Below are positions 1-63,782 of a DNA stretch of 63,782 nucleotides, piece after piece (the first letter of the stretch is position 1; the number at the start of each line of letters is the position of its first letter). Below the pieces are notes generated by a model. That model ran no database searches, was not told the DNA's origin, and saw only the letters and a program-made list of their open reading frames with translations. This stretch comes from Eubacterium sp. (GTDB taxonomy: Bacteria > Bacillota > Clostridia > Lachnospirales > Lachnospiraceae), in assembly GCA_017472565.1 (NCBI GenBank), contig JAFUPY010000048.1, positions 1 to 63,782 of the forward strand. The letters are read 5' to 3'. The position numbers and the translations under genes were made by a program.

Positions 1-293
1 GAGGTGGAACCATATACACTGTCAGACAGATTCAACGTCCTGGTCTTTGGATTATAATGATCAGACAGATTGCCCGAAACACGTCCAATCGTAACATCGT
101 TGATTCCTGCATTCTGCAGGATTCTGGCTGCCGCCTGAGCATCAGTCAGACCAGACATGCTGGCAACACGTGCATATTTGTTGTACGTAGTACGTACTCT
201 TGCGGATGCGATCAAACAAATGATGGCACCGATGATAACTAAAAAATAGGTTGGGTCCCAGAAGAGACCGTAGCCGTAACCATAATATGGCAT
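1..293 (-). CDS. Membrane zinc metallopeptidase, YugP-like (partial, N-terminal part)
   Basis: The gene starts at 293 (ATG after GGAGTG) and runs off the left edge, so about 97 codons are visible. The N-terminus is glycine/tyrosine rich (MPYYGYGYG), followed by one hydrophobic segment (FLVIIGAIICLIASARV) and a segment reading TYNKYARVASMSGLTDAQAA. These match the start of the Zn_peptidase_2 (YugP) family of membrane-anchored neutral zinc peptidases. The HExxH site lies outside the window. It is the fourth gene of the priA-def-fmt run, a position where this family is often found in Clostridia. Substrate unknown. Confidence 0.8.
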   Translation of the reverse strand, partial: MPYYGYGYGLFWDPTYFLVIIGAIICLIASARVRTTYNKYARVASMSGLTDAQAAARILQNAGINDVTIGRVSGNLSDHYNPKTRTLNLSDSVYGST

Positions 294-390
294 GCTCTAC
301 ACTCCTTTTAATGTTCCTACGCGTGAAAAAATGAAAAGCCCGATGCTAACAATCGCATCTTACCTTTTATTTTCTTCACGCTCCGGGGAT

Positions 391-1326
391 TTAATCTAAC
401 GTAAGCCGTTCGCCTGCTTCGACCTGGCAACCGCGAAGGAACGCATCTACTTCCATACGTTTTTTACCTTCCAACTGTACTTCTTTTAAGGAAAGCTGTC
501 CCTTGCCGGTCTGAACCAGTAATTCTTTCTTTCCTACACTTGTGATGGTTCCAGGTGTTTTGTCTGTGTCTACCTCTACCACATCTGCGTCCCAGATTTT
601 TAATGTTTTTCCAGACAGCTTAGTATATGCACTTGGCCAAGGATTTAAACCGCGGATGAGACATTCAATTTCTTTTGCCGGTTTTGTCCAATCGATATTG
701 CCGAGTTGTTTTTTAATTATTTTTGTTAAGGTTGCTTCCTCATGAGCCTGTGGTGTGTAGGTTGCACTGCCAGCTTCGATAGCGGCGATGGTCTCGGCAC
801 AGAGTTTTGCACCTTCCACTGCCAGCTTGTCAAACAGGCTGCCGCCTGTTTCTTTCACATCTAAAGCAAGCTCTGTCTTCAGGATCATGTCGCCGGTATC
901 CAGGCCTTCATCCATACGCATGGTGGTAACACCTGTCACCGTTTCGCCGTTGATGACTGCCCACTGAATTGGTGCTGCTCCACGGTATTTTGGAAGCAGA
1001 GACGCATGTACATTGACACAACCATATTTTGGCATTTCCAGAATTTCTTTTGGTAAGATCTGACCAAATGCCACAACGATAATGATATCTGGATTGTACT
1101 GACTTAAATACTCGATGCATTCAGACTCACGCACCTTCACTGGCTGATATACAGGGATGTCATGGGCAATGGCCGCTTCCTTTACAGGCGGAAACTGCAT
1201 GGCTTTGCCACGTCCCTTTGGTTTGTCAGGCTGGGTTACCGCCAGAACCACGTCATGTCCTGCTTCTATTAAAGCCTCCAGTGTTCCTACGGAAAAGTCT
1301 GGAGTTCCCATAAAAATTATTCTCAT
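391..1326 (-). CDS. fmt: Methionyl-tRNA formyltransferase
   Basis: 311 residues, the usual length. Fmt transfers a formyl group from 10-formyl-tetrahydrofolate to initiator Met-tRNA in the cytoplasm. The N-terminal formyltransferase fold starts MRIIFMGTPDFSVGTLEAL. The signature HASLLPKYRGAAPIQWAVI holds the catalytic His and lies near residues 108-126, with a downstream GDMI segment. The C-terminal OB-like tRNA-binding domain covers about residues 205-305. It follows def by about 97 bp in the same direction, so formylation and deformylation enzymes are co-expressed downstream of priA. Confidence 0.97.
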   Translation of the reverse strand: MRIIFMGTPDFSVGTLEALIEAGHDVVLAVTQPDKPKGRGKAMQFPPVKEAAIAHDIPVYQPVKVRESECIEYLSQYNPDIIIVVAFGQILPKEILEMPKYGCVNVHASLLPKYRGAAPIQWAVINGETVTGVTTMRMDEGLDTGDMILKTELALDVKETGGSLFDKLAVEGAKLCAETIAAIEAGSATYTPQAHEEATLTKIIKKQLGNIDWTKPAKEIECLIRGLNPWPSAYTKLSGKTLKIWDADVVEVDTDKTPGTITSVGKKELLVQTGKGQLSLKEVQLEGKKRMEVDAFLRGCQVEAGERLTLD

Positions 1327-1423
1327 CTAAATCACTTCTTTCTTACAATTGCTTTGGGTACGTTTTGCACCTCTTTGATATTTTTGTACCCAAAATCAGC
1401 TTTCACATGGTTCCTGTGATTGC

Positions 1424-1912
1424 TTATTCTTCTACTTCTTCCTCAGGTTCCGCATACTGCATATCGTGGATTTCGCCTTCTACTTTTTCCACATACATGT
1501 GACCATCCAAGTGATCCAACTCATGGCAAATAGCACGGGCAAGAAGTTCTTCACCTTCGATCTCGTAAAGTTCACCGTCCACGTCTGTGAAACGAGCTTT
1601 TACGTAGTTTGGTCTTGTTACCTGACCTGCTTTACCTGGTAAGCTTAAGCAGCCTTCATCGCCGGTCTGTGAACCGGATTCCTCGATGATTTCCGGATTG
1701 ATCATAACGATTGGGCCATCACCGATATCGATGACTACCACGCGGCGAAGTACGCCTACCTGGGGTGCTGCCAGACCTACACCATTTGCTTCATACATGG
1801 TTTCTAACATATCTTCAATAAGCTGTTCGATACGAGGTGTGATCTCTGTAACTGGTCTGCACACCTTTGTTAAACATTCATCTCCCATTACACGAATTTC
1901 TCTTGTTGCCAT
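1424..1912 (-). CDS. def: Peptide deformylase
   Basis: 162 residues. It removes the N-formyl group from nascent proteins and uses a metal (usually Fe2+). All three family motifs are intact: GVGLAAPQVG (44-53), EGCLSLPG with metal ligand Cys88, and HELDHLDG with ligands His130 and His134. The C-terminus is a short acidic tail (EPEEEVEE). It starts with ATG after AGGAGGAAAAT. It sits between priA and fmt in a widespread Firmicutes gene order. Confidence 0.97.
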   Translation of the reverse strand: MATREIRVMGDECLTKVCRPVTEITPRIEQLIEDMLETMYEANGVGLAAPQVGVLRRVVVIDIGDGPIVMINPEIIEESGSQTGDEGCLSLPGKAGQVTRPNYVKARFTDVDGELYEIEGEELLARAICHELDHLDGHMYVEKVEGEIHDMQYAEPEEEVEE

Positions 1913-1976
1913 ATTTTCCTCCTAATTGAAAACCATTGCCAGTCGAAACATTGGAAAACATTTTTCATGATCTTCC

Positions 1977-4202
1977 CTAAAATCCATTCATAGGATTAAA
2001 ATCGAACTGAACGGCTCCGTATTTTGTAATCTCTTCTTCCTTTATATATATTTCCAACTGATCTTTGATAGAAATCAGTTGTGAATATTCTGCGCCTTTT
2101 AAGTACATCACCTTACGGTAAATGTCGTTGACTTTTGCAATAACCGGATCTGCAGGACCGATGATCTGAAGCCCTTTACTACTTTTTACAAATCCTGCCA
2201 ATTTTTTGGCAATTGCATCCACATCTTCCTGTGTTGCCGCTGCCATATGGATGACCAGCAGATTCCAGACCGGTGGATAACGAAGCATCTGGCGAAAACT
2301 GATTTCCTGGTCGTAAAATGCCTGATAATCCTGGTCTTTTGCTGTCTGAATCGCATAATTTTCCGGCTGATAGGTCTGAATCACCACTTCTCCAGGACGT
2401 TTGCCCCGGCCTGCACGACCTGCCGCCTGGGTCAACAGCTGGAAGGTTCGCTCTGCTGCCCGATAGTCAGACACATGCAGCGATAAGTCTGCTGCCAACA
2501 CACCAACCAGTGTAACATTTGGAAAATCATGTCCTTTGACAATCATCTGGGTTCCAATTAAAATGTCTGCTTCCTGATTGGCAAAAGCAGATAATATCTG
2601 CTCATAGCTGTCTTTTTTTCGTGTGGTGTCCCAGTCCATTCGAAGAACTCCTGCCTGTGGAAATTGCTCCTTTAGATAAGCTTCAATCTTTTGAGTTCCT
2701 GCTTTGAAGGTTCCAATCAATTTAGAGCCACAGGATGGACAGGCACTGACCGCATCTTCCACATGTCCACAATAGTGGCAGATCATTTTTCCATTATTGT
2801 GAAGGCTTAAGGATACATCACAATGCGGACACTTGATCACATGTCCACAGGAACGACAGGAAACAAACCCTGCCACACCACGACGATTGATAAACAGCAT
2901 AATCTGCTCTTTTTTCGCCAGTCGATCCTCCATCAGTTCCCGAAGTTTATCACTTAATATGGAGCGATTGCCTTTGCGTAGTTCCTGACGCAAATCCTCC
3001 ACATAAACCTGTGGAAGAGGACGTTCTTCTACGCGTTGCTGCAGTTCATACAGTCTGAAACTCCCCTCTTTTGCCCGGGTGTAGCTCTCCACAGAAGGTG
3101 TGGCTGAACCAAGCACCACACAGCCGCCGGAAAGGGACGCCCGGTAAATGGCCGTTTCTCTGGCATGATAACGGGGCATGGTCTCGCTTTTGTAAGTAGC
3201 TTCATGCTCCTCGTCAATAATAATATATCCAATATTGGAAAAAGGAGTAAACAATGCGGAACGTGGCCCAATCATAACATCCACTTCCCCCCGCTGTGCT
3301 CTTTCATACTGGTCAAAACGCTCTCCCGCTGACATACGGGAATTCAAAATAGAAACCCTGTCTCCAAACCGATTGTAAAAACGCATCACTGTCTGGAAGG
3401 TAAGGGCAATCTCCGGGATCAGCACAATGGCCTGTTTCCCCTGTTCAATGGCAGATGCAATCAGTTCCATATACACTTCTGTCTTGCCGCTGCCGGTAAC
3501 ACCATGAATCAGACATGGGCGGGTATCACCCTGCGCCACATGAGCCTTGATATCCTCCACAATCTGCTGTTGTACAGAACTTAAAGTAATGTCTTTTTTC
3601 TCTTGCTTCATACCCTGTAATGGATTTCTGAAACTGCGGAATCGCTCCACCCGAATCATCTGCGCCTCCTCCAGGGCTCGTACCACGGAAGCCGTTACAT
3701 TCAGCTTGCCTGTAACTACATGATAAGGAATCTTGCCATGGGTAAGCACTGCCTCAAGCAGTCTTGCTCTTGCTGTCTGATGCTTTCTTACCATCTCATG
3801 ATAGAGGGCTGTGGCCTGCTCCCGATCCATTTTCAGGGAAATCATGCGGGTTTCCTTTTCTGCCTCTTTTTTCTTCACCGGAAGGACTGTTTTTAACGCC
3901 TGATTCATGGTGCCTCCGTAGTTGGTACGCATCCATGCTGCCAGTGCAAGCATCTGATTTGGTGCTGTGATGCTTTCTGGAATCAGCTTCAAGATTGGCT
4001 TGATCTTATCCGGATCAAACTCCGCCTTATCTGTCACTTCCATCACATAACCGGTGGTCTGTCGGTTGCCCTTGCCAAATGGAAGTAAAACCTGCATGCC
4101 TGGCTTGATGTCAGCCAGCATATTTTCCGGCACACGATATTGAAATGTCCGGTCCAGTTTTTCCAAAGATATGTCAATGATTATGTTGGCATACCACTCC
4201 AT
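1977..4202 (-). CDS. priA: Primosomal protein N', replication restart helicase
   Basis: 741 residues. PriA recognises stalled or repaired forks and loads the replicative helicase. The N-terminal 3'-DNA-binding domain is followed by a superfamily-2 helicase core: Walker A GVTGSGKTEVY, DEEH box, and GSATPSVESY. A zinc-binding insert has paired cysteines (CRSCGHVIKCPHC, CHYCG, CPSCG). The helicase C-terminal half includes QAAGRAGRG. It is the first gene of the priA-def-fmt operon and is preceded by a near-ideal promoter at 4241-4269. Confidence 0.97.
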   Translation of the reverse strand: MEWYANIIIDISLEKLDRTFQYRVPENMLADIKPGMQVLLPFGKGNRQTTGYVMEVTDKAEFDPDKIKPILKLIPESITAPNQMLALAAWMRTNYGGTMNQALKTVLPVKKKEAEKETRMISLKMDREQATALYHEMVRKHQTARARLLEAVLTHGKIPYHVVTGKLNVTASVVRALEEAQMIRVERFRSFRNPLQGMKQEKKDITLSSVQQQIVEDIKAHVAQGDTRPCLIHGVTGSGKTEVYMELIASAIEQGKQAIVLIPEIALTFQTVMRFYNRFGDRVSILNSRMSAGERFDQYERAQRGEVDVMIGPRSALFTPFSNIGYIIIDEEHEATYKSETMPRYHARETAIYRASLSGGCVVLGSATPSVESYTRAKEGSFRLYELQQRVEERPLPQVYVEDLRQELRKGNRSILSDKLRELMEDRLAKKEQIMLFINRRGVAGFVSCRSCGHVIKCPHCDVSLSLHNNGKMICHYCGHVEDAVSACPSCGSKLIGTFKAGTQKIEAYLKEQFPQAGVLRMDWDTTRKKDSYEQILSAFANQEADILIGTQMIVKGHDFPNVTLVGVLAADLSLHVSDYRAAERTFQLLTQAAGRAGRGKRPGEVVIQTYQPENYAIQTAKDQDYQAFYDQEISFRQMLRYPPVWNLLVIHMAAATQEDVDAIAKKLAGFVKSSKGLQIIGPADPVIAKVNDIYRKVMYLKGAEYSQLISIKDQLEIYIKEEEITKYGAVQFDFNPMNGF

Positions 4203-4240
4203 TTGCTCACCACCTTTATCACAGTCTCTACCAACTTATC

Positions 4241-4269
4241 ATTATAAGATATTCCTCTTTATATGTCAA
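4241..4269 (-). promoter_or_regulatory. Consensus sigma-A promoter for priA
   Basis: On the minus strand, TTGACA (4264-4269) is followed by exactly 17 bp and TATAAT (4241-4246), a perfect match to the housekeeping consensus. The -35 box lies right next to the terminator hairpin of the upstream ABC operon. This predicts strong constitutive transcription of priA-def-fmt. Confidence 0.85.
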
Positions 4270-4274
4270 AAAGG

Positions 4275-4319
4275 AAAAAGCCCGCCGAAGCGAGCTTTTT
4301 CCCTGGCGGTCTGACCGCC
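4275..4319 (-). terminator. Tandem-hairpin terminator after the sugar ABC operon
   Basis: Reading the minus strand, GGCGGTCAGACCGCC is followed by AAAAAGCTCGC-TTCG-GCGGGCTTTTT, a hairpin with one mismatch and a T-tract. It separates the ABC operon from the priA promoter. Confidence 0.8.
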
Positions 4320-4385
4320 TCATGCAAAAGTATAGAGTTTTTGGAGATTTGCATTATTAAGTGCAATATTTATGAAAAATAGTTC

Positions 4386-5369
4386 CTAATTTTCTCTTCT
4401 CTTGTCTAACATATCTACCGCTACTACGATGATCAGTACCGCACCGATAACAATCTTCTGTACAGAAGAATTTACGCTTAAGATATTTAAACCGGTGCTG
4501 ATAACGCAGATAACGAACGCACCAACCACTGTCTTGCCAAGCTTGCCTACACCACCATTCAGACTGGTGCCGCCCAGTGCTGCTGCCGCAATCGCCATAA
4601 TGTTATAACCACCATCTGCCACGTTTGGACTGCCTGTCAGCATTCGGGATGCAAGAACCAGACCCGCAATACCGGCTGCAAGACCGTTCAGTGTAAAAAT
4701 CAAGATGGTATAGAAATCAACATTTACACCAGACAGTCTGGCTGTCTTTTCATTACTACCGATTGCGTATGTATATCTACCCATCTTTGTATTGTTAATA
4801 ATATACAGACAGATGATAAAAAAGATGATCGCAATGATGAACTGGGATGGAATAATACCAATATTTTTAGCACCCCAGAAACGGAAGTCAAGCAGTGGCT
4901 CTGTCTGACGGATACCGATAGAAGTTTCTTTTGTAATAAACAGGGCAATCCCTGCCGCCGCATACATCATACCTGCCGTCATAATAAAGAACGGCACCTT
5001 TAGCTTGGCGATCACAAATCCATTGATCCAACCACAGCCGCAGCCGATTAAAATAGCAATGATAGACGCTGCCATTGTTCCCAGACCTGCCTGGATCAAC
5101 AATGCGGCAGAACAGCCTACCAGTGCTGCAATGGCACCGATGGAAAGATCGATCTTACCGGAAATCATTACAAATGTCATACCACAGCCAAACAGAATGT
5201 AAACGGCTGCTGTACGCAATACATTAGAAAAGTTACCAAGCGCAAAAAATCCTTTACCGTCTAATGCAAGAATACTGCCATCAGCAAATGAAAAGAATAA
5301 TACAAGTACGATTAAAATAATATAGGTTCCATATTTGTTATAGAACTCTTTTCCTCTTGATACTCTCAT
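4386..5369 (-). CDS. Sugar ABC transporter permease (RbsC/MglC-type)
   Basis: 327 residues with about eight to ten hydrophobic segments, typical of the BPD_transp_2 permeases of the ribose/galactose import family. It starts MRVSRGKEFYNKYGTYIILIVLVLFF. The conserved cytoplasmic coupling region includes NEKTARLSGVNVDFYTILIFTLNG, and the late segment AAAALGGTSLNGGVGKLGKTVVGA is characteristic. It is the last gene of the three-gene importer, 12 bp after the ATPase. The substrate cannot be read from sequence. Confidence 0.93.
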   Translation of the reverse strand: MRVSRGKEFYNKYGTYIILIVLVLFFSFADGSILALDGKGFFALGNFSNVLRTAAVYILFGCGMTFVMISGKIDLSIGAIAALVGCSAALLIQAGLGTMAASIIAILIGCGCGWINGFVIAKLKVPFFIMTAGMMYAAAGIALFITKETSIGIRQTEPLLDFRFWGAKNIGIIPSQFIIAIIFFIICLYIINNTKMGRYTYAIGSNEKTARLSGVNVDFYTILIFTLNGLAAGIAGLVLASRMLTGSPNVADGGYNIMAIAAAALGGTSLNGGVGKLGKTVVGAFVICVISTGLNILSVNSSVQKIVIGAVLIIVVAVDMLDKRREN

Positions 5370-5381
5370 ATTTCCTCCTAA

Positions 5382-6872
5382 CTAGATGTTCAGCATCAGC
5401 TTCAACATCTTTTCTTTCAGGTTTTCTTCTGTGTCCTCTAATTCTCCGACTTTTTTGCCCTCACGCATTACGATGATGCGGTTACAAAGTCCGATCAATT
5501 CATCCTCTTCGGAGGAAATTACGATTACACCGATTTTCTTCTGTACAAGTTCTTTAATAATCTGATAGAACTCTGCTCTTGCACCTACGTCTACGCCTCT
5601 GGTAGGTTCATCTAAGAGCAATAACTTTGGATTCAGCATGATCCATTTACCAAAGCAGACCTTCTGCTGATTACCACCAGATAAATTCTCGATATTCTGA
5701 TTCATACCAGTACATTTGATACGGAGCTTATCAATCAGTTCCTGTACTTCCTTCTGTTCCTGTGTATGATCAATATGAAAGTTCTTTGCCAAACGTCCCA
5801 TATTTGCGACACCCATATTTTCCTTGATGGAGCGCACTGCCAGGATACCCTCGACTTTACGGTCTTCGCTGACATAACCAATACCCTGTTTTACTGCATC
5901 AATTGGGCTCTTTACTTTCAGTTTTTCGCCTTTATATAAGAACTCGCCTTTGTCAAGTCTGTAGTGGCCAAAGATTGTCTTTGCAATCTCGGTACGGCCT
6001 GCACCTGCCAGACCTGCAAAACCGAGGATCTCTCCTTCTTTCAATTCGAAGCTGACATCTTCGTACAAACCATAGCTTGTTACGTTCTTTGCTTCAAAAA
6101 TCACTTCCCCAATCTCACGATTTTTTTCAGGGAACTGATTGGTATCTTCAGAACCAACGATTCCTGCAAGCAGTCTCTGTGTAGAAACATTGGCAATCTC
6201 ATCTGTGAACACATTTTCACCATCTCGAAGCAATGTGATACGATCACAGATCTGGTATACTTCAGACATACGGTGTGTGATATAGATCATACCAATGCCC
6301 TTTTTCTTCAGTCTGCCGATCAAATCAAACAGCGCTTCTGTCTCTGTCATAGACAGGGAAGATGTTGGTTCGTCAAAAATCAAAACGTCAGTATTCAGAT
6401 TCAAAGCACGTGTAATCTCGATCATCTGCTGCATCGCAACAGGAAGATCGCCTGCACGCTGTTTCAGATCCAGGTCAATACCAACCTCTGCCATAACCTC
6501 TTTTGCACGTATTTCCATGGCCTTCCAATCGTAGTGACCATTTCTTGTTATTTCGTTTGCAATAAAAATATTCTCAAGTACATTGAGATGAGGCAAGATA
6601 TTCAGTTCCTGGAAAACCATTGCAATACCTGCCTTCTGTGCATCTGATACGATACCTTTGATCGGGATGACTTCTCCGTGATGAGCAATTGTTCCACTGT
6701 CAGGCAAATAAACCCCTGCCAGAACTTTCATCAATGTGGACTTTCCCGCACCATTGGCTCCCATCAGTGCATGTACTTCCCCCGCTCTTAGATCCATATG
6801 TGCATCCTTTAAAGCCTGGGCTCCGCCGAATGCCTTATAGATATGTTCCATGCGCATGATTTCTTTTCCCAT
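5382..6872 (-). CDS. Sugar ABC transporter ATP-binding protein (RbsA/MglA-type, two NBDs)
   Basis: 496 residues with two fused nucleotide-binding domains, as in RbsA/MglA. NBD1 has Walker A GANGAGKSTLMK (about 37-48) and a Walker B ending DVLIFDEPTSSLS. NBD2 has a degenerate P-loop (GLAGAGRTEIAK), signature ENLSGGNQQKVCFGKW and Walker B LLLDEPTRGVDVGA. The degenerate second Walker A is normal for this family. It energises uptake with the permease downstream and the lipoprotein upstream. Confidence 0.94.
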   Translation of the reverse strand: MGKEIMRMEHIYKAFGGAQALKDAHMDLRAGEVHALMGANGAGKSTLMKVLAGVYLPDSGTIAHHGEVIPIKGIVSDAQKAGIAMVFQELNILPHLNVLENIFIANEITRNGHYDWKAMEIRAKEVMAEVGIDLDLKQRAGDLPVAMQQMIEITRALNLNTDVLIFDEPTSSLSMTETEALFDLIGRLKKKGIGMIYITHRMSEVYQICDRITLLRDGENVFTDEIANVSTQRLLAGIVGSEDTNQFPEKNREIGEVIFEAKNVTSYGLYEDVSFELKEGEILGFAGLAGAGRTEIAKTIFGHYRLDKGEFLYKGEKLKVKSPIDAVKQGIGYVSEDRKVEGILAVRSIKENMGVANMGRLAKNFHIDHTQEQKEVQELIDKLRIKCTGMNQNIENLSGGNQQKVCFGKWIMLNPKLLLLDEPTRGVDVGARAEFYQIIKELVQKKIGVIVISSEEDELIGLCNRIIVMREGKKVGELEDTEENLKEKMLKLMLNI

Positions 6873-6905
6873 AAACTCAAGCCTTCCTTACATTTAGAGA
6901 AAGAA

Positions 6906-6928
6906 TGCCCCCAGGTTAAGGGGGCATC
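6906..6928 (-). other. Intercistronic RNA hairpin between receptor and ATPase genes
   Basis: ATGCCCCC-aggttaa-GGGGGCAT forms an 8-bp GC-rich stem with a 7-nt loop, between the receptor stop and the ATPase start. There is no proper T-tract, so it more likely attenuates or processes the transcript, keeping receptor mRNA in excess over ATPase and permease. Confidence 0.6.
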
Positions 6929-6977
6929 CTATCATTACTGTTTTATTAGTTACAGAACATTTTATTCCTGGAACAAA

Positions 6978-8102
6978 TTATTCAACATCTACAGTTCCCA
7001 AATCTTTTCCCGCATCAAGGAAGTCATACATAGCGTCAGAAACATTTGTTAATTCTGCACCCATGGACCACTGTTCCAATTCTTCAGCGTGTGGTAAGAA
7101 TTCAGCAACGTTTTCCGCTGTGATAATAGTATCAGGTGTATATGTAAATACAGGAACTTCTTCCCCTTTTACCAATGCTACTGCACGTTCTACAGCATAG
7201 TAACCCTGAAGCATAGACCAGTCGTAAGCTGTTGCACACATTTTGCCGCTTTCGATTGCCTGAAGTGCAAGTAAACCACCATCGATACCAGCAATCAGAG
7301 TGCCGCCTTCACCAACTGTTACATTGTTTTCTTCACAAGCCGCGATTGCACCAAGAGCCATCATATCGTTACAGCAAAGCACTACATCGATATCTTTTGT
7401 TTTCTGAAGAATATCAGCCATAACCTGCTGGCCTTTTGCCTGATCGTATTCACCAGTGTTTTCAGCAACTAATGTGATACCTTCGTATTCATCAACTGCT
7501 TTCTTGAAACCAGCTGTTCTTTCGTTAGAAGAAGAAGCTGCATCAACACCACGAAGGATTACAACATTACCTTCGCCGCCCATGCTTTCAAAAATCTGGC
7601 AAGCCATATTGTAAGCCATAACTGTGTGGTCTACACCAAGGTATGTAGGCATGTAATCATACTGTTTGTCGCCCCATACGTTGTCGATTAAAGTATCAAC
7701 TGTTACGAATTCAACACCATTGTTGTAAGCAGATTCTACTGCTACAGTCATACCTGCGGAATCGTTAGCTGTTAAGATTAAAGCATCAACACCTGCGGAA
7801 ATCATATTTTCACATTTTGTAATCTGAGCTTCAATTTCAGATTCTGCATTGGTGTTATCAACGGATACTTCCACACCAAGGTCTTTACCAGCTAATGCTG
7901 CACCGTAAGCGATATCTTTGAAGTGTGGGTTGGATGCTGTTTTTACAACGATACCAACAGAGATGTCACTTTCTGTTTTTCCTGTTTCACCTGCTGCGCT
8001 GTTGCCGCCTGGTGTTTCTTCGTTACCACAAGCTACCAAGCCAAGTGATAAGGCAGCAACAACAGCAACAGATAAAATTTTTGCTACTAATTTTTTCTTC
8101 AT
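6978..8102 (-). CDS. Sugar-type ABC transporter substrate-binding lipoprotein
   Basis: 374 residues. A lipoprotein signal peptide ends in the lipobox LGLVAC (Cys about residue 26), followed by a Gly/Ser/Thr-rich linker. The rest is a Peripla_BP_4 type I fold: VGIVVKTASNPHFKDIAYGA, later LILTANDSAGM, and a hinge region with GIDGGLLALQAIESGKMCATAYDW. It captures a ligand at the cell surface for the two downstream genes. The family covers ribose, galactose, AI-2 and related sugars. A GntR/ExuR-like palindrome upstream hints at a sugar-acid link, but that is inference. Confidence 0.92.
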   Translation of the reverse strand: MKKKLVAKILSVAVVAALSLGLVACGNEETPGGNSAAGETGKTESDISVGIVVKTASNPHFKDIAYGAALAGKDLGVEVSVDNTNAESEIEAQITKCENMISAGVDALILTANDSAGMTVAVESAYNNGVEFVTVDTLIDNVWGDKQYDYMPTYLGVDHTVMAYNMACQIFESMGGEGNVVILRGVDAASSSNERTAGFKKAVDEYEGITLVAENTGEYDQAKGQQVMADILQKTKDIDVVLCCNDMMALGAIAACEENNVTVGEGGTLIAGIDGGLLALQAIESGKMCATAYDWSMLQGYYAVERAVALVKGEEVPVFTYTPDTIITAENVAEFLPHAEELEQWSMGAELTNVSDAMYDFLDAGKDLGTVDVE

Positions 8103-8303
8103 TACTTTATCCTCCTAAATAATATGGAATATACTGTGCCGCGCCCTACTTCGGCACATTTACGCCCTTAACGTAATTTTACTATACCAATTTTTAGGAT
8201 ATGCAATAATTCTGCCGTCTGAATCACTGATTCATTTCTGGAAATATTGTATTCTAATGGGTGTGAACCAAAAATTTCATTGGTATTCCGCTTTTAGGAC
8301 CAC

Positions 8304-8315
8304 TTGGTATACCAA
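8304..8315. promoter_or_regulatory. Candidate GntR-family (ExuR/UxuR-like) operator
   Basis: TTGGTATACCAA is a perfect 12-bp palindrome. With flanking ACCA...TGGT it extends to about 22 bp with one internal mismatch. It matches the core of the known ExuR/UxuR operator. Half-sites occur at 8279-8286 (TTGGTATT) and 8183-8193 (TATACCAATTT); the latter overlaps a likely -10 region for the leftward receptor gene. It lies in the 314-bp spacer between the ABC operon and pyrB. Apart from these sites and the pyrB promoter, nothing else was seen in the spacer. Confidence 0.55.
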
Positions 8316-8355
8316 TGGTTTTGCGTTTTTTCTTTGAAATTAACCATTAGTTTTC

Positions 8356-8384
8356 TTTACTTTTGAAAGCGGTTATTATATGAT
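8356..8384 (+). promoter_or_regulatory. Promoter of pyrBI
   Basis: TTTACT (8356-8361), a 17-bp spacer and TATGAT (8379-8384) precede the pyrB RBS GGGAGG. The predicted leader is only about 25 nt, leaving no room for a PyrR-type or UTP-sensing attenuator. Control here is more likely allosteric through PyrI or at initiation. Confidence 0.65.
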
Positions 8385-8416
8385 AGTCTAGGAAAAAATG
8401 AATAGGGAGGTCGATT

Positions 8417-9334
8417 ATGAGACATTTAATAAGTCCGCTGGATTTTAACGTTGAAGAGCTTGATCAGCTGTTAAATCTGGCAAATGATATAGAAGCGAAT
8501 CCGCAGAAATATGCACACGCCTGTGCAGGAAAGAAAATGGCTACCTGTTTCTACGAACCAAGTACCAGAACACGTTTGAGTTTTGAAGCAGCAATGCTGA
8601 ATCTGGGGGGACAGGTTCTTGGTTTCTCCGATGCCGGAAGTTCATCCGCAGCAAAGGGAGAAAGCGTTGCAGACACCATCCGCGTTATCTCCTGCTATGC
8701 AGATATCTGTGCAATGAGACATCCAAAGGAAGGTGCTCCATTGGTAGCATCTGAGCATGCAACAATCCCTGTTATCAATGCCGGTGATGGTGGTCACCAG
8801 CATCCAACACAGACACTGACAGACCTTCTTACTATTCACAGTCTTAAAGGACACTTTGACAACCTGACCATCGGTCTCTGCGGTGACTTAAAGTTCGGTC
8901 GTACTGTGCACTCTCTCATCAAAGCACTGGTTCGTTACGAAAACGTGAAGTTCATCCTGATTTCTCCGGAAGAACTGCGATTGCCAAGCTACATCCGTGA
9001 AGATGTGCTGGAACGCAACAACATTCAGTACGAAGAAGTGATTCGCCTGGAAGAAGCCCTTCCAAGTCTGGATATCCTTTACATGACACGTGTACAGAGA
9101 GAACGTTTCTTCAATGAAGAAGACTACATCCGCATGAAGGATTTCTATATTTTAAATAAAGAAAAGATGACACTTGCCCCGGAAGACATGCTGGTGCTCC
9201 ATCCACTGCCACGCGTAAACGAAATCTCCACAGACATCGATGATGACTCAAGAGCCGTTTACTTCAAACAGGCACAGTACGGTGTGTATGTCAGAATGGC
9301 ATTGATTCTTACATTATTGGAGGTGGAAGTTTAA
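8417..9334 (+). CDS. pyrB: Aspartate carbamoyltransferase, catalytic chain
   Basis: 305 residues, standard length. It condenses carbamoyl phosphate with aspartate, the committed step of de novo pyrimidine synthesis. The carbamoyl-phosphate motif [15 protein letters not shown] is at about 49-63. Other family segments are [15 protein letters not shown] and [12 protein letters not shown]. Its stop overlaps the pyrI start by one base (TAATG), which indicates translational coupling and equal production of catalytic and regulatory chains. Confidence 0.97.
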
Positions 9335-9771
9335 TGTTGAATGTCGGCGCGATTAAAGAAGGTTTTGTTTTAGATCATATCAAAGCAGGGGAAAGTCTTC
9401 AGATTTATCACGATCTGAAGCTAGACCAGTTGGACTGTGTTGTTGCAATCATCCGTAACGCACGCAGCAACAAAATGGGAAAAAAAGACTTGCTGAAAGT
9501 TGAATGTGACATCGATGCTCTGGATCTTGATATCTTGGGATTCATCGATCACAACATCACTGTAAATATCATCAAAGATGAAAACATCGTAGAAAAAAGA
9601 AAGCTTCATCTTCCAAAGAAGATCAGCAACGTAATCAAGTGTAAAAACCCACGCTGCATCACTTCCATTGAGCAGGAACTGGAACAGGTATTCTATCTGA
9701 CAGACGAAAAAAATGAAGTGTACAGATGTAAATATTGTGAAGAGAAGTATTTGAAATTTAAGAAAAAATAG
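9334..9771 (+). CDS. pyrI: Aspartate carbamoyltransferase, regulatory chain
   Basis: 145 residues. The N-terminal nucleotide-binding domain (VGAIKEGFVLDHIKAGESL, about 3-21) is followed by a C-terminal zinc domain with CKNPRC and CKYC, which contacts the PyrB trimers. The four cysteines needed for zinc are intact. CTP/ATP allostery is expected from the family. A perfect terminator follows. Confidence 0.96.
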   Translation: MLNVGAIKEGFVLDHIKAGESLQIYHDLKLDQLDCVVAIIRNARSNKMGKKDLLKVECDIDALDLDILGFIDHNITVNIIKDENIVEKRKLHLPKKISNVIKCKNPRCITSIEQELEQVFYLTDEKNEVYRCKYCEEKYLKFKKK

Positions 9772-9779
9772 GCAAAATT

Positions 9780-9813
9780 ATGAGGTGCACGAAAACCGTG
9801 CACCTCATTTTTA
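9780..9813. terminator. Bidirectional terminator between pyrI and the anti-sigma gene
   Basis: ATGAGGTGCACG-aaaac-CGTGCACCTCAT is a perfect 12-bp stem followed by TTTTTA on the plus strand. The minus strand reads through the same stem into AATTTT, so it can end both convergent transcripts. Confidence 0.88.
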
Positions 9814-9838
9814 TGTTTTACCGTTTTATCTAAGCTAG

Positions 9839-11083
9839 TTATCTGGCTACTGTTGTGTAAATGGTATAGACTTCCTCCTGATCCATCAGAGTCAGCAGCT
9901 GCTCCTTGTCTGCAACGGTCATATAGCCGTAGATTTTCAAACCATGCTCCTGCACATAAGCAATCTTGGCCTGATAGTTCTGATCCACACCCAGCATCTC
10001 ACTGAATGCCTGCTGGTCATCCATATACTGAAGCATGCTTGTAAAATGCTCGATGGCATTGGCTTCCTCATCCATGTCAAGTTTGTCCTCAAAATACTTA
10101 TCTGCTAACAATAAACTTGGATACATTTCCTCATCCCAATCCAATACGCTTCCCGCACTCTGGCGATAGAAAAAACCCATGTTATCACAGTCATATACGC
10201 TGTCACTGACCAATGGTGCACACCAAACACCCATCAGAGAGTCACCACAGCTATCAATATATGCAACAAATTCTTCGTAATCCATAATGGCATCCAGACT
10301 GACAAAGGCATTGTAATATATATCTTCATCCAATTCTTCCAACAAGGTTCTGGCATACTCCGGCGAACCAGAGGCAGCATAGATTTCGTTGCTGTCCGGA
10401 GGAATCTGCTGGGACAGCGGACCTGCATCAAACGACAGGTCAATCCCTACCCAGGCAAAGGCATTTCCCGTTGGCGGAGACATGACGTTGTGGTTGTAAA
10501 AAACAAGTTCCCCCTTATCTATCTTGCCAGCTGCATCTACAAAATTGCTATTCACACTATAATTCTGGAAAACAACAACATCATATTCTCCAAACCCATT
10601 GCTTTCCACCATGGTATTCATGCGGCGCTGATGCGGCACATATAACTCGGTATAGACAGCCATGTCCAAATCAAACTGCATGGTATCTCCCGCCGCAATT
10701 TTATCCGGCTGGTAATACATGGCATCTACGATATGCGGCAGGGCAAACTGGGCAAACAGCACAAACGCAACCACAATGGCAACTACCGTTACACCCAGCT
10801 TAATAAACGCACGGCGGATCGACCGATGAATCATGCGGGCAAACTTCAAGTCAGTGGTATCTACAGAAGCACCATCCCGCATGCGGTGGATCCGAGACTT
10901 TGCCTGTCTGTCATTATGATTTATTTGTGCTCCATGCAGTAACTCATCAAGTTCAGGAATCTCTTCCTCAAACAAATATTCACTGATTGCCTCATGACGC
11001 TCAATATCCTGCGCAACCTGCTGTAACTTTTCCTCTTCTAATTTTCCCTGTTTATATAACGCTAACAATTCTCTATATGTCAT
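9839..11083 (-). CDS. Membrane anti-sigma factor (Sigma_reg_N/Sigma_reg_C-like)
   Basis: 414 residues. The cytoplasmic N-terminal part (about 1-90) begins MTYRELLALYKQGKLEEEKLQQVAQDIE. One transmembrane helix is at about 92-115 (GVTVVAIVVAFVLFAQFALP), and a large extracytoplasmic domain of about 300 residues follows. The layout resembles Sigma_reg_N/Sigma_reg_C regulators such as those paired with Bacillus SigM. It overlaps the sigma-factor gene by 11 bp. Its likely role is to hold the sigma factor at the membrane until an outside signal acts on the ectodomain. The family assignment is by overall layout and context. Confidence 0.8.
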   Translation of the reverse strand: MTYRELLALYKQGKLEEEKLQQVAQDIERHEAISEYLFEEEIPELDELLHGAQINHNDRQAKSRIHRMRDGASVDTTDLKFARMIHRSIRRAFIKLGVTVVAIVVAFVLFAQFALPHIVDAMYYQPDKIAAGDTMQFDLDMAVYTELYVPHQRRMNTMVESNGFGEYDVVVFQNYSVNSNFVDAAGKIDKGELVFYNHNVMSPPTGNAFAWVGIDLSFDAGPLSQQIPPDSNEIYAASGSPEYARTLLEELDEDIYYNAFVSLDAIMDYEEFVAYIDSCGDSLMGVWCAPLVSDSVYDCDNMGFFYRQSAGSVLDWDEEMYPSLLLADKYFEDKLDMDEEANAIEHFTSMLQYMDDQQAFSEMLGVDQNYQAKIAYVQEHGLKIYGYMTVADKEQLLTLMDQEEVYTIYTTVAR

Positions 11084-11573
11084 TGCCCTTCTCCTCCATC
11101 AATCGCTTAAGATCCTTTTTCGCTCTATGCCCTAATACCCGGACATTTTCCGGTGACAACTGCATCATAGATGCAATTTCCTTTTGTGAAAATCCACCGA
11201 AATATTGCAAGACCAGAACCTCTCGCCTGGTTTCTGACAACTGTTCCAACGCCCGATGTAACCGCATCCGCTGTTCGTCCTGCAGCATCTGTTCCAGCAC
11301 CTCATCCTTTAACTCAGACGGTACTTCGTGCCATTCCTCCAGCGGCGTCTGATGCTTCCGTCTCGCCGCATAGTTGTAATAAAGATTTCTTGCAACCATA
11401 TACAGCCAGGCGCGAACATTCACGTGGTCATCCGGCAGCGATAAAATCGCCTTTAAAAACGTCTCCTGGAGCAAATCTTCTGCAACCACAGGATCATGAC
11501 AGAGAGCGCGCAGGTAAATATACAGGTCATTATGATATTGTTCAAAAAACATCTGTAACAGCTTGCTGTTCAC
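11073..11573 (-). CDS. RNA polymerase sigma factor, ECF type
   Basis: 166 residues. Region 2 (FEQYHNDLYIYLRALCHDPVVAEDLLQETFLKA, about 9-41) binds the -10 element. Region 4 (LSETRREVLVLQYFGGFSQKEIASMMQLSPENVRV, about 112-146) carries the helix-turn-helix. The start is GTG at 11573, preceded by GGAGG. The 3' end overlaps the anti-sigma gene, the normal layout of an autoregulated ECF pair. No target promoter was identified in this window. Confidence 0.93.
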   Translation of the reverse strand: MNSKLLQMFFEQYHNDLYIYLRALCHDPVVAEDLLQETFLKAILSLPDDHVNVRAWLYMVARNLYYNYAARRKHQTPLEEWHEVPSELKDEVLEQMLQDEQRMRLHRALEQLSETRREVLVLQYFGGFSQKEIASMMQLSPENVRVLGHRAKKDLKRLMEEKGNDI

Positions 11574-11636
11574 TGCATCTCCCTCCTCATTGGTGTTTCT
11601 ATCAGTATAACAATTTAGCAGGGTGAAATGTTACAC

Positions 11637-11663
11637 AAAAAAAGAAAAGCAGGCATACGCCTA
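11637..11663 (-). terminator. Terminator overlapping the metallophosphoesterase stop codon
   Basis: On the minus strand AGTAGGC-GTAT-GCCTGCT (one wobble pair) runs into TTTTCTTTTTTTG. The first stem bases include the TAG stop codon. Confidence 0.75.
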
Positions 11664-12371
11664 CTCGTCCTTTACCGGCCGATCCAACGCGATATAATTC
11701 TCATACACAAACCTCACCTTATCCACTCGCTTCTGGATGTGATAATGCCCACAATACCAATTCCGATAATCCAATCGATCCTCGATCCTATCCAACCACT
11801 GCTCTGTAGACTTATCCACCGTCTCCTGCTCTATGAACGGCAAAAAAGCTTCCCTTGGCTCATACTTCAACGGTGTGGTATGACTCAAAACCATATCCAC
11901 CTGCCAGCCAATCTCATCCAGTTTCGCCTCTACCCGCTGCTTAATCTCCTCTGATGGCTGCTCATTCTGAAACCAGGGAAATCCCATCTGAAAACGATAC
12001 TCCTTGTCCACACTGTAGGCGCCACCGATAACAATCGCTTTGCGTCCGGCAAACGCATATACTTCCCCATCTTTGGCAAACAAAAGATTCGGATACTGTG
12101 GCTGCACATAAACCATGCCGCCAAACCGCTCCTGCTCCTCATATCCGACCACACACTCCGGTCGCTGTTCATGGTTGCCATGAATGCAAAATAAGGTAAT
12201 CGGCATTCGCTGCAATCGCGTCTTTACTTTTTCGTCTAACGCATCCAGACAATAATTAATGCCAGCGTCGCCCAAAATAATCAGCACATCCTCCTTCTTC
12301 GTTTTCATCCTCCAACAAAAATGTCGAATCCGCTCAAATCTTCCATGTGTGTCACCTGTAATGTAAATCAT
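11661..12371 (-). CDS. Calcineurin-like metallophosphoesterase
   Basis: 236 residues. The metal-ligand motifs appear in order: GDTHGRF (about 6-12), LGDAGINY, IHGNHEQ and, near the C-terminus, GHYH. This is a two-metal phosphoesterase fold and no signal peptide is present, so it is cytoplasmic. The substrate (protein, nucleotide or other phosphoester) cannot be inferred. It is monocistronic with its own terminator. Confidence 0.88.
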   Translation of the reverse strand: MIYITGDTHGRFERIRHFCWRMKTKKEDVLIILGDAGINYCLDALDEKVKTRLQRMPITLFCIHGNHEQRPECVVGYEEQERFGGMVYVQPQYPNLLFAKDGEVYAFAGRKAIVIGGAYSVDKEYRFQMGFPWFQNEQPSEEIKQRVEAKLDEIGWQVDMVLSHTTPLKYEPREAFLPFIEQETVDKSTEQWLDRIEDRLDYRNWYCGHYHIQKRVDKVRFVYENYIALDRPVKDE

Positions 12372-12476
12372 AACGTCAACTCCTAAACTGTAACTTCAAT
12401 ATCTTTCTCTTTTGTGTCGTTTAAAAGTTGTCTTTCGTATTTTTGTTTTAGTTTCGTTTTTACGTATTGTAACATC

Positions 12477-12506
12477 AAAAAAAGTGCATGTCAACATAAC
12501 ATGCAC
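12477..12506 (-). terminator. Terminator of the XRE regulator gene
   Basis: GTGCATGT-tatgttg-ACATGCAC followed by TTTTTTT on the minus strand: a perfect 8-bp stem just after the stop codon. Confidence 0.88.
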
Positions 12507-12515
12507 CTGTTTCTC

Positions 12516-12854
12516 TTATTTATCGGTCAACGCCTCCATGTAGCCTCGTAAGCGATCACGCTGGGCCTGGTTCATACTGCGATATGCTTCCAGGAAGATA
12601 TAATCCTCAGATTTCTTATCCACAATCACGTAATCCAACTGGGTATACCGTCCCTTTTCCACACCAGAAAGCAGCTCATAAGGACTAATTTCCAACACAT
12701 CACAGATCAGCATGATCTTGTCTGATGCCGGATTGGTATTCTTGCGCTTCCAATCACTGATGGTACTCTGAGAAATGCCTGTTCGCAGGGAAAACTCCTT
12801 CTGGGACATCCCCTTTTCTTTTAATAGTTTAAAGATACGTTCACTGATAATCAT
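12516..12854 (-). CDS. XRE-family helix-turn-helix regulator
   Basis: 112 residues from the chosen ATG at 12854 (MIISERIFKLLKEKG). An ATG 15 bp upstream is rejected because the ribosome binding site GAGGAG falls between the two. The HTH_3 domain (about 3-60) contains MSQKEFSLRTGISQSTISDWKR. The short C-terminal segment (YIFLEAYRSMNQAQRDRLRGYME) resembles those of small stand-alone clostridial regulators. No operator or target could be assigned. Confidence 0.88.
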   Translation of the reverse strand: MIISERIFKLLKEKGMSQKEFSLRTGISQSTISDWKRKNTNPASDKIMLICDVLEISPYELLSGVEKGRYTQLDYVIVDKKSEDYIFLEAYRSMNQAQRDRLRGYMEALTDK

Positions 12855-13022
12855 AGAAATGCTCCTCACGGATAAAGATTTGGTTCTACTGTTTCACCAT
12901 TTACTATATTCTATCACACATTCGCAAAAACGAAAACTCCATGATTACATCTATATACCTTTTTTCTACCACAAACAGCATGGAAGCAAGGGAACTCCCC
13001 AGAATGCAATTTAATCATATGC

Positions 13023-14189
13023 TTACAAACACATCTTGTAAATATTTTCTACATCCTGCGGATAGAGTGTCTGGAATCCGGCAATTTTCTTCCCTTTACA
13101 TGCTTTTTGCGCCATGGCAGGAAATTCTTTTTCTTCAATTCCTATCTTGGTGAAGGTATCATCCAGTCCTAACAATTCGAACAGGAACACACGGAGCAAA
13201 CGAATACTTTCTTTTGCAATTTCCATGGCAGGAAGTGCCGGGTCAACACCAAACACATTTACACCGAACTGCACATATTTTGACAGTGTTTCCTCATTCA
13301 GACAATATTCCAGCCATCTTGGCATAAGAATTGCAAGCCCCAGACCATGTGTAATATCATAAACCGCTGACAACTGATGCTCCATGGCATGACAGCTCCA
13401 TACTTTGCGTTTTCCGCCCATGACAAATCCATTGATCGCCCAGGAGGATGCCCACATCAGGTTTGCTCTGGCTTCATAATTATCTGGTTCATTTAACGCA
13501 ATCGGTCCATACTTGATTACAGTCTTCATCAAGCCTTCCATGACACAGTCCAGCATAAACAGATCGTCTTCTCTGGTAAAATAGGTCTCCATGATATGGC
13601 TGAAAATATCTGCCGCACCGCAAGCGGTCTGATATTTGCCTACACTGTAGGTAAGTGTCGGGTCTAAAAAAGATACTTTCGGCTGTAACAATGGAGACCC
13701 TTTTCCAATCTTGTCCCTGGTTTCCATATTGCTGATGACACCGATATTGTCCATCTCTGAACCCGTTGCCGCCATAGTCAATACCGTCACGATTGGCAGT
13801 GCCTTTTCGATTGGCGCACCATTTACAAAGAAGTCCCATGGATCATGCTCTACAAGGGCGCCTGCTGCCATAAATTTGGTGGCATCGATGGTAGAACCGC
13901 CGCCAACTGCCAACAGCACATCAATCTGATATTTCTTGCAAAGCTGCACGCCCGCCCTTACTGTCTCGATACGAGGATTTGGCTCAATACCGGAAAGTTC
14001 ATATACTTCAAGCCCTGCTGCTGCCAACTGCTCCATAATCCTGTCGTACAGACCAATTTTCTTGACGGAGCCACCTCCATAAGTCAACAATACCCGTTTT
14101 CCATATTTATAAAGTTCTTCGCTAAGATGACCTAACTGATTTTCTCCAAAATATACTTTTGTTGGAATGTCATAAATAAAACTGTTCAT
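13023..14189 (-). CDS. Iron-containing alcohol dehydrogenase (BDH/YqhD-like)
   Basis: 388 residues from the ATG at 14189 (MNSFIYDIPTKVYFGENQL), preceded by GGAAAGGA. An upstream in-frame ATG at 14219 is rejected because it lies inside the IS right end. The NAD(P) motif GGGSTIDATKF is at about 87-97. Iron ligands lie in the HAMEHQLSAVYDITHGLGLAIL segment, which includes two metal-binding histidines. The family reduces aldehydes to alcohols, for example butanal to butanol. The IS ends about 15 bp before the start codon, so native upstream transcription has been replaced or interrupted. Confidence 0.92.
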   Translation of the reverse strand: MNSFIYDIPTKVYFGENQLGHLSEELYKYGKRVLLTYGGGSVKKIGLYDRIMEQLAAAGLEVYELSGIEPNPRIETVRAGVQLCKKYQIDVLLAVGGGSTIDATKFMAAGALVEHDPWDFFVNGAPIEKALPIVTVLTMAATGSEMDNIGVISNMETRDKIGKGSPLLQPKVSFLDPTLTYSVGKYQTACGAADIFSHIMETYFTREDDLFMLDCVMEGLMKTVIKYGPIALNEPDNYEARANLMWASSWAINGFVMGGKRKVWSCHAMEHQLSAVYDITHGLGLAILMPRWLEYCLNEETLSKYVQFGVNVFGVDPALPAMEIAKESIRLLRVFLFELLGLDDTFTKIGIEEKEFPAMAQKACKGKKIAGFQTLYPQDVENIYKMCL

Positions 14190-14204
14190 AACCGAGTCCT
14201 TTCC

Positions 14205-14343
14205 GTGACATGCTCCCACTACTTAATTTCATTTGAAGTAGGGGCTTCCTGCTCAATGGCTCTACTGAGCCAAGTATCAACAGGCTATCTCCGCGTGTCC
14301 CGCGGTTCGTTTTGCCCAGATATGGGCATAGTTCTAAATGCGG
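14205..14343 (-). ncRNA. Candidate omega RNA / IS right-end RNA
   Basis: The 139 nt downstream of tnpB are non-coding and highly structured: TGCCCA-tatc-TGGGCA, a CCGCGGGACACGCGG-type stem, GGCTC-agta-GAGCC and the terminal CTACTT/AAGTAG hairpin. In IS605-type elements this position yields the reRNA/omegaRNA that guides TnpB. If functional, the guide would read into sequence just upstream of the alcohol dehydrogenase. Inferred from position and structure. Confidence 0.55.
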
Positions 14344-15459
14344 TTACGCACATAATAATCTTTTTGCTTCTTCTCTTAGATTGATGGCCGCATTGACATC
14401 GCGATCCATCACATTTCCACAACTGCAGATATACGTTCGTTCGGATAATGGCATACTACCTTTTATCTTTCCACATACGCTGCAGGTTTTGGTTGAAGGG
14501 AAGAACCGGTTTATCTGCACATATGCTTTGCCCCGTTCTTCTAACTTGTACTCCAACATGGTTCGAAACATTCCATATCCATTATCCATCACACCTTTGC
14601 CGAGATGAAGCGATTGGCTCAGCCCTTTCATGTTCAGATTTTCTACTGCTACTGCATCATATTCCTCTGCAATCCTATGACTCAGTTTGTGATGAAAATC
14701 TTTTCTCTGGTTTTTCACTTTTTCATGACAAAGGGCTACTTTCTTCTTCTGTTTGTTATAATTTGCACTTCCCTTTTGACATCGAGACAACCTGCGTTGC
14801 TCTTTTGCCAGTTTTTCCTGTGCCTGCTTATAGTAACCAGGATATTCGCAGCACTCACCATTGGATAATACCGCCATACCATGCATAGCAAAGTCTATGC
14901 CAAGCACTTTTAATTCTTCTGTTGTTTTCTTAGCTGCTTGGTTCTCACATACTGATACATCAAACAGAAGACTGGCGTAATATTTTCCAGTTGGTTCTTT
15001 GCTGATCGTCACTGACTTCAATCTATAGTTCTCCGGAATATTTCGATGGAGAATTATTTTTACATCCTTTAGCTTTGGCAAACGAAGGTTTCTTTCCATA
15101 ATTCGAATGTTTCCATTCACACAGTTAGTTGTGTAGCTTCGTCTGCTTGTATGTTTGGACTTGAATTTTGGAAATCCAATCTTAGGATTCTGGAAAAATG
15201 CCTTGTATGCTTTTTCTAAGTGAAGCTGCACATTTGCCAGTGCCAGGGAATCTACTTCTTTTAGAAATGGAAATTCCTTTTTATACATGGCCGGCGTTGT
15301 TCGCTTCATTTTTCCATGTTCCTGATATTCATGAATCTTGTCTTCCAGCATTTTGTTATAAATGAATCTGCAACATCCAAAGGTTTTTTCTAACAGTTCC
15401 TGTTGAGCAGCATTTGGATAGATGCGAAACTTATATGCTCTATTCACGTTTCGGCTCAC
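14344..15459 (-). CDS. tnpB: RNA-guided endonuclease TnpB (IS605 OrfB)
   Basis: 371 residues, close to the usual length. The N-terminal HTH_OrfB_IS605 region (AYKFRIYPNAAQQELLEKTFGCCRFIYN) precedes the RuvC-like core. Catalytic residues are all present: Asp189 (VLGIDF), Glu273 (AVENLNM) and Asp354 (MDRDVNAA). The zinc finger CSVC...CSC (326-347) is intact. TnpB is dispensable for transposition but is an omegaRNA-guided nuclease in characterised members. Its start overlaps the end of the tnpA remnant by 20 bp. Confidence 0.93.
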   Translation of the reverse strand: MSRNVNRAYKFRIYPNAAQQELLEKTFGCCRFIYNKMLEDKIHEYQEHGKMKRTTPAMYKKEFPFLKEVDSLALANVQLHLEKAYKAFFQNPKIGFPKFKSKHTSRRSYTTNCVNGNIRIMERNLRLPKLKDVKIILHRNIPENYRLKSVTISKEPTGKYYASLLFDVSVCENQAAKKTTEELKVLGIDFAMHGMAVLSNGECCEYPGYYKQAQEKLAKEQRRLSRCQKGSANYNKQKKKVALCHEKVKNQRKDFHHKLSHRIAEEYDAVAVENLNMKGLSQSLHLGKGVMDNGYGMFRTMLEYKLEERGKAYVQINRFFPSTKTCSVCGKIKGSMPLSERTYICSCGNVMDRDVNAAINLREEAKRLLCA

Positions 15460-15752
15460 CCTGACTTTCTATATAGGTACAAATCACTTCAATCGGTGCG
15501 CCGCCAGCCGACATCAGGCAAAAACTCTGACTCCAGAAGGCTTCCTTCCACAGTTTTTCACGAATGAAAGGATATTCCTTTTTAATAAGACGACTGCTGG
15601 CGCTTTTATACGCATTGATAAATTTAGAAAGTTCGCTCTTGGGTTGTGCACGAAGTATCATCGTCGATTACATTTCTTCTATACTTTACTACCATAATCA
15701 AGTGGTAATAAAGCAAAAATACTGAATAGGCATTATTATCTAGATTGTACAT
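15440..15752 (-). pseudogene. tnpA: IS200-type transposase TnpA, internally deleted
   Basis: Reading from ATG 15752 (after GGAGG), the frame gives an N-terminus typical of Y1 transposases (MYNLDNNAYSVFLLYYHLIM then VVKYRRNV). It then frameshifts near 15660. From there another frame gives the C-terminal half (LRAQPKSELSKFINAYKSAS to GGAPIEVICTYIESQGE), with the catalytic Tyr in CTYIESQG. The middle segment carrying the HUH (HxH) metal motif is missing. The remnant encodes about 104 codons against about 130-150 in intact homologues, so it cannot be an active transposase. Confidence 0.85.
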
Positions 15753-15786
15753 ATAATCAACCTCCAGCTTCCTTTCGACTGATTAT

Positions 15787-15815
15787 ATTATACCACGCTT
15801 CCCGTTATCGAACAA
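15787..15815 (-). promoter_or_regulatory. Promoter inside the IS left end
   Basis: TTGTTC (15810-15815), 17 bp, TATAAT (15787-15792) on the minus strand. It would drive tnpA/tnpB and could read on into the alcohol dehydrogenase, since no T-tract terminator lies between them. Confidence 0.65.
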
Positions 15816-15889
15816 GTGTTCTTTTTTTATTTTTCAGGGTAATTCATCCCGCCACCTATAGAGGCTGGGGGAATTCTTGCTTGGCTATG

Positions 15890-16393
15890 TTAAAATTTTC
15901 GCAACTCCACACTGCCGTCATCATCGGTATTTGTGATGCTTTTTATCTCTACATAATACCCTGCGTTGGCATTGATTTCCACATAGACTCTATCCCCTGC
16001 TTTATGTCCCATCAGTGCTTTTCCGATTGGGGAATCGATGCTGATTAAGCCTTTCAGGGAATTGCCTCGAACGGTTGTTACGATAGTATAGGTTTCGGTT
16101 TCGTCATCGTCTTCAAAATAAACTTCTACCGTATTGTTCAAGCCTACTTCGTCGTCTTTGGATTCGTCAGAAACGATTTTGGCTGTCTTGATCATTTTTT
16201 CCAGATAACGAATGCGGCTTTCGTTCTGGTTCTTGAATTTCTTTGCCGCATGGTATTCGAAGTTTTCGCTTAAGTCCCCGTGAGCTCTGGCTTCTTTCAC
16301 ATCTTCCAATGCCTGCTTGCGGACTACCAGCTTGCGGTACTCGATTTCCTCTTCCATGCGCTGTATATCTTTTTCAGTTACTTCATCAAACAT
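15890..16393 (-). CDS. greA: Transcription elongation factor GreA-like
   Basis: 167 residues. The N-terminal coiled coil (about 1-80) includes LEDVKEARAHGDLSENFEYHAAK, the acidic tip (D/E) that reaches the RNA polymerase active site to restart backtracked complexes. The C-terminal FKBP-like domain includes ISIDSPIGKALMGHKAGDRV. Its ATG overlaps the stop of the upstream mtmB-like gene by one base (TAATG), so the two are translationally coupled, an unexpected pairing. An IS begins just after its stop. Confidence 0.92.
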   Translation of the reverse strand: MFDEVTEKDIQRMEEEIEYRKLVVRKQALEDVKEARAHGDLSENFEYHAAKKFKNQNESRIRYLEKMIKTAKIVSDESKDDEVGLNNTVEVYFEDDDETETYTIVTTVRGNSLKGLISIDSPIGKALMGHKAGDRVYVEINANAGYYVEIKSITNTDDDGSVELRKF

Positions 16394-17769
16394 TAAAACT
16401 GCACTCCCATTTCAGCAAGTTCTGCCTTCACTTCTTCGTACATTGCCAGCCATTCTGGAACTGGTTCGATGGTTTCCATGTCATAGGATTCGTCGAAACG
16501 TTTGCCCATGTTTTTGTCTTCCATTTTGAAAACATGTTCATACTTTTCTAACAGTTTCAGAACAATTTCATTGGCCTGTGCACGTGTCATTTTCTGACGT
16601 GCCACAGCTTTTCCTACTTCGCCCATGAGACGAACTTCTAAACCTGTGCCGTTAGGATAGTTGCCGTTTGCTGCACCAAGTCCCTCTAAGTGGCCACCGC
16701 ATACAGTTACTACAATAGCGTTAGCAGCTGTTTCGTATAACAGTTCTTTTGTTAAGCTGCCGCTGGATGGCCAAATGTCACATACAATGATGGCTGGCGC
16801 GTGTTTTGCAAAGGTCTGGCAAAGCACGGACTGCAGCCACAGACATCCTCTTGCTGTTGTTGCCACATCCTGAATGTGGATTGGATGACACAGATGATAG
16901 TCCGCCATACAGATCAGGTTTGCAGCCAGGATAGACGCGATCATTACTACGGTACTTCCCGGAGCATCGCCGCCCAAACCGCCTACCATCGTACAAGCCA
17001 GAGAAGCGTTCTTCATGCCGTAATCCAGCTTGCTTGCTGCACGAACCAGGTTCCCATTGTCGATGATCAGTTCGTTGAACATGGCTACCAGATGGGAGTC
17101 ACTTGGACGAAGTCTCTTTTCGCCAACAGCTGCCAAGTCACCGATTTCTGTTACCGCACTTTCTGCGGCCAGAAGCCCCAGACCCGGACGGCCTACTTCT
17201 TCCAATGCCTGACGCAGATATTCCATCTCACGACGAACAGCTACAACTTCAGATGGAGAACCACTTGTTACCTTGAATCCGTCCACATCGATTAAAGAAC
17301 CACATGTCATCAGGTCGATCACAGGTTCTTTTGCAACGGAGCGAACGATTGGTAAGAACAGTTCTTCTGGTGTTGGACAGCCTGGATTACCAGCCCAAAC
17401 CGCTGGTTCTCTTTCGTCTTCCACGCCTCTGGCAACCAGTGTATAGGCATCTTTGCCCTCACCCATTACCAGTTCGGTTTTCATATTTTTGATACCTTCT
17501 TCAATTTCCTCTTCGGTAAAGGAAATGATACGGCCGGTAGACATGTTGTAAACACCTGTCTTTAAGATCAGCTCTTTGGCTGCCTTGAACATATCTGCAA
17601 ACAGCTGCTCATCTTCAGGAATCACAACCTGTTTGTCCCATTCAAATTCATAATCTTCCACCAGTTCCATCACATTTTCTACAATGTAGTCCATATCCCA
17701 GTCATCTTTGGAAACTTTGGTACCGGTGTTGCTTCTCTCACATAATTCGAGATATTTTTTAACATTCAT
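16393..17769 (-). CDS. MtmB-family (monomethylamine methyltransferase-like) protein without pyrrolysine
   Basis: 458 residues, the same length as Methanosarcina MtmB. It is colinear with MtmB from memory: DDWD near residue 22, GKDAYTL, VGRPGLGLLAAES around 192-203, and a C-terminal end MYEEVKAELAEMGVQF. MtmB moves the methyl group of monomethylamine to a corrinoid protein, using pyrrolysine 202 in the motif GRPGMGV-Pyl-GPE. Here the aligned residue is Leu200 and the gene has no internal TAG. The substrate must therefore differ or remain unknown, much as non-pyrrolysine MttB homologues (MtgB and relatives) use other quaternary amines. No cognate corrinoid protein or activase is in the window. 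It has an AGGAGG RBS and is coupled to greA. Confidence 0.85.
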   Translation of the reverse strand: MNVKKYLELCERSNTGTKVSKDDWDMDYIVENVMELVEDYEFEWDKQVVIPEDEQLFADMFKAAKELILKTGVYNMSTGRIISFTEEEIEEGIKNMKTELVMGEGKDAYTLVARGVEDEREPAVWAGNPGCPTPEELFLPIVRSVAKEPVIDLMTCGSLIDVDGFKVTSGSPSEVVAVRREMEYLRQALEEVGRPGLGLLAAESAVTEIGDLAAVGEKRLRPSDSHLVAMFNELIIDNGNLVRAASKLDYGMKNASLACTMVGGLGGDAPGSTVVMIASILAANLICMADYHLCHPIHIQDVATTARGCLWLQSVLCQTFAKHAPAIIVCDIWPSSGSLTKELLYETAANAIVVTVCGGHLEGLGAANGNYPNGTGLEVRLMGEVGKAVARQKMTRAQANEIVLKLLEKYEHVFKMEDKNMGKRFDESYDMETIEPVPEWLAMYEEVKAELAEMGVQF

Positions 17770-17857
17770 TATAAAAACCTCCTGCGGTTATATTCCTAAT
17801 AGTACTTATATTTTCTCTGGCATTTTATATTTTCATGAAATTACTTACACGCAACGG

Positions 17858-17921
17858 CAAAAAAGGCCGGAGAGGATCAAACCTCTTACGAGATTTCAAT
17901 CGGTTCTCCGGCCGTTTTTTT
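17858..17921. terminator. Branched bidirectional terminator after the nucleoside receptor gene
   Basis: GGCCGGAGA pairs with TCTCCGGCC across a loop of about 31 nt that itself holds a small CTC-GTAA-GAG hairpin. Both sides carry T-tracts (minus: TTTTTT; plus: GTTTTTTT). It isolates mtmB-like/greA from the BMP operon. Confidence 0.8.
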
Positions 17922-17982
17922 AATTCCAGTTTATTCACGCATCAACATGAACATGCTTCATTTATATCGGTACGAATGCCAA

Positions 17983-19122
17983 TTACCAAGCGCAATCTAC
18001 ACCATTTACGTAGAATTCCTGTAACAGGATTGCATTGTCATCCATTACAGCACCTTCTGCTACTAATTCATTACCATCGCGGTCTGCTAATGGGCCACCG
18101 TATACGTTGATTGTGCCATCAGCAATACCTGCCTGGATTTCAGCAGCTTTTGTCTGAACGTCAGCTGGTACCTTGTCGCTGAAGTCTGTTAATGCTGCAC
18201 ATTCGCCGCCCATGTAGTACATGGACTGCACATTGCCAGCTACGATGTCAGCAAAGATTGTTTCGAAGATTGGAGCGAAGTTCCATGTGAAGGAGAATAA
18301 TACTGCTTCTGGAGCATATTCGCTCATGTCGATGTGGTAACCTACACAGTAAGCGCCATTTTTCTCACATGTCTGTGGAATTGCTGGAGAGCTTGCTTCC
18401 ATACCCATATATTTGATACCAGCGTCAATCAAGGACTGTGCACACTGTGTTTCTTTATCTACATCATACCAGGAGTCAGCACAAGCTACTTTCACAGTTG
18501 CTTCTGGATTGATGTACTGTGCTCCAAGTGCATATGCGTTGATTGCTGTGTTTACAGAAAATTCATCCATGGATGCGGAGAAACCAAGCTGCGCATTTCC
18601 GCCATCTGCCATAGACATCATTTCACATACAGCACCAGCTACGAACATTGCTTCATAGCTTCTTAAAGCAAAGGATGCCAGTCCTTCTACTTCTGTACCA
18701 TACTGGATAAATGTTACGTCTGGATATTCTGCTTTTAATTCAGCAAGGTATCCTGAATAGCCTGTAGATGTACCAACGATTACGTTAGCGCCTTCTTCAA
18801 TGAGCTGTTCCGTTGCTGCATATACAGCTGCCTGCTCTTCGTATACTTCTTCCAGTGTCATAAGGTTTCCAGCAGGAATGCCTGCGTTTTCCATCGCTGC
18901 TACAAGGCCTTCATGTGTAGCCTGACACCAACCGCCATCATTGATAACGTAAGACTGAATTTCACCAACTACGATATCTTCCATAGATGCGATAGCAGAG
19001 CCTGTACCTTCACCAGCTGCAGAGCCTGCGCCACCTTCATTGCCGCCTTCGCTGCCACAACCAGCGAGACAAGCGATTGCCATTGCACCAACAAGAATGA
19101 TGCTTAATAATCTTTTTTTCAT
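17983..19122 (-). CDS. BMP-family nucleoside-type ABC receptor lipoprotein (PnrA-like)
   Basis: 379 residues from ATG 19122 (MKKRLLSIILVGAMAIACLA), chosen because AGGAGG lies just upstream; a longer reading lacks an RBS. A lipobox (CLAGC) is followed by a Gly/Ser/Ala-rich linker. The BMP fold includes VGTSTGYSGYLAELKAEYPDV and FIQYGTEVEG. In Firmicutes and spirochaetes this family binds purine nucleosides. Here it is linked to two permeases, an ATPase and apt, which supports that role. Confidence 0.9.
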   Translation of the reverse strand: MKKRLLSIILVGAMAIACLAGCGSEGGNEGGAGSAAGEGTGSAIASMEDIVVGEIQSYVINDGGWCQATHEGLVAAMENAGIPAGNLMTLEEVYEEQAAVYAATEQLIEEGANVIVGTSTGYSGYLAELKAEYPDVTFIQYGTEVEGLASFALRSYEAMFVAGAVCEMMSMADGGNAQLGFSASMDEFSVNTAINAYALGAQYINPEATVKVACADSWYDVDKETQCAQSLIDAGIKYMGMEASSPAIPQTCEKNGAYCVGYHIDMSEYAPEAVLFSFTWNFAPIFETIFADIVAGNVQSMYYMGGECAALTDFSDKVPADVQTKAAEIQAGIADGTINVYGGPLADRDGNELVAEGAVMDDNAILLQEFYVNGVDCAW

Positions 19123-19200
19123 GATTATTCCTCCTAGAGTAAATATAAAAAAAGTATGTTTAAGAACCCCCGACGAGTTCATAAAACCATAACGGTACGT

Positions 19201-19236
19201 AGAAGTCTCTCTGTTAGTCAGACAGAAACAACTTCT
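19201..19236 (-). other. Intercistronic hairpin before the receptor gene
   Basis: AGAAGT and CTCTGT segments pair with ACAGA and ACTTCT across a short loop, giving an imperfect stem of about 14 bp starting at the permease stop codon. There is no T-tract. It probably separates the stability or expression of the receptor mRNA from the permease mRNA. Confidence 0.5.
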
Positions 19237-20170
19237 ATCTCTCTTCTCTGTTAAATGGAATACACAGAGAAGCTGGCATCGCAGGCCGTTTCTTTCGGAA
19301 GTTTCCTGTCGTAAAGATCAGGGCTACGATGGTTGCCACGTATGGCAGTGCTGAGTAGAACTGGGATGGCAATACGGAGTAGAACATCTGAATGTCGATT
19401 CCGATAATACTGATCGCACCAAACAAAAGTGCGCCAAGTACTGCCACCAGTGGATTCCATGATGAGAATACGACCAGAGCAACTGCGATCCAGCCCTTGC
19501 CGCTGGTCATACCATCGCTCCAGAAGTTGGTGTATGCCAAGGATACGCAGGCGCCGCTGATGGCGGTCATTGCACTGCCGAAAATAACATAGGCATAGCG
19601 AAGTCCGAAGACATTATATCCTGCCGCATCCAGTGTAGCAGGGTTCTCACCAAGCGCTCTCAGGATCATACCAGGTCTTGTCTTATAGATGTAGATCATG
19701 GACACCGGGATGATGATATACATTGCATAGACCAAAATGTTCTGGTTGAACACGCTTGGTCCGATGATTGGAATCTCGGAAAGTACAGGGATGGCAATGT
19801 TTTCAAATGCAAGGTTGGCATTGACACCGGATACTTCTTTTCCGATGAAACCGGAAAGCCCTGTACCAAAGGTCAGCATCGCCATACCGGCTACAGTCTG
19901 ATCTGCCTGCAGGGTAACGGTTACAAAGGCAAATACCACACCTAAAGACGCGCCTACTAATATAACGGTAATCAAGGCAAGTCCCAGGTTCTGTTTATGT
20001 ACTGCTACCAGGTAACCGGATACTGCACCCATCAGCATGATACCTTCCAGCCCAAGGTTCATTACGCCTGCTTTCTGTGAGAAAATCTCACCCACAGCGG
20101 CGTAAAGAACGGAAACTGCGTACAAAATAGCGGTTGAAATAATGGAAACCATTAACACACTTACGGTCAT
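19235..20170 (-). CDS. Nucleoside ABC transporter permease (YufQ-like)
   Basis: 311 residues with about eight to nine transmembrane segments. The family segment GEIFSQKAGVMNLGLEGIMLMGA (about 27-49) is the hallmark of the second permease of BMP-type importers. A later cytoplasmic loop reads RALGENPATLDAAGYNVFGLRY. It overlaps the upstream permease by 4 bp (ATGA). Confidence 0.92.
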   Translation of the reverse strand: MTVSVLMVSIISTAILYAVSVLYAAVGEIFSQKAGVMNLGLEGIMLMGAVSGYLVAVHKQNLGLALITVILVGASLGVVFAFVTVTLQADQTVAGMAMLTFGTGLSGFIGKEVSGVNANLAFENIAIPVLSEIPIIGPSVFNQNILVYAMYIIIPVSMIYIYKTRPGMILRALGENPATLDAAGYNVFGLRYAYVIFGSAMTAISGACVSLAYTNFWSDGMTSGKGWIAVALVVFSSWNPLVAVLGALLFGAISIIGIDIQMFYSVLPSQFYSALPYVATIVALIFTTGNFRKKRPAMPASLCIPFNREER

Positions 20171-21234
20171 GCGCCAACACCTCCTTTTTTCTGCACCACA
20201 ATTTTATAGCGGTTGAAAAACTCTCCTGCGATTACGAACAACATGATACTGCCCTGGATCATGGTTGCAATCTGAGACGGCACACCTGTCAGCTGTACTG
20301 CCACGGCACTGATTTCCAGCGCACCAAAAAGAAACGCTACGATCAGAACGGTGATCGGGTTCAGGCCTGCCAGATATGCGATAACGATACCGGTGTAACC
20401 TGCGCCGTTTGGCAGATCTGCCTGACATCTGTGGATAATACCGCCAACCTGAGCAAAACCTGCAAGACCGGCAATGGCACCGGATACCAAGAGCACGAAA
20501 ATGATGTTCCTTTTCACGCTCATACCTGCATAGTTTGCAGCAGATGGACTTCTACGGATAACTTCCATCTGATAACCCTTGGAGGTTTTCTTATGGAAGA
20601 AATAAATCAATACTGCCATGATGATCGCAATGATCAGGATGGAGTTGATACCGGTATTTCCAATATCCGGAAGGAAATACCGCTCATCGATCTTGGCTGT
20701 CTGTGGAACAGACTGACCTTCTGCTTTCCAAGGTCCATACATAAGGAAATTTAAGAAAAGCAGGATAATATAGTTGAGCATCATCGTCAGAATGGTCTCG
20801 CTGACGCCCCACAAGGCTCTTGGAATCGCTGCAATCAACGCTACAAATGCACCGCCTGCTATTGCAAGGATAAACATGATGATCAACTTTGGAACTGCCG
20901 GCATGTCTGGTCCGTAGAGTGCGAACCAGACGCACAGGATAGCACCCATTGCGTACTGACCGTCAGCACCGATATTGTTCAGGTTCATTCGATAACCAAA
21001 GGCCACCGCCATACCTGTAAACATCAGTGGCAAACCTGCCACAATACTATTTTTAATCCCTTTTACAGAAATGATCTTATCAATCATTTTTCCATAAACT
21101 TCAAATGGATTGAAACCAACGATTGCAAGGAAAATCCCGCAAAATACCAATGCCAGAATAACGAACAGGATTGGATTCAGCACTCTTCTTGCCATGGATA
21201 CGCTGGTTCTTTTCTGAAAACGAATCTTAGGCAT
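20167..21234 (-). CDS. Nucleoside ABC transporter permease (YufP-like)
   Basis: 355 residues with about nine to ten membrane segments. Typical features are GLPLMFTGMAVAFGYRMNLNNIGADGQY (about 68-95) and the coupling loop MEVIRRSPSAANYAGMSVKRN. It pairs with the shorter downstream permease to form the membrane channel. It overlaps the ATPase gene by 8 bp. Confidence 0.92.
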   Translation of the reverse strand: MPKIRFQKRTSVSMARRVLNPILFVILALVFCGIFLAIVGFNPFEVYGKMIDKIISVKGIKNSIVAGLPLMFTGMAVAFGYRMNLNNIGADGQYAMGAILCVWFALYGPDMPAVPKLIIMFILAIAGGAFVALIAAIPRALWGVSETILTMMLNYIILLFLNFLMYGPWKAEGQSVPQTAKIDERYFLPDIGNTGINSILIIAIIMAVLIYFFHKKTSKGYQMEVIRRSPSAANYAGMSVKRNIIFVLLVSGAIAGLAGFAQVGGIIHRCQADLPNGAGYTGIVIAYLAGLNPITVLIVAFLFGALEISAVAVQLTGVPSQIATMIQGSIMLFVIAGEFFNRYKIVVQKKGGVGA

Positions 21235-22756
21235 CAGCTTCTTCCTCTCCTTTCTCGCCGGACATCATCTTGCCGATTTCATTGAAGTCAGTTTCGGAGA
21301 TCTTGCGGATACCCATCATCTCTCCGTCACAAAGTACCCCTGTTCTGTCACACATCTTGAAGATTTCATCCAATTCCTCGGAAATCAACAAAACAGCGGT
21401 TCCCTTTTTACTTTCTTCAATCAAAATCTCACGGATGGCCTCTGCTGCACCAATATCCAGCCCTCGCACCGGATACGCTGCAACGATCAACACCGGATTG
21501 CCGTCCACTTCTCTGGCAATCAAAAGCTTCTGCTGATTACCACCGGACATAAGCCCGACCGGAAGCTCCGTACCACCTGTTTTGATGTCGTGTTTTGCAA
21601 CAAATTCCTGAGCCACTCTTTCTGCTTCGCCATAACGGAGCAAGCCCTTTTGGTTGTATTTTGGATTCTTATATTGTTTTAGGATAACATTGTCCTTAAA
21701 GTCCAGACCTGGAACCAGTCCCATATGCAGACGATCCTCTGGAATAAAGGAAATACCCTGTTCAATACGTTTTCGAATGGATGTTTTGGTCACATCGTCT
21801 CCCAAAAGGCTGATCTTGCCGCCAACTGCAGGTCGAAGTCCTGCAATCGCTTCTGCAAGCTCTCTCTGTCCATTACCGGCAACACCGGCAATACCAAAGA
21901 TCTCGCCCTTTCGGATATCCATGGTCACGTTCTTGATGGCAGGTAAGTTCTTGTCATTAAGAACGTTTAAGTTTTCAAGTGAAAGCACCACTTCCTGGGA
22001 AAGTTCCCCCTCTCTTGGCGTAATCTCGCCCAGCTCGTGGTCACCTACAACCGCTTTTGTCAGACGCTCTACCGTTGCGTCCCTGGCAAGCAGTGTATCC
22101 TCCACCTTGCCGCCTTTTAATACCGTGATACGGTCTGCGTGATGCATGACCTCACTCATCTTATGAGAAATAACGATAACTGCTTTCCCTGACTCTGCCA
22201 TTTTTCGCAGTGTGACGAACATGTCATCTGCTTCCTGTGGTGTTAATACTGCGGAAGGCTCGTCCAAAATCAGAATCTCCGCGCCACGATAAAGCAGCTT
22301 AATAATCTCTACTCGCTGCTGTTCCCCTACAGACAACTGCCAAACCTTTGCCGTTGGGTCAACAGCCAGATTAAACTTTTCTGAGCATTCGCCGATTACA
22401 GCCTCCATCTTCTTCTGATCCAGGAAAAACTTCCGATCATCCGAATAGAGGTATACGTTCTCTGCCACAGAAAGTGTTGGAATCAGACGAAAATGCTGAT
22501 GTACCATACCGATACCCATAGCGACTGCGTGCTTTGGATTGCGGATGGTCGCCCGTTTCCCTTTATAATAAATCTCACCACCATCTGGTTTGTAAATACC
22601 GGTCAGTACATTCATCAATGTACTTTTCCCTGCTCCATTTTCTCCAAGCAGGGCATGAATCTCGCCGGCGTAAAGGGAAAGATTCACATCTTTGTTGGCA
22701 ACTACAGAACCAAAGGTCTTGGTGATATTCTTCATTTCCAGAATCAATTCTCCCAT
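21227..22756 (-). CDS. Nucleoside ABC transporter ATP-binding protein (YufO-like)
   Basis: 509 residues with two NBDs. NBD1: GENGAGKSTLMN, signature LSVGEQQRVEI, Walker B ILILDEPSAVLTPQE. NBD2: altered P-loop GVAGNGQRELAE, signature MSGGNQQKLLIAREV; its Walker B region reads IVAAYPVRGLDIGA, where the usual D-E-P is A-Y-P. This asymmetry is normal for the BMP-type family. It sits 12 bp after apt. Confidence 0.93.
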   Translation of the reverse strand: MGELILEMKNITKTFGSVVANKDVNLSLYAGEIHALLGENGAGKSTLMNVLTGIYKPDGGEIYYKGKRATIRNPKHAVAMGIGMVHQHFRLIPTLSVAENVYLYSDDRKFFLDQKKMEAVIGECSEKFNLAVDPTAKVWQLSVGEQQRVEIIKLLYRGAEILILDEPSAVLTPQEADDMFVTLRKMAESGKAVIVISHKMSEVMHHADRITVLKGGKVEDTLLARDATVERLTKAVVGDHELGEITPREGELSQEVVLSLENLNVLNDKNLPAIKNVTMDIRKGEIFGIAGVAGNGQRELAEAIAGLRPAVGGKISLLGDDVTKTSIRKRIEQGISFIPEDRLHMGLVPGLDFKDNVILKQYKNPKYNQKGLLRYGEAERVAQEFVAKHDIKTGGTELPVGLMSGGNQQKLLIAREVDGNPVLIVAAYPVRGLDIGAAEAIREILIEESKKGTAVLLISEELDEIFKMCDRTGVLCDGEMMGIRKISETDFNEIGKMMSGEKGEEEADA

Positions 22757-22768
22757 GAAGTACTCCTC

Positions 22769-23293
22769 TTATTTCCCTTCGTATGTAACAACCGCATCCA
22801 CATCATAGTTTGCAAGACGCTTTCTGCCTTCCAATCCGGCAAGTTCCATCAAAAACAGAACTTTTACCACTTCGCCGCCAAGCTGCTCGATCAGCTTGAT
22901 GGATGCTTCTACCGTTCCACCTGTAGCAATCAGGTCATCTACCACAACTACCTTCTGTCCTGGTCTGATAGAATCCGCATGCATTTCAATCTCTGCACTG
23001 CCGTATTCAAGATCATAGGACATGGATACGGTTTCGCATGGAAGTTTTCCCTTTTTACGGACTAACACAAAGCCTTTTCCCAAGGCATACGCCAGCGGTG
23101 CACCGAAGATAAATCCTCTGGATTCTGCACCGGCAATCACGTCAAAATCAATATTTTCCAGACGCTTCTTCATCTCGTCAATGGCAAGACGAAAGCCATC
23201 CGGACTTTCAATTACCGTTGTAATGTCTCGAAACAGAATTCCTTTTTCCGGGAAATCTGGAATCGTTCTTACGTAGTCTTCTACACGTTTCAT
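22769..23293 (-). CDS. apt: Adenine phosphoribosyltransferase
   Basis: 174 residues. It converts adenine and PRPP to AMP. The PRPP-binding loop VVVVDDLIATGGTVEAS is at about 107-123, and the purine-specific segment GAESRGFIFGAPLAYALGKGFV is at about 55-76. It is the first gene before a nucleoside-type importer, so the operon appears to import purine nucleosides or bases and salvage the adenine. Confidence 0.96.
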   Translation of the reverse strand: MKRVEDYVRTIPDFPEKGILFRDITTVIESPDGFRLAIDEMKKRLENIDFDVIAGAESRGFIFGAPLAYALGKGFVLVRKKGKLPCETVSMSYDLEYGSAEIEMHADSIRPGQKVVVVDDLIATGGTVEASIKLIEQLGGEVVKVLFLMELAGLEGRKRLANYDVDAVVTYEGK

Positions 23294-23334
23294 AACGCCC
23301 TTCTCCTAACAAAAAACAATACTCTATCTATTTG

Positions 23335-23436
23335 AAAGCTGCTATAAACAGCTTTTTCGGGTCCATTTAGAACCCGAAAAAAAGTAACTATTCATTTGGG
23401 TGGAACAGTTACTTTTTTACGAGCAATATTATAGCA
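23335..23436 (-). promoter_or_regulatory. Extended -10 promoter and hairpin-rich leader of apt
   Basis: TGCTATAAT (-10 at 23428-23433) has an extended -10 but no clear -35 box. Downstream on the minus strand lie three hairpins: AAGTAACTGTTC/GAATAGTTACTT with T7 (23375-23414), CGGGT/ACCCG (23358-23376) and AAAGCTG/CAGCTTT (23335-23355). The first is a full intrinsic terminator inside the predicted leader. It either ends ubiD transcription or acts as an attenuator for apt. No known purine riboswitch core was recognised. Confidence 0.45.
23375..23414. terminator. Intrinsic terminator between the first ubiD-like gene and apt
   Basis: A 12-bp stem (one wobble) with T-tracts on both strands. It is the first good terminator after the UbiD gene ending at 23556. 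Confidence 0.75.
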
Positions 23437-23555
23437 TAAGTTATGTACTGCTAGCGGTTTTTTCCAAGTACATACTTATCATTTTTTCTTATTATATTTA
23501 TTAGCTGTACCAACATTATGGTAACTACTAAAATGCACCTATGCCTGACTGGACT

Positions 23556-25025
23556 TTATTCAAAATCCGGCAGCCATTTCTTTGGATCCACTTCCAGGAA
23601 CTGGGAACGTTCGAAGTGTTTCTTTAACGGGAATGGCATGGTACAGTCAAAAATAGTCTTGCACGCGATACCATTGTCACGAATCATTGGGTTATATTGT
23701 GTTTCATTGGAGTGATCCAATGGATGACATCTTACCCCTGGAATTGTGATGGTATCAATGTCGCCCTGGAAACGGGTATTCAGTGCCCAGAGAACGTCGT
23801 TGGAATCGAACGGATCCACATCTTCGTCTACCAGGATTACATGCTTCAGTTCGCTGAATGCAGAGAATGCAAGCAGCGCTGCCTGACGCTGCCGTCCTTC
23901 ATCGGATGGTACAGACTTTTTAAACTGGAGGATTGCCATGTATTTGCCGCCGCCAGCCGGATGTGCGTATACGTTCTGAAGCTTGCCTGGCATTGCTGTT
24001 TCCACCATATTGATGATAGATGCTTCCGTTGGAAGACCTGCCATATGTACATGTTCTTCAGATGGTCCGATGGTTGTCTGCATAATTGGATTGATTCTTG
24101 TTGTAACCGCTGTCACTTTTACCGTTGGAACCATTGGTGCAGGACCTGTCTGTCCCGGGAACTCCGGCATTGTCTTACCGGAACCAGTTGGAACATCCTC
24201 ACGTACTCTCTTTTCCGGTACAACATAGCCTTCAATGACATATTCTGCATGGGCAATTGCTTTACAATCCACAGTCAAACATCTGCTCAGTTCAATTGGT
24301 TTCTGGCGCAGTGCACCTGCACAAGCCAGTTCGTTGTATCCGTATGGAGTGGTTGGTGGCTCAAAACCTGCAGAAATATAGATTGCAGGATCAATACCTA
24401 CACTGACAGAGATCGGCAGTGGAAGTCCCATTTTTTCTGCTTTTTCATACATCGCACCGATGTGTCTTGCACCTGGTGTGAAGAAAATAGACATCTCATC
24501 CGGTCCATGGAGGCATAGTCTGTGGATCGTAATATCAGACTCATCTCCTACCGGATCTTTTGCATAGATCATACCCATGGTGATGTATGGGCCGGCATCC
24601 TGTGGTGTGTTGGTTGGTGCCGGAATCAGCTTGCGGATATCGAAGCCTTCCTCTGTTGCCAGATGGATCACTTCCTGACATGGTGGGGCATCCCCAGTAA
24701 AGTCAATCGGTTCCACTGGATTTTTTACGGCATCTTTTAAGTACCAGCCAAGTTGTTCCGGTGTTGTTCCCAGCAAAGCAGCGACACGCTTACGACTTGC
24801 AAGCATTCCAATCACAACGCTTTTGTCTGGATGTCCTTTTACATTGTGAAACATCATTGCCGGACCTATTTTTGTTGGACGCATAACCGTACCGCCTGCG
24901 CCCACATAACGATACACTCCTGATAATTCTGCGTTTGGATCCACTTCCACATTGGTTTCCACATATTCGCCAGGCATGGACTTGATCAGTTCCAGTGCTG
25001 AACGAAGATCGCATACATTACTCAT
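23556..25025 (-). CDS. UbiD-family aromatic acid decarboxylase (LpdC-like), paralog 1
   Basis: 489 residues. UbiD enzymes use prenylated FMN to decarboxylate aromatic or unsaturated acids reversibly. The N-terminal segment TNVEVDPNAELSGVYRYVGA, the PAPTNTPQDAGPYIT motif and SGKTMPEFPGQTGP resemble the gallate/protocatechuate-type decarboxylase LpdC of Lactobacillus plantarum, recalled from memory. A phenolic acid is the most likely substrate class. A near-identical-length paralog lies directly upstream, and ubiX, which makes the cofactor, is nearby. RBS GGAGGAG; own terminator. Confidence 0.87.
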   Translation of the reverse strand: MSNVCDLRSALELIKSMPGEYVETNVEVDPNAELSGVYRYVGAGGTVMRPTKIGPAMMFHNVKGHPDKSVVIGMLASRKRVAALLGTTPEQLGWYLKDAVKNPVEPIDFTGDAPPCQEVIHLATEEGFDIRKLIPAPTNTPQDAGPYITMGMIYAKDPVGDESDITIHRLCLHGPDEMSIFFTPGARHIGAMYEKAEKMGLPLPISVSVGIDPAIYISAGFEPPTTPYGYNELACAGALRQKPIELSRCLTVDCKAIAHAEYVIEGYVVPEKRVREDVPTGSGKTMPEFPGQTGPAPMVPTVKVTAVTTRINPIMQTTIGPSEEHVHMAGLPTEASIINMVETAMPGKLQNVYAHPAGGGKYMAILQFKKSVPSDEGRQRQAALLAFSAFSELKHVILVDEDVDPFDSNDVLWALNTRFQGDIDTITIPGVRCHPLDHSNETQYNPMIRDNGIACKTIFDCTMPFPLKKHFERSQFLEVDPKKWLPDFE

Positions 25026-25127
25026 AAATACTCCTCCCTGCTTCCTCTTGTTGTAAATACGCTATACTACTATTAAACCAAAAAATGGCAACGCTGTCAC
25101 CTGTTTTTGATTTCACGCAATTAAATA

Positions 25128-25157
25128 GCGGCCTCTCCTTTTTTCGGAAAGGCCGCT
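25128..25157 (-). terminator. Hairpin between the two ubiD paralogs
   Basis: AGCGGCCT pairs with AGGCCGCT around a 14-nt loop. The following minus-strand sequence is ATTTAATT, so termination may be partial and allow some read-through into paralog 1. Confidence 0.6.
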
Positions 25158-25207
25158 GAAACTACAATACCTGTCTTTACCCAAAAAGTATCTAAAAACA
25201 TTTTCTG

Positions 25208-26677
25208 TTAGAACATATCTGGTAACCAATGCTTTGGATCAACATCTAAGAACTGAGAACGTTCGAAGTGTTTCTTTAAGCTGAATGGCATTGTGCAGTC
25301 AAAGATTGTCTTACAGGAAATACCTTTGTCTCTGATCATAGGGTTATAGGATGGTTCCTGTGTATGATCAAGCGGATGACATCTTACACCTGGAATAAAT
25401 ACAGTATCGATATCGCCCTGGTAACGGGTATTCAATGCCCATAATACGTCATTTGTATCGAATGGATCTACGTCTTCATCTACTAAGATAACGTTTTTCA
25501 GTTCGTTGAAAGCGGAGAATGCAAGTAATGCAGCCTGACGCTGACGTCCTTCATCAGATGGAACGGATTTTTTGAACTGAAGGATTGCAAGGTATTTACC
25601 ACCGCCGGAAGAATGTGCGTATACGTTCAATAACTTGCCTGGCATCGCTGTTTCTACCATGTTAAGGATAGAAGCTTCGGTTGGAAGACCTGCCATATGT
25701 ACGTGTTCTTCAGATGGTCCGATGGTTGTCTGCATGATTGGGTTAATTCTTGTTGTAACCGCTTTTACTTTGATAATTGGAACCATTGGAGCCGGACCAG
25801 TCTGTCCTGGGAATTCTGGCATCGCTTTGCCTGTTCCTGTAGAACGATCTTCTGGCACTCTGTCGTGTGGCATTAATAAACCTTCGATAACAAATTCTGC
25901 GTTAGCGATTGCTTTTTCTTCAATTGTCAAACATTTTACTAATTCAACTGGTTTCTGACGGATAGCACCTGCACAGGCTAATTCATTGTAGCCAAGTGGT
26001 GTTGTAGGTGGTTCAAAACCGCCGGAAATATATACAGCCGGATCAAGACCGATGCTGATAGAGATTGGCAGTGGCTGGTTGAGCGCTTCTGCTTTTTCAT
26101 AGAAAGCACCGATGTGTCTTGCGCCTGGTGTGATCCACATAGATAATTCATCTGGACCCTGTAAGCACAGTCTGTGGATCGTAGCATCAGAGATGCCTGT
26201 TTCCGGATCAGAAGCATAGCACATACCCATTGTGATGTATGGACCGGCATCTTCTGGTGTATTGGTTGGTGCTGGAACAATCTTACGGATATCGAATCCT
26301 TCGTCTGTGGCTAAATGAACAACTTCCTGACATGGTGCTTTTTCGCCAGCGAAGTCAACTGGTTCGATTGGGTTTTTAACAGCGTCTTTTAAGAACCAGC
26401 CTAATTTTTCAGGTTCTGTTCCTAATAATGCTGCTACTCTCTTACGGCTTGCAAGCATACCGATAATTACTCTTCCGTCCGGATGATCCTTGATGTTATT
26501 GAACATCATAGCTGGCCCAACCTTTGTTGGACGCATAACCGTACCAGCTGCACCCACGTGGCGGTAAACACCTGATAACTCAGCCTTTGGATCAACTTCC
26601 ACGTTTGTTTCCACGTATTCGCCCGGAATTGATTTGATCAACTCAATAGCGGAACGCAGATCATGAACATTACTCAT
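25208..26677 (-). CDS. UbiD-family aromatic acid decarboxylase (LpdC-like), paralog 2
   Basis: 489 residues, colinear with paralog 1 and identical at most positions by eye. Differences cluster in the segment after DAGPYIT (CYASDPETGISDATIH versus IYAKDPVGDESDITIH) and around GLLMPHDRVPEDRSTG. Those lie near the substrate/cofactor pocket in the family and may reflect different substrate preference. It is the first minus-strand gene from the divergent regulatory region, with a MerR-type promoter at 26817-26848. RBS GGAGGA. Confidence 0.87.
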   Translation of the reverse strand: MSNVHDLRSAIELIKSIPGEYVETNVEVDPKAELSGVYRHVGAAGTVMRPTKVGPAMMFNNIKDHPDGRVIIGMLASRKRVAALLGTEPEKLGWFLKDAVKNPIEPVDFAGEKAPCQEVVHLATDEGFDIRKIVPAPTNTPEDAGPYITMGMCYASDPETGISDATIHRLCLQGPDELSMWITPGARHIGAFYEKAEALNQPLPISISIGLDPAVYISGGFEPPTTPLGYNELACAGAIRQKPVELVKCLTIEEKAIANAEFVIEGLLMPHDRVPEDRSTGTGKAMPEFPGQTGPAPMVPIIKVKAVTTRINPIMQTTIGPSEEHVHMAGLPTEASILNMVETAMPGKLLNVYAHSSGGGKYLAILQFKKSVPSDEGRQRQAALLAFSAFNELKNVILVDEDVDPFDTNDVLWALNTRYQGDIDTVFIPGVRCHPLDHTQEPSYNPMIRDKGISCKTIFDCTMPFSLKKHFERSQFLDVDPKHWLPDMF

Positions 26678-26816
26678 AATATAGTCCTCCTTGACAACAT
26701 AAAAATAGTAAAAACGCCTATTTCCTCTTTTTAGTACATTGTCGAAATACCCATTCCCCTATAAATGGTATTCCAAAAAAGTGCCAAAAAAACTCATAGT
26801 TTTACACTTTGCAGTT

Positions 26817-26848
26817 ATTATAAATCAGTATACCTAATATACAGCCAA
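26817..26848 (-). promoter_or_regulatory. MerR-type promoter of ubiD paralog 2
   Basis: TTGGCT (26843-26848) and TATAAT (26817-26822) are separated by 20 bp (19 if TTATAA is used). The over-long spacer carries the inverted repeat GTATA-N5-TATAC (26828-26842). Such stretched spacers with a central dyad are the hallmark of MerR-activated promoters. Apart from this and the divergent promoter, nothing else was recognised in the 343-bp spacer 26678-27020. Confidence 0.6.
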
Positions 26849-26917
26849 TAAAATTTTATGGGATATTTTCACAATTTATTCTCAACAAATTTGTTGAAAA
26901 ATACTTACAATTAACCT

Positions 26918-26948
26918 TTGACTGTATAGTTGCTTTATACGCTAGAAT
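26918..26948 (+). promoter_or_regulatory. MerR-type promoter of merR1-ubiX
   Basis: TTGACT (26918-26923), a 19-bp spacer and TAGAAT (26943-26948). The spacer contains GTATA-N7-TATAC (26924-26940), the same half-sites as the divergent ubiD promoter. Further GTATAC/GTATAG boxes follow at 26953 and 26967. This fits autoregulation by the MerR protein. Confidence 0.65.
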
Positions 26949-27020
26949 AGCTGTATACTGGAACATGTATAGTGGTACACATTTGGTTGTACGCAGCAGT
27001 TTATGAAAAGGGGTTATGTT

Positions 27021-27887
27021 ATGAATGTGGAAAACAATTGGCTGTCTATCAGCGAAATGGCAAACACTTGTGGTATCAGCCGACAGACACTGATTTACTA
27101 CGACAAACATGATATTTTTAAGCCGGGTTACGTAGATGAGAACGGATATCGTTTCTACTCTCTCTATCAGATTCCATTCCTGCGCGAGATTTGTGCATTG
27201 AAGTGCGAAAACGTTTCTTTAAAAGAGATTGTTGACAACCTTCATGACAGAAATGTGGACAATGTATCTGAGCTGCTTCTCTCCAACCGTGAAAACATCA
27301 AAAAGGAACTGGAGGCTCTGCAGCGCAAGATGGATGTTATTGACGTACGTCTTAATTACTACAAGATCATTAAGGAAGCACAGTCCCACGGCTACGCTCC
27401 ATATATCAGTAAGGCACCTGGACGCATTATCCTGTTTTCCAAATGGAAGACACAGGAAATGAGTCGTAAGGAAATGCACTTTACCCATATGCGTCTGCGT
27501 CGTTTCTGTACCGACCACGACATTCCGATCGCCTGGGGCTTCGGCGCCTACTTTTCCAAAGAATCCGTGGAAACAGAGGACTATTTCAAACAGGCTGGCG
27601 GATACATAAACATTCCAAAGGAATACGAAGAAAAGCTTCGCAGCTTCGAACTGGGAGATATGGAAGTAATCTCACTTCCACCATGCAATACCGTATGTAT
27701 GTGTAAGTATGGAATGCCTTACGAAGTGGAAGATTTGGCAAAATTAAGACAGTGGATCAAGGATAATAATTACACCGTAGCCGGCCATGCACTTGACGAG
27801 TGTCTCCTTGATACTACATTCTACACAGAGGAACATCAAAAGGACTTCTGTCAGATCAAGATTCCAATCACAGGAGGTAATGTATGA
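27021..27887 (+). CDS. MerR-family regulator with C-terminal effector domain, paralog 1
   Basis: 288 residues from ATG 27021; an ATG 18 bp upstream is rejected because AAAAGGGG lies between them. The winged HTH (about 6-75) includes LSISEMANTCGISRQTLIYYDK and the ENGYRFYSLYQ wing. A coiled-coil linker follows at about 85-115. The C-terminal part (about 130-285) looks like a GyrI-type effector-binding domain, probably for a small aromatic ligand given the setting. Its stop overlaps the ubiX start by 4 bp. Confidence 0.88.
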   Translation: MNVENNWLSISEMANTCGISRQTLIYYDKHDIFKPGYVDENGYRFYSLYQIPFLREICALKCENVSLKEIVDNLHDRNVDNVSELLLSNRENIKKELEALQRKMDVIDVRLNYYKIIKEAQSHGYAPYISKAPGRIILFSKWKTQEMSRKEMHFTHMRLRRFCTDHDIPIAWGFGAYFSKESVETEDYFKQAGGYINIPKEYEEKLRSFELGDMEVISLPPCNTVCMCKYGMPYEVEDLAKLRQWIKDNNYTVAGHALDECLLDTTFYTEEHQKDFCQIKIPITGGNV

Positions 27888-28453
27888 AACGATTAGTTAT
27901 TGGCATCAGCGGTGCCAGCGGAATGCCGATTGCAATTGGCGTGTTAAAAGCCATCCGTGAACTGGATGACTGGCAGAGCTGTCTGGTCATCTCCGACGGC
28001 GGCGAAAAAACAATTGAAATGGAAACAGACTATTCTGTGGCGGAAGTAAAAGCGCTGGCAGATGAGGTATACGACATTGAAAACATTGGTGCTTCTATCG
28101 CAAGCGGCACCTTCAAAACAGAGGGTATGGTGGTGGTCCCATGCAGCATGAAAACACTGGCAGGCATTGCCTGCGGTTACTCTGACAATCTCCTGCTTCG
28201 GGCAGCAGATGTTGTATTAAAGGAACGCCGGAAGCTGGTTTTAGTTGCAAGAGAAACACCGTTCAACACCATCCATTTAAAAAATATGCTGTCTCTTTCC
28301 CAGATGGGTGCTGTCATCATGCCTCCAATGCAGACTTACTACAATAAGCCGGAAACGGTGGAAGACATGGTAAATCACATTGTAGGAAAAATTTTAGACG
28401 CATACGGCATTGAATTCCAGCCATTCAAACGTTGGAATCCAACCGAAAAATAA
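27884..28453 (+). CDS. ubiX: Flavin prenyltransferase UbiX
   Basis: 189 residues. UbiX joins a dimethylallyl group to FMN to make the prenyl-FMN cofactor of UbiD enzymes. The flavoprotein fold begins KRLVIGISGASGMPIAIGVL. The segments VVVPCSMKTLAGIACGYSDN and RRKLVLVARETPFNTIHLKN are family hallmarks. It is translationally coupled to merR1 and divergent from two ubiD genes, so the locus is self-contained for cofactor and decarboxylases. Confidence 0.95.
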   Translation: MKRLVIGISGASGMPIAIGVLKAIRELDDWQSCLVISDGGEKTIEMETDYSVAEVKALADEVYDIENIGASIASGTFKTEGMVVVPCSMKTLAGIACGYSDNLLLRAADVVLKERRKLVLVARETPFNTIHLKNMLSLSQMGAVIMPPMQTYYNKPETVEDMVNHIVGKILDAYGIEFQPFKRWNPTEK

Positions 28454-28557
28454 GAACGACAGTGATAACCAGACATATATATGTATAACCTTTTTCTAAT
28501 ATTCATGCAGAAAACAAATCAATGAATCCTTTTCCTGCATAACTACTTTAAAATCAG

Positions 28558-28609
28558 AACTGTATTCTAGGTATATGGCATAAAGCGAGTACCAGAATAC
28601 AGTTTTTTT
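28558..28609 (+). terminator. Terminator after ubiX, immediately before merR2
   Basis: AACTGTATTCT pairs perfectly with AGAATACAGTT, extended inside by GGTA/TACC with a bulge, and is followed by TTTTTTT. The T-tract ends about 8 bp before the merR2 RBS, so merR2 has no room for its own promoter downstream. This hairpin must be read through, or act as an attenuator. An additional ATGCAG-AAAA...TTTT-CCTGCAT hairpin lies upstream (28505-28540). Confidence 0.75.
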
Positions 28610-28629
28610 GTTTGACAAGGGGAGACCAT

Positions 28630-29496
28630 ATGTGTACAAATAACTTTTCATCTATCAACCGTAAACTTTCCATTTCTGAAATGGCACAGATTCACGATAT
28701 CAGTCGCCAGACTCTGATCTATTACGATAAGATTGATCTGTTCAAGCCGGAAATCATCGATGAAAACAATGGATACCGTTATTACAGTACCCTTCAGATT
28801 CCGCTTCTGCGGGAAATCTGCTTCCTTCGTTCCATCGGAATGCCGCTGGAGGATATTCGAAAAAGCAACGCCTACAACAATTCTGCATCTACCATCGAAC
28901 TTTTAGAGTCTCAGCACAAAAAGATTCAGAAAGAGATAGAAGCGCTTGAGCTTCAGAAAAAGCAGATTGAAAAGCGTGTTAATATTTATCGTAACGCTAC
29001 TACATATACAGATACGGAATACAAGCCTACCATCGAGTATTTCCCGGAACGTCGCCTGCTCTATCATGAATGGAACCCTGAGAACCATACCCGATATGAA
29101 CTTCACCGTGCATTGATGTCCATTTGGAACGAAGCAGAACGCCACGGTATCTTACCTAGCCGTCGCTGGGGCGCACTTATCTTCAAGGATGAGGTTTTAA
29201 ATGGCACACCATTGAAACGTGCCGGTGGATGTTGTATAATTAACCACGACCTGCCTAATGTGGAAGGAGTTCATATTTTAAAAGAAGGGGAATATGTGTG
29301 CATGCCAAAGTTCGGCATGCCATATGAGACACAGCACATTCATAAGCTGATGCAGTGGATTGAAGAAAACGAGTATGAAATCGTCGGCGATATCTACGAT
29401 GAATGTCTCATTGACGCCATCTTCTACGATGATGACAATGAACTGGATTTCTGTGAAATCCAGATTCCTATCCAGAAAAAAAATTCAGACAAATAG
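28630..29496 (+). CDS. MerR-family regulator with C-terminal effector domain, paralog 2
   Basis: 288 residues from ATG 28630 (MCTNNFSSINRKLSISEMAQ), with AAGGGGAG upstream; the upstream TTG is rejected. The architecture is the same as paralog 1: HTH with ISRQTLIYYDKIDLF, coiled coil (about 90-120), effector domain with a conserved C-terminal segment (CLIDAIFYDDDNELDFCEIQIPI versus CLLDTTFYTEEHQKDFCQIKIPI in paralog 1). Two regulators alongside two UbiD enzymes suggest one sensor per substrate, which is inference. Confidence 0.87.
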   Translation: MCTNNFSSINRKLSISEMAQIHDISRQTLIYYDKIDLFKPEIIDENNGYRYYSTLQIPLLREICFLRSIGMPLEDIRKSNAYNNSASTIELLESQHKKIQKEIEALELQKKQIEKRVNIYRNATTYTDTEYKPTIEYFPERRLLYHEWNPENHTRYELHRALMSIWNEAERHGILPSRRWGALIFKDEVLNGTPLKRAGGCCIINHDLPNVEGVHILKEGEYVCMPKFGMPYETQHIHKLMQWIEENEYEIVGDIYDECLIDAIFYDDDNELDFCEIQIPIQKKNSDK

Positions 29497-29511
29497 AAAG
29501 GTTGCAAAAGT

Positions 29512-29679
29512 ATGGCTTACTATGTAAAGAAAGATCCTAACAAACAGAAAGAAAAGGAAGAAGAAGCTAAGAAAAAACAGCCGCCAAGAGAAAAAGTATT
29601 TTTCTATCAGATTGTTGGCTGCGTTATCGTAATGGTTGTTGTTGCAGTCATTGGTGTCGTAAGATCTTTCAATGGTTAA
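29512..29679 (+). CDS. Small single-pass membrane protein (55 aa)
   Basis: 55 codons from ATG 29512, preceded by AGAAAGGTTGCAAAAGT, a moderate RBS. The N-terminal half is strongly charged and Lys/Glu-rich (KKDPNKQKEKEEEAKKK). It is followed by one hydrophobic helix (about 34-50, IVGCVIVMVVVAVIGVV) and a short RSFNG tail. It is 16 bp downstream of merR2 and followed by a terminator. Function unknown. The coding signal (RBS, TM pattern, position) is good but the gene is short. Confidence 0.7.
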   Translation: MAYYVKKDPNKQKEKEEEAKKKQPPREKVFFYQIVGCVIVMVVVAVIGVVRSFNG

Positions 29680-29728
29680 ACCATCCTGTTATATGATAAC
29701 AATTCCTTTAGAAATATGCATTAAAAAT

Positions 29729-29763
29729 AAAACCATCGAAGCATTTTCGCCTCGATGGTTTTT
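29729..29763. terminator. Bidirectional terminator between the small membrane protein gene and pflA
   Basis: AAAACCATCGA-agcattttcgcc-TCGATGGTTTT: an 11-bp perfect stem with T-rich flanks on both strands, between convergent genes. Confidence 0.88.
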
Positions 29764-29773
29764 GTATTGTTTC

Positions 29774-30538
29774 CTATGCACCGATTTTGGTTGGCTTCAT
29801 GGTTCTTTCTGTTTTCAAACCTAACAGTCTTTCTGCTTTTGCCACTTCCTCTTCGGATGGAGTGCGAACACCCTCTAATGGATATTCGAATCCAAGTTTT
29901 TCCCACTTCGCACAGCCAAGTGTGTGATATGGTAAGACTTCTACACGTTCTACGCTTGGAAGATCTTCGATAAATTCTTTTAATTCTAACAATTCAATCT
30001 TCTGATCTGTAAATCCTGGTACTAAGACGTGACGGATCCACATTGGCTTACCCATGGAGGACAGATAACGAGCCATCTGGAGAATGTGTCCATTCTTGAT
30101 CCCGGTCAGCTCTTTGTGCAGCTCGCTGTCCATTGCCTTGATATCAAGGATCACAAGATCGGTCACTGCCATCAGCTTGTTGAACTTTTCCAGGTACTCT
30201 GGTCGTAAGGAAAAGTTCCCACCGGATGTATCAAGTGCTGTATGAACATTATGCTGTTTTGCCAGTGTAAACAATTCTGTTACGAACTCCATCTGTAACA
30301 GTGCTTCTCCACCGCTGACTGTGATGCCACCGTCTTTGCCCCAGTACGTTCTGTAGCGATACGCTTTGTCAAACAACTGCTTTGCATTCATACGAATTCC
30401 ACACTGTCTGTTCCATGTTTCAGGATTGTGACAGTATTTGCAGCGAAGACCGCAGCCCTGTAAAAAAGCTACAAATCGAACCCCTGGTCCGTCCACCAGT
30501 CCAAATGTTTCAAATGAGTGTACTCTTCCTTCTACCAT
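29774..30538 (-). CDS. pflA: Pyruvate formate-lyase activating enzyme
   Basis: 254 residues. This radical SAM enzyme abstracts a hydrogen from a PflB glycine to make the glycyl radical. The cluster motif CGLRCKYCHNPETW is at about 30-43, preceded by FETFGLVDGPGVRFVAFLQG. GGEALLQ and a later DIKAMDSELHKELTG segment are typical. It follows pflB by about 86 bp. Confidence 0.96.
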   Translation of the reverse strand: MVEGRVHSFETFGLVDGPGVRFVAFLQGCGLRCKYCHNPETWNRQCGIRMNAKQLFDKAYRYRTYWGKDGGITVSGGEALLQMEFVTELFTLAKQHNVHTALDTSGGNFSLRPEYLEKFNKLMAVTDLVILDIKAMDSELHKELTGIKNGHILQMARYLSSMGKPMWIRHVLVPGFTDQKIELLELKEFIEDLPSVERVEVLPYHTLGCAKWEKLGFEYPLEGVRTPSEEEVAKAERLLGLKTERTMKPTKIGA

Positions 30539-30624
30539 AATACTTACCTTCTTCTAATCGTTTTCCCCAATCATTGTTTTATCAGAACTGATTGGAAAAA
30601 TCTTTATACCTTTGACCGATTTCC

Positions 30625-32877
30625 TTATAAATCTGTATGACAGGTTCTGGAAATTACGTCTAACTGCTGCTCTCTGGAAAGATCGATGAATTTTACTGCG
30701 TAACCGGAAACACGGATCGTGAAGTTTGCGTATTCTTCTTTTTCTGGATGTTCCATTGCATCGATCAGTTTTTCTTTTCCGAACACGTTCACATTCAGGT
30801 GATGTGCACCCTGTGAGAAGTAACCATCCATAACCATTACCATGTTATTGATTCTTTCTTCTGGACTGTGGCCAAGTGCGTCTGGGTTGATGGTCTGTGT
30901 ATTGGAGATACCATCCAGTGCCCATTCGTATGGAAGTTTTGCTACAGAGTTCAGAGAAGCTAAAAGACCGTTCTGTTCTGCACCGTAGCTTGGGTTTGCT
31001 CCTGGTGAAAGTGGAGCGCCTGCTTTTCTTCCGTCTGGCATTGCACCTGTTGCTTTTCCGTAAACCACGTTGGATGTGATTGTCAGGATAGAGGTTGTTG
31101 GTTCGGAATCTCTATAGGTGTGCTGTTTTTTCAGCTTATCCATGAATGTTTTCAGCAGCCATACCGCAATGTCGTCTGCACGATAATAATCTTTGCCGTA
31201 TCGTGGGAAATCACCTTCTGTTTCAAAATCGATTACCATGCCGTCTTCATCACGGATTGTTTTTACTTTTGCATATTTGATTGCGCTGATGGAGTCTACC
31301 ACGTGGGAGAATCCTGCGATACCGGTTGCAAATGTTCTGCGAACGTCTGTATCAATCAGTGCCATCTGTGCTGTTTCGTAGCAGTATTTGTCATGCATAT
31401 AGTGGATGACATTCAGTGTATTTACATACAGACCTGCTAACCATTCCAGCATCAGATCGTATTTTTCCATTACTTCTTCATACTCAAGATATTCAGAAGT
31501 AATTCCTTTGTAGGCTGGTCCAACCTGTGCTTTTGTTTTTTCATCCACACCGCCGTTGATTGCATAAAGAAGTGCTTTTGCAAGATTTGCTCTTGCGCCA
31601 AAGAACTGCATTTCCTTACCTGTCTGTGTTGCAGATACACAACAGCAGATTGCGTAATCATCGCCCCAAACCGGTTTCATTACATCGTCATTCTCATACT
31701 GCACAGAGCTTGTGAGAATGGAAATGTGGGAAACGAACTTTTTGAAGTTCATTGGCAAGTCCTTGGAATAAAGCACGGTCATGTTTGGTTCTGGAGATGG
31801 TCCCATGTTAACCAGCGTCTGCAAGAAACGGTAATCGTTCTTTGTTACCATGCTTCTGCCATCTACGCCGATACCACCAACTACTACCGTTGCCCAAACC
31901 GGATCGCCGGAGAACAGTTCTTTGTAGGAAGAAATTCTTGCGAATTTAACCATTCTGAACTTCATTACCATGTGGTCGATCAGTTCCTGTGCTTCTTTTT
32001 CTGTAATCAGCCCTGCTTCCAGATCTCTTTCGATATAGATGTCAAGGAATGTGGAGATACGGCCAACACTCATGGCTGCACCGTTCTGTGTTTTGATGGC
32101 TGCCAGGTATCCAAAATATACCCACTGTACTGCTTCTTTTGCGTTGGCTGCCGGTTTGGAAATATCATATCCATACTCCGCTGCCATTTTTTTCATATCT
32201 TCCAGTGCTCTGATCTGTTTTGTGATTTCTTCACGCTGACGAATCACATTATCTGTCATAACACCATGTCCGCAGTCCGCGAAATCTTTTGCTTTTTCTT
32301 CAATCAGCGTATCGATACCATAAAGCGCAACTCGTCTGTAGTCACCTACGATACGTCCACGTCCGTATGCGTCTGGAAGACCTGTGATGATCTTGTTGTG
32401 ACGAGCCAGCTTCATCTCATCTGTGTAAGCATCAAATACACCCTGGTTATGCGTGCGGCAGTACTTTGTGAAAATTTCACGAAGTTCCTGACTTGGTTCA
32501 TACCCGTTGGTCTCACATGCTTTTAATGCTGTGTTGATACCGCCGTATGGCATAAATGCTCGTTTTAATGGTTTGTCAGTCTGCAGACCAACAATCTGTT
32601 CTAAGTCTTTTAATTCTTCGCTGATATAGCCAGCTTTATGGGATGTAAGAGAAGCAACTACATCTGTATCCATATCCAAAACGCCGTTGTTCTTACGTTC
32701 TTCCTTTTGGAGTTTCTGTAAGTGTCCCCAAAGCTTATCGGTTGCTTCTGTTGCACCTTCCAGGAAACTTTCATCGCCGTCATATGGTTTATAATTCTGC
32801 TGGATGAAATCTCTTACATTGATTTCTTCTTTCCAGATACGTCCTTCAAATCCATCCCACTGTTTGTGATTATACAT
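30625..32877 (-). CDS. pflB: Formate C-acetyltransferase (pyruvate formate-lyase)
   Basis: 750 residues from ATG 32877 ([15 protein letters not shown]), preceded by AGGAGG; a longer reading from 32946 is rejected. It cleaves pyruvate with CoA to acetyl-CoA and formate. The catalytic cysteine pair lies in AICCCVSA and the radical glycine in RVSGYAVKF near the C-terminus. It represents the formate branch of pyruvate use, in parallel with the nearby por genes. The leader has two palindromes: TTTGTATACAAA (32936-32947), and TTTTTTAAC...GTTAAAAAA at about 32965-32992. Confidence 0.96.
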
Positions 32878-33094
32878 ACTAAAAACCTCCTGTACATAAC
32901 TTCTTTCCTTGTGGTTCGACTGCATCATATCATGGTTTGTATACAAAGCCCAGACTTTGCATGTTTTTTAACAAATACAATCGTTAAAAAAATATCTATG
33001 TTCTTGATTCTGTACATATTTCACAAAGAAATGCGTTTTTTTGTATAAATCTGAAAACATTTTTGTTTTAATTTCTATACATTTTAACAAAAAC

Positions 33095-33161
33095 GAGGCC
33101 GAAAAAAATTGGCTCTTACAAACCTGAAAACGGTTTGCGCGAAGCAATTTTTTCCGACCTC
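33095..33161. terminator. Long double-hairpin terminator between the LysR gene and pflB
   Basis: An outer stem (GAGG.CG.AAAAAATTG with CAATTTTTT.CG.CCTC) encloses an inner CAAACC/GGTTTG hairpin. T-rich tracts flank it on both strands. The rest of the 309-bp spacer 32878-33186 is AT-rich pflB leader with the palindromes noted for pflB. Confidence 0.75.
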
Positions 33162-33186
33162 TTTCTTATTTTGCACTATTGTTCTC

Positions 33187-34077
33187 TTACACTAATTGAA
33201 ACTCTTCTTCCTGGTACTGGGCGATGATGTGCTCGTACAGAGTCTTTACTGCTGGTGCCATGAAGTTTGGATTTCTCACGGAAATACCGATGATACGGCA
33301 GGCAGATGGATCTGTTGGATACATATCTACCAGGTATGGAATATCGTTCATGACCATCTTTGGCATAATACAGATACCCAGGCCTTTGGCTACAATGGCA
33401 ATCTGAGACAAGTCGTCTACCACGTGGTAGGAGGAACGCACATTCAATCCGTTGTCCTGTAAAAACTTCTGGATGTCTGCATCTGTGGACTCCATTTGGG
33501 ATACGAATACTTTGTCGTGCATCTCGCCGATGGTCATTGCCTCTGTTGCAGGATTTTTAGGAAAGCCCTTTGGCACCACGCAGAGCAATGGGTCACGATA
33601 CAGGGGAACGATTGGCAGATCCTTGGCACTGGATACAGACAAAAATCCCATGTCTACCGTGCCGTTTTTGATCCATTCAGATACATCTGCATACGTTCCT
33701 TGATAAATCTCCAGATTGATGCCTGGAAATTCCTGTTTGAAAGAATTGATGATGTCCGGCATCCAGTTGGTGCATACACTGGAGAAACAGCCAATTTTAA
33801 CAAGCCCCTGCTGCAATCCGTTCAGATTGAACACGGCCTGATTTAAGCTTTCCTCACTGCTTAAAACTGCGTTGATATATGGCTGTAATGTTTCCCCATA
33901 GTTGGTTAGACTGATTCCGTTTTTGCTGCGGGTAAACAGGGTAAAGCCCAACTCCTGCTCCATGGCAGAGATGGCATGACTGACAGCAGATGGTGTCAAA
34001 TTCATAACTTCTGCTGCCTTACGAAAGCTTCCCTGTTCTACGACTGCCTGAAAAACCTGGTATGATAAAATCGTCAT
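33187..34077 (-). CDS. LysR-family transcriptional regulator
   Basis: 296 residues. The N-terminal winged HTH (about 1-60) includes QAVVEQGSFRKAAEVMNLTPSAVSHAISAME. The C-terminal substrate-binding domain (about 92-290) has the segment VKIGCFSSVCTNWMPDIINSF. It is in the same direction as, and 76 bp after, porB; an 8-bp hairpin TCACAAAG/CTTTGTGA (34122-34144) lies between. It could regulate por, pfl or neither. Confidence 0.9.
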   Translation of the reverse strand: MTILSYQVFQAVVEQGSFRKAAEVMNLTPSAVSHAISAMEQELGFTLFTRSKNGISLTNYGETLQPYINAVLSSEESLNQAVFNLNGLQQGLVKIGCFSSVCTNWMPDIINSFKQEFPGINLEIYQGTYADVSEWIKNGTVDMGFLSVSSAKDLPIVPLYRDPLLCVVPKGFPKNPATEAMTIGEMHDKVFVSQMESTDADIQKFLQDNGLNVRSSYHVVDDLSQIAIVAKGLGICIMPKMVMNDIPYLVDMYPTDPSACRIIGISVRNPNFMAPAVKTLYEHIIAQYQEEEFQLV

Positions 34078-34153
34078 TTTCTTCTTAACTCCCGTTCTCT
34101 ATCCTGTCCTTTTGGAACAACTCACAAAGAAGAATGCTTTGTGACATGAATCC

Positions 34154-35095
34154 TTATCTGTCACACTTATAAAGTAAATCTTCCCAGCGTCTGTCAACTT
34201 CCTGCTGGAATTCTACTAATAACTGTTCATTTTCTGGTTTGAATAAATGTTTGAAACGACCCTGTTCACGAAGGAAATCCTCGATTGGTTTTTTCTTCTT
34301 TGGCATGTAGCTGAGCATCCATTTGCCATGGTCTACTTCAAACAGTGGCCAGTAACAGGTGTCGACTGCCAGCTTACAGATCTTCATGATCTCTGCTGTC
34401 TCATAGCGCCAGCCTCGTGGACATGGAGCCAACACGTTTAAGAAAGCTGCTCCCGGTGTGTAGATTGCCTTTTCAGACTTCTGGTGAATATCGGAAAAGT
34501 TTCCAATCATTGTTGTCTGCGCCACATATGGTACGTCGTGGTCAGCAATGATGCTTGCAAGGTCTTTTCGATTCTGCATCTTACCTGCAGACTGGGATCC
34601 AACCGGTGTTGTTGTTGTATCTGCGTATAATGGGGTTGCGGAGGAACGCTGAATACCAGTATTCATGTATGCACCATTATCGTAGCATACATATACCATG
34701 TCATGATTACGTTCCATGGCACCGGATAAGGACTGAAAACCGATATCGTAGGTACCGCCGTCACCACCAAATGTGATGAACTTGTAGTTCACGTCTGCCG
34801 GAATCTTGCCACGTTTTTTCAATGCATTGTAAGCAGTTTCCACACCACTCATGGTAGCGCCTGCATTTTCAAAAGCATTATGGATGTAGCTGTCTTCCCA
34901 TGCTGTATATGGATACATGAAAGTGGAAACCTCTAAGCATCCGGTGGCATTACCGATAACTGCCTGATCTCCTTCATGCAGTGCACGCAATACGGCTCTG
35001 ACTGCGATGGTTGCGCCACAGCCTGCGCACATTCTATGTCCCGGAGCCAGACGTTCCGGTTTATTCATTACTTCTTTTAAATTATATCCGCTCAT
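34154..35095 (-). CDS. porB: Pyruvate:ferredoxin oxidoreductase, beta subunit
   Basis: 313 residues. It binds thiamine diphosphate; the motif GDGGTYDIGFQSLSGAMERNHD is at about 110-131. An early CAGCG motif (22-26) supplies Fe-S ligands. With the alpha, gamma and delta subunits it oxidises pyruvate (or a related 2-oxoacid) to acyl-CoA and CO2, reducing ferredoxin. Pyruvate is the best guess because pfl lies next door, but 2-ketoisovalerate cannot be excluded. Confidence 0.92.
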   Translation of the reverse strand: MSGYNLKEVMNKPERLAPGHRMCAGCGATIAVRAVLRALHEGDQAVIGNATGCLEVSTFMYPYTAWEDSYIHNAFENAGATMSGVETAYNALKKRGKIPADVNYKFITFGGDGGTYDIGFQSLSGAMERNHDMVYVCYDNGAYMNTGIQRSSATPLYADTTTTPVGSQSAGKMQNRKDLASIIADHDVPYVAQTTMIGNFSDIHQKSEKAIYTPGAAFLNVLAPCPRGWRYETAEIMKICKLAVDTCYWPLFEVDHGKWMLSYMPKKKKPIEDFLREQGRFKHLFKPENEQLLVEFQQEVDRRWEDLLYKCDR

Positions 35096-35110
35096 ATCTG
35101 TCTCCCTGTA

Positions 35111-36289
35111 TTATCGTAATCCGATGTATTTGAACTGTTCGATTGGTGCACCGTTCTCCACGATGTCTGCCAGTTCTGCAAATACGCCTTTTGCATCTTC
35201 TACGGTAAAGTCACGTCCGCCAAGACCGTAGATATAGTTTACTGCATCGATCATTACCTTGTTCTGGAACAGTGCCGCTGTTACTTCACTGCCAAGAACA
35301 CCGCCGTTTGTATTGTAGCTTTCACAACGGTCAAGAATTGCCACCGCTTTACAGTGTTTCAATGCCTGGGCAATCTCTTTTGCCGGAAATGGACGGAATA
35401 CACGAAGCTTTAACAAGCCTGCCTTTACGCCCTGGGCGCGAAGCGCATCCACCGCATCCTTGGCAGTTCCTGCTGCAGAACCAATCAGCAGCATGATATA
35501 GTCTGCATCTTCTGTATGGTATTCTTCGAAAAATCCGTACTTTCTGCCGGAAATTTTTTCAAAGGCTTCTGCCACTTCCAAAATAACCTTTTTGGAATTT
35601 TCCAATGCGATCAGCTGATTTTTCTTTCCTTCCATAACGTAGTTAGATACAGCGTAAGGTCCAACAGACATTGGTTTTCCCGGATTTAACAGAAATTCTT
35701 CCGGTTCATATTCGCCAACGAAATCTTTTACCACATCGTCTTCTAACAATTCAATATTTTCCACCGCATGGCTGGTAATGAAACCGTCCTGACAGATCAT
35801 GATCGGCAGCTTCACATCTGCATGTTCTGCAATACGATAGGCCTGCACGAAGTTGTCATAGGCTTCCTGATTGTTCTCTGCATAGAGCTGAATCCAGCCG
35901 GTATCTCTGGCACCCATACCATCGGAATGGTCACAGTTGATGTTGATTGGACCGGACAGGGTACGAAGTACCAGTGCCAGTGCGATTGGCAGACGGTTGG
36001 ATGCTGCAAGCAGCAACTCTTCCCACATAAGAGCCAGACCGGCTGAGGATGTGGCTGTCAGTGTGCGGGCGCCTGCCGCACTGGAACCGATTGCCGCGCT
36101 CATTGCGGAATGTTCACTTTCTACAGGGACGAACTCTGTGTCAATTTCTCCATTTGCTATGTAAGAAGATACCATCTGTGGAATCTCTGTGGATGGTGTG
36201 ATAGGGAATGCAGGCATGACATCCGGATTGATCTGTCGAACCGCATATGCAACTGCCTCGTTACCTGACATACGTTCTTTGATAGCCAT
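35111..36289 (-). CDS. porA: Pyruvate:ferredoxin oxidoreductase, alpha subunit
   Basis: 392 residues. The pyrimidine-binding domain begins MSGNEAVAYAVRQINPDVMPAFPITPSTEI, and the ESEHSAMSAAIGSSAAGARTLTATSS motif follows at about 56-81. The C-terminal domain contains LLKLRVFRPFPAKEIAQAL. It overlaps porD by one base (TAATG) and lies 15 bp before porB. Confidence 0.93.
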   Translation of the reverse strand: MAIKERMSGNEAVAYAVRQINPDVMPAFPITPSTEIPQMVSSYIANGEIDTEFVPVESEHSAMSAAIGSSAAGARTLTATSSAGLALMWEELLLAASNRLPIALALVLRTLSGPININCDHSDGMGARDTGWIQLYAENNQEAYDNFVQAYRIAEHADVKLPIMICQDGFITSHAVENIELLEDDVVKDFVGEYEPEEFLLNPGKPMSVGPYAVSNYVMEGKKNQLIALENSKKVILEVAEAFEKISGRKYGFFEEYHTEDADYIMLLIGSAAGTAKDAVDALRAQGVKAGLLKLRVFRPFPAKEIAQALKHCKAVAILDRCESYNTNGGVLGSEVTAALFQNKVMIDAVNYIYGLGGRDFTVEDAKGVFAELADIVENGAPIEQFKYIGLR

Positions 36290-36594
36290 TATTCAATCCC
36301 CTCCTTCATTGTGATCGCATCGAATGGACAAACCTCTGCACAGATACCGCAGCCTTTGCAGTGATCCAAATCGATGCCAAGCAGCTTACCATCTTTTACC
36401 ATGATACTGCTGTCCGGGCAAACAGGTGCGCATAAGAAACAATGCTTGCACTTGTCTTCCTGATATACTGGTGTATTATTTCTCCATTCACCGGTGTTGA
36501 ACATTCTGGACGTACCTGCATTATAGACATGCATGCCCTCTGTCAGACCGGTATGGGATGTTTTTTCTGTAATCTTTGTTATATCTGTTCTCAT
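36289..36594 (-). CDS. porD: Pyruvate:ferredoxin oxidoreductase, delta (ferredoxin) subunit
   Basis: 101 residues. Two 4Fe-4S motifs are visible: CKHCFLCAPVCP (about 50-61) and CKGCGICAEVCP (about 79-90). It passes electrons from the alpha/beta active site to soluble ferredoxin. It sits between the gamma and alpha genes. Confidence 0.94.
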   Translation of the reverse strand: MRTDITKITEKTSHTGLTEGMHVYNAGTSRMFNTGEWRNNTPVYQEDKCKHCFLCAPVCPDSSIMVKDGKLLGIDLDHCKGCGICAEVCPFDAITMKEGIE

Positions 36595-36662
36595 ATCTGC
36601 TATTTCATCTGCAATCAGATGAATCCTTTCTACCCTAGATTGACCAACTATTTCTTCCCAGA

Positions 36663-37235
36663 TTAGATAACCGCATCAAAGGCTACTGTCAGTGCCTGCA
36701 TGTTACCTTCGATTACCTCTGGCTTTTTCTCGAATTTATGCTGGTAGGAAGCACGCATTTCTCCTAAGAATGTCTCTCTGTCCATAACCTTGCTGGTGGC
36801 AACTACAGCTGCCAGCATTGGAGAATTTGGGAAATACTTGCCCAGTGCATCCTCGGAAATCTTTCTTGCGTTGATGGTTACCACTCGACCTGCATAGCCA
36901 CGAAGCAATGGTCTTACTTCTTCTGCAGATTTGTCTGTGTTAATAATAATCGCTCCGTTTTCCTTCAGGCCTGCAGTTACATCTACCGCATGCAGCAGCG
37001 TCTCATCTACAACCACAACAAAGTCCGGATCATAAATATTGGAATGCACACGAATCTGATTATCGCTGATACGATTGTAAGCTGTAATAGGAGCTCCCAT
37101 ACGCTCTGGACCATATTCTGGGAAACCCTGCACATGTTTTCCGATTTTAAAAGCCACATCTGCTAAAAGAAGGGCTGCTGTTTTGGCACCCTGGCCACCA
37201 CGACCATGCCAGCGGATTTCGATTCCGTTTACCAT
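36663..37235 (-). CDS. porG: Pyruvate:ferredoxin oxidoreductase, gamma subunit
   Basis: 190 residues. It starts EIRWHGRGGQGAKTAALLLADVAFKIGKH, the hallmark of the gamma (POR) domain, followed by FPEYGPERMGAPI. It is the first gene of porGDAB, the four-subunit (archaeal/Thermotoga-type) layout rather than the single-chain clostridial PFOR. Confidence 0.94.
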   Translation of the reverse strand: MVNGIEIRWHGRGGQGAKTAALLLADVAFKIGKHVQGFPEYGPERMGAPITAYNRISDNQIRVHSNIYDPDFVVVVDETLLHAVDVTAGLKENGAIIINTDKSAEEVRPLLRGYAGRVVTINARKISEDALGKYFPNSPMLAAVVATSKVMDRETFLGEMRASYQHKFEKKPEVIEGNMQALTVAFDAVI

Positions 37236-37314
37236 ATTGTTTACCTCGTCTCTATCTAAGATTAATCATTTTTCCAGGTCACGCAAAAGACATGGAATAC
37301 GTTTTTCAATAATA

Positions 37315-37348
37315 AAGGTAGATACTCTTTTATAAAAGTATCTACCTT
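37315..37348 (-). promoter_or_regulatory. Perfect inverted repeat at the por transcription start
   Basis: AAGGTAGATACT-N10-AGTATCTACCTT, 12-bp perfect arms. It begins about where transcription from the por promoter should start, so it is either an operator or a 5'-terminal RNA stem-loop. It could also be a weak terminator for the upstream kinase-like gene, but the T-tract is poor. Confidence 0.6.
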
Positions 37349-37352
37349 AACG

Positions 37353-37380
37353 ATTATAGCACTCTTTTTTTGAATGTAAA
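37353..37380 (-). promoter_or_regulatory. Promoter of porGDAB
   Basis: TTTACA (37375-37380), 16 bp, TATAAT (37353-37358) on the minus strand, placing the start near 37346 and giving a leader of about 110 nt. Confidence 0.65.
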
Positions 37381-37519
37381 TAGAAATCGTGAAAAAATTT
37401 CAATTCATAAATGAATTTTATTCACGTAACCATGTGGTAATTGCCCAAAAATCAAAGCACTGATTCAACATATTTACCAAAAAATGGACGTTTCTCCGTC
37501 AATTAGCCAAAATGACAGG

Positions 37520-38140
37520 CTACAGCGCTTCATTGTAAAATTCACGCAGCAAATCTACACACTTTTCAATACCAAGCTTTTCACTGTTTAGTACTAAATG
37601 ATAATTGGTGTAATCGTCCCAGTTTTGCTTGGTTATATAATAATAAAAATCACCGCGCTGTTTATCCACTTTTCTCACATAACGCTTTGCCTGTGCCAAT
37701 GTCATCTTACTGTTCTGCATAGCTCTTGTCACACGGGATTCAAAAGAACCAACAATATACACATTCAACAGACGGACATCTTCATCGTCCTTTAGGATCC
37801 AACCACTGCCACGGCCAACGATTACGGCATCTTCCTGATGAGAAATGTCAGTAATCAGCTTTTTCTGCAATTCAAATACCGTATCTTCTGCGGGAAGAGC
37901 CGGTGTTACATTCTCATTTCCCTCGTCATAAAGTCGATAAAATGCCAGATTCGGTCTTCTTTCATCGCCCCGTCTGAACTGGTCCGCATGCAGCGCATGT
38001 TCCAGACCGCCAAGTTCCAACGCCATATCGATCAACTGCTCATTATAGCAGACAATGCCAAGTTCCTCTGCGACACGGGCGCCTATAAATGCTCCACCGC
38101 TGCCGCTCTGTCTATCTATCGCAATGATTCTGTGTGCCAT
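37520..38140 (-). CDS. Cytidylate kinase-like family protein
   Basis: 206 residues from ATG 38140 (MAHRIIAIDRQSGSGGAFIG), with GGAGGAAAAAGAT upstream; the longer reading from 38167 is rejected. The Cytidylate_kin2 family has a variant P-loop RQSGSGG in place of GxxGxGK, then LGIVCYNEQLIDMALE and VGRGSGWIL. Its real substrate is unknown in most members, and it is not the housekeeping Cmk. It follows phoR in the same direction by about 110 bp. Confidence 0.85.
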   Translation of the reverse strand: MAHRIIAIDRQSGSGGAFIGARVAEELGIVCYNEQLIDMALELGGLEHALHADQFRRGDERRPNLAFYRLYDEGNENVTPALPAEDTVFELQKKLITDISHQEDAVIVGRGSGWILKDDEDVRLLNVYIVGSFESRVTRAMQNSKMTLAQAKRYVRKVDKQRGDFYYYITKQNWDDYTNYHLVLNSEKLGIEKCVDLLREFYNEAL

Positions 38141-38249
38141 ATCTTTTTCCTCCGTTTCCTGAAACACTTTATCTCACACCACTATTATACTAAATATATG
38201 CCGGCATTTCCATTTTTGTTCCTTACCTTTACCAAATATTTGCCTTTTC

Positions 38250-39908
38250 CTAATTATAAAAAGTAACGGTAATCCTGGTTCCAATGCCTTCCTTACTTTC
38301 CAACTGGATATCGCCACCCAGGGTATGAACACCATGTTTCACAATGGATAATCCTAAGCCCGTACCGCCAATTTCTTTGGAGTGGCTCTTGTCTACACGA
38401 TAAAAGCGCTCAAATACACGCTGCTGTTCCTGGTACGGAATACCAATACCCGTATCTTCCACAATCAGAACAGCACCTTGCTTCTGACCACGAACAGTCA
38501 CTTTAACTTTACCGCCATCCACATTATACTTGATGGCATTTTCACACAGGTTGTAAACAATTTCATCCACAATGGATAAAATTCCCATTACCTGACAATC
38601 TGGTTCGATCTGGGTTTCAACCAAAACAGACTTTTTCTCTGCTTCCGTCTGCAGCGATTCCACAACCATATTGACCATGTGTGACAGATCCACCGGCATT
38701 TTCTGTGAGGAAATATCAGACTCTTCCAGTTTTGACAATTTGATAATATCTCCTACCAGATGGATCAGACGCTGTGCCTCCTTGTAGATCATACCGGAAA
38801 AATATGGGATGTCCTCTGGTCTGACCATTCCGTTTTTCATAATTTCTGCTGTTCCGGATATGGATGTAAGCGGTGTCTTTAGCTCATGGGAAACATTGGC
38901 GGAAAATTCCCGTCGAAGGGACTCTCTTTGTTCCTTTTCGGTCACATCCATAATAACCACAATCGCACCGGACACTTCTCCATCCTGAAAGACCGGATTG
39001 GCGAAAATGCTGTATACTCCACCCTCCTGTTTCATGATCTGCTCATTGTGATTGCCCTCAAAGGCCACCGCAATGACCTTTTGAAACTCTTCGCTGCGGT
39101 TCAGTTCCAGAACCGTTTTGTATTCTATGTCTGGTAATGCCCCTAAAAGTTTTAATGCACTGCCGTTATAGGAAAGAATCTTTTGCTGCCTGTCTACGAC
39201 CACAAATCCCTCGTTCATATTTTCCGTAATGGCAGAAAACTCCGTCTGCTGGCGCTTTAACTCCTGCATCTGTGCACGAATCTGGCGATTCTGCTGCTCA
39301 ATCCTGCGAAGGAATGGGGTCAGTTCCTCATAGGTCTTGACCGCCTCCGGATGCTCCAGATCCAGATCTTCCAATGGTTTTACAATCTTTCTGGAGGTTC
39401 CATAGGCAAAGAGCGCTGCCACGATAAGCGTACCAAAAAATACAAACAGCAACGGCTTCATCATCTCAGCAAACATATGTAACAGCGTATCTGAGGAGGA
39501 AGAAACGCGAATCACCGTTCCGTCTGATAAAAGCATGGCCCGGTTATTGGTCTTTTGCGCCATGGTATCTGAGTAACGGACACTTTCTCCCTCTCCGGTT
39601 TCAAAAGCTTCTGCGATTTCCTCTCGCTGCCCATGATTTTCCATGGTACTTGCATCTACAGCATTATCAAAAACAACTGAACCATCCGCTGCGATCCAGG
39701 TAATACGGCAGGCATCTGCTGACAAACCGTCCAGATACTGGATTCCATTGTATTCTACCCCACGGCTGATGTAGGTCAACTCATTCTCCAGCTTGGTATC
39801 ATAGAGTCTGTCAAAGTAATGGAACAGGATCGCTGTTACCGTACCAAAGCAGACCAGGATCACACAAAGGACCAGAACCACCATGGAACTAAAAGTACGT
39901 TTTATCAT
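38250..39908 (-). CDS. phoR: Phosphate-sensing histidine kinase PhoR
   Basis: 552 residues. There is an N-terminal TM helix (about 8-30), an extracytoplasmic sensor loop, a second TM (about 150-172), a HAMP-like linker and coiled coil, and a PAS domain (about 230-335). The H-box SANVSHELKTPLTSI and ATPase N/G boxes (NLCENAIKYN, DTGIGIPYQEQ, GGTGLGLSI) follow. It phosphorylates the upstream response regulator and, through PhoU/Pst, responds to phosphate limitation. Confidence 0.92.
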   Translation of the reverse strand: MIKRTFSSMVVLVLCVILVCFGTVTAILFHYFDRLYDTKLENELTYISRGVEYNGIQYLDGLSADACRITWIAADGSVVFDNAVDASTMENHGQREEIAEAFETGEGESVRYSDTMAQKTNNRAMLLSDGTVIRVSSSSDTLLHMFAEMMKPLLFVFFGTLIVAALFAYGTSRKIVKPLEDLDLEHPEAVKTYEELTPFLRRIEQQNRQIRAQMQELKRQQTEFSAITENMNEGFVVVDRQQKILSYNGSALKLLGALPDIEYKTVLELNRSEEFQKVIAVAFEGNHNEQIMKQEGGVYSIFANPVFQDGEVSGAIVVIMDVTEKEQRESLRREFSANVSHELKTPLTSISGTAEIMKNGMVRPEDIPYFSGMIYKEAQRLIHLVGDIIKLSKLEESDISSQKMPVDLSHMVNMVVESLQTEAEKKSVLVETQIEPDCQVMGILSIVDEIVYNLCENAIKYNVDGGKVKVTVRGQKQGAVLIVEDTGIGIPYQEQQRVFERFYRVDKSHSKEIGGTGLGLSIVKHGVHTLGGDIQLESKEGIGTRITVTFYN

Positions 39909-39935
39909 AATGTTTCCCCTTTTCTATAAGCAAAG

Positions 39936-39973
39936 ATAACCATCTGAAACATTTCCTGTCTACAGATGGTTAT
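39936..39973 (-). other. Hairpin between phoP and phoR
   Basis: ATAACCATCTG/CAGATGGTTAT, an 11-bp perfect stem with a 16-nt loop, and only a weak T-tract (CTTTGC). It may reduce kinase expression relative to the response regulator. Confidence 0.55.
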
Positions 39974-39982
39974 TTCATTCTA

Positions 39983-40657
39983 TTATTCTGGCAAAGTGAC
40001 ACAGTATCCCACGCCGCGGACTGTACGGATCAAATGACCGGCATCCCCCAGCTTCTGTCTGAGTGTTCTGATGTGTACGTCTACGGTACGGCTTTCACCG
40101 TCAAAGGCATAGCCCCAGATGGTGTCCTGAATCTGATCTCTGGAAAAAACGATGCCCGGATTGTTCATCATCAAATGGAGCAGTTCGAATTCTTTCAAGG
40201 TAAGTTCTACTGTCTGTCCGGATACCTTTACGCGATGGCGCTCCGGATAAACAGCCAATTCTCCCAGCGTAAGGCACTTTTCAGTTGGTTCTTCTCCGGT
40301 TCTGCGAAGAAGTGCTTTGACACGGGAAATCAACTCCATCATACCAAATGGCTTGGAAATATAATCGTCCGCACCTGCATCCAGTCCCTTCACCTTATCA
40401 TACTCTGTACCTTTGGCAGTGAGCATGATAATCGGCATTTTCCTTGTCTCAGAACGCATACGAAGCTTCTTTAATACCGTCAGCCCATCCTCTTCCGGAA
40501 GCATGATGTCCAGCAGTAATAGAGAAGGCGTCTTCACCTTCAGCTGGTTCCAAAAATCGGATGGACGTTCAAATCCCATCGCTTCCAGACCGGAACTGTT
40601 CAAACTGTAAACAATCAATTCACGAATACTGTTGTCATCTTCTAAGATATAAATCAT
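39983..40657 (-). CDS. phoP: OmpR/PhoB-family response regulator PhoP
   Basis: 224 residues. The receiver domain (about 1-118) has phospho-acceptor Asp in LLLLDIMLPEEDG and Lys in MLTAKGTEYD. The winged-helix DNA-binding domain (about 128-222) includes FSRDQIQDTIWGYAFDGESRTVDVHI. It overlaps phoU by 4 bp. It probably acts on the paired box-like sequences upstream of both pstS genes. Confidence 0.93.
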   Translation of the reverse strand: MIYILEDDNSIRELIVYSLNSSGLEAMGFERPSDFWNQLKVKTPSLLLLDIMLPEEDGLTVLKKLRMRSETRKMPIIMLTAKGTEYDKVKGLDAGADDYISKPFGMMELISRVKALLRRTGEEPTEKCLTLGELAVYPERHRVKVSGQTVELTLKEFELLHLMMNNPGIVFSRDQIQDTIWGYAFDGESRTVDVHIRTLRQKLGDAGHLIRTVRGVGYCVTLPE

Positions 40658-41307
40658 TCTTTATGTTCTCCTACATGCACACCGGTGATAGAATATTCAA
40701 CCCATTCAGCAATATTTACTGCATGGTCACCGATTCGCTCATAATACTTTGCAATCATCAGATAGTCAAGGTATGTTTCCCCATTGGAAGCATCTGCCGT
40801 GATCATGGCAATCAGCTTTTCCTTAATAGCGGAAAACATATTGTCTACCGCTTCATCTGCATCCATAACTTTTCTCGCAAGTTCTACATCCGATTTTACA
40901 AAGGAATCTACCGCATCTGACAGCATATGGATGGTGGCCTGTGCCATATCGCGGATTGGAAGCTGATCCAATACGCTTCGGTCTTCCACTATTTTGGAAA
41001 TATCTGCAATATCGCAGGCCTGATCACCAATACGTTCCATATCGGAGATCATCTTCAAAGCAGATGAAATCAAACGAAGATCCCCGGCAACCGGCTGCTG
41101 ACGAAGCAGCATTTTAAGACAAAGTGCTTCAATATCACGTTCCTTCTGATCAATCTCTGCCTCTGCCTTATGTACGTCTGCAATTAACGCTTCACTTGGC
41201 ATTTTTAATGTTTTTTCCGCAGCTGCAATGGCACGTTCGCACTGTGCACCCATCTGAATCAACTCAACATGCAGCTGATCTAACTGTTCCTGGTATCTAT
41301 TTCTCAT
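40654..41307 (-). CDS. phoU: Phosphate transport regulator PhoU
   Basis: 217 residues with two similar three-helix PhoU domains. Each carries an E/DxxxD-type metal motif, for example SDMERIGDQACDIA (about 88-101) and KYYERIGDHAVNIAEW (about 189-204). PhoU links Pst transport activity to PhoR signalling. It lies between pstB and phoP. Confidence 0.94.
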   Translation of the reverse strand: MRNRYQEQLDQLHVELIQMGAQCERAIAAAEKTLKMPSEALIADVHKAEAEIDQKERDIEALCLKMLLRQQPVAGDLRLISSALKMISDMERIGDQACDIADISKIVEDRSVLDQLPIRDMAQATIHMLSDAVDSFVKSDVELARKVMDADEAVDNMFSAIKEKLIAMITADASNGETYLDYLMIAKYYERIGDHAVNIAEWVEYSITGVHVGEHKE

Positions 41308-41367
41308 TTTAGTTCTCCTGTTTTACTCGATTTTATGTTTGCTCCTGAATCTAATATCAAAAATCCA

Positions 41368-42117
41368 TTAACCAAAACGTCCTGTGATATAGTCCTCTGT
41401 TCGCTTATCTTTTGGCATGGAAAAGATGTCATCGGTGTTGCCGAATTCAATCATCTCACCCATCAGGAAGAACGCCGTTTTATCAGAGATTCTGGCAGCC
41501 TGCTGCATATTGTGGGTAACCATGACAATAGTATAATCTTTTTTCAGTTCTATCGCAAGGTCTTCAATCTTTGCAGTAGAAATTGGATCCAGTGCAGAGG
41601 TTGGTTCGTCCATCAGAAGAACTTCTGGCTGTACTGCCAGCGCTCTTGCGATACAAAGACGCTGCTGCTGTCCACCGGACATGCCAAGAGCACTCTTTTT
41701 CAGACGATCCTTTACTTCTTCCCAGATAGAAGCATCCCGAAGAGATTTTTCAACGATATCATCCAGCTGTGCTTTTGATCGGATTCCATGTGTTCTTGGT
41801 CCATAAGCAATATTATCATAAATACTCATTGGGAATGGGTTTGGTCTCTGGAATACCATACCTACTCTTTTACGAAGAGAGTTTACCTCGATATCACGGT
41901 ATACGTTGGCACCATCCAATAACACTTCGCCTTCGATACGGCAGCCTTCTACCAAGTCATTCATTCTGTTTAATGTTTTCAAAAATGTAGATTTCCCGCA
42001 TCCGGATGGACCAATGAAAGCACTGATTTCCTTTTCCGGAAGGGCAATATTTATTTTCTTTAACGCCTGGAATTCCCCATAATACAGATCCAGGTCTTTG
42101 ACTGTAATTTTATCCAT
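41368..42117 (-). CDS. pstB: Phosphate ABC transporter ATP-binding protein PstB
   Basis: 249 residues. Walker [13 protein letters not shown] (about 36-47), the PstB-specific [20 protein letters not shown] segment, signature [17 protein letters not shown] and Walker [13 protein letters not shown]. It powers high-affinity phosphate import through PstC/PstA. Confidence 0.96.
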
Positions 42118-42120
42118 TCT

Positions 42121-42990
42121 TTATTTTTCTCCTGTTTTCTTAGACAAACGTTTTGCAATGCCACCACTTGCTGCATTGATGATCACAACCAGTACTAACA
42201 GTACCACTGCCGTCGCGTAGGCCTCTTCCATGTACAGCCCTTCGTTCAACAGACAATACAGATGAATTGCCAGTGTACGACCGGAACTTAACACCCCATG
42301 TGGAATGCCTGCGATGGTTCCTGCGGTAAAGATCAGCGCTGCTGTTTCCCCTACGATTCGACCGATACTTAAAATAACACCGGACAAAATGCCTGGAATC
42401 GCAGAAGGAAGAACCACCTGAAATACGGTTCGGAGTCTGCCGGCACCAAGGCCAAAGCTGCCTTCCCGATAGGAGTCAGGTACTGCTTTTAAGGCTTCCT
42501 CTGTGGTACGCATGATAGTTGGCAATACCATGATTGCCAGAGTAAGCGCGCCACCCAAAAATGTGTAGCCAAGTTTCATGGAAATTGCGAACAACAGATA
42601 CCCGAACAGACCATATACAATGGATGGTATACCGGATAAGGTTTCTGTTGTCATACGAATAATCGATACGAATTTATTGCCTCTTTTTGCATATTCCACC
42701 AGATAGATTGCAGAGAAAATACCTACCGGAGCTGCAATGACCAGCGTTAAAAGAACCATAAGGAGCGTGTTGATGATCGCCGGCATCATAGACACATTTT
42801 CTGTTGTATATTCCCAGGCAAAAAGCTCTGGTCTTAAGTTAGGAATGCCTTTTACCAAAATATATACGATGATAGCACCTAAAATAAATGCGGTAATCGC
42901 TGCTGCTGCGATAACTAAAATACGAAGCAGTAAGGAAAGAGGACTTTTTTTGTAAGCCTGCATAGCAAACTTCAAGTTCTGTTTTGCCAT
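42121..42990 (-). CDS. pstA: Phosphate ABC transporter permease PstA
   Basis: 289 residues with six predicted TM helices. The EAA-like coupling loop reads EEALKAVPDSYREGSFGLGAGRLRTVFQVVLP (about 165-196). SGIPSIVYGLFGYL is a shared PstA/PstC segment. It lies 1 bp after pstC. Confidence 0.95.
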   Translation of the reverse strand: MAKQNLKFAMQAYKKSPLSLLLRILVIAAAAITAFILGAIIVYILVKGIPNLRPELFAWEYTTENVSMMPAIINTLLMVLLTLVIAAPVGIFSAIYLVEYAKRGNKFVSIIRMTTETLSGIPSIVYGLFGYLLFAISMKLGYTFLGGALTLAIMVLPTIMRTTEEALKAVPDSYREGSFGLGAGRLRTVFQVVLPSAIPGILSGVILSIGRIVGETAALIFTAGTIAGIPHGVLSSGRTLAIHLYCLLNEGLYMEEAYATAVVLLVLVVIINAASGGIAKRLSKKTGEK

Positions 42991-42991
42991 T

Positions 42992-43840
42992 TTACTTATC
43001 CTCCTTCTTTAATAATGAAAAGAGAATGTTGATGATCAGGATGAATACGAACAGTACTACACCTGTTCCGATCAATGCTTCTCTGTGAAGTCCGGAAGCA
43101 TACCCCATTTCCAGAACGATATTGGCTGTCATGGTTCGTACACCGGAGAAAATGCCATTCGGTACTACCGGCTGGTTGCCAGCTACCATGATAACAGCCA
43201 TTGTTTCACCGATGGCTCTACCGATACCCAAGATAACACCTGCTACAATACCAGACTTCGCTGCTGGAACAACGGTACGGAAAATACTTTTTTCCTTCGT
43301 ATCACCAAGTGCAAGGGCACCTTCATAATAGCTGGTTGGTACGGCACGGATTGCAGACTCCGATACGTTAACAATGGTTGGGAGAATCATGATCCCAAGC
43401 AAAATGGAAGCGGTAAACACCCCCTTACCACTGCCGTTGCGCAATTCCTGGATAATAGGAACCAGCACTACCAGACCAAAGAAACCATATACAATGGATG
43501 GAATCCCTGCCATCAGGTTGATTGCCGGCTTCATGATTTTATACAAAGGATCCGGACAGAACTTCGCCATAAAGATGGCACAGATAATGCCAAGTGGAAC
43601 TCCTACGATGATAGCACCTGCAGTGACATAGATACTGCCGATGATCATCGGAAAGATTCCAAAGATTTCATTCAGTGGTCTCCATTCTGTTCCGCTTAGG
43701 AACTGCCATGGACCAATCTGACCAATGGCTGTAAGACCATTTTTAAATAGGAAGATGCAGATCAGTGCAACGCAGGCCACACTTACGCAGGCTGCGATAA
43801 AAAACACGATATGCATGATCGATTCACTAACTTTTTTCAT
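42992..43840 (-). CDS. pstC: Phosphate ABC transporter permease PstC
   Basis: 282 residues, six TM helices. The loop ESAIRAVPTSYYEGALALGDTKEKSIFRTVVP (about 161-192) and the segment AGIPSIVYGFFGLVVLVP are typical. Together with PstA it forms the membrane channel. It follows pstS2 by 22 bp. Confidence 0.95.
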   Translation of the reverse strand: MKKVSESIMHIVFFIAACVSVACVALICIFLFKNGLTAIGQIGPWQFLSGTEWRPLNEIFGIFPMIIGSIYVTAGAIIVGVPLGIICAIFMAKFCPDPLYKIMKPAINLMAGIPSIVYGFFGLVVLVPIIQELRNGSGKGVFTASILLGIMILPTIVNVSESAIRAVPTSYYEGALALGDTKEKSIFRTVVPAAKSGIVAGVILGIGRAIGETMAVIMVAGNQPVVPNGIFSGVRTMTANIVLEMGYASGLHREALIGTGVVLFVFILIINILFSLLKKEDK

Positions 43841-43862
43841 GTTTGCTCAATACTCCTTATTC

Positions 43863-44750
43863 TTAGTAGGTATCTTCCCAGTCTGTCACAACTCCCATAT
43901 ATATATCCCGAATCTGTTCGGAGGTAAGATTATCCAGGGCATTTTCATTGTGGATAACAACGACGATACCGTCCATGGCGATGGTCATTGGTGTCAGACC
44001 GAGAGCAACTTCTTCCTCTTTGATTGCTCTGGAAGCCATTCCAATATCACTGACGCCTTCTGCTACAGACTGTACACCCGTGGTAGAATCAGATTGCTGT
44101 ACCTCAATGGTGACATTCGGATTCAATTCCTTGTAGTTTTCTGCGATTTTTTCCATAACCGGTGTTACCGAAGAAGAACCACTGATGGTCAGTTCGCCGG
44201 ACAGATTCGATGGTGTGTATATACCAGTATTTCCCTGACTGACATAACCTTTTTCTTCCACCACTGCCTGCCCCTGTTCACTCATCACGTAATTTAAAAA
44301 GTCAACGCCAACCTCACTCAAAGAAGCTTCCTCATATACAATATTAAATGGACGGGCAACCGGATACGTCCCCTCTTTTACGGTGTCAATGCTTGGTGCC
44401 ACACCGTCCACAGAAACTGCTTTTACCATATCTGTCATAGATCCCAGGGAAATATAACCAATAGCATTGTCATTCCCATAAATGGATTGAATCATTACCG
44501 CGGTAGAGTTGGTAACTTCTGCCAGCAGTGTAGTATAGTCGATTTTAATGCCTTCTTCATTTTTCTGCTCAATGCCAAGCAGCTCTACGAATGCACCTCT
44601 GGTACCAGAACCATCCTCACGGGAAATCACTATGATTTCTCCCGTCGGATCTTCCACGATGCCATCATTTGTGCTGCCACAGCCAGTCAACATGACCGCT
44701 GCTGCCATCACACAAATCAGACCTAAAGATAACACCTTATTAAATTTCAT
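43863..44750 (-). CDS. pstS: Phosphate-binding lipoprotein PstS, copy 2
   Basis: 295 residues. A lipobox (LTGCGST, Cys about 24) precedes a PstS fold. The phosphate motif SREDGSGTRGAFVELLGI is at about 43-60, and the central ISGSSSVTPVMEKIAENYKELNP is a second PstS-type SGSSS-motif segment. The protein thus has the two PBP halves in a circularly shifted order, as in some clostridial PstS. It is immediately upstream of pstC and has its own PHO-type promoter. Confidence 0.93.
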   Translation of the reverse strand: MKFNKVLSLGLICVMAAAVMLTGCGSTNDGIVEDPTGEIIVISREDGSGTRGAFVELLGIEQKNEEGIKIDYTTLLAEVTNSTAVMIQSIYGNDNAIGYISLGSMTDMVKAVSVDGVAPSIDTVKEGTYPVARPFNIVYEEASLSEVGVDFLNYVMSEQGQAVVEEKGYVSQGNTGIYTPSNLSGELTISGSSSVTPVMEKIAENYKELNPNVTIEVQQSDSTTGVQSVAEGVSDIGMASRAIKEEEVALGLTPMTIAMDGIVVVIHNENALDNLTSEQIRDIYMGVVTDWEDTY

Positions 44751-44826
44751 ATTTCCTCCAAATATCTTTCGCGTGAATATTTGAAAAATTCAAACTTCAC
44801 CTAATATGCTTTAAAACTCCTCTGTC

Positions 44827-44872
44827 ATTTTATGAAAGAAAGGTAAAATGCAAAATCTTCCCTTTGTTAAAT
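44827..44872 (-). promoter_or_regulatory. PHO-box-like block and -10 of pstS2
   Basis: TTTAACAA...GATTTTG-ATTTTACCTTTCTTTC (44834-44872) with -10 TAAAAT (44827-44832). The same block with the same offset to the -10 occurs before pstS1. In the 349-bp spacer 44751-45099 only this promoter block and the pstS1 terminator were recognised. Confidence 0.65.
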
Positions 44873-44971
44873 ATGCGTAAATATTTTTTTACTATGTAAA
44901 ATTTTGTAAAAGAGCTGGCAAAGAGCCTGTAATCCCTTATAAATCAATGGTTTTACGTCTTTTTCACAGAA

Positions 44972-45010
44972 AAAAGATGTGAAATCACGGAAAATGACTT
45001 CACATCTTTT
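44972..45010 (-). terminator. Terminator after pstS1
   Basis: AAAAGATGTGAAGTC pairs with GATTTCACATCTTTT (one mismatch) around a 9-nt loop, followed by TTCTG on the minus strand. It limits transcription from pstS1 into the rest of the pst operon. Confidence 0.7.
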
Positions 45011-45099
45011 GCTGTTTTGTTAAATCCTGTATAAGATTTGGTGAAGAGATTTGGGAAGAAGCACGAAATATTTGGAGTTTTAAATATTTGGAGTTCGGT

Positions 45100-46020
45100 T
45101 TATTTTGCTGCTTCTTCCCAAGTATAAATGTTACCCATGAAGATATCTTTGATCTGCTCTGAAGTTAAATCTGTGATTGCATTGTTGTTGTTTACAATGA
45201 CTGCAATACCGTCCATTGCAATTACCATATCTGTCAGACCAAGTTCTTTTTCTTCGTCTTTGATTGCTCTGGAAGCCATACCAATGTCACATACCCCTTC
45301 TGCTGCTGAAGTTACACCTGTTGTTGAGTCTGTCATCTGTACTTCAATATGTACATCTGTATTGATTGCCTGATAGCTTTCTGCAAGTTTTTCCATCACT
45401 GGTGTGACAGAAGAAGAACCACCGATTGTTAAGTCACCCGCAACAGCAGCTGCTGTATAGGCACCATTGTTGCCCTGGCTTACATAGCCTTCTTCTTCTA
45501 CAATTGTCTGACCTTCTGCACTCATGATGTATGCGATGAAATCCTTTGCCACATCGTCAAGTGCTGCTTCGTTATATACAATATTAAATGGACGTGCCAC
45601 CGGATAAGAACCATCTTTTACAGTGTCTACACTTGGAGCTACACCGTCAACAGCGATTGCTTTTACATTGTCGCCTAAGGAGCCTAATGAGATATAGCCG
45701 ATCGCATTGGTATTGCCTTCTACAGTTGTCATCATAACAGCTGTGCTGTTTGTGATTTCTGCAGATAATGTTGTGTAGTCGATTTTTTCTCCTGCATCAT
45801 TCTTCTGTTCGATACCAAGCAGTTCTACGAATGCACCTCTGGTACCAGAACCATCTTCACGAGAAATAACTGAGATGTCACCAGATGGTCCCTTTGCTTC
45901 CCCTTTTGCAGAAGTGGTTCCTGCATTACTTCCAGCATCGTTGCTTCCACAACCTGCTAATACAGTAACTGCACTCATGGCAGCTACAAGTCCTACTGTT
46001 AAAATTCTTTTTGCTTTCAT
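45100..46020 (-). CDS. pstS: Phosphate-binding lipoprotein PstS, copy 1
   Basis: 306 residues from ATG 46020 (MKAKRILTVGLVAAMSAVTV), with AGGAGG upstream. A lipobox (VLAGCGSN) and a Ser/Ala/Gly linker precede the fold. It is near-identical in layout to copy 2: SREDGSGTRGAFVELLGI, SVDTVKDGSYPVARPFNIVY and GGSSSVTPVMEKLAESYQ are shared segments. It has a separate promoter and terminator, so this copy can be expressed in excess of the membrane parts. Confidence 0.93.
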   Translation of the reverse strand: MKAKRILTVGLVAAMSAVTVLAGCGSNDAGSNAGTTSAKGEAKGPSGDISVISREDGSGTRGAFVELLGIEQKNDAGEKIDYTTLSAEITNSTAVMMTTVEGNTNAIGYISLGSLGDNVKAIAVDGVAPSVDTVKDGSYPVARPFNIVYNEAALDDVAKDFIAYIMSAEGQTIVEEEGYVSQGNNGAYTAAAVAGDLTIGGSSSVTPVMEKLAESYQAINTDVHIEVQMTDSTTGVTSAAEGVCDIGMASRAIKDEEKELGLTDMVIAMDGIAVIVNNNNAITDLTSEQIKDIFMGNIYTWEEAAK

Positions 46021-46108
46021 GTAATTTTTCCTCCTATTTTTGAAAAACATCAGGAGACTTTCTTTCTCCTGTCACTTTCTATTCACTTCATTTTTTGTGC
46101 ACAATTGG

Positions 46109-46154
46109 AGTATAGGAAAGAAAGGTTAAATACAAAATCCCACCATTGTTAAAG
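46109..46154 (-). promoter_or_regulatory. PHO-box-like block and -10 of pstS1
   Basis: TTTAACAA-TGG...GATTTTG-ATTTAACCTTTCTTTCC (46115-46154) followed by -10 TATACT (46109-46114). TTTAAC units recur 23 bp apart, two helical turns, like tandem PhoP half-sites. No other clear element was seen in the 325-bp divergent spacer 46021-46345. Confidence 0.68.
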
Positions 46155-46345
46155 ATAGGTTATTCTTTTTTGCTTTTGTAAAAAAATCTGAGAAAAATCG
46201 TTTGGAATCTGTTATCTAATCTTGCTTTGTTAAAGATTTGTGATAGAATTGGAAAGTCGGCGTTATTATGGTAAAGAAAAAAAGCAAATAATAAATTGTT
46301 ACACTAGAAAACACTCTCTTAAATGGAGATGGGAGATACATACTT

Positions 46346-47095
46346 ATGGAATTTTTAATTGTCTGCCCACTTGTATTTTTAGCCGGGTTCGTGGATGCCA
46401 TTGCCGGGGGCGGTGGTCTGATCTCGCTTCCTGCTTATTTAATTGCGGGACTTCCGGCTCATTATGCAATTGGGACAAATAAAATGAGTTCCAGTATGGG
46501 AACTGCGGTTGCTACCTGGAAATACTGGAAAAATGGATACATACAATGGAAATTAGCACTTTTATGTGCAGGCTTTGCACTGGTTGGTTCCAACATCGGT
46601 GCGCGCCTGGGGCTTCTTTTGAATGAGCAGGTATTTCGTATCGTACTTCTGGTTATTCTGCCTGCTACTGCAATCTATCTGTTGTTTCGCAAAAACTTAG
46701 GCAGCAGCGAGGACAGTCACTTAAGCAAGAGGACCATTGCCATCTGCATGATCATTGCAGGTGTCATCGGTGTTTATGATGGTTTCTATGGACCAGGTAC
46801 TGGTACCTTTTTAATCATCCTGCTGACCGGAGTTGCTCACATGCGTTTGGATCATGCCAACGGCGTGACCAAGGTCATCAACCTGACCAGCAACATCTCC
46901 GCACTTGTGGTAATGCTTGCCAATGACCGTGTCATGCTGCTTCTTGGCATCACTGCCGGTTGCTGCAATATTGTCGGCAATTATATCGGAGCAAGATTTT
47001 TTGACAAAGGCGGTATCAAAATCGTTAAACCGATGATTTTTGTGGTCATTGGGATTTTCTTTGTGAAGACAATCTTTGAAGTAGTTGGAAAATAA
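46346..47095 (+). CDS. TSUP-family membrane transporter (TauE/SafE-like)
   Basis: 249 residues, about seven to eight TM helices. The duplicated family motif appears as FLAGFVDAIAGGGGLISLPAYL (about 11-32) and GVIGVYDGFYGPGTGTFLIILL (about 139-160). The family exports small sulfur-containing or organic anions; the substrate is not predictable. It is divergent from pstS1. Confidence 0.9.
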   Translation: MEFLIVCPLVFLAGFVDAIAGGGGLISLPAYLIAGLPAHYAIGTNKMSSSMGTAVATWKYWKNGYIQWKLALLCAGFALVGSNIGARLGLLLNEQVFRIVLLVILPATAIYLLFRKNLGSSEDSHLSKRTIAICMIIAGVIGVYDGFYGPGTGTFLIILLTGVAHMRLDHANGVTKVINLTSNISALVVMLANDRVMLLLGITAGCCNIVGNYIGARFFDKGGIKIVKPMIFVVIGIFFVKTIFEVVGK

Positions 47096-47153
47096 AACGT
47101 TTTATATTATAGTATAGGTGAAACAATTTGTTTTATGAGAGGGAGGAAAAGTT

Positions 47154-47450
47154 ATGCCAGCACCAATTAGCATCTTTCGCTGTGCCAACTGCGGCAGCAG
47201 CAAAGTAACACCATATGCAAATGGGAAAAAACAGAAAAGTATTTTATTAGGAGCTATCAGACAGACAGAATTTGATAGTTACGAATGCGCTGCTTGTGGT
47301 CAGTTATTAGACCACTGCATGAATGAAGCAGAGAAAAACGCCATTGATGCCATGATTATTCAGGCAATTGATGATGAACGTACAAAGGAATATCTGAAAA
47401 AATATCCAAACATTGAAGTAGATCTTGCGATTCATACGCTGCGTAAATAA
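47154..47450 (+). CDS. Small zinc-ribbon protein, unknown function
   Basis: 98 residues. Two CxxC pairs, CANCG (about 10-14) and CAACG (about 44-48), form a probable zinc ribbon. The rest is charged and helical (EAEKNAIDAMIIQAIDDERTKEY). It has a strong RBS (GGGAGG) and a terminator after it. I do not recognise the family. Confidence 0.8.
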   Translation: MPAPISIFRCANCGSSKVTPYANGKKQKSILLGAIRQTEFDSYECAACGQLLDHCMNEAEKNAIDAMIIQAIDDERTKEYLKKYPNIEVDLAIHTLRK

Positions 47451-47462
47451 AATATGGTTCAA

Positions 47463-47507
47463 AAATGCCTCAGACCGTCGATTGACAGTCTGAGGCATTT
47501 TCATTTT
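47463..47507. terminator. Bidirectional terminator between zinc-ribbon and surface-protein genes
   Basis: AAATGCCTCAGAC and GTCTGAGGCATTT form a 13-bp perfect stem around a 12-nt loop, with T-rich tracts on both sides. Confidence 0.85.
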
Positions 47508-47537
47508 AGAACCTATATTATTTAAGAAAAATGTATA

Positions 47538-50500
47538 TTAGAAATATCTTCTTTTTACAACACGTGTTCCAACAAGGACTGCACCGCAAATCATAATCAG
47601 AATATATGCCCACATATAGGATGTCAGATCAATATCACCTGTCTGAGGTGCAGATGCATCTGTATATGCCAATGCATAGGTAGAGAATTTGTTTGCTTTG
47701 AAGGAAACAGTTCCATTACCGTTATCTTTTGCGTTGATTCTCTCTGCATCTCCGTTGTCATGAACAAAAATAATGTAGAAGTTTCTGCCATCTTTACGAA
47801 GTTCTGCTGGAATAGAAAGTGTAAATGTCATCTCTCTTGTTGGCTCATCGATGGTACCCAATGTCTCAACATTGCCATCTTTATCTTCTGCCTGAATCAG
47901 TACGTAAAGATCAAGATACTGTGCAACTGTGGAGTGATCACCTGCAAACGCTTCAATTTTCTTAACATCTTCTTTTGCAGTTTCTTTGATCACATCTTCT
48001 TCAACAGGCATAATTACTACCTTTGTTGAAATTTCTTTTTCTTCTGCAACAGCTACGATTACTTTTTCCAGTGTCTCGTCAGAAACAGCATTCACCACTT
48101 CTTTGACTTTTTTGTTGTTGCTTTCAACAAGAGCTTCTTTTACGGTTGCTACCAGTTTTTCTGTAGAAACAGTTTCACCAGATGCTGCTGCTTCTGCTCT
48201 TATCTCTTTTACAGTATCAGCAACGGTAGTTGTAATGTCTTCTGCAGCTTTGTTTGCAACTTCCTGTACTTCTTTGCTTGCTACAGATTCAACTTCTGTT
48301 ACTGGTTTGTAGCTTGCATCTACAGTCTGGCATACCGTACAGGAACCTGCCTGATAAATATGACCATTTGGATTCAGTACTTCTGAATAGCTATCACCAC
48401 ATGCGCATGTGTATACTTTTTCACCAGCTGCCGTACATGTTGCCGGTTTGATTGTAGATGTATGAGAATGCCCTGTTGCTGTTCCTTCGATTGGAAGGAT
48501 AGAGTCAACATTACATCCAAAGTTGCATTTTGCCGTCTTTGTTGCATCTGTTGTACAAGTTGCATTGTTGTTATCTACATACTGTGTGTATTTATGTGCC
48601 ACAGTTGTATTGGCAAGTTCTTTGGTATCTGTTGTACCACAGTCATTATCACACTTAGCTGTTCCTGTTGCATTTTTCTGACAGGTTGCATCATTGTTGT
48701 TAACGTATGTGGTGTATGCATGACCGGTAGCTTTGATTGCTTCACCAGCTTTTATCGTTTCCTTGCATGTTGTACATACAATGTCTCCTGTATAACCATC
48801 AACCGTACATGTTGCAGCTTTTACTCCCTGTACTTCTGTTGTATGGCCTAATTTTGCAATCACTTTACCTGTTTCTAAGGTTTCTTTACAGGTTGTACAT
48901 ACGGTATCACCTGTATAGCCATCTTCGGTACATGTTGCAGCTTTTACTCCCTGCACTTCTGTCGTATGGCCTAATTTTACAATCACTTTACCTGTTTCTA
49001 AGGTTTCTTTGCAGGTTGTACATACGGTATCACCTGTATAGCCATCTTCGGTACATGTTGCAGCTTTTACATCCCGTAATTCTGTCGTATGGCCTGGAGC
49101 TGTAATAACTTCACCAGCTTTAATCGTTTCTTCACATACGGTACATACTTCATTGCCTGTGAAACCATTTACAGTACAAGTCACATCTTTTGCATCTTGT
49201 AACTCTGTCTTATGACCAAGCGCTGGAATGGTTTCACCCTGTTTGAGCATTTCGTTACAGATGGTACAGATACTATCACCTGTGTAGCCTGCTTCTGTAC
49301 AGGTTGCATCTTCTTGCTCTGCAATAATGGTTGCATCACTTGGATGTGGACAGGAGGTTGCATTCATTGACCAATCACAGCGGCCAAAGTATTCCCATCC
49401 ATACTGATTCACAATAATTCCTTCAACCCAGATAGTTACATCGAACGCATCAAAGCACGCGCCACGTTTTGCTGTATAAACATCATTTGCATCATACAGA
49501 ATGCTCATTCCATATGGAATCTGTTCCCCATTACGATACAAAGTAATATCAGAATCGCCAATACATGTGTACCATTCAAGATAAACATCTTCCTGAATAG
49601 CCGCTGTTCCTTGCTGGCCAGTTGCATAATCATAGGTCAACATCTGTACCGTTGGTGTTACCACTGCTGTATCCTCAAATCCAAAATCTGTTGGGAATGG
49701 ATTTGCGGTTATGGTTGGATAGGCATCTGTTGTGTGCAGATAATTGCTAAATCCCGTATACAACGTATTACCATCTACAACATAAGTAATATCACATCCG
49801 TAAGAAATTTCTTCCCATATTGCTGCTGTTTTTGCAACGGTAATCGTTCCAACGTTTCCATTGGAAGTACATGCAAAATTAGCTGAATCTGTAGCAAAAT
49901 ACCAGTTAAATGTTGCTGTATCTGAAATGTCTGTTGTTACGATCTCACCTGTTGTTTCATCATAGTGATCCCAATTAACAATCAGTTCTCTTTGTACCAC
50001 ATCGCCTGGAAATGCATTATTGGCATTACCAGACAACATCTTATGTCCATGACCAATCATATCCGGAACAACATTCATAGGGAACGTATGGCTAATTGTC
50101 GCAGATGCATCATTTGGATTTGTATGCGTAATGGTCACTTCTGCAGTACCAAGTTCTTTTGCATAAACAGCCCAGAAGGTGCCTTCATCGTTGGTAGTCT
50201 TTACAATGTCAACTGCACTTGTATTACCGCCTGTTACCTGAACGTCTGTAACTTCTGCCCAAGCATCCATACCATATTCATCAAGGTAATGAATATCTGG
50301 ATTGATACGATCTGTAAATGTTGGCATCATGGTCCAATTTTCAAACATATCATAAACTGGATCTACTTTTTTGCCATTGTACAATTTGATACCATAGTGC
50401 TGGTTATCCATTGTATTATTGTACTTATCATTCTTAGAACTACATTCAAACTCATACCAACGGTCATTTTGTGGGATACCTGTCACTTCGATTATTGCAT

Positions 50501-52376
50501 AAGTTCCATCTGTTGAGATTGTACTATTTGCAATATTAGCAAAATCATTTAATAACGTAATATCCGTAATCTTCCAATCGTCTCTGCCTACCACATAGAA
50601 AGTATCATTATCATCTGTTACTTTAAGCTCTTTGATATAAGTAGACTCGCTGGCACTTGTACTAGAATACATACCGACCAAAGGAAGCTCTAAAACAAAA
50701 TCAATGGAATATGTTTTTCCAGCAGCATCTGTATAATTAATCGTTGTTTCACCAAAGGACAGCATTTCTAATGCAACTGCATCTGCATTATTACTGTTTG
50801 CAGAAAGCTTCACAACGTTTTCATCCCCTGATTTCAAAGCATCTGCTGTTATCAGTGTTTCGTTTCCATTTTCTACATAATAAACAAAAATACTATCACT
50901 ATTTCCCGGAACATTACTATAGTAAGAACTCAACTGATTGTTTTTATTTTCTGTTGGTACATTATTGTTCCAATCAGACCAACGGAACATTAAGGATGGT
51001 TTGCCATTGATTAAGTTCAGGCCTACTCCGTTATTATCTATTGTACTGTTATACATATCACTTTTAGCACTGTACCGAACTCCGTACCCTCTGCCACTTT
51101 CTGGTGTTCCTGTAACTGTGATAGCTGCATAAGACTGGTCATCTGCTACCTTGATTGATGCGATATTTCCAAAATCTCCATCAAGTGTTGCAGAAGTAAT
51201 CTTCCAATCATCTTTTCCTACCAAATAGAACGTATCTGCACTATCTGTTACCGTAAACTCACTGATATATGTCGCCTGACTGGCTGTTGTACTGGAGTAC
51301 AGACCAACACTTGGCAAATCTGAAACCACATCTACACTATAAGTCACACCATTGTTATCATAAGAAATCGTAGCATTGCCAAATCCAACCATTTCAAGCA
51401 TAACTGCATCTGGATTCTGTGTGTCAGCAGAAATCTTTACTACGTTTTCATTGGAAGATATCAATTCAGATGCTAACACTCTTGTCTCTGCACCATTTTC
51501 CACATAATAGAAAAAGAGACTGTCGTTGTACCCTGGTGCATTACTGTAAGCAGACTGAAGTGGATTGTTTGTATTTTCAACAGGTCCATTATTCCATCCA
51601 TCTGGGTAACGCAGCATCAGAGATGGTTTGCCATTTTTAATCTGAAGTCCATACCACATATCAGAATTGGTGCCATATGTGTCATGCTGGGTATCACAAA
51701 CTATATTGTACCCTCTTCCGTCGGATGGAGTACCTGTCACCTTAATAGCAGCATAGGATTGATCCGCAGCCACTGTGATATTAGCAATATTAGCTAAATC
51801 TCCTTCTAATCTGGCAGAAGTAATCTTCCAGTTATCCGTTCCCACTAAATAAAAGGTATCTACTGTATCCGTCACAGTGAAATCATGGAAAATATAGCTA
51901 GACTGACTGGCTGTTGGTGTAGTATACAGACCAACTTGAGGTAACCCAACCGTAATTTTTACCTGATAGGTTGTACCAGCAGTTGTATAATTGACAGTTG
52001 CTTCACCAAATCCAACAAAACTCAGATGCATCAGCCCTGGGATATTCTCATCTGCATTGATCTGTAAAATATCCATATCGGATGATGCAAGCTGTGTTAC
52101 ATCATCAATTCTTGTTTCATTGCCATTTTCGTCAACATAGTAGAAAAACATTGGTGAACCACCTGGCGTTGTTCCCCACTCTGTTTCCAAAATACCTGTT
52201 GTATCTTCGTAATGAGTCTGTGATGTATCATTCCATCCAGCCCAACGAAAACCAAATGTAGCTGTGCTTGTGGTTGTTGTTCCATCTGCATATGCAGGAA
52301 CTGTACCTAATACCGTCGTCATCACAACCGCTAACGCTACGATAAAGGTCAAAAGTTTTTTACCTTTCTTTCTCAT
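47538..52376 (-). CDS. Large repeat-containing cell-wall surface protein (sortase-type C-terminus)
   Basis: 1612 residues. The signal peptide is about 1-30 (KKLLTFIVALAVVMTTVLG, cut after AYA). Three tandem copies of a domain of about 210 residues cover about 41-668; each has FFYYVENG, VGLYSS-type, DTFYLVGKDDWKITSATL and NGKPSLM segments. Ig-like domains follow (about 670-1010). Five 41-residue cysteine repeats (CTEDGYTGDTVCTTCKETL type) lie at about 1024-1235, then two further CxxC-like units and a Lys/Glu/Val-rich stalk. At the end are APQTGD (1576-1581), a hydrophobic helix and RRYF, a sortase-substrate pattern. It is probably covalently anchored and may bind host, polysaccharide or metals; the ligand is unknown. 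Confidence 0.85.
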   Translation of the reverse strand: MRKKGKKLLTFIVALAVVMTTVLGTVPAYADGTTTTSTATFGFRWAGWNDTSQTHYEDTTGILETEWGTTPGGSPMFFYYVDENGNETRIDDVTQLASSDMDILQINADENIPGLMHLSFVGFGEATVNYTTAGTTYQVKITVGLPQVGLYTTPTASQSSYIFHDFTVTDTVDTFYLVGTDNWKITSARLEGDLANIANITVAADQSYAAIKVTGTPSDGRGYNIVCDTQHDTYGTNSDMWYGLQIKNGKPSLMLRYPDGWNNGPVENTNNPLQSAYSNAPGYNDSLFFYYVENGAETRVLASELISSNENVVKISADTQNPDAVMLEMVGFGNATISYDNNGVTYSVDVVSDLPSVGLYSSTTASQATYISEFTVTDSADTFYLVGKDDWKITSATLDGDFGNIASIKVADDQSYAAITVTGTPESGRGYGVRYSAKSDMYNSTIDNNGVGLNLINGKPSLMFRWSDWNNNVPTENKNNQLSSYYSNVPGNSDSIFVYYVENGNETLITADALKSGDENVVKLSANSNNADAVALEMLSFGETTINYTDAAGKTYSIDFVLELPLVGMYSSTSASESTYIKELKVTDDNDTFYVVGRDDWKITDITLLNDFANIANSTISTDGTYAIIEVTGIPQNDRWYEFECSSKNDKYNNTMDNQHYGIKLYNGKKVDPVYDMFENWTMMPTFTDRINPDIHYLDEYGMDAWAEVTDVQVTGGNTSAVDIVKTTNDEGTFWAVYAKELGTAEVTITHTNPNDASATISHTFPMNVVPDMIGHGHKMLSGNANNAFPGDVVQRELIVNWDHYDETTGEIVTTDISDTATFNWYFATDSANFACTSNGNVGTITVAKTAAIWEEISYGCDITYVVDGNTLYTGFSNYLHTTDAYPTITANPFPTDFGFEDTAVVTPTVQMLTYDYATGQQGTAAIQEDVYLEWYTCIGDSDITLYRNGEQIPYGMSILYDANDVYTAKRGACFDAFDVTIWVEGIIVNQYGWEYFGRCDWSMNATSCPHPSDATIIAEQEDATCTEAGYTGDSICTICNEMLKQGETIPALGHKTELQDAKDVTCTVNGFTGNEVCTVCEETIKAGEVITAPGHTTELRDVKAATCTEDGYTGDTVCTTCKETLETGKVIVKLGHTTEVQGVKAATCTEDGYTGDTVCTTCKETLETGKVIAKLGHTTEVQGVKAATCTVDGYTGDIVCTTCKETIKAGEAIKATGHAYTTYVNNNDATCQKNATGTAKCDNDCGTTDTKELANTTVAHKYTQYVDNNNATCTTDATKTAKCNFGCNVDSILPIEGTATGHSHTSTIKPATCTAAGEKVYTCACGDSYSEVLNPNGHIYQAGSCTVCQTVDASYKPVTEVESVASKEVQEVANKAAEDITTTVADTVKEIRAEAAASGETVSTEKLVATVKEALVESNNKKVKEVVNAVSDETLEKVIVAVAEEKEISTKVVIMPVEEDVIKETAKEDVKKIEAFAGDHSTVAQYLDLYVLIQAEDKDGNVETLGTIDEPTREMTFTLSIPAELRKDGRNFYIIFVHDNGDAERINAKDNGNGTVSFKANKFSTYALAYTDASAPQTGDIDLTSYMWAYILIMICGAVLVGTRVVKRRYF
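48745..49310 (-). repeat. Tandem 123-bp repeats in the surface-protein gene
   Basis: Units of 123 bp (41 codons) recur in frame. The copies starting at 48868 and 48991 share a nearly identical block of about 80 bp, and the neighbours are more diverged. Each unit encodes CT..GYTG..VCT.C plus a GHTTE spacer. Recent duplication and unit-number variation by recombination are likely. Confidence 0.85.
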
Positions 52377-52474
52377 TATTGTCCTCCTCGTTTTTTGTTA
52401 CTTTCCATGCCGTACCATACCCTTATATCAACCGGAAAAAGGGCATACTCCTAGATATGGTTATAGTTACCTGC

Positions 52475-52503
52475 ATTTTACCCCCCCCCCGGAACTATTT
52501 CAA
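52475..52503 (-). promoter_or_regulatory. Promoter with a G10 tract in the spacer (candidate phase-variable switch)
   Basis: On the minus strand TTGAAA (52498-52503) and TAAAAT (52475-52480) are separated by exactly 17 bp, of which ten are a homopolymeric G run (52481-52490). Slippage of this run would change spacer length and thus promoter strength for the surface-protein gene about 100 bp downstream. The rest of 52377-52596 is AT-rich leader or upstream sequence without genes. Confidence 0.75.
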
Positions 52504-52596
52504 TAGTTTTGAATAAATTTTTCTATACTTTTTATTAAAAGATAGAAAATATGCACTGAACGGAGCAAAATACCGGAAAAAACGAAAAAATGACAC

Positions 52597-52622
52597 AAAA
52601 AATGGCGGGGAAAATCCCCGCC
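52597..52622 (-). terminator. Terminator of the cobalamin operon
   Basis: GGCGGGGA-TTT-TCCCCGCC followed by ATTTTTT on the minus strand. A second small hairpin (GACC-GAAA-GGTC, about 52638-52650) lies just before it. Confidence 0.85.
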
Positions 52623-52670
52623 TGCCGGTGGACCAAGACCTTTCGGTCGTCCCTCTATATAATGCATTAT

Positions 52671-53063
52671 TTATTTTATAATCGTTCCAATCCCCATCAC
52701 AACTCTCACTACCTGTTCAGAATAGGAAGCAAGTTCTGTGCAGATACGTCCTGTCTGTTCTCTATACTGTCGTTCAAAGGCATCGATTGGCACAAGACCG
52801 CATCCAATTTCATCACTGACAACGATAATGTCAGGATTTTTTTCAATTAATCGTTCTGCAAGAATCTGTAATTTAGATTCGGATACAATATCTGGTTCTT
52901 CCTGCAAGATGCGTTTCATATAGGCATGAAAATTCAGAATCCCCTGACAAGTAAATACTTCTGAAAATTCACAAGTCTCACCATTTATCCAATTAATGTC
53001 TTTATATTGTTCCTGTGCCCATTCGATCTGTCCCTGATAGGCACCACCAATAATCATCTTCAT
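52671..53063 (-). CDS. Short CobU-like protein
   Basis: 130 residues. The start MKMIIGGAYQGQIEWAQEQY resembles the CobU nucleotide-binding start but the P-loop is degraded (GGAYQGQ, no GKS/T). Central VSDEIGCGLVPIDAFERQYREQTGRI matches the CobU segment around the guanylylation region. It ends in a CobU-like VVRVVMGIG. It lies 2 bp after an intact cobU. It may be a divergent partner or have a different nucleotide-binding role in corrinoid salvage. Confidence 0.7.
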   Translation of the reverse strand: MKMIIGGAYQGQIEWAQEQYKDINWINGETCEFSEVFTCQGILNFHAYMKRILQEEPDIVSESKLQILAERLIEKNPDIIVVSDEIGCGLVPIDAFERQYREQTGRICTELASYSEQVVRVVMGIGTIIK

Positions 53064-53065
53064 AG

Positions 53066-53626
53066 CTATTCCTTCACTTTAACAGGTATTCCGTACACCA
53101 CTTCTGTCACTTTATCTGCCACTGCTGCCATCTTACGATTGATCTCTGCCAAAATCTGCTTGTAGCAGTCCATTTCAACAGTATCTCTAGCCCCATCGGA
53201 AAAAACTTCATTAGTCACGATGACCAGATGTTCGCAACATTCTTGCAACAACTGCACGCCCTGCCAGATTTTTTCTATTACCTGCTCCATACTTTCCTTT
53301 GTAAAGCATTCTTCGCTTTCATTTTTCTGCACAAAATCAAACCACTCGTTTGCCACCAGATTGGACATGCACTCTAACAGAACATCTGGCGCTTTATCAA
53401 AAAATTTTTCTGTGGTTAAATGTAAATCATTGAAACACTCCACCGTTTCAAACCCTTTTCCCGCACGCATCCTGCGGTGTCGGTCAATCTTTGCTTCCAT
53501 CTCCTTGCCAAACGGCATCATGGTTGCAATATAATAAAGAGAATGTTTCTTATGAAGTTGTACAATACACGCTTCGGCGTAGGCTGACTTGCCGCTGCCA
53601 CTGCCGCCTGTAATTACATGAAACAT
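53066..53626 (-). CDS. cobU: Adenosylcobinamide kinase / adenosylcobinamide-phosphate guanylyltransferase
   Basis: 186 residues. The P-loop GGSGSGKSAYAEA is at about 7-19. The YYIATMMPFGKEMEAKIDRHRRMRA segment (about 31-55) contains the His that is guanylylated in characterised CobU. VIVTNEVFSDGARDTVEMDCYKQILAEIN follows. CobU activates adenosylcobinamide to AdoCbi-GDP for CobS. Confidence 0.9.
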   Translation of the reverse strand: MFHVITGGSGSGKSAYAEACIVQLHKKHSLYYIATMMPFGKEMEAKIDRHRRMRAGKGFETVECFNDLHLTTEKFFDKAPDVLLECMSNLVANEWFDFVQKNESEECFTKESMEQVIEKIWQGVQLLQECCEHLVIVTNEVFSDGARDTVEMDCYKQILAEINRKMAAVADKVTEVVYGIPVKVKE

Positions 53627-53702
53627 CGTACATCTCCTTTGTAGCCTTGCTTTTGTGTAACAACTTTTTGCAGAGAAAACGTTTCTGCCATGTACAAAAA
53701 TC

Positions 53703-54314
53703 CTATTCGTTGAGAGGTTCTATTTTTTGAATTTCAACAAACTGTTTTGTTCCCGCTTTCCATTTTTCTTCCTCTACAACAACAGAAAAACCACAGCCAT
53801 TTTTTACCTGCCAATGATAAAAATCCTGTTTTTCTTCTGCATATTCAGACATAAGAGCCATGACAACACCACCATGGGTTACAATTGCAGCAGAGGATTC
53901 CCGATTGCGAATCAACTCTTGCATAATGGTTTCAAATCCATTTACACAACGTTTCCGAAACGCATCCTTGGATTCCCCCTCTGGAATCAACCCTTCCCCG
54001 TTACTGTCAAGCCATTCCTGGTACTCTGGTGTATCTTTTAATTCCTCATAGGTTTTTCCTTCAAAAATTCCAAAATCAGTTTCTCGAAGTTCTTCGCAAA
54101 GTTTCATATCCTGCCCCGGAAACAGTACCTTTGCGGTCTGCTGACATCGAACCATTGGGCTGGAAATCAGACAATGTTTTGGCTGATACAACCCCCTATA
54201 TTTCAAGATATAATCCATCAGATAGTCCGTATCCAACGCTTCATCTGTGCGCCCAATGTACTGGCGCAACAGATTTCCCGGAGTTGGAAAATGTCTGATC
54301 AATACTAACTCCAT
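53703..54314 (-). CDS. cobC: Histidine phosphatase, probable alpha-ribazole-phosphate phosphatase
   Basis: 203 residues. The catalytic motif is LIRHFPTPGN (about 5-14; the usual RHG reads RHF), with ISSPMVRCQQTA and a C-terminal AAIVTHGGVVMALM supplying the second His. RHF/T variants occur in CobC-like enzymes. It overlaps cobS by 10 bp. Within the cob operon it most likely dephosphorylates alpha-ribazole phosphate or cobalamin phosphate. Confidence 0.85.
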   Translation of the reverse strand: MELVLIRHFPTPGNLLRQYIGRTDEALDTDYLMDYILKYRGLYQPKHCLISSPMVRCQQTAKVLFPGQDMKLCEELRETDFGIFEGKTYEELKDTPEYQEWLDSNGEGLIPEGESKDAFRKRCVNGFETIMQELIRNRESSAAIVTHGGVVMALMSEYAEEKQDFYHWQVKNGCGFSVVVEEEKWKAGTKQFVEIQKIEPLNE

Positions 54315-55075
54315 AATACGCCTCCTGCTATCATGATGCCTGTAATCATCAAAAGTTCTGCCAGCATAAGGAAAAATCCTGCCAAGTCACCGGTGACACC
54401 TCCGAACTGTTTGCTGGATATCTTCTTATATCCCACAAACACCAAAAAAACTGCCACTGTTGCTCCAATCGTCAGCAACCAATTCTGCCAGAATAAAAAC
54501 ACACAAATGGCAATCAAAAAAATCACCATTGTGACTGCAACTTTTTTCTTGTGAGCTCCATCCTGGAAAGTTCTTGCCAAACCATCTTCTCGCGCTGGCA
54601 AAAATGTAACAATACTAAGTCCGCTCAAGGAACGAGACACTACGAACACGCCAGCAATCACGCCCAGCATTTCTGGTGTCACCTGACTCCAGACAGCCAC
54701 ACTCCACAGGCAATAGCATCCGAAACCGATGATTGCAAATGCACCTGCATGGGAATCTTTCAGGATACGAAGTTTTTTCTCCCTATCACCATAGGAAGCC
54801 AATGCATCCATGGTGTCCATAAAACCATCCATATGGATACCGCCACTGATCAACAATGGAATCAGTGTCATGACCACGGCACGAAACAGTTCGTTACAGG
54901 ATGATAAAAATAATAGCTGACCTATAATATATGTAATAATTCCGATTACAATTCCCACAACCGGGAAAAAGCACATTGCATACTTCATGTTTTTTTCATT
55001 CCAATCCACCCTCGGCATTGGAATCTTGGAATACATGGAAAATGCAATCACCAAAGACTGAAGTAAATTTTTCAT
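54305..55075 (-). CDS. cobS: Adenosylcobinamide-GDP ribazoletransferase
   Basis: 256 residues, about six to seven TM helices. It starts MKNLLQSLVIAFSMYSKIPMP. The active-site segment GGIHMDGFMDTMDALASYGDREKKLRILKDSHAGAF is at about 77-112, with the conserved acidic DGxxDxxDA. CobS joins AdoCbi-GDP and alpha-ribazole (phosphate) at the membrane. It overlaps cobT by one base. Confidence 0.94.
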   Translation of the reverse strand: MKNLLQSLVIAFSMYSKIPMPRVDWNEKNMKYAMCFFPVVGIVIGIITYIIGQLLFLSSCNELFRAVVMTLIPLLISGGIHMDGFMDTMDALASYGDREKKLRILKDSHAGAFAIIGFGCYCLWSVAVWSQVTPEMLGVIAGVFVVSRSLSGLSIVTFLPAREDGLARTFQDGAHKKKVAVTMVIFLIAICVFLFWQNWLLTIGATVAVFLVFVGYKKISSKQFGGVTGDLAGFFLMLAELLMITGIMIAGGVLWS

Positions 55076-56136
55076 TATTTCAACACCTTATATTCCTCAA
55101 TCTGATTTTCCTGGAAAGTGCCCATCTGCTTATACACGTTCAGACCCATTTCCAGTATTGGAAGCACTGCGATGGCGCCGCTTCCTTCGCCAAGACACAT
55201 GTCGCATGTTAAAAGCGGAGAAACACCCAGCGCATCCAACATCATCATGCCTGCTGGTTCCTTGGACACGTGAGATGGCAGCATATAATCTTTTGCATTT
55301 GGTGCGATACGCGTTGCACACAAAGCTGCCACAGAGGAAATGAATCCATCGATCACAATTGGCACACCATAGATAGCGCCGCCTAAGTAAAGACCGGTCA
55401 TACCTGCGATATCAAGACCTCCAACGGCTGCCATGACTTCGATAATATCTGACGAAGAATGCAATCCATACTTTGATATGGCCTCCTTGATGACCTGGAT
55501 TTTTTTCTCCAGACCGCTGCCAGAAAGCCCTGCCCCACGGCCGGTTACAGATTCCACCGTTGTATCTAACAAAACTGCTGCGACAGCGCTGCTGGTGGTC
55601 GTATTACCAATGCCCATTTCCCCAGTTGCCAGGATATCGTAGCCTGCTTCTTTTTTCTCTTTTACCAGTTCAATGCCAATATTTATTGCCTGCAAAACCT
55701 GCTCTTTTGTCATGGCCGGCTCTTTGGCAAAATTCTTGGTTCCGTGCATAACCTTATGTTCTGGTCTTGTCACAGAAGGTACATCGGTAACCATACCGAT
55801 ATCGATTGGAAAAGCATTCACACCTGCAGTCTTACTCATGATCACAACAGAAGCTGCATCCTTGGTAAAGTTATCTGCCACAATAGCTGTTACTTCCTGC
55901 CCGGTCTGTGTTACCCCTTCCTCCACCACGCCATTGTCAGCGCACATGATGATAAGACCTTTTTTATCCAAAGAAAAATCAGAAGTTCCCTTGATGCCTG
56001 CAATCTTGATGACAGCACTTTCTAATTTTCCAAGGCTAAATAATGGTTTTGCCACAGACATCCATCTTGCTTTTGCCGCTTCCATGCTTGCCTCATTGGC
56101 TGGTCTGATTTGTTCTATTATTTGTTCCAGAGTCAT
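55075..56136 (-). CDS. cobT: Nicotinate-nucleotide:dimethylbenzimidazole phosphoribosyltransferase
   Basis: 353 residues from ATG 56136 (MTLEQIIEQIRPANEAS), because GGAGGAG lies just upstream; the longer start is rejected. It makes alpha-ribazole phosphate, activating the lower ligand base. Hallmarks are MCADNGVVEEGVTQTGQEVT, GEMGIGNTTTSSAV and GRGAGLSG. The catalytic Glu is expected near the C-terminal LGEGSGA. No 5,6-dimethylbenzimidazole synthesis genes are seen here. Confidence 0.95.
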   Translation of the reverse strand: MTLEQIIEQIRPANEASMEAAKARWMSVAKPLFSLGKLESAVIKIAGIKGTSDFSLDKKGLIIMCADNGVVEEGVTQTGQEVTAIVADNFTKDAASVVIMSKTAGVNAFPIDIGMVTDVPSVTRPEHKVMHGTKNFAKEPAMTKEQVLQAINIGIELVKEKKEAGYDILATGEMGIGNTTTSSAVAAVLLDTTVESVTGRGAGLSGSGLEKKIQVIKEAISKYGLHSSSDIIEVMAAVGGLDIAGMTGLYLGGAIYGVPIVIDGFISSVAALCATRIAPNAKDYMLPSHVSKEPAGMMMLDALGVSPLLTCDMCLGEGSGAIAVLPILEMGLNVYKQMGTFQENQIEEYKVLK

Positions 56137-56208
56137 AACTTCTCCTCCAAAATCCAATCTTTTATCTTATGTCCTCTCACAAGGGACATTTTGTCCTTTT
56201 ATACAAAA

Positions 56209-56964
56209 TTATTTTATGCCCAAATCTAACAGCACCTGATGTGATGTCAGCACATCCGCTAGCGTATTGCATTCGATGGTATAGCTTGCCTCTGGTGCCA
56301 CATTTTTGATGGCAGTCAACACCTCTGTCACAGGAATATTGCCTGCACCAAGTGCTAAGTGGGCATCCTTTGTTCCATCGTTGTCATGGACGTGCACATG
56401 TCCGATATGTGAGCCGAAACAGTTTACCCAATCCATCACAGGCACATTGGAATAGTGGTTGGCATGCCCTATATCCAGACACAATTTAAAATGAGGGGAT
56501 TCCACCAGTTCTGCTGTTTTCGCAACCAATGCAGGATCTGGGTCATATACATTTTCAAACAATACCTGCATCTGATCCTTGCCTTCTAAAAAACGGTTCC
56601 AAAACTCCGCCATTCGCTCCGGCCATCCATAAGGAAACCAGAAAATCGGAATATAACTGGTATGAAACACAATTTTCTCTGCCCCAAGCCGCACTCCAGC
56701 TTCGTAGGCCTGCTCGAATCGATACTCCGTCACCCGACGAATCTGAGAATCAAAAGACACCGGACTCATATCCAAAAATGGTCCGTGTAAAAAAAGGCGC
56801 AAGGCCCCCATGTATTCCATGCGAGCCCTATAATCTATGATCGTCTGTTCCAGGTTATCCAGGTTGTCTGTAATGGAAAAGTCAATACTTTCCACACCCA
56901 TCCCGGTCTGTTCCACAGCTAATTTCATTTCTTCTGCAGTTAATAAATCACTAAAAGAAATCAT
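56209..56964 (-). CDS. TIM-barrel protein (sugar phosphate isomerase/epimerase-like)
   Basis: 251 residues, AP_endonuc_2/xylose-isomerase-like barrel. Likely metal-ligand regions include FENVYDPDP, KLCLDIGHANHYS and the C-terminal IECNTLADVL. HVHVHDNDGTKDAHLALGAGNIPV is a typical ligand-bearing strand-loop. It sits between the ECF S-component and cobT, inside a B12 operon, with about 70-bp gaps on each side. Its role in salvage is unknown; one idea is ribosyl or lower-ligand chemistry. Confidence 0.8.
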   Translation of the reverse strand: MISFSDLLTAEEMKLAVEQTGMGVESIDFSITDNLDNLEQTIIDYRARMEYMGALRLFLHGPFLDMSPVSFDSQIRRVTEYRFEQAYEAGVRLGAEKIVFHTSYIPIFWFPYGWPERMAEFWNRFLEGKDQMQVLFENVYDPDPALVAKTAELVESPHFKLCLDIGHANHYSNVPVMDWVNCFGSHIGHVHVHDNDGTKDAHLALGAGNIPVTEVLTAIKNVAPEASYTIECNTLADVLTSHQVLLDLGIK

Positions 56965-57033
56965 GGTTACCTCAATTTTATCTATTTCTTCAGATTCGAT
57001 GTGTCATCATCATTTGTATTATTATATAAAATT

Positions 57034-57933
57034 CTACTTCTTCTCCAGTCCCCATTTCACCTGGACTCTCTCTACCTTTTCAATCAGCGGCTTGGCACCA
57101 ACTGCCAGGAAAAATACCGTGGCTATCGCCTGTACCAGATCCACCGGCAGACCAGTCAGATAAGCAGCCACAATTCCCTGCCATGTAATGTCTGCACTGT
57201 ACATAATAATAGAAGCCGGATTCATAATGCCGCCATAAATAAAGATAACGGATAAAAATCCATACACGCACAGAGAGATTCTGGAACGCTTGATCAGCCC
57301 TTTCTGGAACAATAGACCAGCCAGAAGACCAATCACACCAAACACCACCATCTGCCATGGCGTCCATGGGCCCTGTCCATAGATAAAGTTGGATACAAGT
57401 AAGCTGATACAGCCAACTAAGAATCCGCACTCCGGTCCCATGGTCACACCGCCGATGATGACCATAGCTGCCACCGGTTTAAAGTTTGGCACCATATAAA
57501 AGACAGCTCTGGCTGCTGCAGTAAGAGCAGACCAGACAGCAATCAGCATAATCTCACGGGCACTTGGCTTCCGGCCTTCAAAAGTAATAAAGAACGGACA
57601 CATACTGTAGACCAGAATCAAAATACTGATAAACATATATTTTCGATCGCCAAGAACATTGATTCCCATCCATATAGTCAATGGTACCAACACAACCAAA
57701 AGGATCAGGAACATAATCGTTCGCTTGCTAAGCGTTCCGCTTTTTGAAGTCTTATCTCCCCATTTATCCAGTTCCACAGGGATCTCATTGCTATCCCAAA
57801 AACTTTTCAAGATTTGCTTTGCACTGACCTTCTTTTTCTGCGAAGAATCCGTGTCTTTATTCTGTTTGTGATAAACATCCTCGGCATTTAAAAACTCAGC
57901 CAAAAATGAATTTTCCTTCTTTTGACTCTCCAC
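57034..57933 (-). CDS. ECF transporter S-component, probably cobalamin/corrinoid
   Basis: 299 residues. A long hydrophilic N-terminal extension (about 1-70, Lys/Asp/Ser-rich) precedes about six to seven TM helices. The segment ALTAAARAVFYMVPNFKPVAAMVIIGGVTMGP resembles ECF S-components of the CbrT/QueT/FolT-type group. In the B12-riboswitch operon with EcfT and EcfAA', a corrinoid substrate (CbrT-like) is the best inference. The extension is unusual for an S-component. Confidence 0.82.
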   Translation of the reverse strand: MESQKKENSFLAEFLNAEDVYHKQNKDTDSSQKKKVSAKQILKSFWDSNEIPVELDKWGDKTSKSGTLSKRTIMFLILLVVLVPLTIWMGINVLGDRKYMFISILILVYSMCPFFITFEGRKPSAREIMLIAVWSALTAAARAVFYMVPNFKPVAAMVIIGGVTMGPECGFLVGCISLLVSNFIYGQGPWTPWQMVVFGVIGLLAGLLFQKGLIKRSRISLCVYGFLSVIFIYGGIMNPASIIMYSADITWQGIVAAYLTGLPVDLVQAIATVFFLAVGAKPLIEKVERVQVKWGLEKK

Positions 57934-57986
57934 AAAAGTTCTCCTTTATGATACAAAATGAAAGTTCATCTATCCCAATGAAAAAA

Positions 57987-59834
57987 CTATTGTTCACAAG
58001 CATGTATCAGGTTCACTACTTCCTGTTTCAAAATCGCTTCTTTATCAAACGCACGCACCATACGGTTTGCCGCTGTTGTATAGAAGCTGTTACATGCAAA
58101 AAAGTTCTTTGGTATATCTTCGGACACAACACCACCATCAAAGAACATTCCACATCGATCTGCGTACTCTGCGCAGAACTCAATATCGTGAGACACCATG
58201 AAAATGGTAACGCCGTGTTCTTTCAAGGTCATAAGAATTTCCGCAAATTCCTGCTTTAACAGAGCATCCATACCCTTGGTAGGCTCGTCCATCAAAAGCA
58301 CCTTCGGACGAAGAAGCAGAATTTTTGCCAAGGCAAGACGCTGCTGTTCGCCACCAGAAAGGTCAAATGGATGGGAATCCATGCGATGGTCTAAGTGAAC
58401 CAGTTTGGCAATCTCATCCACCACGCGAGCCTTTTCCATATCAATCGGGAAATCCTCGCTCATGCGTTCCTTTGGTCCGCCAATCATTTCAAACAATTCC
58501 AGACGGACATTTTTCTTTACAAACAGGCTCTGTGGGTTCTGCGGAACCACACCAAGGTAAGCCTGATACAATTCTCTATCACTATATTTCTGAAGATTTT
58601 TCCCACCCAGGGTAATCTTGCCCCGATATGGCTTGCGCATCCTGCACATGGTGGAAAGCAAGGTGCTCTTACCAGTACCATTACCACCAAGGAGACAATA
58701 GACCTCACCCTTCATGATCTTAAGAGATGCCCCTTTTACAATATCAGGGGTATCCTTCTCATAGCGGAACCACACCTCATCAATGTCAATCATAACTTCC
58801 TGTGGCTGCGTCTTTTCAGAACCAGATGCAGCTGTAACCGCGTTGGACTTACGATTTGCTCCACAGGTTTCTTCCCATTCTTTTCGTTTCCTTCCATAGC
58901 CTGCATTCTGACCAAAGATGACATCTGTGTGCACAGAGTCATCGTCCATAGAAGAAAGCTTTCTCTCCAGATAGGTTCTGCCGTCACGAATGGTCAGCGG
59001 AATCCAGCCTTCTACCTTTTCCGGCGCACCACTTTCCAGATTTGTCACACGAGGAATCGCCTTTTCCTGCTCTACCTCAAGGAAAATCTGTGTTGGGACG
59101 GGGATGGCCTGGAACATGGCATGATTCATTTCATAGAGCTGTCTAGCCACCACCTGTGGCCAGCCATCAAGAAGTACCTTGCCACCATCCATAACGATGA
59201 CACGGTCTGCAAGATGAAATACCTCCTGCATACGATGCTCTGTCATCAAAATAGTTGTACCAAGCTCACGATTGATCTTGTAAACGGTCTCCAAAAACTC
59301 GTTGGCCGCAATCGGATCCAACTGAGAAGTAGGTTCATCCAGAATCAGAATCTGTGGATGCATCACCATGATAGAAGCCAGATTCAGGATCTGCTTCTGT
59401 CCACCGGACAGTTCTTCTACACCCTTGTGAAACCACTCCTGAATCCCAAAATAAGAAGCCATTTCAGCTACACGGATACGGATGGTCTTGGTATCAAATC
59501 CCAGACTTTCCAGACCAAAGGCAAGCTCATGCCACACCTTATCTGTTACAAGCTGGGCATCCGGATCCTGCATAACGTATCCGATACGGGCACTCTGCTC
59601 TCTGGCATCCATTTCGTCCAGAATCTTACCACCAAATCGAATCTCCCCATGGATATCGCCATGTGGTCGAAGGATCGTCTTTAACTGACGAAGCAAGGTG
59701 GACTTTCCACAACCAGATGCTCCACACAGCAGGACAAACTCGCCCTTTTCTATGTTAATATTGATTTTTTCTAATGTAACTTCCTCTCTCTGCGGATAGG
59801 CAAAGGAGTACTCTTTTATCTCTAAAAATCCCAT
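57987..59834 (-). CDS. ECF transporter fused ATPases (EcfA-EcfA')
   Basis: 615 residues from ATG 59834 (MGFLEIKEYSFAYPQREEV); the longer start lacks an RBS. Two NBDs in one chain. NBD1: CGASGCGKSTLLR, signature LSGGQKQILN, Walker B ILILDEPTSQLD. NBD2: GGNGTGKSTLL, signature LSGGEQQRLALAKILL, Walker B LLMDEPTKGMD. A linker of about 100 residues with a charged insert lies between. In many ECF systems these are separate genes. It overlaps the ecfT end by 13 bp. Confidence 0.92.
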   Translation of the reverse strand: MGFLEIKEYSFAYPQREEVTLEKININIEKGEFVLLCGASGCGKSTLLRQLKTILRPHGDIHGEIRFGGKILDEMDAREQSARIGYVMQDPDAQLVTDKVWHELAFGLESLGFDTKTIRIRVAEMASYFGIQEWFHKGVEELSGGQKQILNLASIMVMHPQILILDEPTSQLDPIAANEFLETVYKINRELGTTILMTEHRMQEVFHLADRVIVMDGGKVLLDGWPQVVARQLYEMNHAMFQAIPVPTQIFLEVEQEKAIPRVTNLESGAPEKVEGWIPLTIRDGRTYLERKLSSMDDDSVHTDVIFGQNAGYGRKRKEWEETCGANRKSNAVTAASGSEKTQPQEVMIDIDEVWFRYEKDTPDIVKGASLKIMKGEVYCLLGGNGTGKSTLLSTMCRMRKPYRGKITLGGKNLQKYSDRELYQAYLGVVPQNPQSLFVKKNVRLELFEMIGGPKERMSEDFPIDMEKARVVDEIAKLVHLDHRMDSHPFDLSGGEQQRLALAKILLLRPKVLLMDEPTKGMDALLKQEFAEILMTLKEHGVTIFMVSHDIEFCAEYADRCGMFFDGGVVSEDIPKNFFACNSFYTTAANRMVRAFDKEAILKQEVVNLIHACEQ

Positions 59835-60763
59835 AATCGATAAGCACCTTTTCCACTTTTCACAACTGTGGAGCGTAATTTTTTCCAACGAAGAGCATCA
59901 AGTCCGTCAACCAAAACTGGCAACAGGCAGAAAATACCGTAAGCCAGGTATGAGAAAAAGCTTCCCACAGTCAGCGGAATCCCTTCGATGACAATCTTCG
60001 GATTATAGTTTGCGTATGTGTAACCCTGCGCACTGCCAAATAGGAACACTGTCAACAATCCGCCCATAAGAATCAGCAGCAAGCCATCTCTTTTTTCAAA
60101 CTTGTACAGAGAATACGCACTTCGAAAACCGGTCCCATAGCCACGAGACTTCATGGAATCTGCCGTAATCAAGGCAGTTTCCAATGACCAGGTAATGAGA
60201 ATAGACAGCATGGTAACACCATTTTTAATCTTTTTAAAAAAGTTACCATTGCTGATATCTCGTCCAATACACTTCTGTCCCTGACTGATTTTTACCGCAT
60301 GTTTACTGAGCTTTGGCACAAAACGCAGACACATAGACAAAATCAGTGACAATGCCGGCAACAGCTTGCCAAACAGATACACGAACTTGTCCGATGTCAT
60401 TACCTGATGGAAACAGCGGAACCAGATCAGCATCTGGCACAGCATCACACCAAGGGCAAAGCCGTAAACGATAGATTCCAATGTAATGGCATTGCCATTT
60501 TCCAGATAAAACAGGATGGTCACACCATAATGGGAAAACATCGGGTTGATGACCAACACCAGAATCAACATCGGTACTGATATGAGCATAAAGCTTTTTA
60601 TCGTCTTTTTAAATCCATGCAATATCCACTCGTAGATGAAAGCGCACACCAAACTGATCCCCAAAAACACAGGATGCACATAAAAGGCTGATGCCACGAT
60701 CACGCAGGCAAAAAACACAAAGGTTACCAGTGGATGATAGCTGGAGAAACAATCTTCTCTCAC
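59822..60763 (-). CDS. ECF transporter transmembrane component EcfT
   Basis: 313 residues. About five to six TM helices, with the coupling-helix region containing SLETALITADSMKSRGYGTGFRSAYS (about 191-216) carrying the ADSMKSRGYG motif that docks on the ATPases. It pairs the fused ATPases with the S-component encoded downstream. Confidence 0.92.
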   Translation of the reverse strand: MREDCFSSYHPLVTFVFFACVIVASAFYVHPVFLGISLVCAFIYEWILHGFKKTIKSFMLISVPMLILVLVINPMFSHYGVTILFYLENGNAITLESIVYGFALGVMLCQMLIWFRCFHQVMTSDKFVYLFGKLLPALSLILSMCLRFVPKLSKHAVKISQGQKCIGRDISNGNFFKKIKNGVTMLSILITWSLETALITADSMKSRGYGTGFRSAYSLYKFEKRDGLLLILMGGLLTVFLFGSAQGYTYANYNPKIVIEGIPLTVGSFFSYLAYGIFCLLPVLVDGLDALRWKKLRSTVVKSGKGAYRLWDF

Positions 60764-60775
60764 TTCAAACTGCTC

Positions 60776-61303
60776 CTATTCTTCAACGCCTTCTACATAA
60801 GCGCCAACATCACGGCCAAGGTCGCGGGTGTATTTCCACTCGATTACTTCGCCACCAGACAGTGTAATCTTATCTGAGCCATAGCTTGCGCCTTCTCCAT
60901 CAACGAAAAAGTTCCAGCCAGACAATTCGCCACAATCGAATTCATAAAGCTGGCCGATACCCTCTACATACTTTGTATTATAAATTGGAGAGGTACTATG
61001 TTCCAAGCCAATCTTATTTTCCTGACATACTGCCAACAACACATCAAATACCGTGTCACCTTCTTCAATCACAACCTCAGTTGGTGCTAAGATTACACCA
61101 TCTTCCGGAACAAACTCTGCCTTTTCAGACTTTAAGTTGTCCATGTTATCAAGAATTGTTTTACAGTCAATGGAAATGGTTACGGTAAGGGCATCTTCCG
61201 GAATCTCTCCTGCTCCGCTGCCAGAACCAGAATCTCCACAACCAGCTAACACGCCAAGTGCAAGCACACCAGTTAAAACCAATGCTAATAATTTCTTTTT
61301 CAT
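60776..61303 (-). CDS. DUF4430 (transcobalamin beta-domain-like) lipoprotein
   Basis: 175 residues. A signal peptide and lipobox (LGVLAGC) are followed by a Gly/Ser linker. The DUF4430 domain (about 40-170) has GDTVFDVLLAVCQENKIGLE, YVEGIGQLYEFDCGELSGWNF and GEVIEWKYTRDLGRDVGAY. In vertebrates this domain is the C-terminal beta-domain of intrinsic factor/transcobalamin, which caps B12. It sits 12 bp before ecfT and just after the alpha/alpha-toroid lipoprotein. It is probably a surface corrinoid-binding subunit. Confidence 0.88.
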   Translation of the reverse strand: MKKKLLALVLTGVLALGVLAGCGDSGSGSGAGEIPEDALTVTISIDCKTILDNMDNLKSEKAEFVPEDGVILAPTEVVIEEGDTVFDVLLAVCQENKIGLEHSTSPIYNTKYVEGIGQLYEFDCGELSGWNFFVDGEGASYGSDKITLSGGEVIEWKYTRDLGRDVGAYVEGVEE

Positions 61304-61359
61304 ACTTCCTCCTAATCCATACTTTGGTGGATATTATTTTAAATTATAAAAACGTTCGT

Positions 61360-62466
61360 TTACTTCATGTCGGACAAGTCGAACAAAGGTGTCTGTCCAT
61401 CTAAAAATCGTTCATATCCAATCAGACAATATCCCGTCTGCTCTGTGGCAATCATATCCATGCCATCACCCTTGATATGACAAAAGCTGCCATCTTTCAA
61501 GGCGAAGCTTAAAAGTGCATCATACACAGAGATTCCGTTTTTGATGAAACGCTCGTCAGTATCACCGTCAATACCTATCGTTGCCAATGCTAAAACCACC
61601 TGCGCACAGGATTCCGCCGTAGCAACACCGCCGCTCTCATACATACCATTTTCACTCTGAAGTTCACTTAAGGCCTGCACTGCGGTATCAATGGCAGCCT
61701 GTACCTCAGGATTTTCCTTGGCATATGGCGCCAGAGCAACAATGGCCATAGCGGTAAAATCCGGGTCTGGTTCGTTCGGGTCGTAGCCCCAACCACCCAG
61801 TTCATGTTGCTTCTTTAGAATGTAATCTACGAATGCTTCTCTTGTGGAAACGACTTCCGCTTCAATATCCTGTGAAAACTCATATCCCACAGAATCCATG
61901 GCAAGCAGTGCCCAGATAGGACCAGACAAACCCTGCTGACACACACTTTCATAGTCAGATATCTTGTCAATCAGGTTATAGCCGGCAAAATCTGCTGGGT
62001 TCTGTCCCAACGCAGACAGTGCAATCACCACGCGGGAATATTCTGTATAGCGGCGTTCATTTAACACTCCATTGGTGTCATTCAATGCCTTAGTAAGACC
62101 AGACAGGTAAAGATTCACATAGGCCTCATCTACCTCAGCGCCAGCACGGACCAAATCAAACATGGTCCATTCTCCGCCCACTGTTCCATAGGTCGGCTGA
62201 GTTACCTCTGACTGCAAAAATGCACAGATGCCATCAATCACCGCCTGATTATTTGCCGGATCAGCATCTAAAACTGGTGCATTGGCAGCAACATTATCAC
62301 TACCTGCATCTGTATTTTCGTTATCTATATTATTGTCTTTGTCATTCTTTTCTGCATTTGTTGAAATCTGTGTATCTCCCTGTGGTTCGGTACTACCACA
62401 ACCGCCAAGTGCCAGACAACCAGCCATCAACACTGCCAACAGGCCACAGAGCATTCTTTTTTTCAT
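61360..62466 (-). CDS. Alpha/alpha-toroid (prenyltransferase-like) lipoprotein, transcobalamin alpha-domain-like
   Basis: 368 residues. A lipobox (ALGGCGST, Cys about 23) precedes a low-complexity Asn/Asp linker of about 45 residues. The rest (about 75-365) is built of repeated helical pairs of the terpenoid-cyclase type, for example GGWGYDPNEPDPDFTAMAIVALAPY and ATAESCAQVVLALATIGID. The N-terminal domain of intrinsic factor/transcobalamin has this same alpha6/alpha6 barrel. First gene after the B12 riboswitch. Likely the main corrinoid-binding subunit of a surface receptor, by inference. Confidence 0.82.
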   Translation of the reverse strand: MKKRMLCGLLAVLMAGCLALGGCGSTEPQGDTQISTNAEKNDKDNNIDNENTDAGSDNVAANAPVLDADPANNQAVIDGICAFLQSEVTQPTYGTVGGEWTMFDLVRAGAEVDEAYVNLYLSGLTKALNDTNGVLNERRYTEYSRVVIALSALGQNPADFAGYNLIDKISDYESVCQQGLSGPIWALLAMDSVGYEFSQDIEAEVVSTREAFVDYILKKQHELGGWGYDPNEPDPDFTAMAIVALAPYAKENPEVQAAIDTAVQALSELQSENGMYESGGVATAESCAQVVLALATIGIDGDTDERFIKNGISVYDALLSFALKDGSFCHIKGDGMDMIATEQTGYCLIGYERFLDGQTPLFDLSDMK

Positions 62467-62545
62467 TTTGTATTCTCCCTATATATATCACATTGTTGCT
62501 GAAAAAAAATCATTTTGCCTTTTCGCAACAACGTCTTCCTAACAA

Positions 62546-62580
62546 CAAAAAACATACCGTTCTTCCACCCAAGAACCGTA
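62546..62580 (-). terminator. Expression-platform terminator of the cobalamin riboswitch
   Basis: AC-GTTCTT-gggtgg-AAGAAC-GT (one G-G mismatch in a stem of about 10 bp) followed by a TGTTTTTT tract on the minus strand, between the aptamer and the first gene. It would stop transcription when B12 is bound. Confidence 0.7.
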
Positions 62581-62590
62581 CTGCTATTTC

Positions 62591-62736
62591 TATGGGAAGT
62601 ATCCTGACTCGACTTCATCCGCCAACTGCGCCTTCCGGAATGCTTCCGTGGCTTTACCGCAATTCGGTGCAGTTATTGTCCATCATACAGTAGGGGTAAA
62701 CCTGTGCTGGATTCCAACCAGCTTCCTGTCTCCATA
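62591..62736 (-). promoter_or_regulatory. Cobalamin riboswitch (B12 aptamer)
   Basis: On the minus strand, the conserved core reads AATCCAGCACAGG, then GCCACGG, then the B12 box AGTCAGGATAC (62599-62609). A P1 stem is closed by TATGG/CCATA. The length of about 146 nt fits the family. It controls the whole capture-import-salvage operon. Confidence 0.93.
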
Positions 62737-62787
62737 TACCAAGATGTAAGATTGCCCTCACTTCTAACGCGAGGATTGATTGTTTAG

Positions 62788-62816
62788 AGTATAACACCAA
62801 ATGGTAACTATGGCAT
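62788..62816 (-). promoter_or_regulatory. Promoter of the cobalamin operon
   Basis: ATGCCA (62811-62816), 17 bp, TATACT (62788-62793), followed about 55 bp later by the riboswitch. The 464-bp spacer 62467-62930 thus holds this promoter, the aptamer, its terminator and the terminator of the next gene. Confidence 0.55.
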
Positions 62817-62855
62817 AGAGGTTTTTTGTATAATTGGTGTTTTTTTTAGAAAAAC

Positions 62856-62892
62856 AAAAAAACTACCATAAGATAAAAAGTCTCATGGTAGT
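62856..62892 (-). terminator. Terminator of the DUF4143 gene
   Basis: ACTACCAT-G-AGA...TCT-T-ATGGTAGT followed by TTTTTTT on the minus strand. Confidence 0.82.
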
Positions 62893-62930
62893 CACAATAA
62901 ATTATTTTTACTAAGTCATGTCAAAAAATT

Positions 62931-63782
62931 CTATTTCCCATTATTATCTGGCTTCAAAAACATCACATAGTAAATCGGCATATACAACACTTTATTTTTT
63001 TCAGTAGTAATTCTCTCATTCGAAAATACATATCCATATTTTGCGCCGTAATCATCATTTTTCAAAAAGCCATTCAATGCACTGTGAACCATATAGTCCT
63101 TGCCGGATTTTACCTCAACAGGAATTACAGAAAGGGAATCATAATCATCAATCAAAAAGTCTACTTCACCTTTTTGCTTGTTGTCATAATAAAACAAATC
63201 GAAACCATGTGCCTTTAACTCCTGCGCTACTACAGACTCATACACCGTTCCGAGGTTAATACTTTTCACGTCATCCAAAATAGCTCTGATATTGTTTCTA
63301 TAAAGAATTCCCGTCAGTATACCCACATCATTAAGATAAAACTTCAGCAAATTCTTTCCGCTACTTTCAATCAGTGGAAATACAGGTGTCGATATGGCAT
63401 TTACATTCAAAGCAATGCCTGCACTAATCAGATAGTCAAACTCATCCTGATAATCCCTTGACTGTTTCCAGTCCTTTCCCTCTATGTTCTTGATAACAAT
63501 TCTCTTCTTTTTATTCTCTAAAGAAGATGGAATCATATCGAAAATTCGTTTTACCTTCAACTTCTTATTCGAATCCATCTCATATTTAGATGCATCTGCA
63601 CCATAATAATCATGGATTTCGCCCTGAATAGCTCTTACTTTCATGATATTGCTATCCGTTAAAAAAGAGTTAATCGCATCCGGTAGTCCACCCACCAGCA
63701 AATATTTTTTAAAAAGATCCATAACCTTGTTATGCATTCCTTCATCAAGACTTTCTCTTTTCAGAAACTTTGCATGCATAGC
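62931..63782 (-). CDS. AAA-type ATPase with DUF4143 (partial, C-terminal part)
   Basis: 284 codons visible; the gene runs off the right edge, so the P-loop domain is missing. The region LVGGLPDAINSFLTDSNI and the C-terminal nuclease-like core (GTVYESVVAQELKAHG, KQKGEVDFLIDDYDSLSVIPVEVKSGK, with E-V-D and E-V-K residues) are characteristic of DUF4143. These ATPases are common, often horizontally spread, and of uncertain function. The in-frame ATG at 63779 is internal, not the start. Confidence 0.85.
   Translation of the reverse strand, partial: AMHAKFLKRESLDEGMHNKVMDLFKKYLLVGGLPDAINSFLTDSNIMKVRAIQGEIHDYYGADASKYEMDSNKKLKVKRIFDMIPSSLENKKKRIVIKNIEGKDWKQSRDYQDEFDYLISAGIALNVNAISTPVFPLIESSGKNLLKFYLNDVGILTGILYRNNIRAILDDVKSINLGTVYESVVAQELKAHGFDLFYYDNKQKGEVDFLIDDYDSLSVIPVEVKSGKDYMVHSALNGFLKNDDYGAKYGYVFSNERITTEKNKVLYMPIYYVMFLKPDNNGK

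Follow-up and report, generated by a model that had tools for sequence, protein, structure and literature searches.

Two adjacent lipoproteins with the folds of the two transcobalamin domains: a candidate split corrinoid receptor in a CbrT-like ECF operon

In ECF importers, the S-component is held to capture the substrate alone. What, then, is the role of two lipoproteins encoded at the head of an ECF operon, behind a cobalamin riboswitch, when their folds are those of the two domains of intrinsic factor and transcobalamin? We addressed this question in a contig of a Eubacterium sp. of the family Lachnospiraceae (assembly GCA_017472565.1, contig JAFUPY010000048.1); the whole stretch of DNA that was analysed, 63,782 nucleotides, is referred to here as the window.

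The operon and its genome

A first-pass annotation had placed two adjacent lipoproteins with these two folds under a cobalamin riboswitch and ahead of EcfT, a double EcfA, EcfS, and CobTSCU. Both open reading frames are present on the minus strand at the coordinates given there, and a simple rule finds a lipobox in each; the DUF4430 fold is recognised by PF14478 and the toroid by its family profile. The downstream gene calls turned out to be right, the double EcfA being one fused gene, and two genes are added to the earlier list, a CbiR-like gene (56209-56964) and a partial CobU paralogue (52671-53063). The order is riboswitch, toroid, SLBB, EcfT, EcfAA', EcfS, CbiR-like, CobT, CobS, CobC, CobU, and partial CobU:

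62577..62751, minus strand: cobalamin riboswitch aptamer at the operon head (RF00174, 53.6 bits, E 1.6e-10)
62546..62580, minus strand: hairpin and U run right behind the aptamer, a possible terminator (expression platform), weak
61360..62466, minus strand: alpha/alpha-toroid lipoprotein, 368 aa, putative counterpart of the transcobalamin alpha domain
60776..61303, minus strand: SLBB/DUF4430 lipoprotein, 175 aa, putative counterpart of the transcobalamin beta domain, of the EcfT-linked SLBB clade
59822..60763, minus strand: EcfT transmembrane coupling protein, 313 aa, called from position and recurrence
57987..59888, minus strand: EcfA-EcfA' fused double ATPase, 633 aa counted from TTG
57034..57933, minus strand: EcfS substrate-binding membrane protein, CbrT-like (B12/cobinamide), best structure 6FNP chain A
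56209..56964, minus strand: CbiR-like cobamide-remodelling phosphodiesterase (NF041277; PF01261)
55075..56157, minus strand: CobT (TIGR03160, 1.9e-106, above cut-off)
54305..55075, minus strand: CobS (TIGR00317, 1.5e-31, 110.1 bits versus a cut-off of 110)
53703..54314, minus strand: CobC (TIGR03162, 5.2e-30, below cut-off)
53066..53626, minus strand: CobU (NF004469, 2.2e-28, below cut-off)
52671..53063, minus strand: partial CobU-like paralogue, 130 aa (NF004469, 8.4e-14, profile positions 91-170 only)

The toroid gene is separated from the SLBB gene by 56 nt and the SLBB gene from EcfT by 12 nt, while from EcfT through the Cob genes the intergenic gaps range between -67 and +76 nt. The riboswitch, likewise called in the first pass, lies 110 nt ahead of the first start codon and exceeds the RF00174 gathering score of 31.5 bits. 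Behind it, the hairpin gave a z of -2.27 for its 81-nt fold, with 1 of 200 shuffles folding equally well or better; since the consensus terminator scan of the window did not list the hairpin and U run, the terminator reading is weak.

Several neighbouring elements were also observed. The partial CobU paralogue adjoins CobU on its downstream side, and a DUF3800-XI RNA motif (52607-52654, 41.5 bits) separates the cob operon from an open reading frame of 1612 aa (47538-52376) that is repeat-rich and, by eye, has a sortase-like end. A tandem pair of similar lipoprotein-like frames at 43863-46050 resembles, again by eye, phosphate-binding proteins. A DUF4143 gene with its flank (62788-63780) is about 97-98% identical to a stretch on another contig of the same genome (L010:16556-17332); both copies lie upstream of a cobalamin riboswitch, the second misses a stretch, and the duplication may reflect a repeat at which the assembly broke.

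The source genome (2.1 Mb, 126 contigs, 68.6% complete, 3.2% contamination) has four DUF4430 matches and four cobalamin riboswitches. A second operon, on contig C99, consists of a riboswitch, a 1966-aa fused protein (SLBB then toroid, with an LPxTG-like end), a 267-aa SLBB protein, EcfAA', EcfS, and EcfT. Contig C2 carries cbiD, cbiH, cobyric acid synthase, cbiB, and a BtuC-like permease, the last below cut-off. Given the cbi genes and the import operons, the cell may both make and import corrinoids, and because the genome has these cbi genes and the BtuC-like permease, its need for the ECF route is not assured. Another cobalamin riboswitch of this genome is followed (L010:4713-11533) by a BtuC-like permease, an ABC ATPase frame, a lipoprotein-like frame, and a 1144-aa frame.

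Two lipoproteins and a CbrT-like importer

Queried alone, the window toroid matched the prenyltransferase toroid family PF00432 at 9.3e-5, below the Pfam cut-off. The toroid assignment is nevertheless sound, because the profile of the 41-row toroid family reaches squalene-hopene cyclase among solved structures at 2.2e-21; 30 of the 41 members match the C-terminal family of this enzyme. The eukaryotic cobalamin-binding family PF01122 was matched weakly by five of the 41 (best 7.8e-5) and not by the window toroid at E up to 1, and against solved structures, again at E up to 1, the toroid profile returned terpene cyclases and neither transcobalamin nor intrinsic factor. The SLBB lipoprotein matched PF14478 directly (6.9e-14, 52.5 bits versus a cut-off of 23.8), as did all 24 members of the narrow alignment of EcfT-linked SLBB proteins. 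This family, DUF4430, corresponds to the SLBB domain of the transcobalamin clade, in which a beta-hairpin inserted behind the helix of the beta-grasp contacts the ligand. A broad SLBB profile (38 rows) placed transcobalamin-2 first, weakly (E 0.0041 for the isolated beta domain, 0.13 at full length), whereas the narrow profile, searched against solved structures at E up to 1, had no match. The profiles thus tie both halves to the animal B12 binders, if weakly.

A tree of 54 SLBB domains, in which 20 of the 51 inner branches are open, many are weak, and several rows are long, groups the window protein in a clade of 26 with a support of 94/99. EcfT follows immediately after 18 of these 26, compared with 1 of the 28 remaining SLBB rows. 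At four loci (L067, L068, L072, and L073), a member of the clade forms the second half of a toroid-to-SLBB fusion, which is the animal order; two further fusions of this kind, in L050 and L069, fall outside the clade. We read the clade as a putative membrane-anchored, ECF-linked subunit, unlike the SLBB domains in large surface proteins.

For the double ATPase, TIGR04520 matched above its cut-off (3.1e-102) in two stretches, and PF00005 also matched in two; the annotated start is TTG, and the real one may lie further in. EcfT gave no match in Pfam and nothing meaningful in NCBIfam, and its identity follows from its position and from the recurrence of its family beside EcfAA and EcfS in relatives. 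The window EcfS, used as a single query, had 6FNP chain A as its sole significant solved structure (6.7e-7), and the profile of 17 EcfS relatives reached the same chain at 6.6e-22, versus 6.4e-6 for a riboflavin uptake protein. This chain also came first for the EcfS of the second operon of the genome (2e-10) and for that of L070, a relative without a detected riboswitch (2.1e-7). The entry 6FNP is the structure of ECF-CbrT, which according to the available text imports cobalamin and cobinamide (PMC5997447); chain A is listed merely as 'Membrane protein', and from its length of 182 aa and its alignment to EcfS we infer that it is the S-component. By sequence, the window EcfS belongs to the CbrT family, and the predicted importer has EcfT and two EcfA ATPases. 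A riboflavin S-component, at which Pfam PF07155 might hint, is not favoured, since 6FNP chain A scores far better; neither is a cobalt ECF system (CbiMNQO), because the S-component is CbrT-like.

The CbiR-like protein matched NF041277 at 1.9e-12 with 47 bits versus a cut-off of 105, and also PF01261; because the match lies under the family cut-off, CbiR activity is a guess here. CbiR is described, in the accessible part of the source, as cleaving cobamides, the products of which CobT/S/C/U-type enzymes can rebuild (PMC7733943). A CbiR-like TIM-barrel gene stands directly behind EcfS in two genomes (window 56209-56964 and L071:15255-16037). Its position suggests that import may be coupled to cobamide remodelling.

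Recurrence and riboswitch linkage in relatives

Toroid relatives, sought at E up to 1e-10 in 150 genomes of the family, were found in 27, the source genome included; among the other 26, PF14478 was present in all and RF00174 in 19. We compared 33 stretches from these 26 genomes and 19 stretches from the 19 strongest of 42 matching genomes in a phylum sample of 299, one of the 19 also belonging to the family. Profiles seeded with the window proteins were used to call the gene order; the EcfAA label alone means little because its profile also matches other ABC ATPases. Riboswitches were counted within a span comprising the cluster and 1.7 kb upstream. In all, 50 of the 52 toroid clusters had an SLBB domain, 37 had EcfT, and 32 had a riboswitch in the span. 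The family, with the window and the second operon of its genome, contributed 36 clusters (SLBB in 34, EcfT in 24, EcfS in 23, riboswitch in 20), and the phylum sample 16 (SLBB in 16, EcfT and EcfS in 13, riboswitch in 12). At L108 and L113 the riboswitch lies inside the cluster rather than ahead of its first gene, at L113 behind the ECF genes. The genome of L113 has 26 cobalamin riboswitch matches (25 above the gathering score) and 11 SLBB matches. Two stretches, L117 and L119, carry SLBB, EcfT, EcfAA, and EcfS without a toroid, with a riboswitch in L117 and a sub-gathering match of 24.8 bits in L119.

The spans of toroid clusters held 21 of the 40 cobalamin riboswitches of the 27 family genomes, versus 0.09 expected (about 230-fold), and 16 of the 101 in the 19 phylum genomes, versus 0.17 expected (about 90-fold), the expectation assuming uniform placement, a simple null that ignores that both elements sit near gene starts. 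In view of the excess in both samples, chance placement is rejected. The association of the pair with B12 riboswitches proposed in the first pass thus holds far above chance, but it is not general, since 20 of the 52 clusters had no cobalamin riboswitch in the span, which counts against the receptor reading. Three of the riboswitch-free clusters (L063, L106, and L107) are cut at the upstream end, and L106 has a riboswitch 2.3 kb ahead of the stretch; that of L071, on the same strand about 13 kb ahead of the stretch, is too distant to count. When 15 family loci were rescanned with Rfam at a laxer setting, the only RF00174 candidate apart from the known L066 riboswitch was a weak one (L065:272-528, 22.1 bits); the riboswitch-free phylum loci L105, L107, and L111 were covered by the whole-genome riboswitch search only.

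By hand count, 17 of the 37 EcfT-bearing clusters encode the toroid and SLBB domains in different proteins, and 20 have them fused, in either order. Separate chains account for 11 of the 24 family and 6 of the 13 phylum clusters, the first gene being cut in L063, L107, and L108. The run toroid-SLBB-EcfT-EcfAA'-EcfS opens the cluster in the window and four family relatives (L051, with about 1 kb between SLBB and EcfT, L053, L070, and L071, where CbiR is also present) and in three phylum stretches (L113, L115, and L112, the last with EcfAA' and EcfS fused); at L116 the run is preceded by another ATPase gene. A riboswitch stands in front of the window, L112, L115, and L116 clusters, and none was found in front of those of L051 (611 nt upstream covered), L053, L070, L071, and L113. 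These riboswitch-free relatives of the same order are the chief result against a simple story. Toroid-to-SLBB fusions in the animal order stand directly upstream of EcfT at L067, L072, and L073. Additional SLBB or toroid domains are present in many clusters, so a one-to-one pairing of the window lipoproteins is not assured.

By a simple rule applied to 124 toroid and SLBB proteins, 115 had a lipobox or an N-terminal hydrophobic segment, 5 were N-terminally cut, and 4 had neither. A lipobox was present in 5 of the 33 proteins with a toroid alone and 13 of the 63 with SLBB alone; the window and L105 clusters are the only two in which both partners had one. As predicted from these signals, membrane anchoring is general and a pair of lipoproteins unusual.

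A candidate receptor, its rivals and known systems

The reading first proposed, in which the pair is a surface receptor akin to transcobalamin that supplies an ECF importer of the B12 type, is supported by the CbrT-like EcfS, the recurrent riboswitch linkage, and the weak profile links to animal B12 binders; it is weakened by the clusters without a riboswitch. A further point against it is that ECF-CbrT functions in liposomes without any soluble receptor, according to the available text (PMC5997447). Human transcobalamin provides a precedent, as its alpha and beta domains, made separately, assemble only upon addition of cobalamin, and the same ligand-driven assembly is cited for intrinsic factor in the text available (PMC5599065); two lipoproteins could, for this reason, act as a split receptor. 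We consider it probable that the two lipoproteins are separate, membrane-anchored halves of a transcobalamin-like corrinoid receptor that feeds the CbrT-like importer.

The sequences show the genes with their families and order, the recurrence, the link to riboswitches, and the kinship with CbrT; for the receptor itself we infer corrinoid binding, ligand-dependent assembly, hand-over, and remodelling. Most likely, one half would bind the corrinoid and the other would then close over it, so that the ligand, enclosed by the two, would keep them joined on the outside of the membrane. The beta-grasp half, of the EcfT-tied clade, would present the corrinoid to the CbrT-like EcfS, and EcfT and EcfAA' would power import. 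Once imported, a cobamide may be cut by the CbiR-like enzyme, after which CobT/S/C/U may rebuild it with the lower ligand that the cell prefers, and plentiful coenzyme B12 would shut the operon off through the riboswitch.

The SLBB lipoprotein might instead act alone as an ECF-coupled receptor or docking subunit, the toroid being a separate scavenger or serving another ligand, with no joint site. The EcfT-linked SLBB clade is indeed the steadier ECF partner, as reflected by its position upstream of EcfT, by L117 and L119, where the ECF genes have an SLBB protein and no toroid in the stretch, and by L059, where the toroid sits behind the ECF genes. We nevertheless hold this to be unlikely, given that the toroid is fused to an SLBB domain of that clade at four loci (L067, L068, L072, and L073) and directly precedes a clade SLBB in the window, L051, L053, L070, and L071. 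A receptor for a different ligand (cobinamide, cobyric acid, haem or another tetrapyrrole, or an unknown metabolite) in the riboswitch-free clusters, and perhaps in the window, would explain why 20 of the 52 spans lack a riboswitch; an ECF importer for haem exists (PMC7299338, available text), and a reviewer of Burroughs 2007 cautioned about ligand diversity in the part available (PMC1796856). The riboswitch and corrinoid salvage genes of the window speak against such a ligand, as does the fact that the EcfS proteins of the window, of L070, where no riboswitch was found, and of the second operon all match 6FNP chain A first; we regard this reading as decidedly improbable. That the pair is a general adhesin or an enzyme-like surface protein, in the operon by accident, would fit a toroid fold common to terpene cyclases and complement-like domains, but it would leave unaccounted for both a linkage that recurs far above chance in two genome samples and the SLBB-transcobalamin link, and we give it hardly any credence.

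Beyond the split receptor that we prefer, a wider proposal is made tentatively, and we would rather expect it to need revision: a class of ECF importers may have a dedicated outer receptor, in which the EcfT-tied SLBB protein docks and the toroid completes a ligand-glued pair that passes corrinoids whole to an S-component of the CbrT type, with animal transcobalamin as a descendant of the fused form. The descent of animal transcobalamin from a fused module is an idea of Burroughs 2007, in the text available (PMC1796856). If the receptor reading is right, Gram-positive bacteria catch B12 with the two-part module of animals coupled to an ECF importer, and many unassigned DUF4430 and toroid surface proteins join B12 scavenging, which bears on corrinoid competition in microbial communities. 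The locus would also offer a small, natural, and already split system for watching cobalamin-driven assembly and hand-over.

Animal transcobalamin, intrinsic factor, and haptocorrin resemble the window pair in combining a toroid with a beta-grasp domain, and their toroid-then-beta order recurs in L067, L068, L072, and L073. They are single soluble secreted chains taken up by receptor-mediated endocytosis, whereas the window has two genes, one lipoprotein for each domain, next to an ECF importer; the sequences are weakly similar. The BtuG and BtuH proteins of Bacteroides have folds other than the toroid and SLBB and an outer-membrane TonB-dependent partner. They are said, in work credited to Wexler in 2018, to be surface lipoproteins that capture B12 ahead of the transporter. 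ECF-CbrT of Lactobacillus delbrueckii shares with the window a CbrT-like S-component, EcfT, and two EcfA; in the available text, it has no receptor lipoprotein described and an ECF module common to other S-components, whereas in the window all parts are in one operon (PMC5997447).

Among open-licence PMC papers, as represented by titles and abstract starts, no experimental work on these bacterial toroid/SLBB proteins was recognised. The pair is not described in the available parts of PMC4285132, PMC3766115, PMC2667541, PMC6593275, and PMC7478625, and that of PMC4350170 mentions DUF4430 only for fish. The closest antecedent is the prediction of Burroughs, Balaji, Iyer, and Aravind in 2007 that surface proteins made of toroid and SLBB domains, encoded in operons with CbiO/CbiQ, serve to scavenge B12 (PMC1796856, here and below as far as its text was available); the B12-scavenging proposal is therefore already in print. 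Their bacterial proteins, like those of the window, combine extracellular SLBB and alpha/alpha-toroid domains in operons with CbiO-like and CbiQ-like (EcfA and EcfT) genes, and both fusion orders, stand-alone SLBB domains, and often a second SLBB protein in the operon were reported. Such bacteria were said usually to lack key enzymes of B12 biosynthesis, a remark that the source genome, incomplete and slightly contaminated, does not fit, having several cbi genes. Split lipoproteins, an S-component, a riboswitch, and an EcfT-linked SLBB clade are not described in that text. The ligand assignment is much firmer here because the locus has a CbrT-type S-component and a riboswitch; what is new, as read from the sequences, is the split lipoprotein form, the CbrT-type partner, and the SLBB clade tied to EcfT, and the two-protein layout with its import partner makes the 2007 prediction directly testable.
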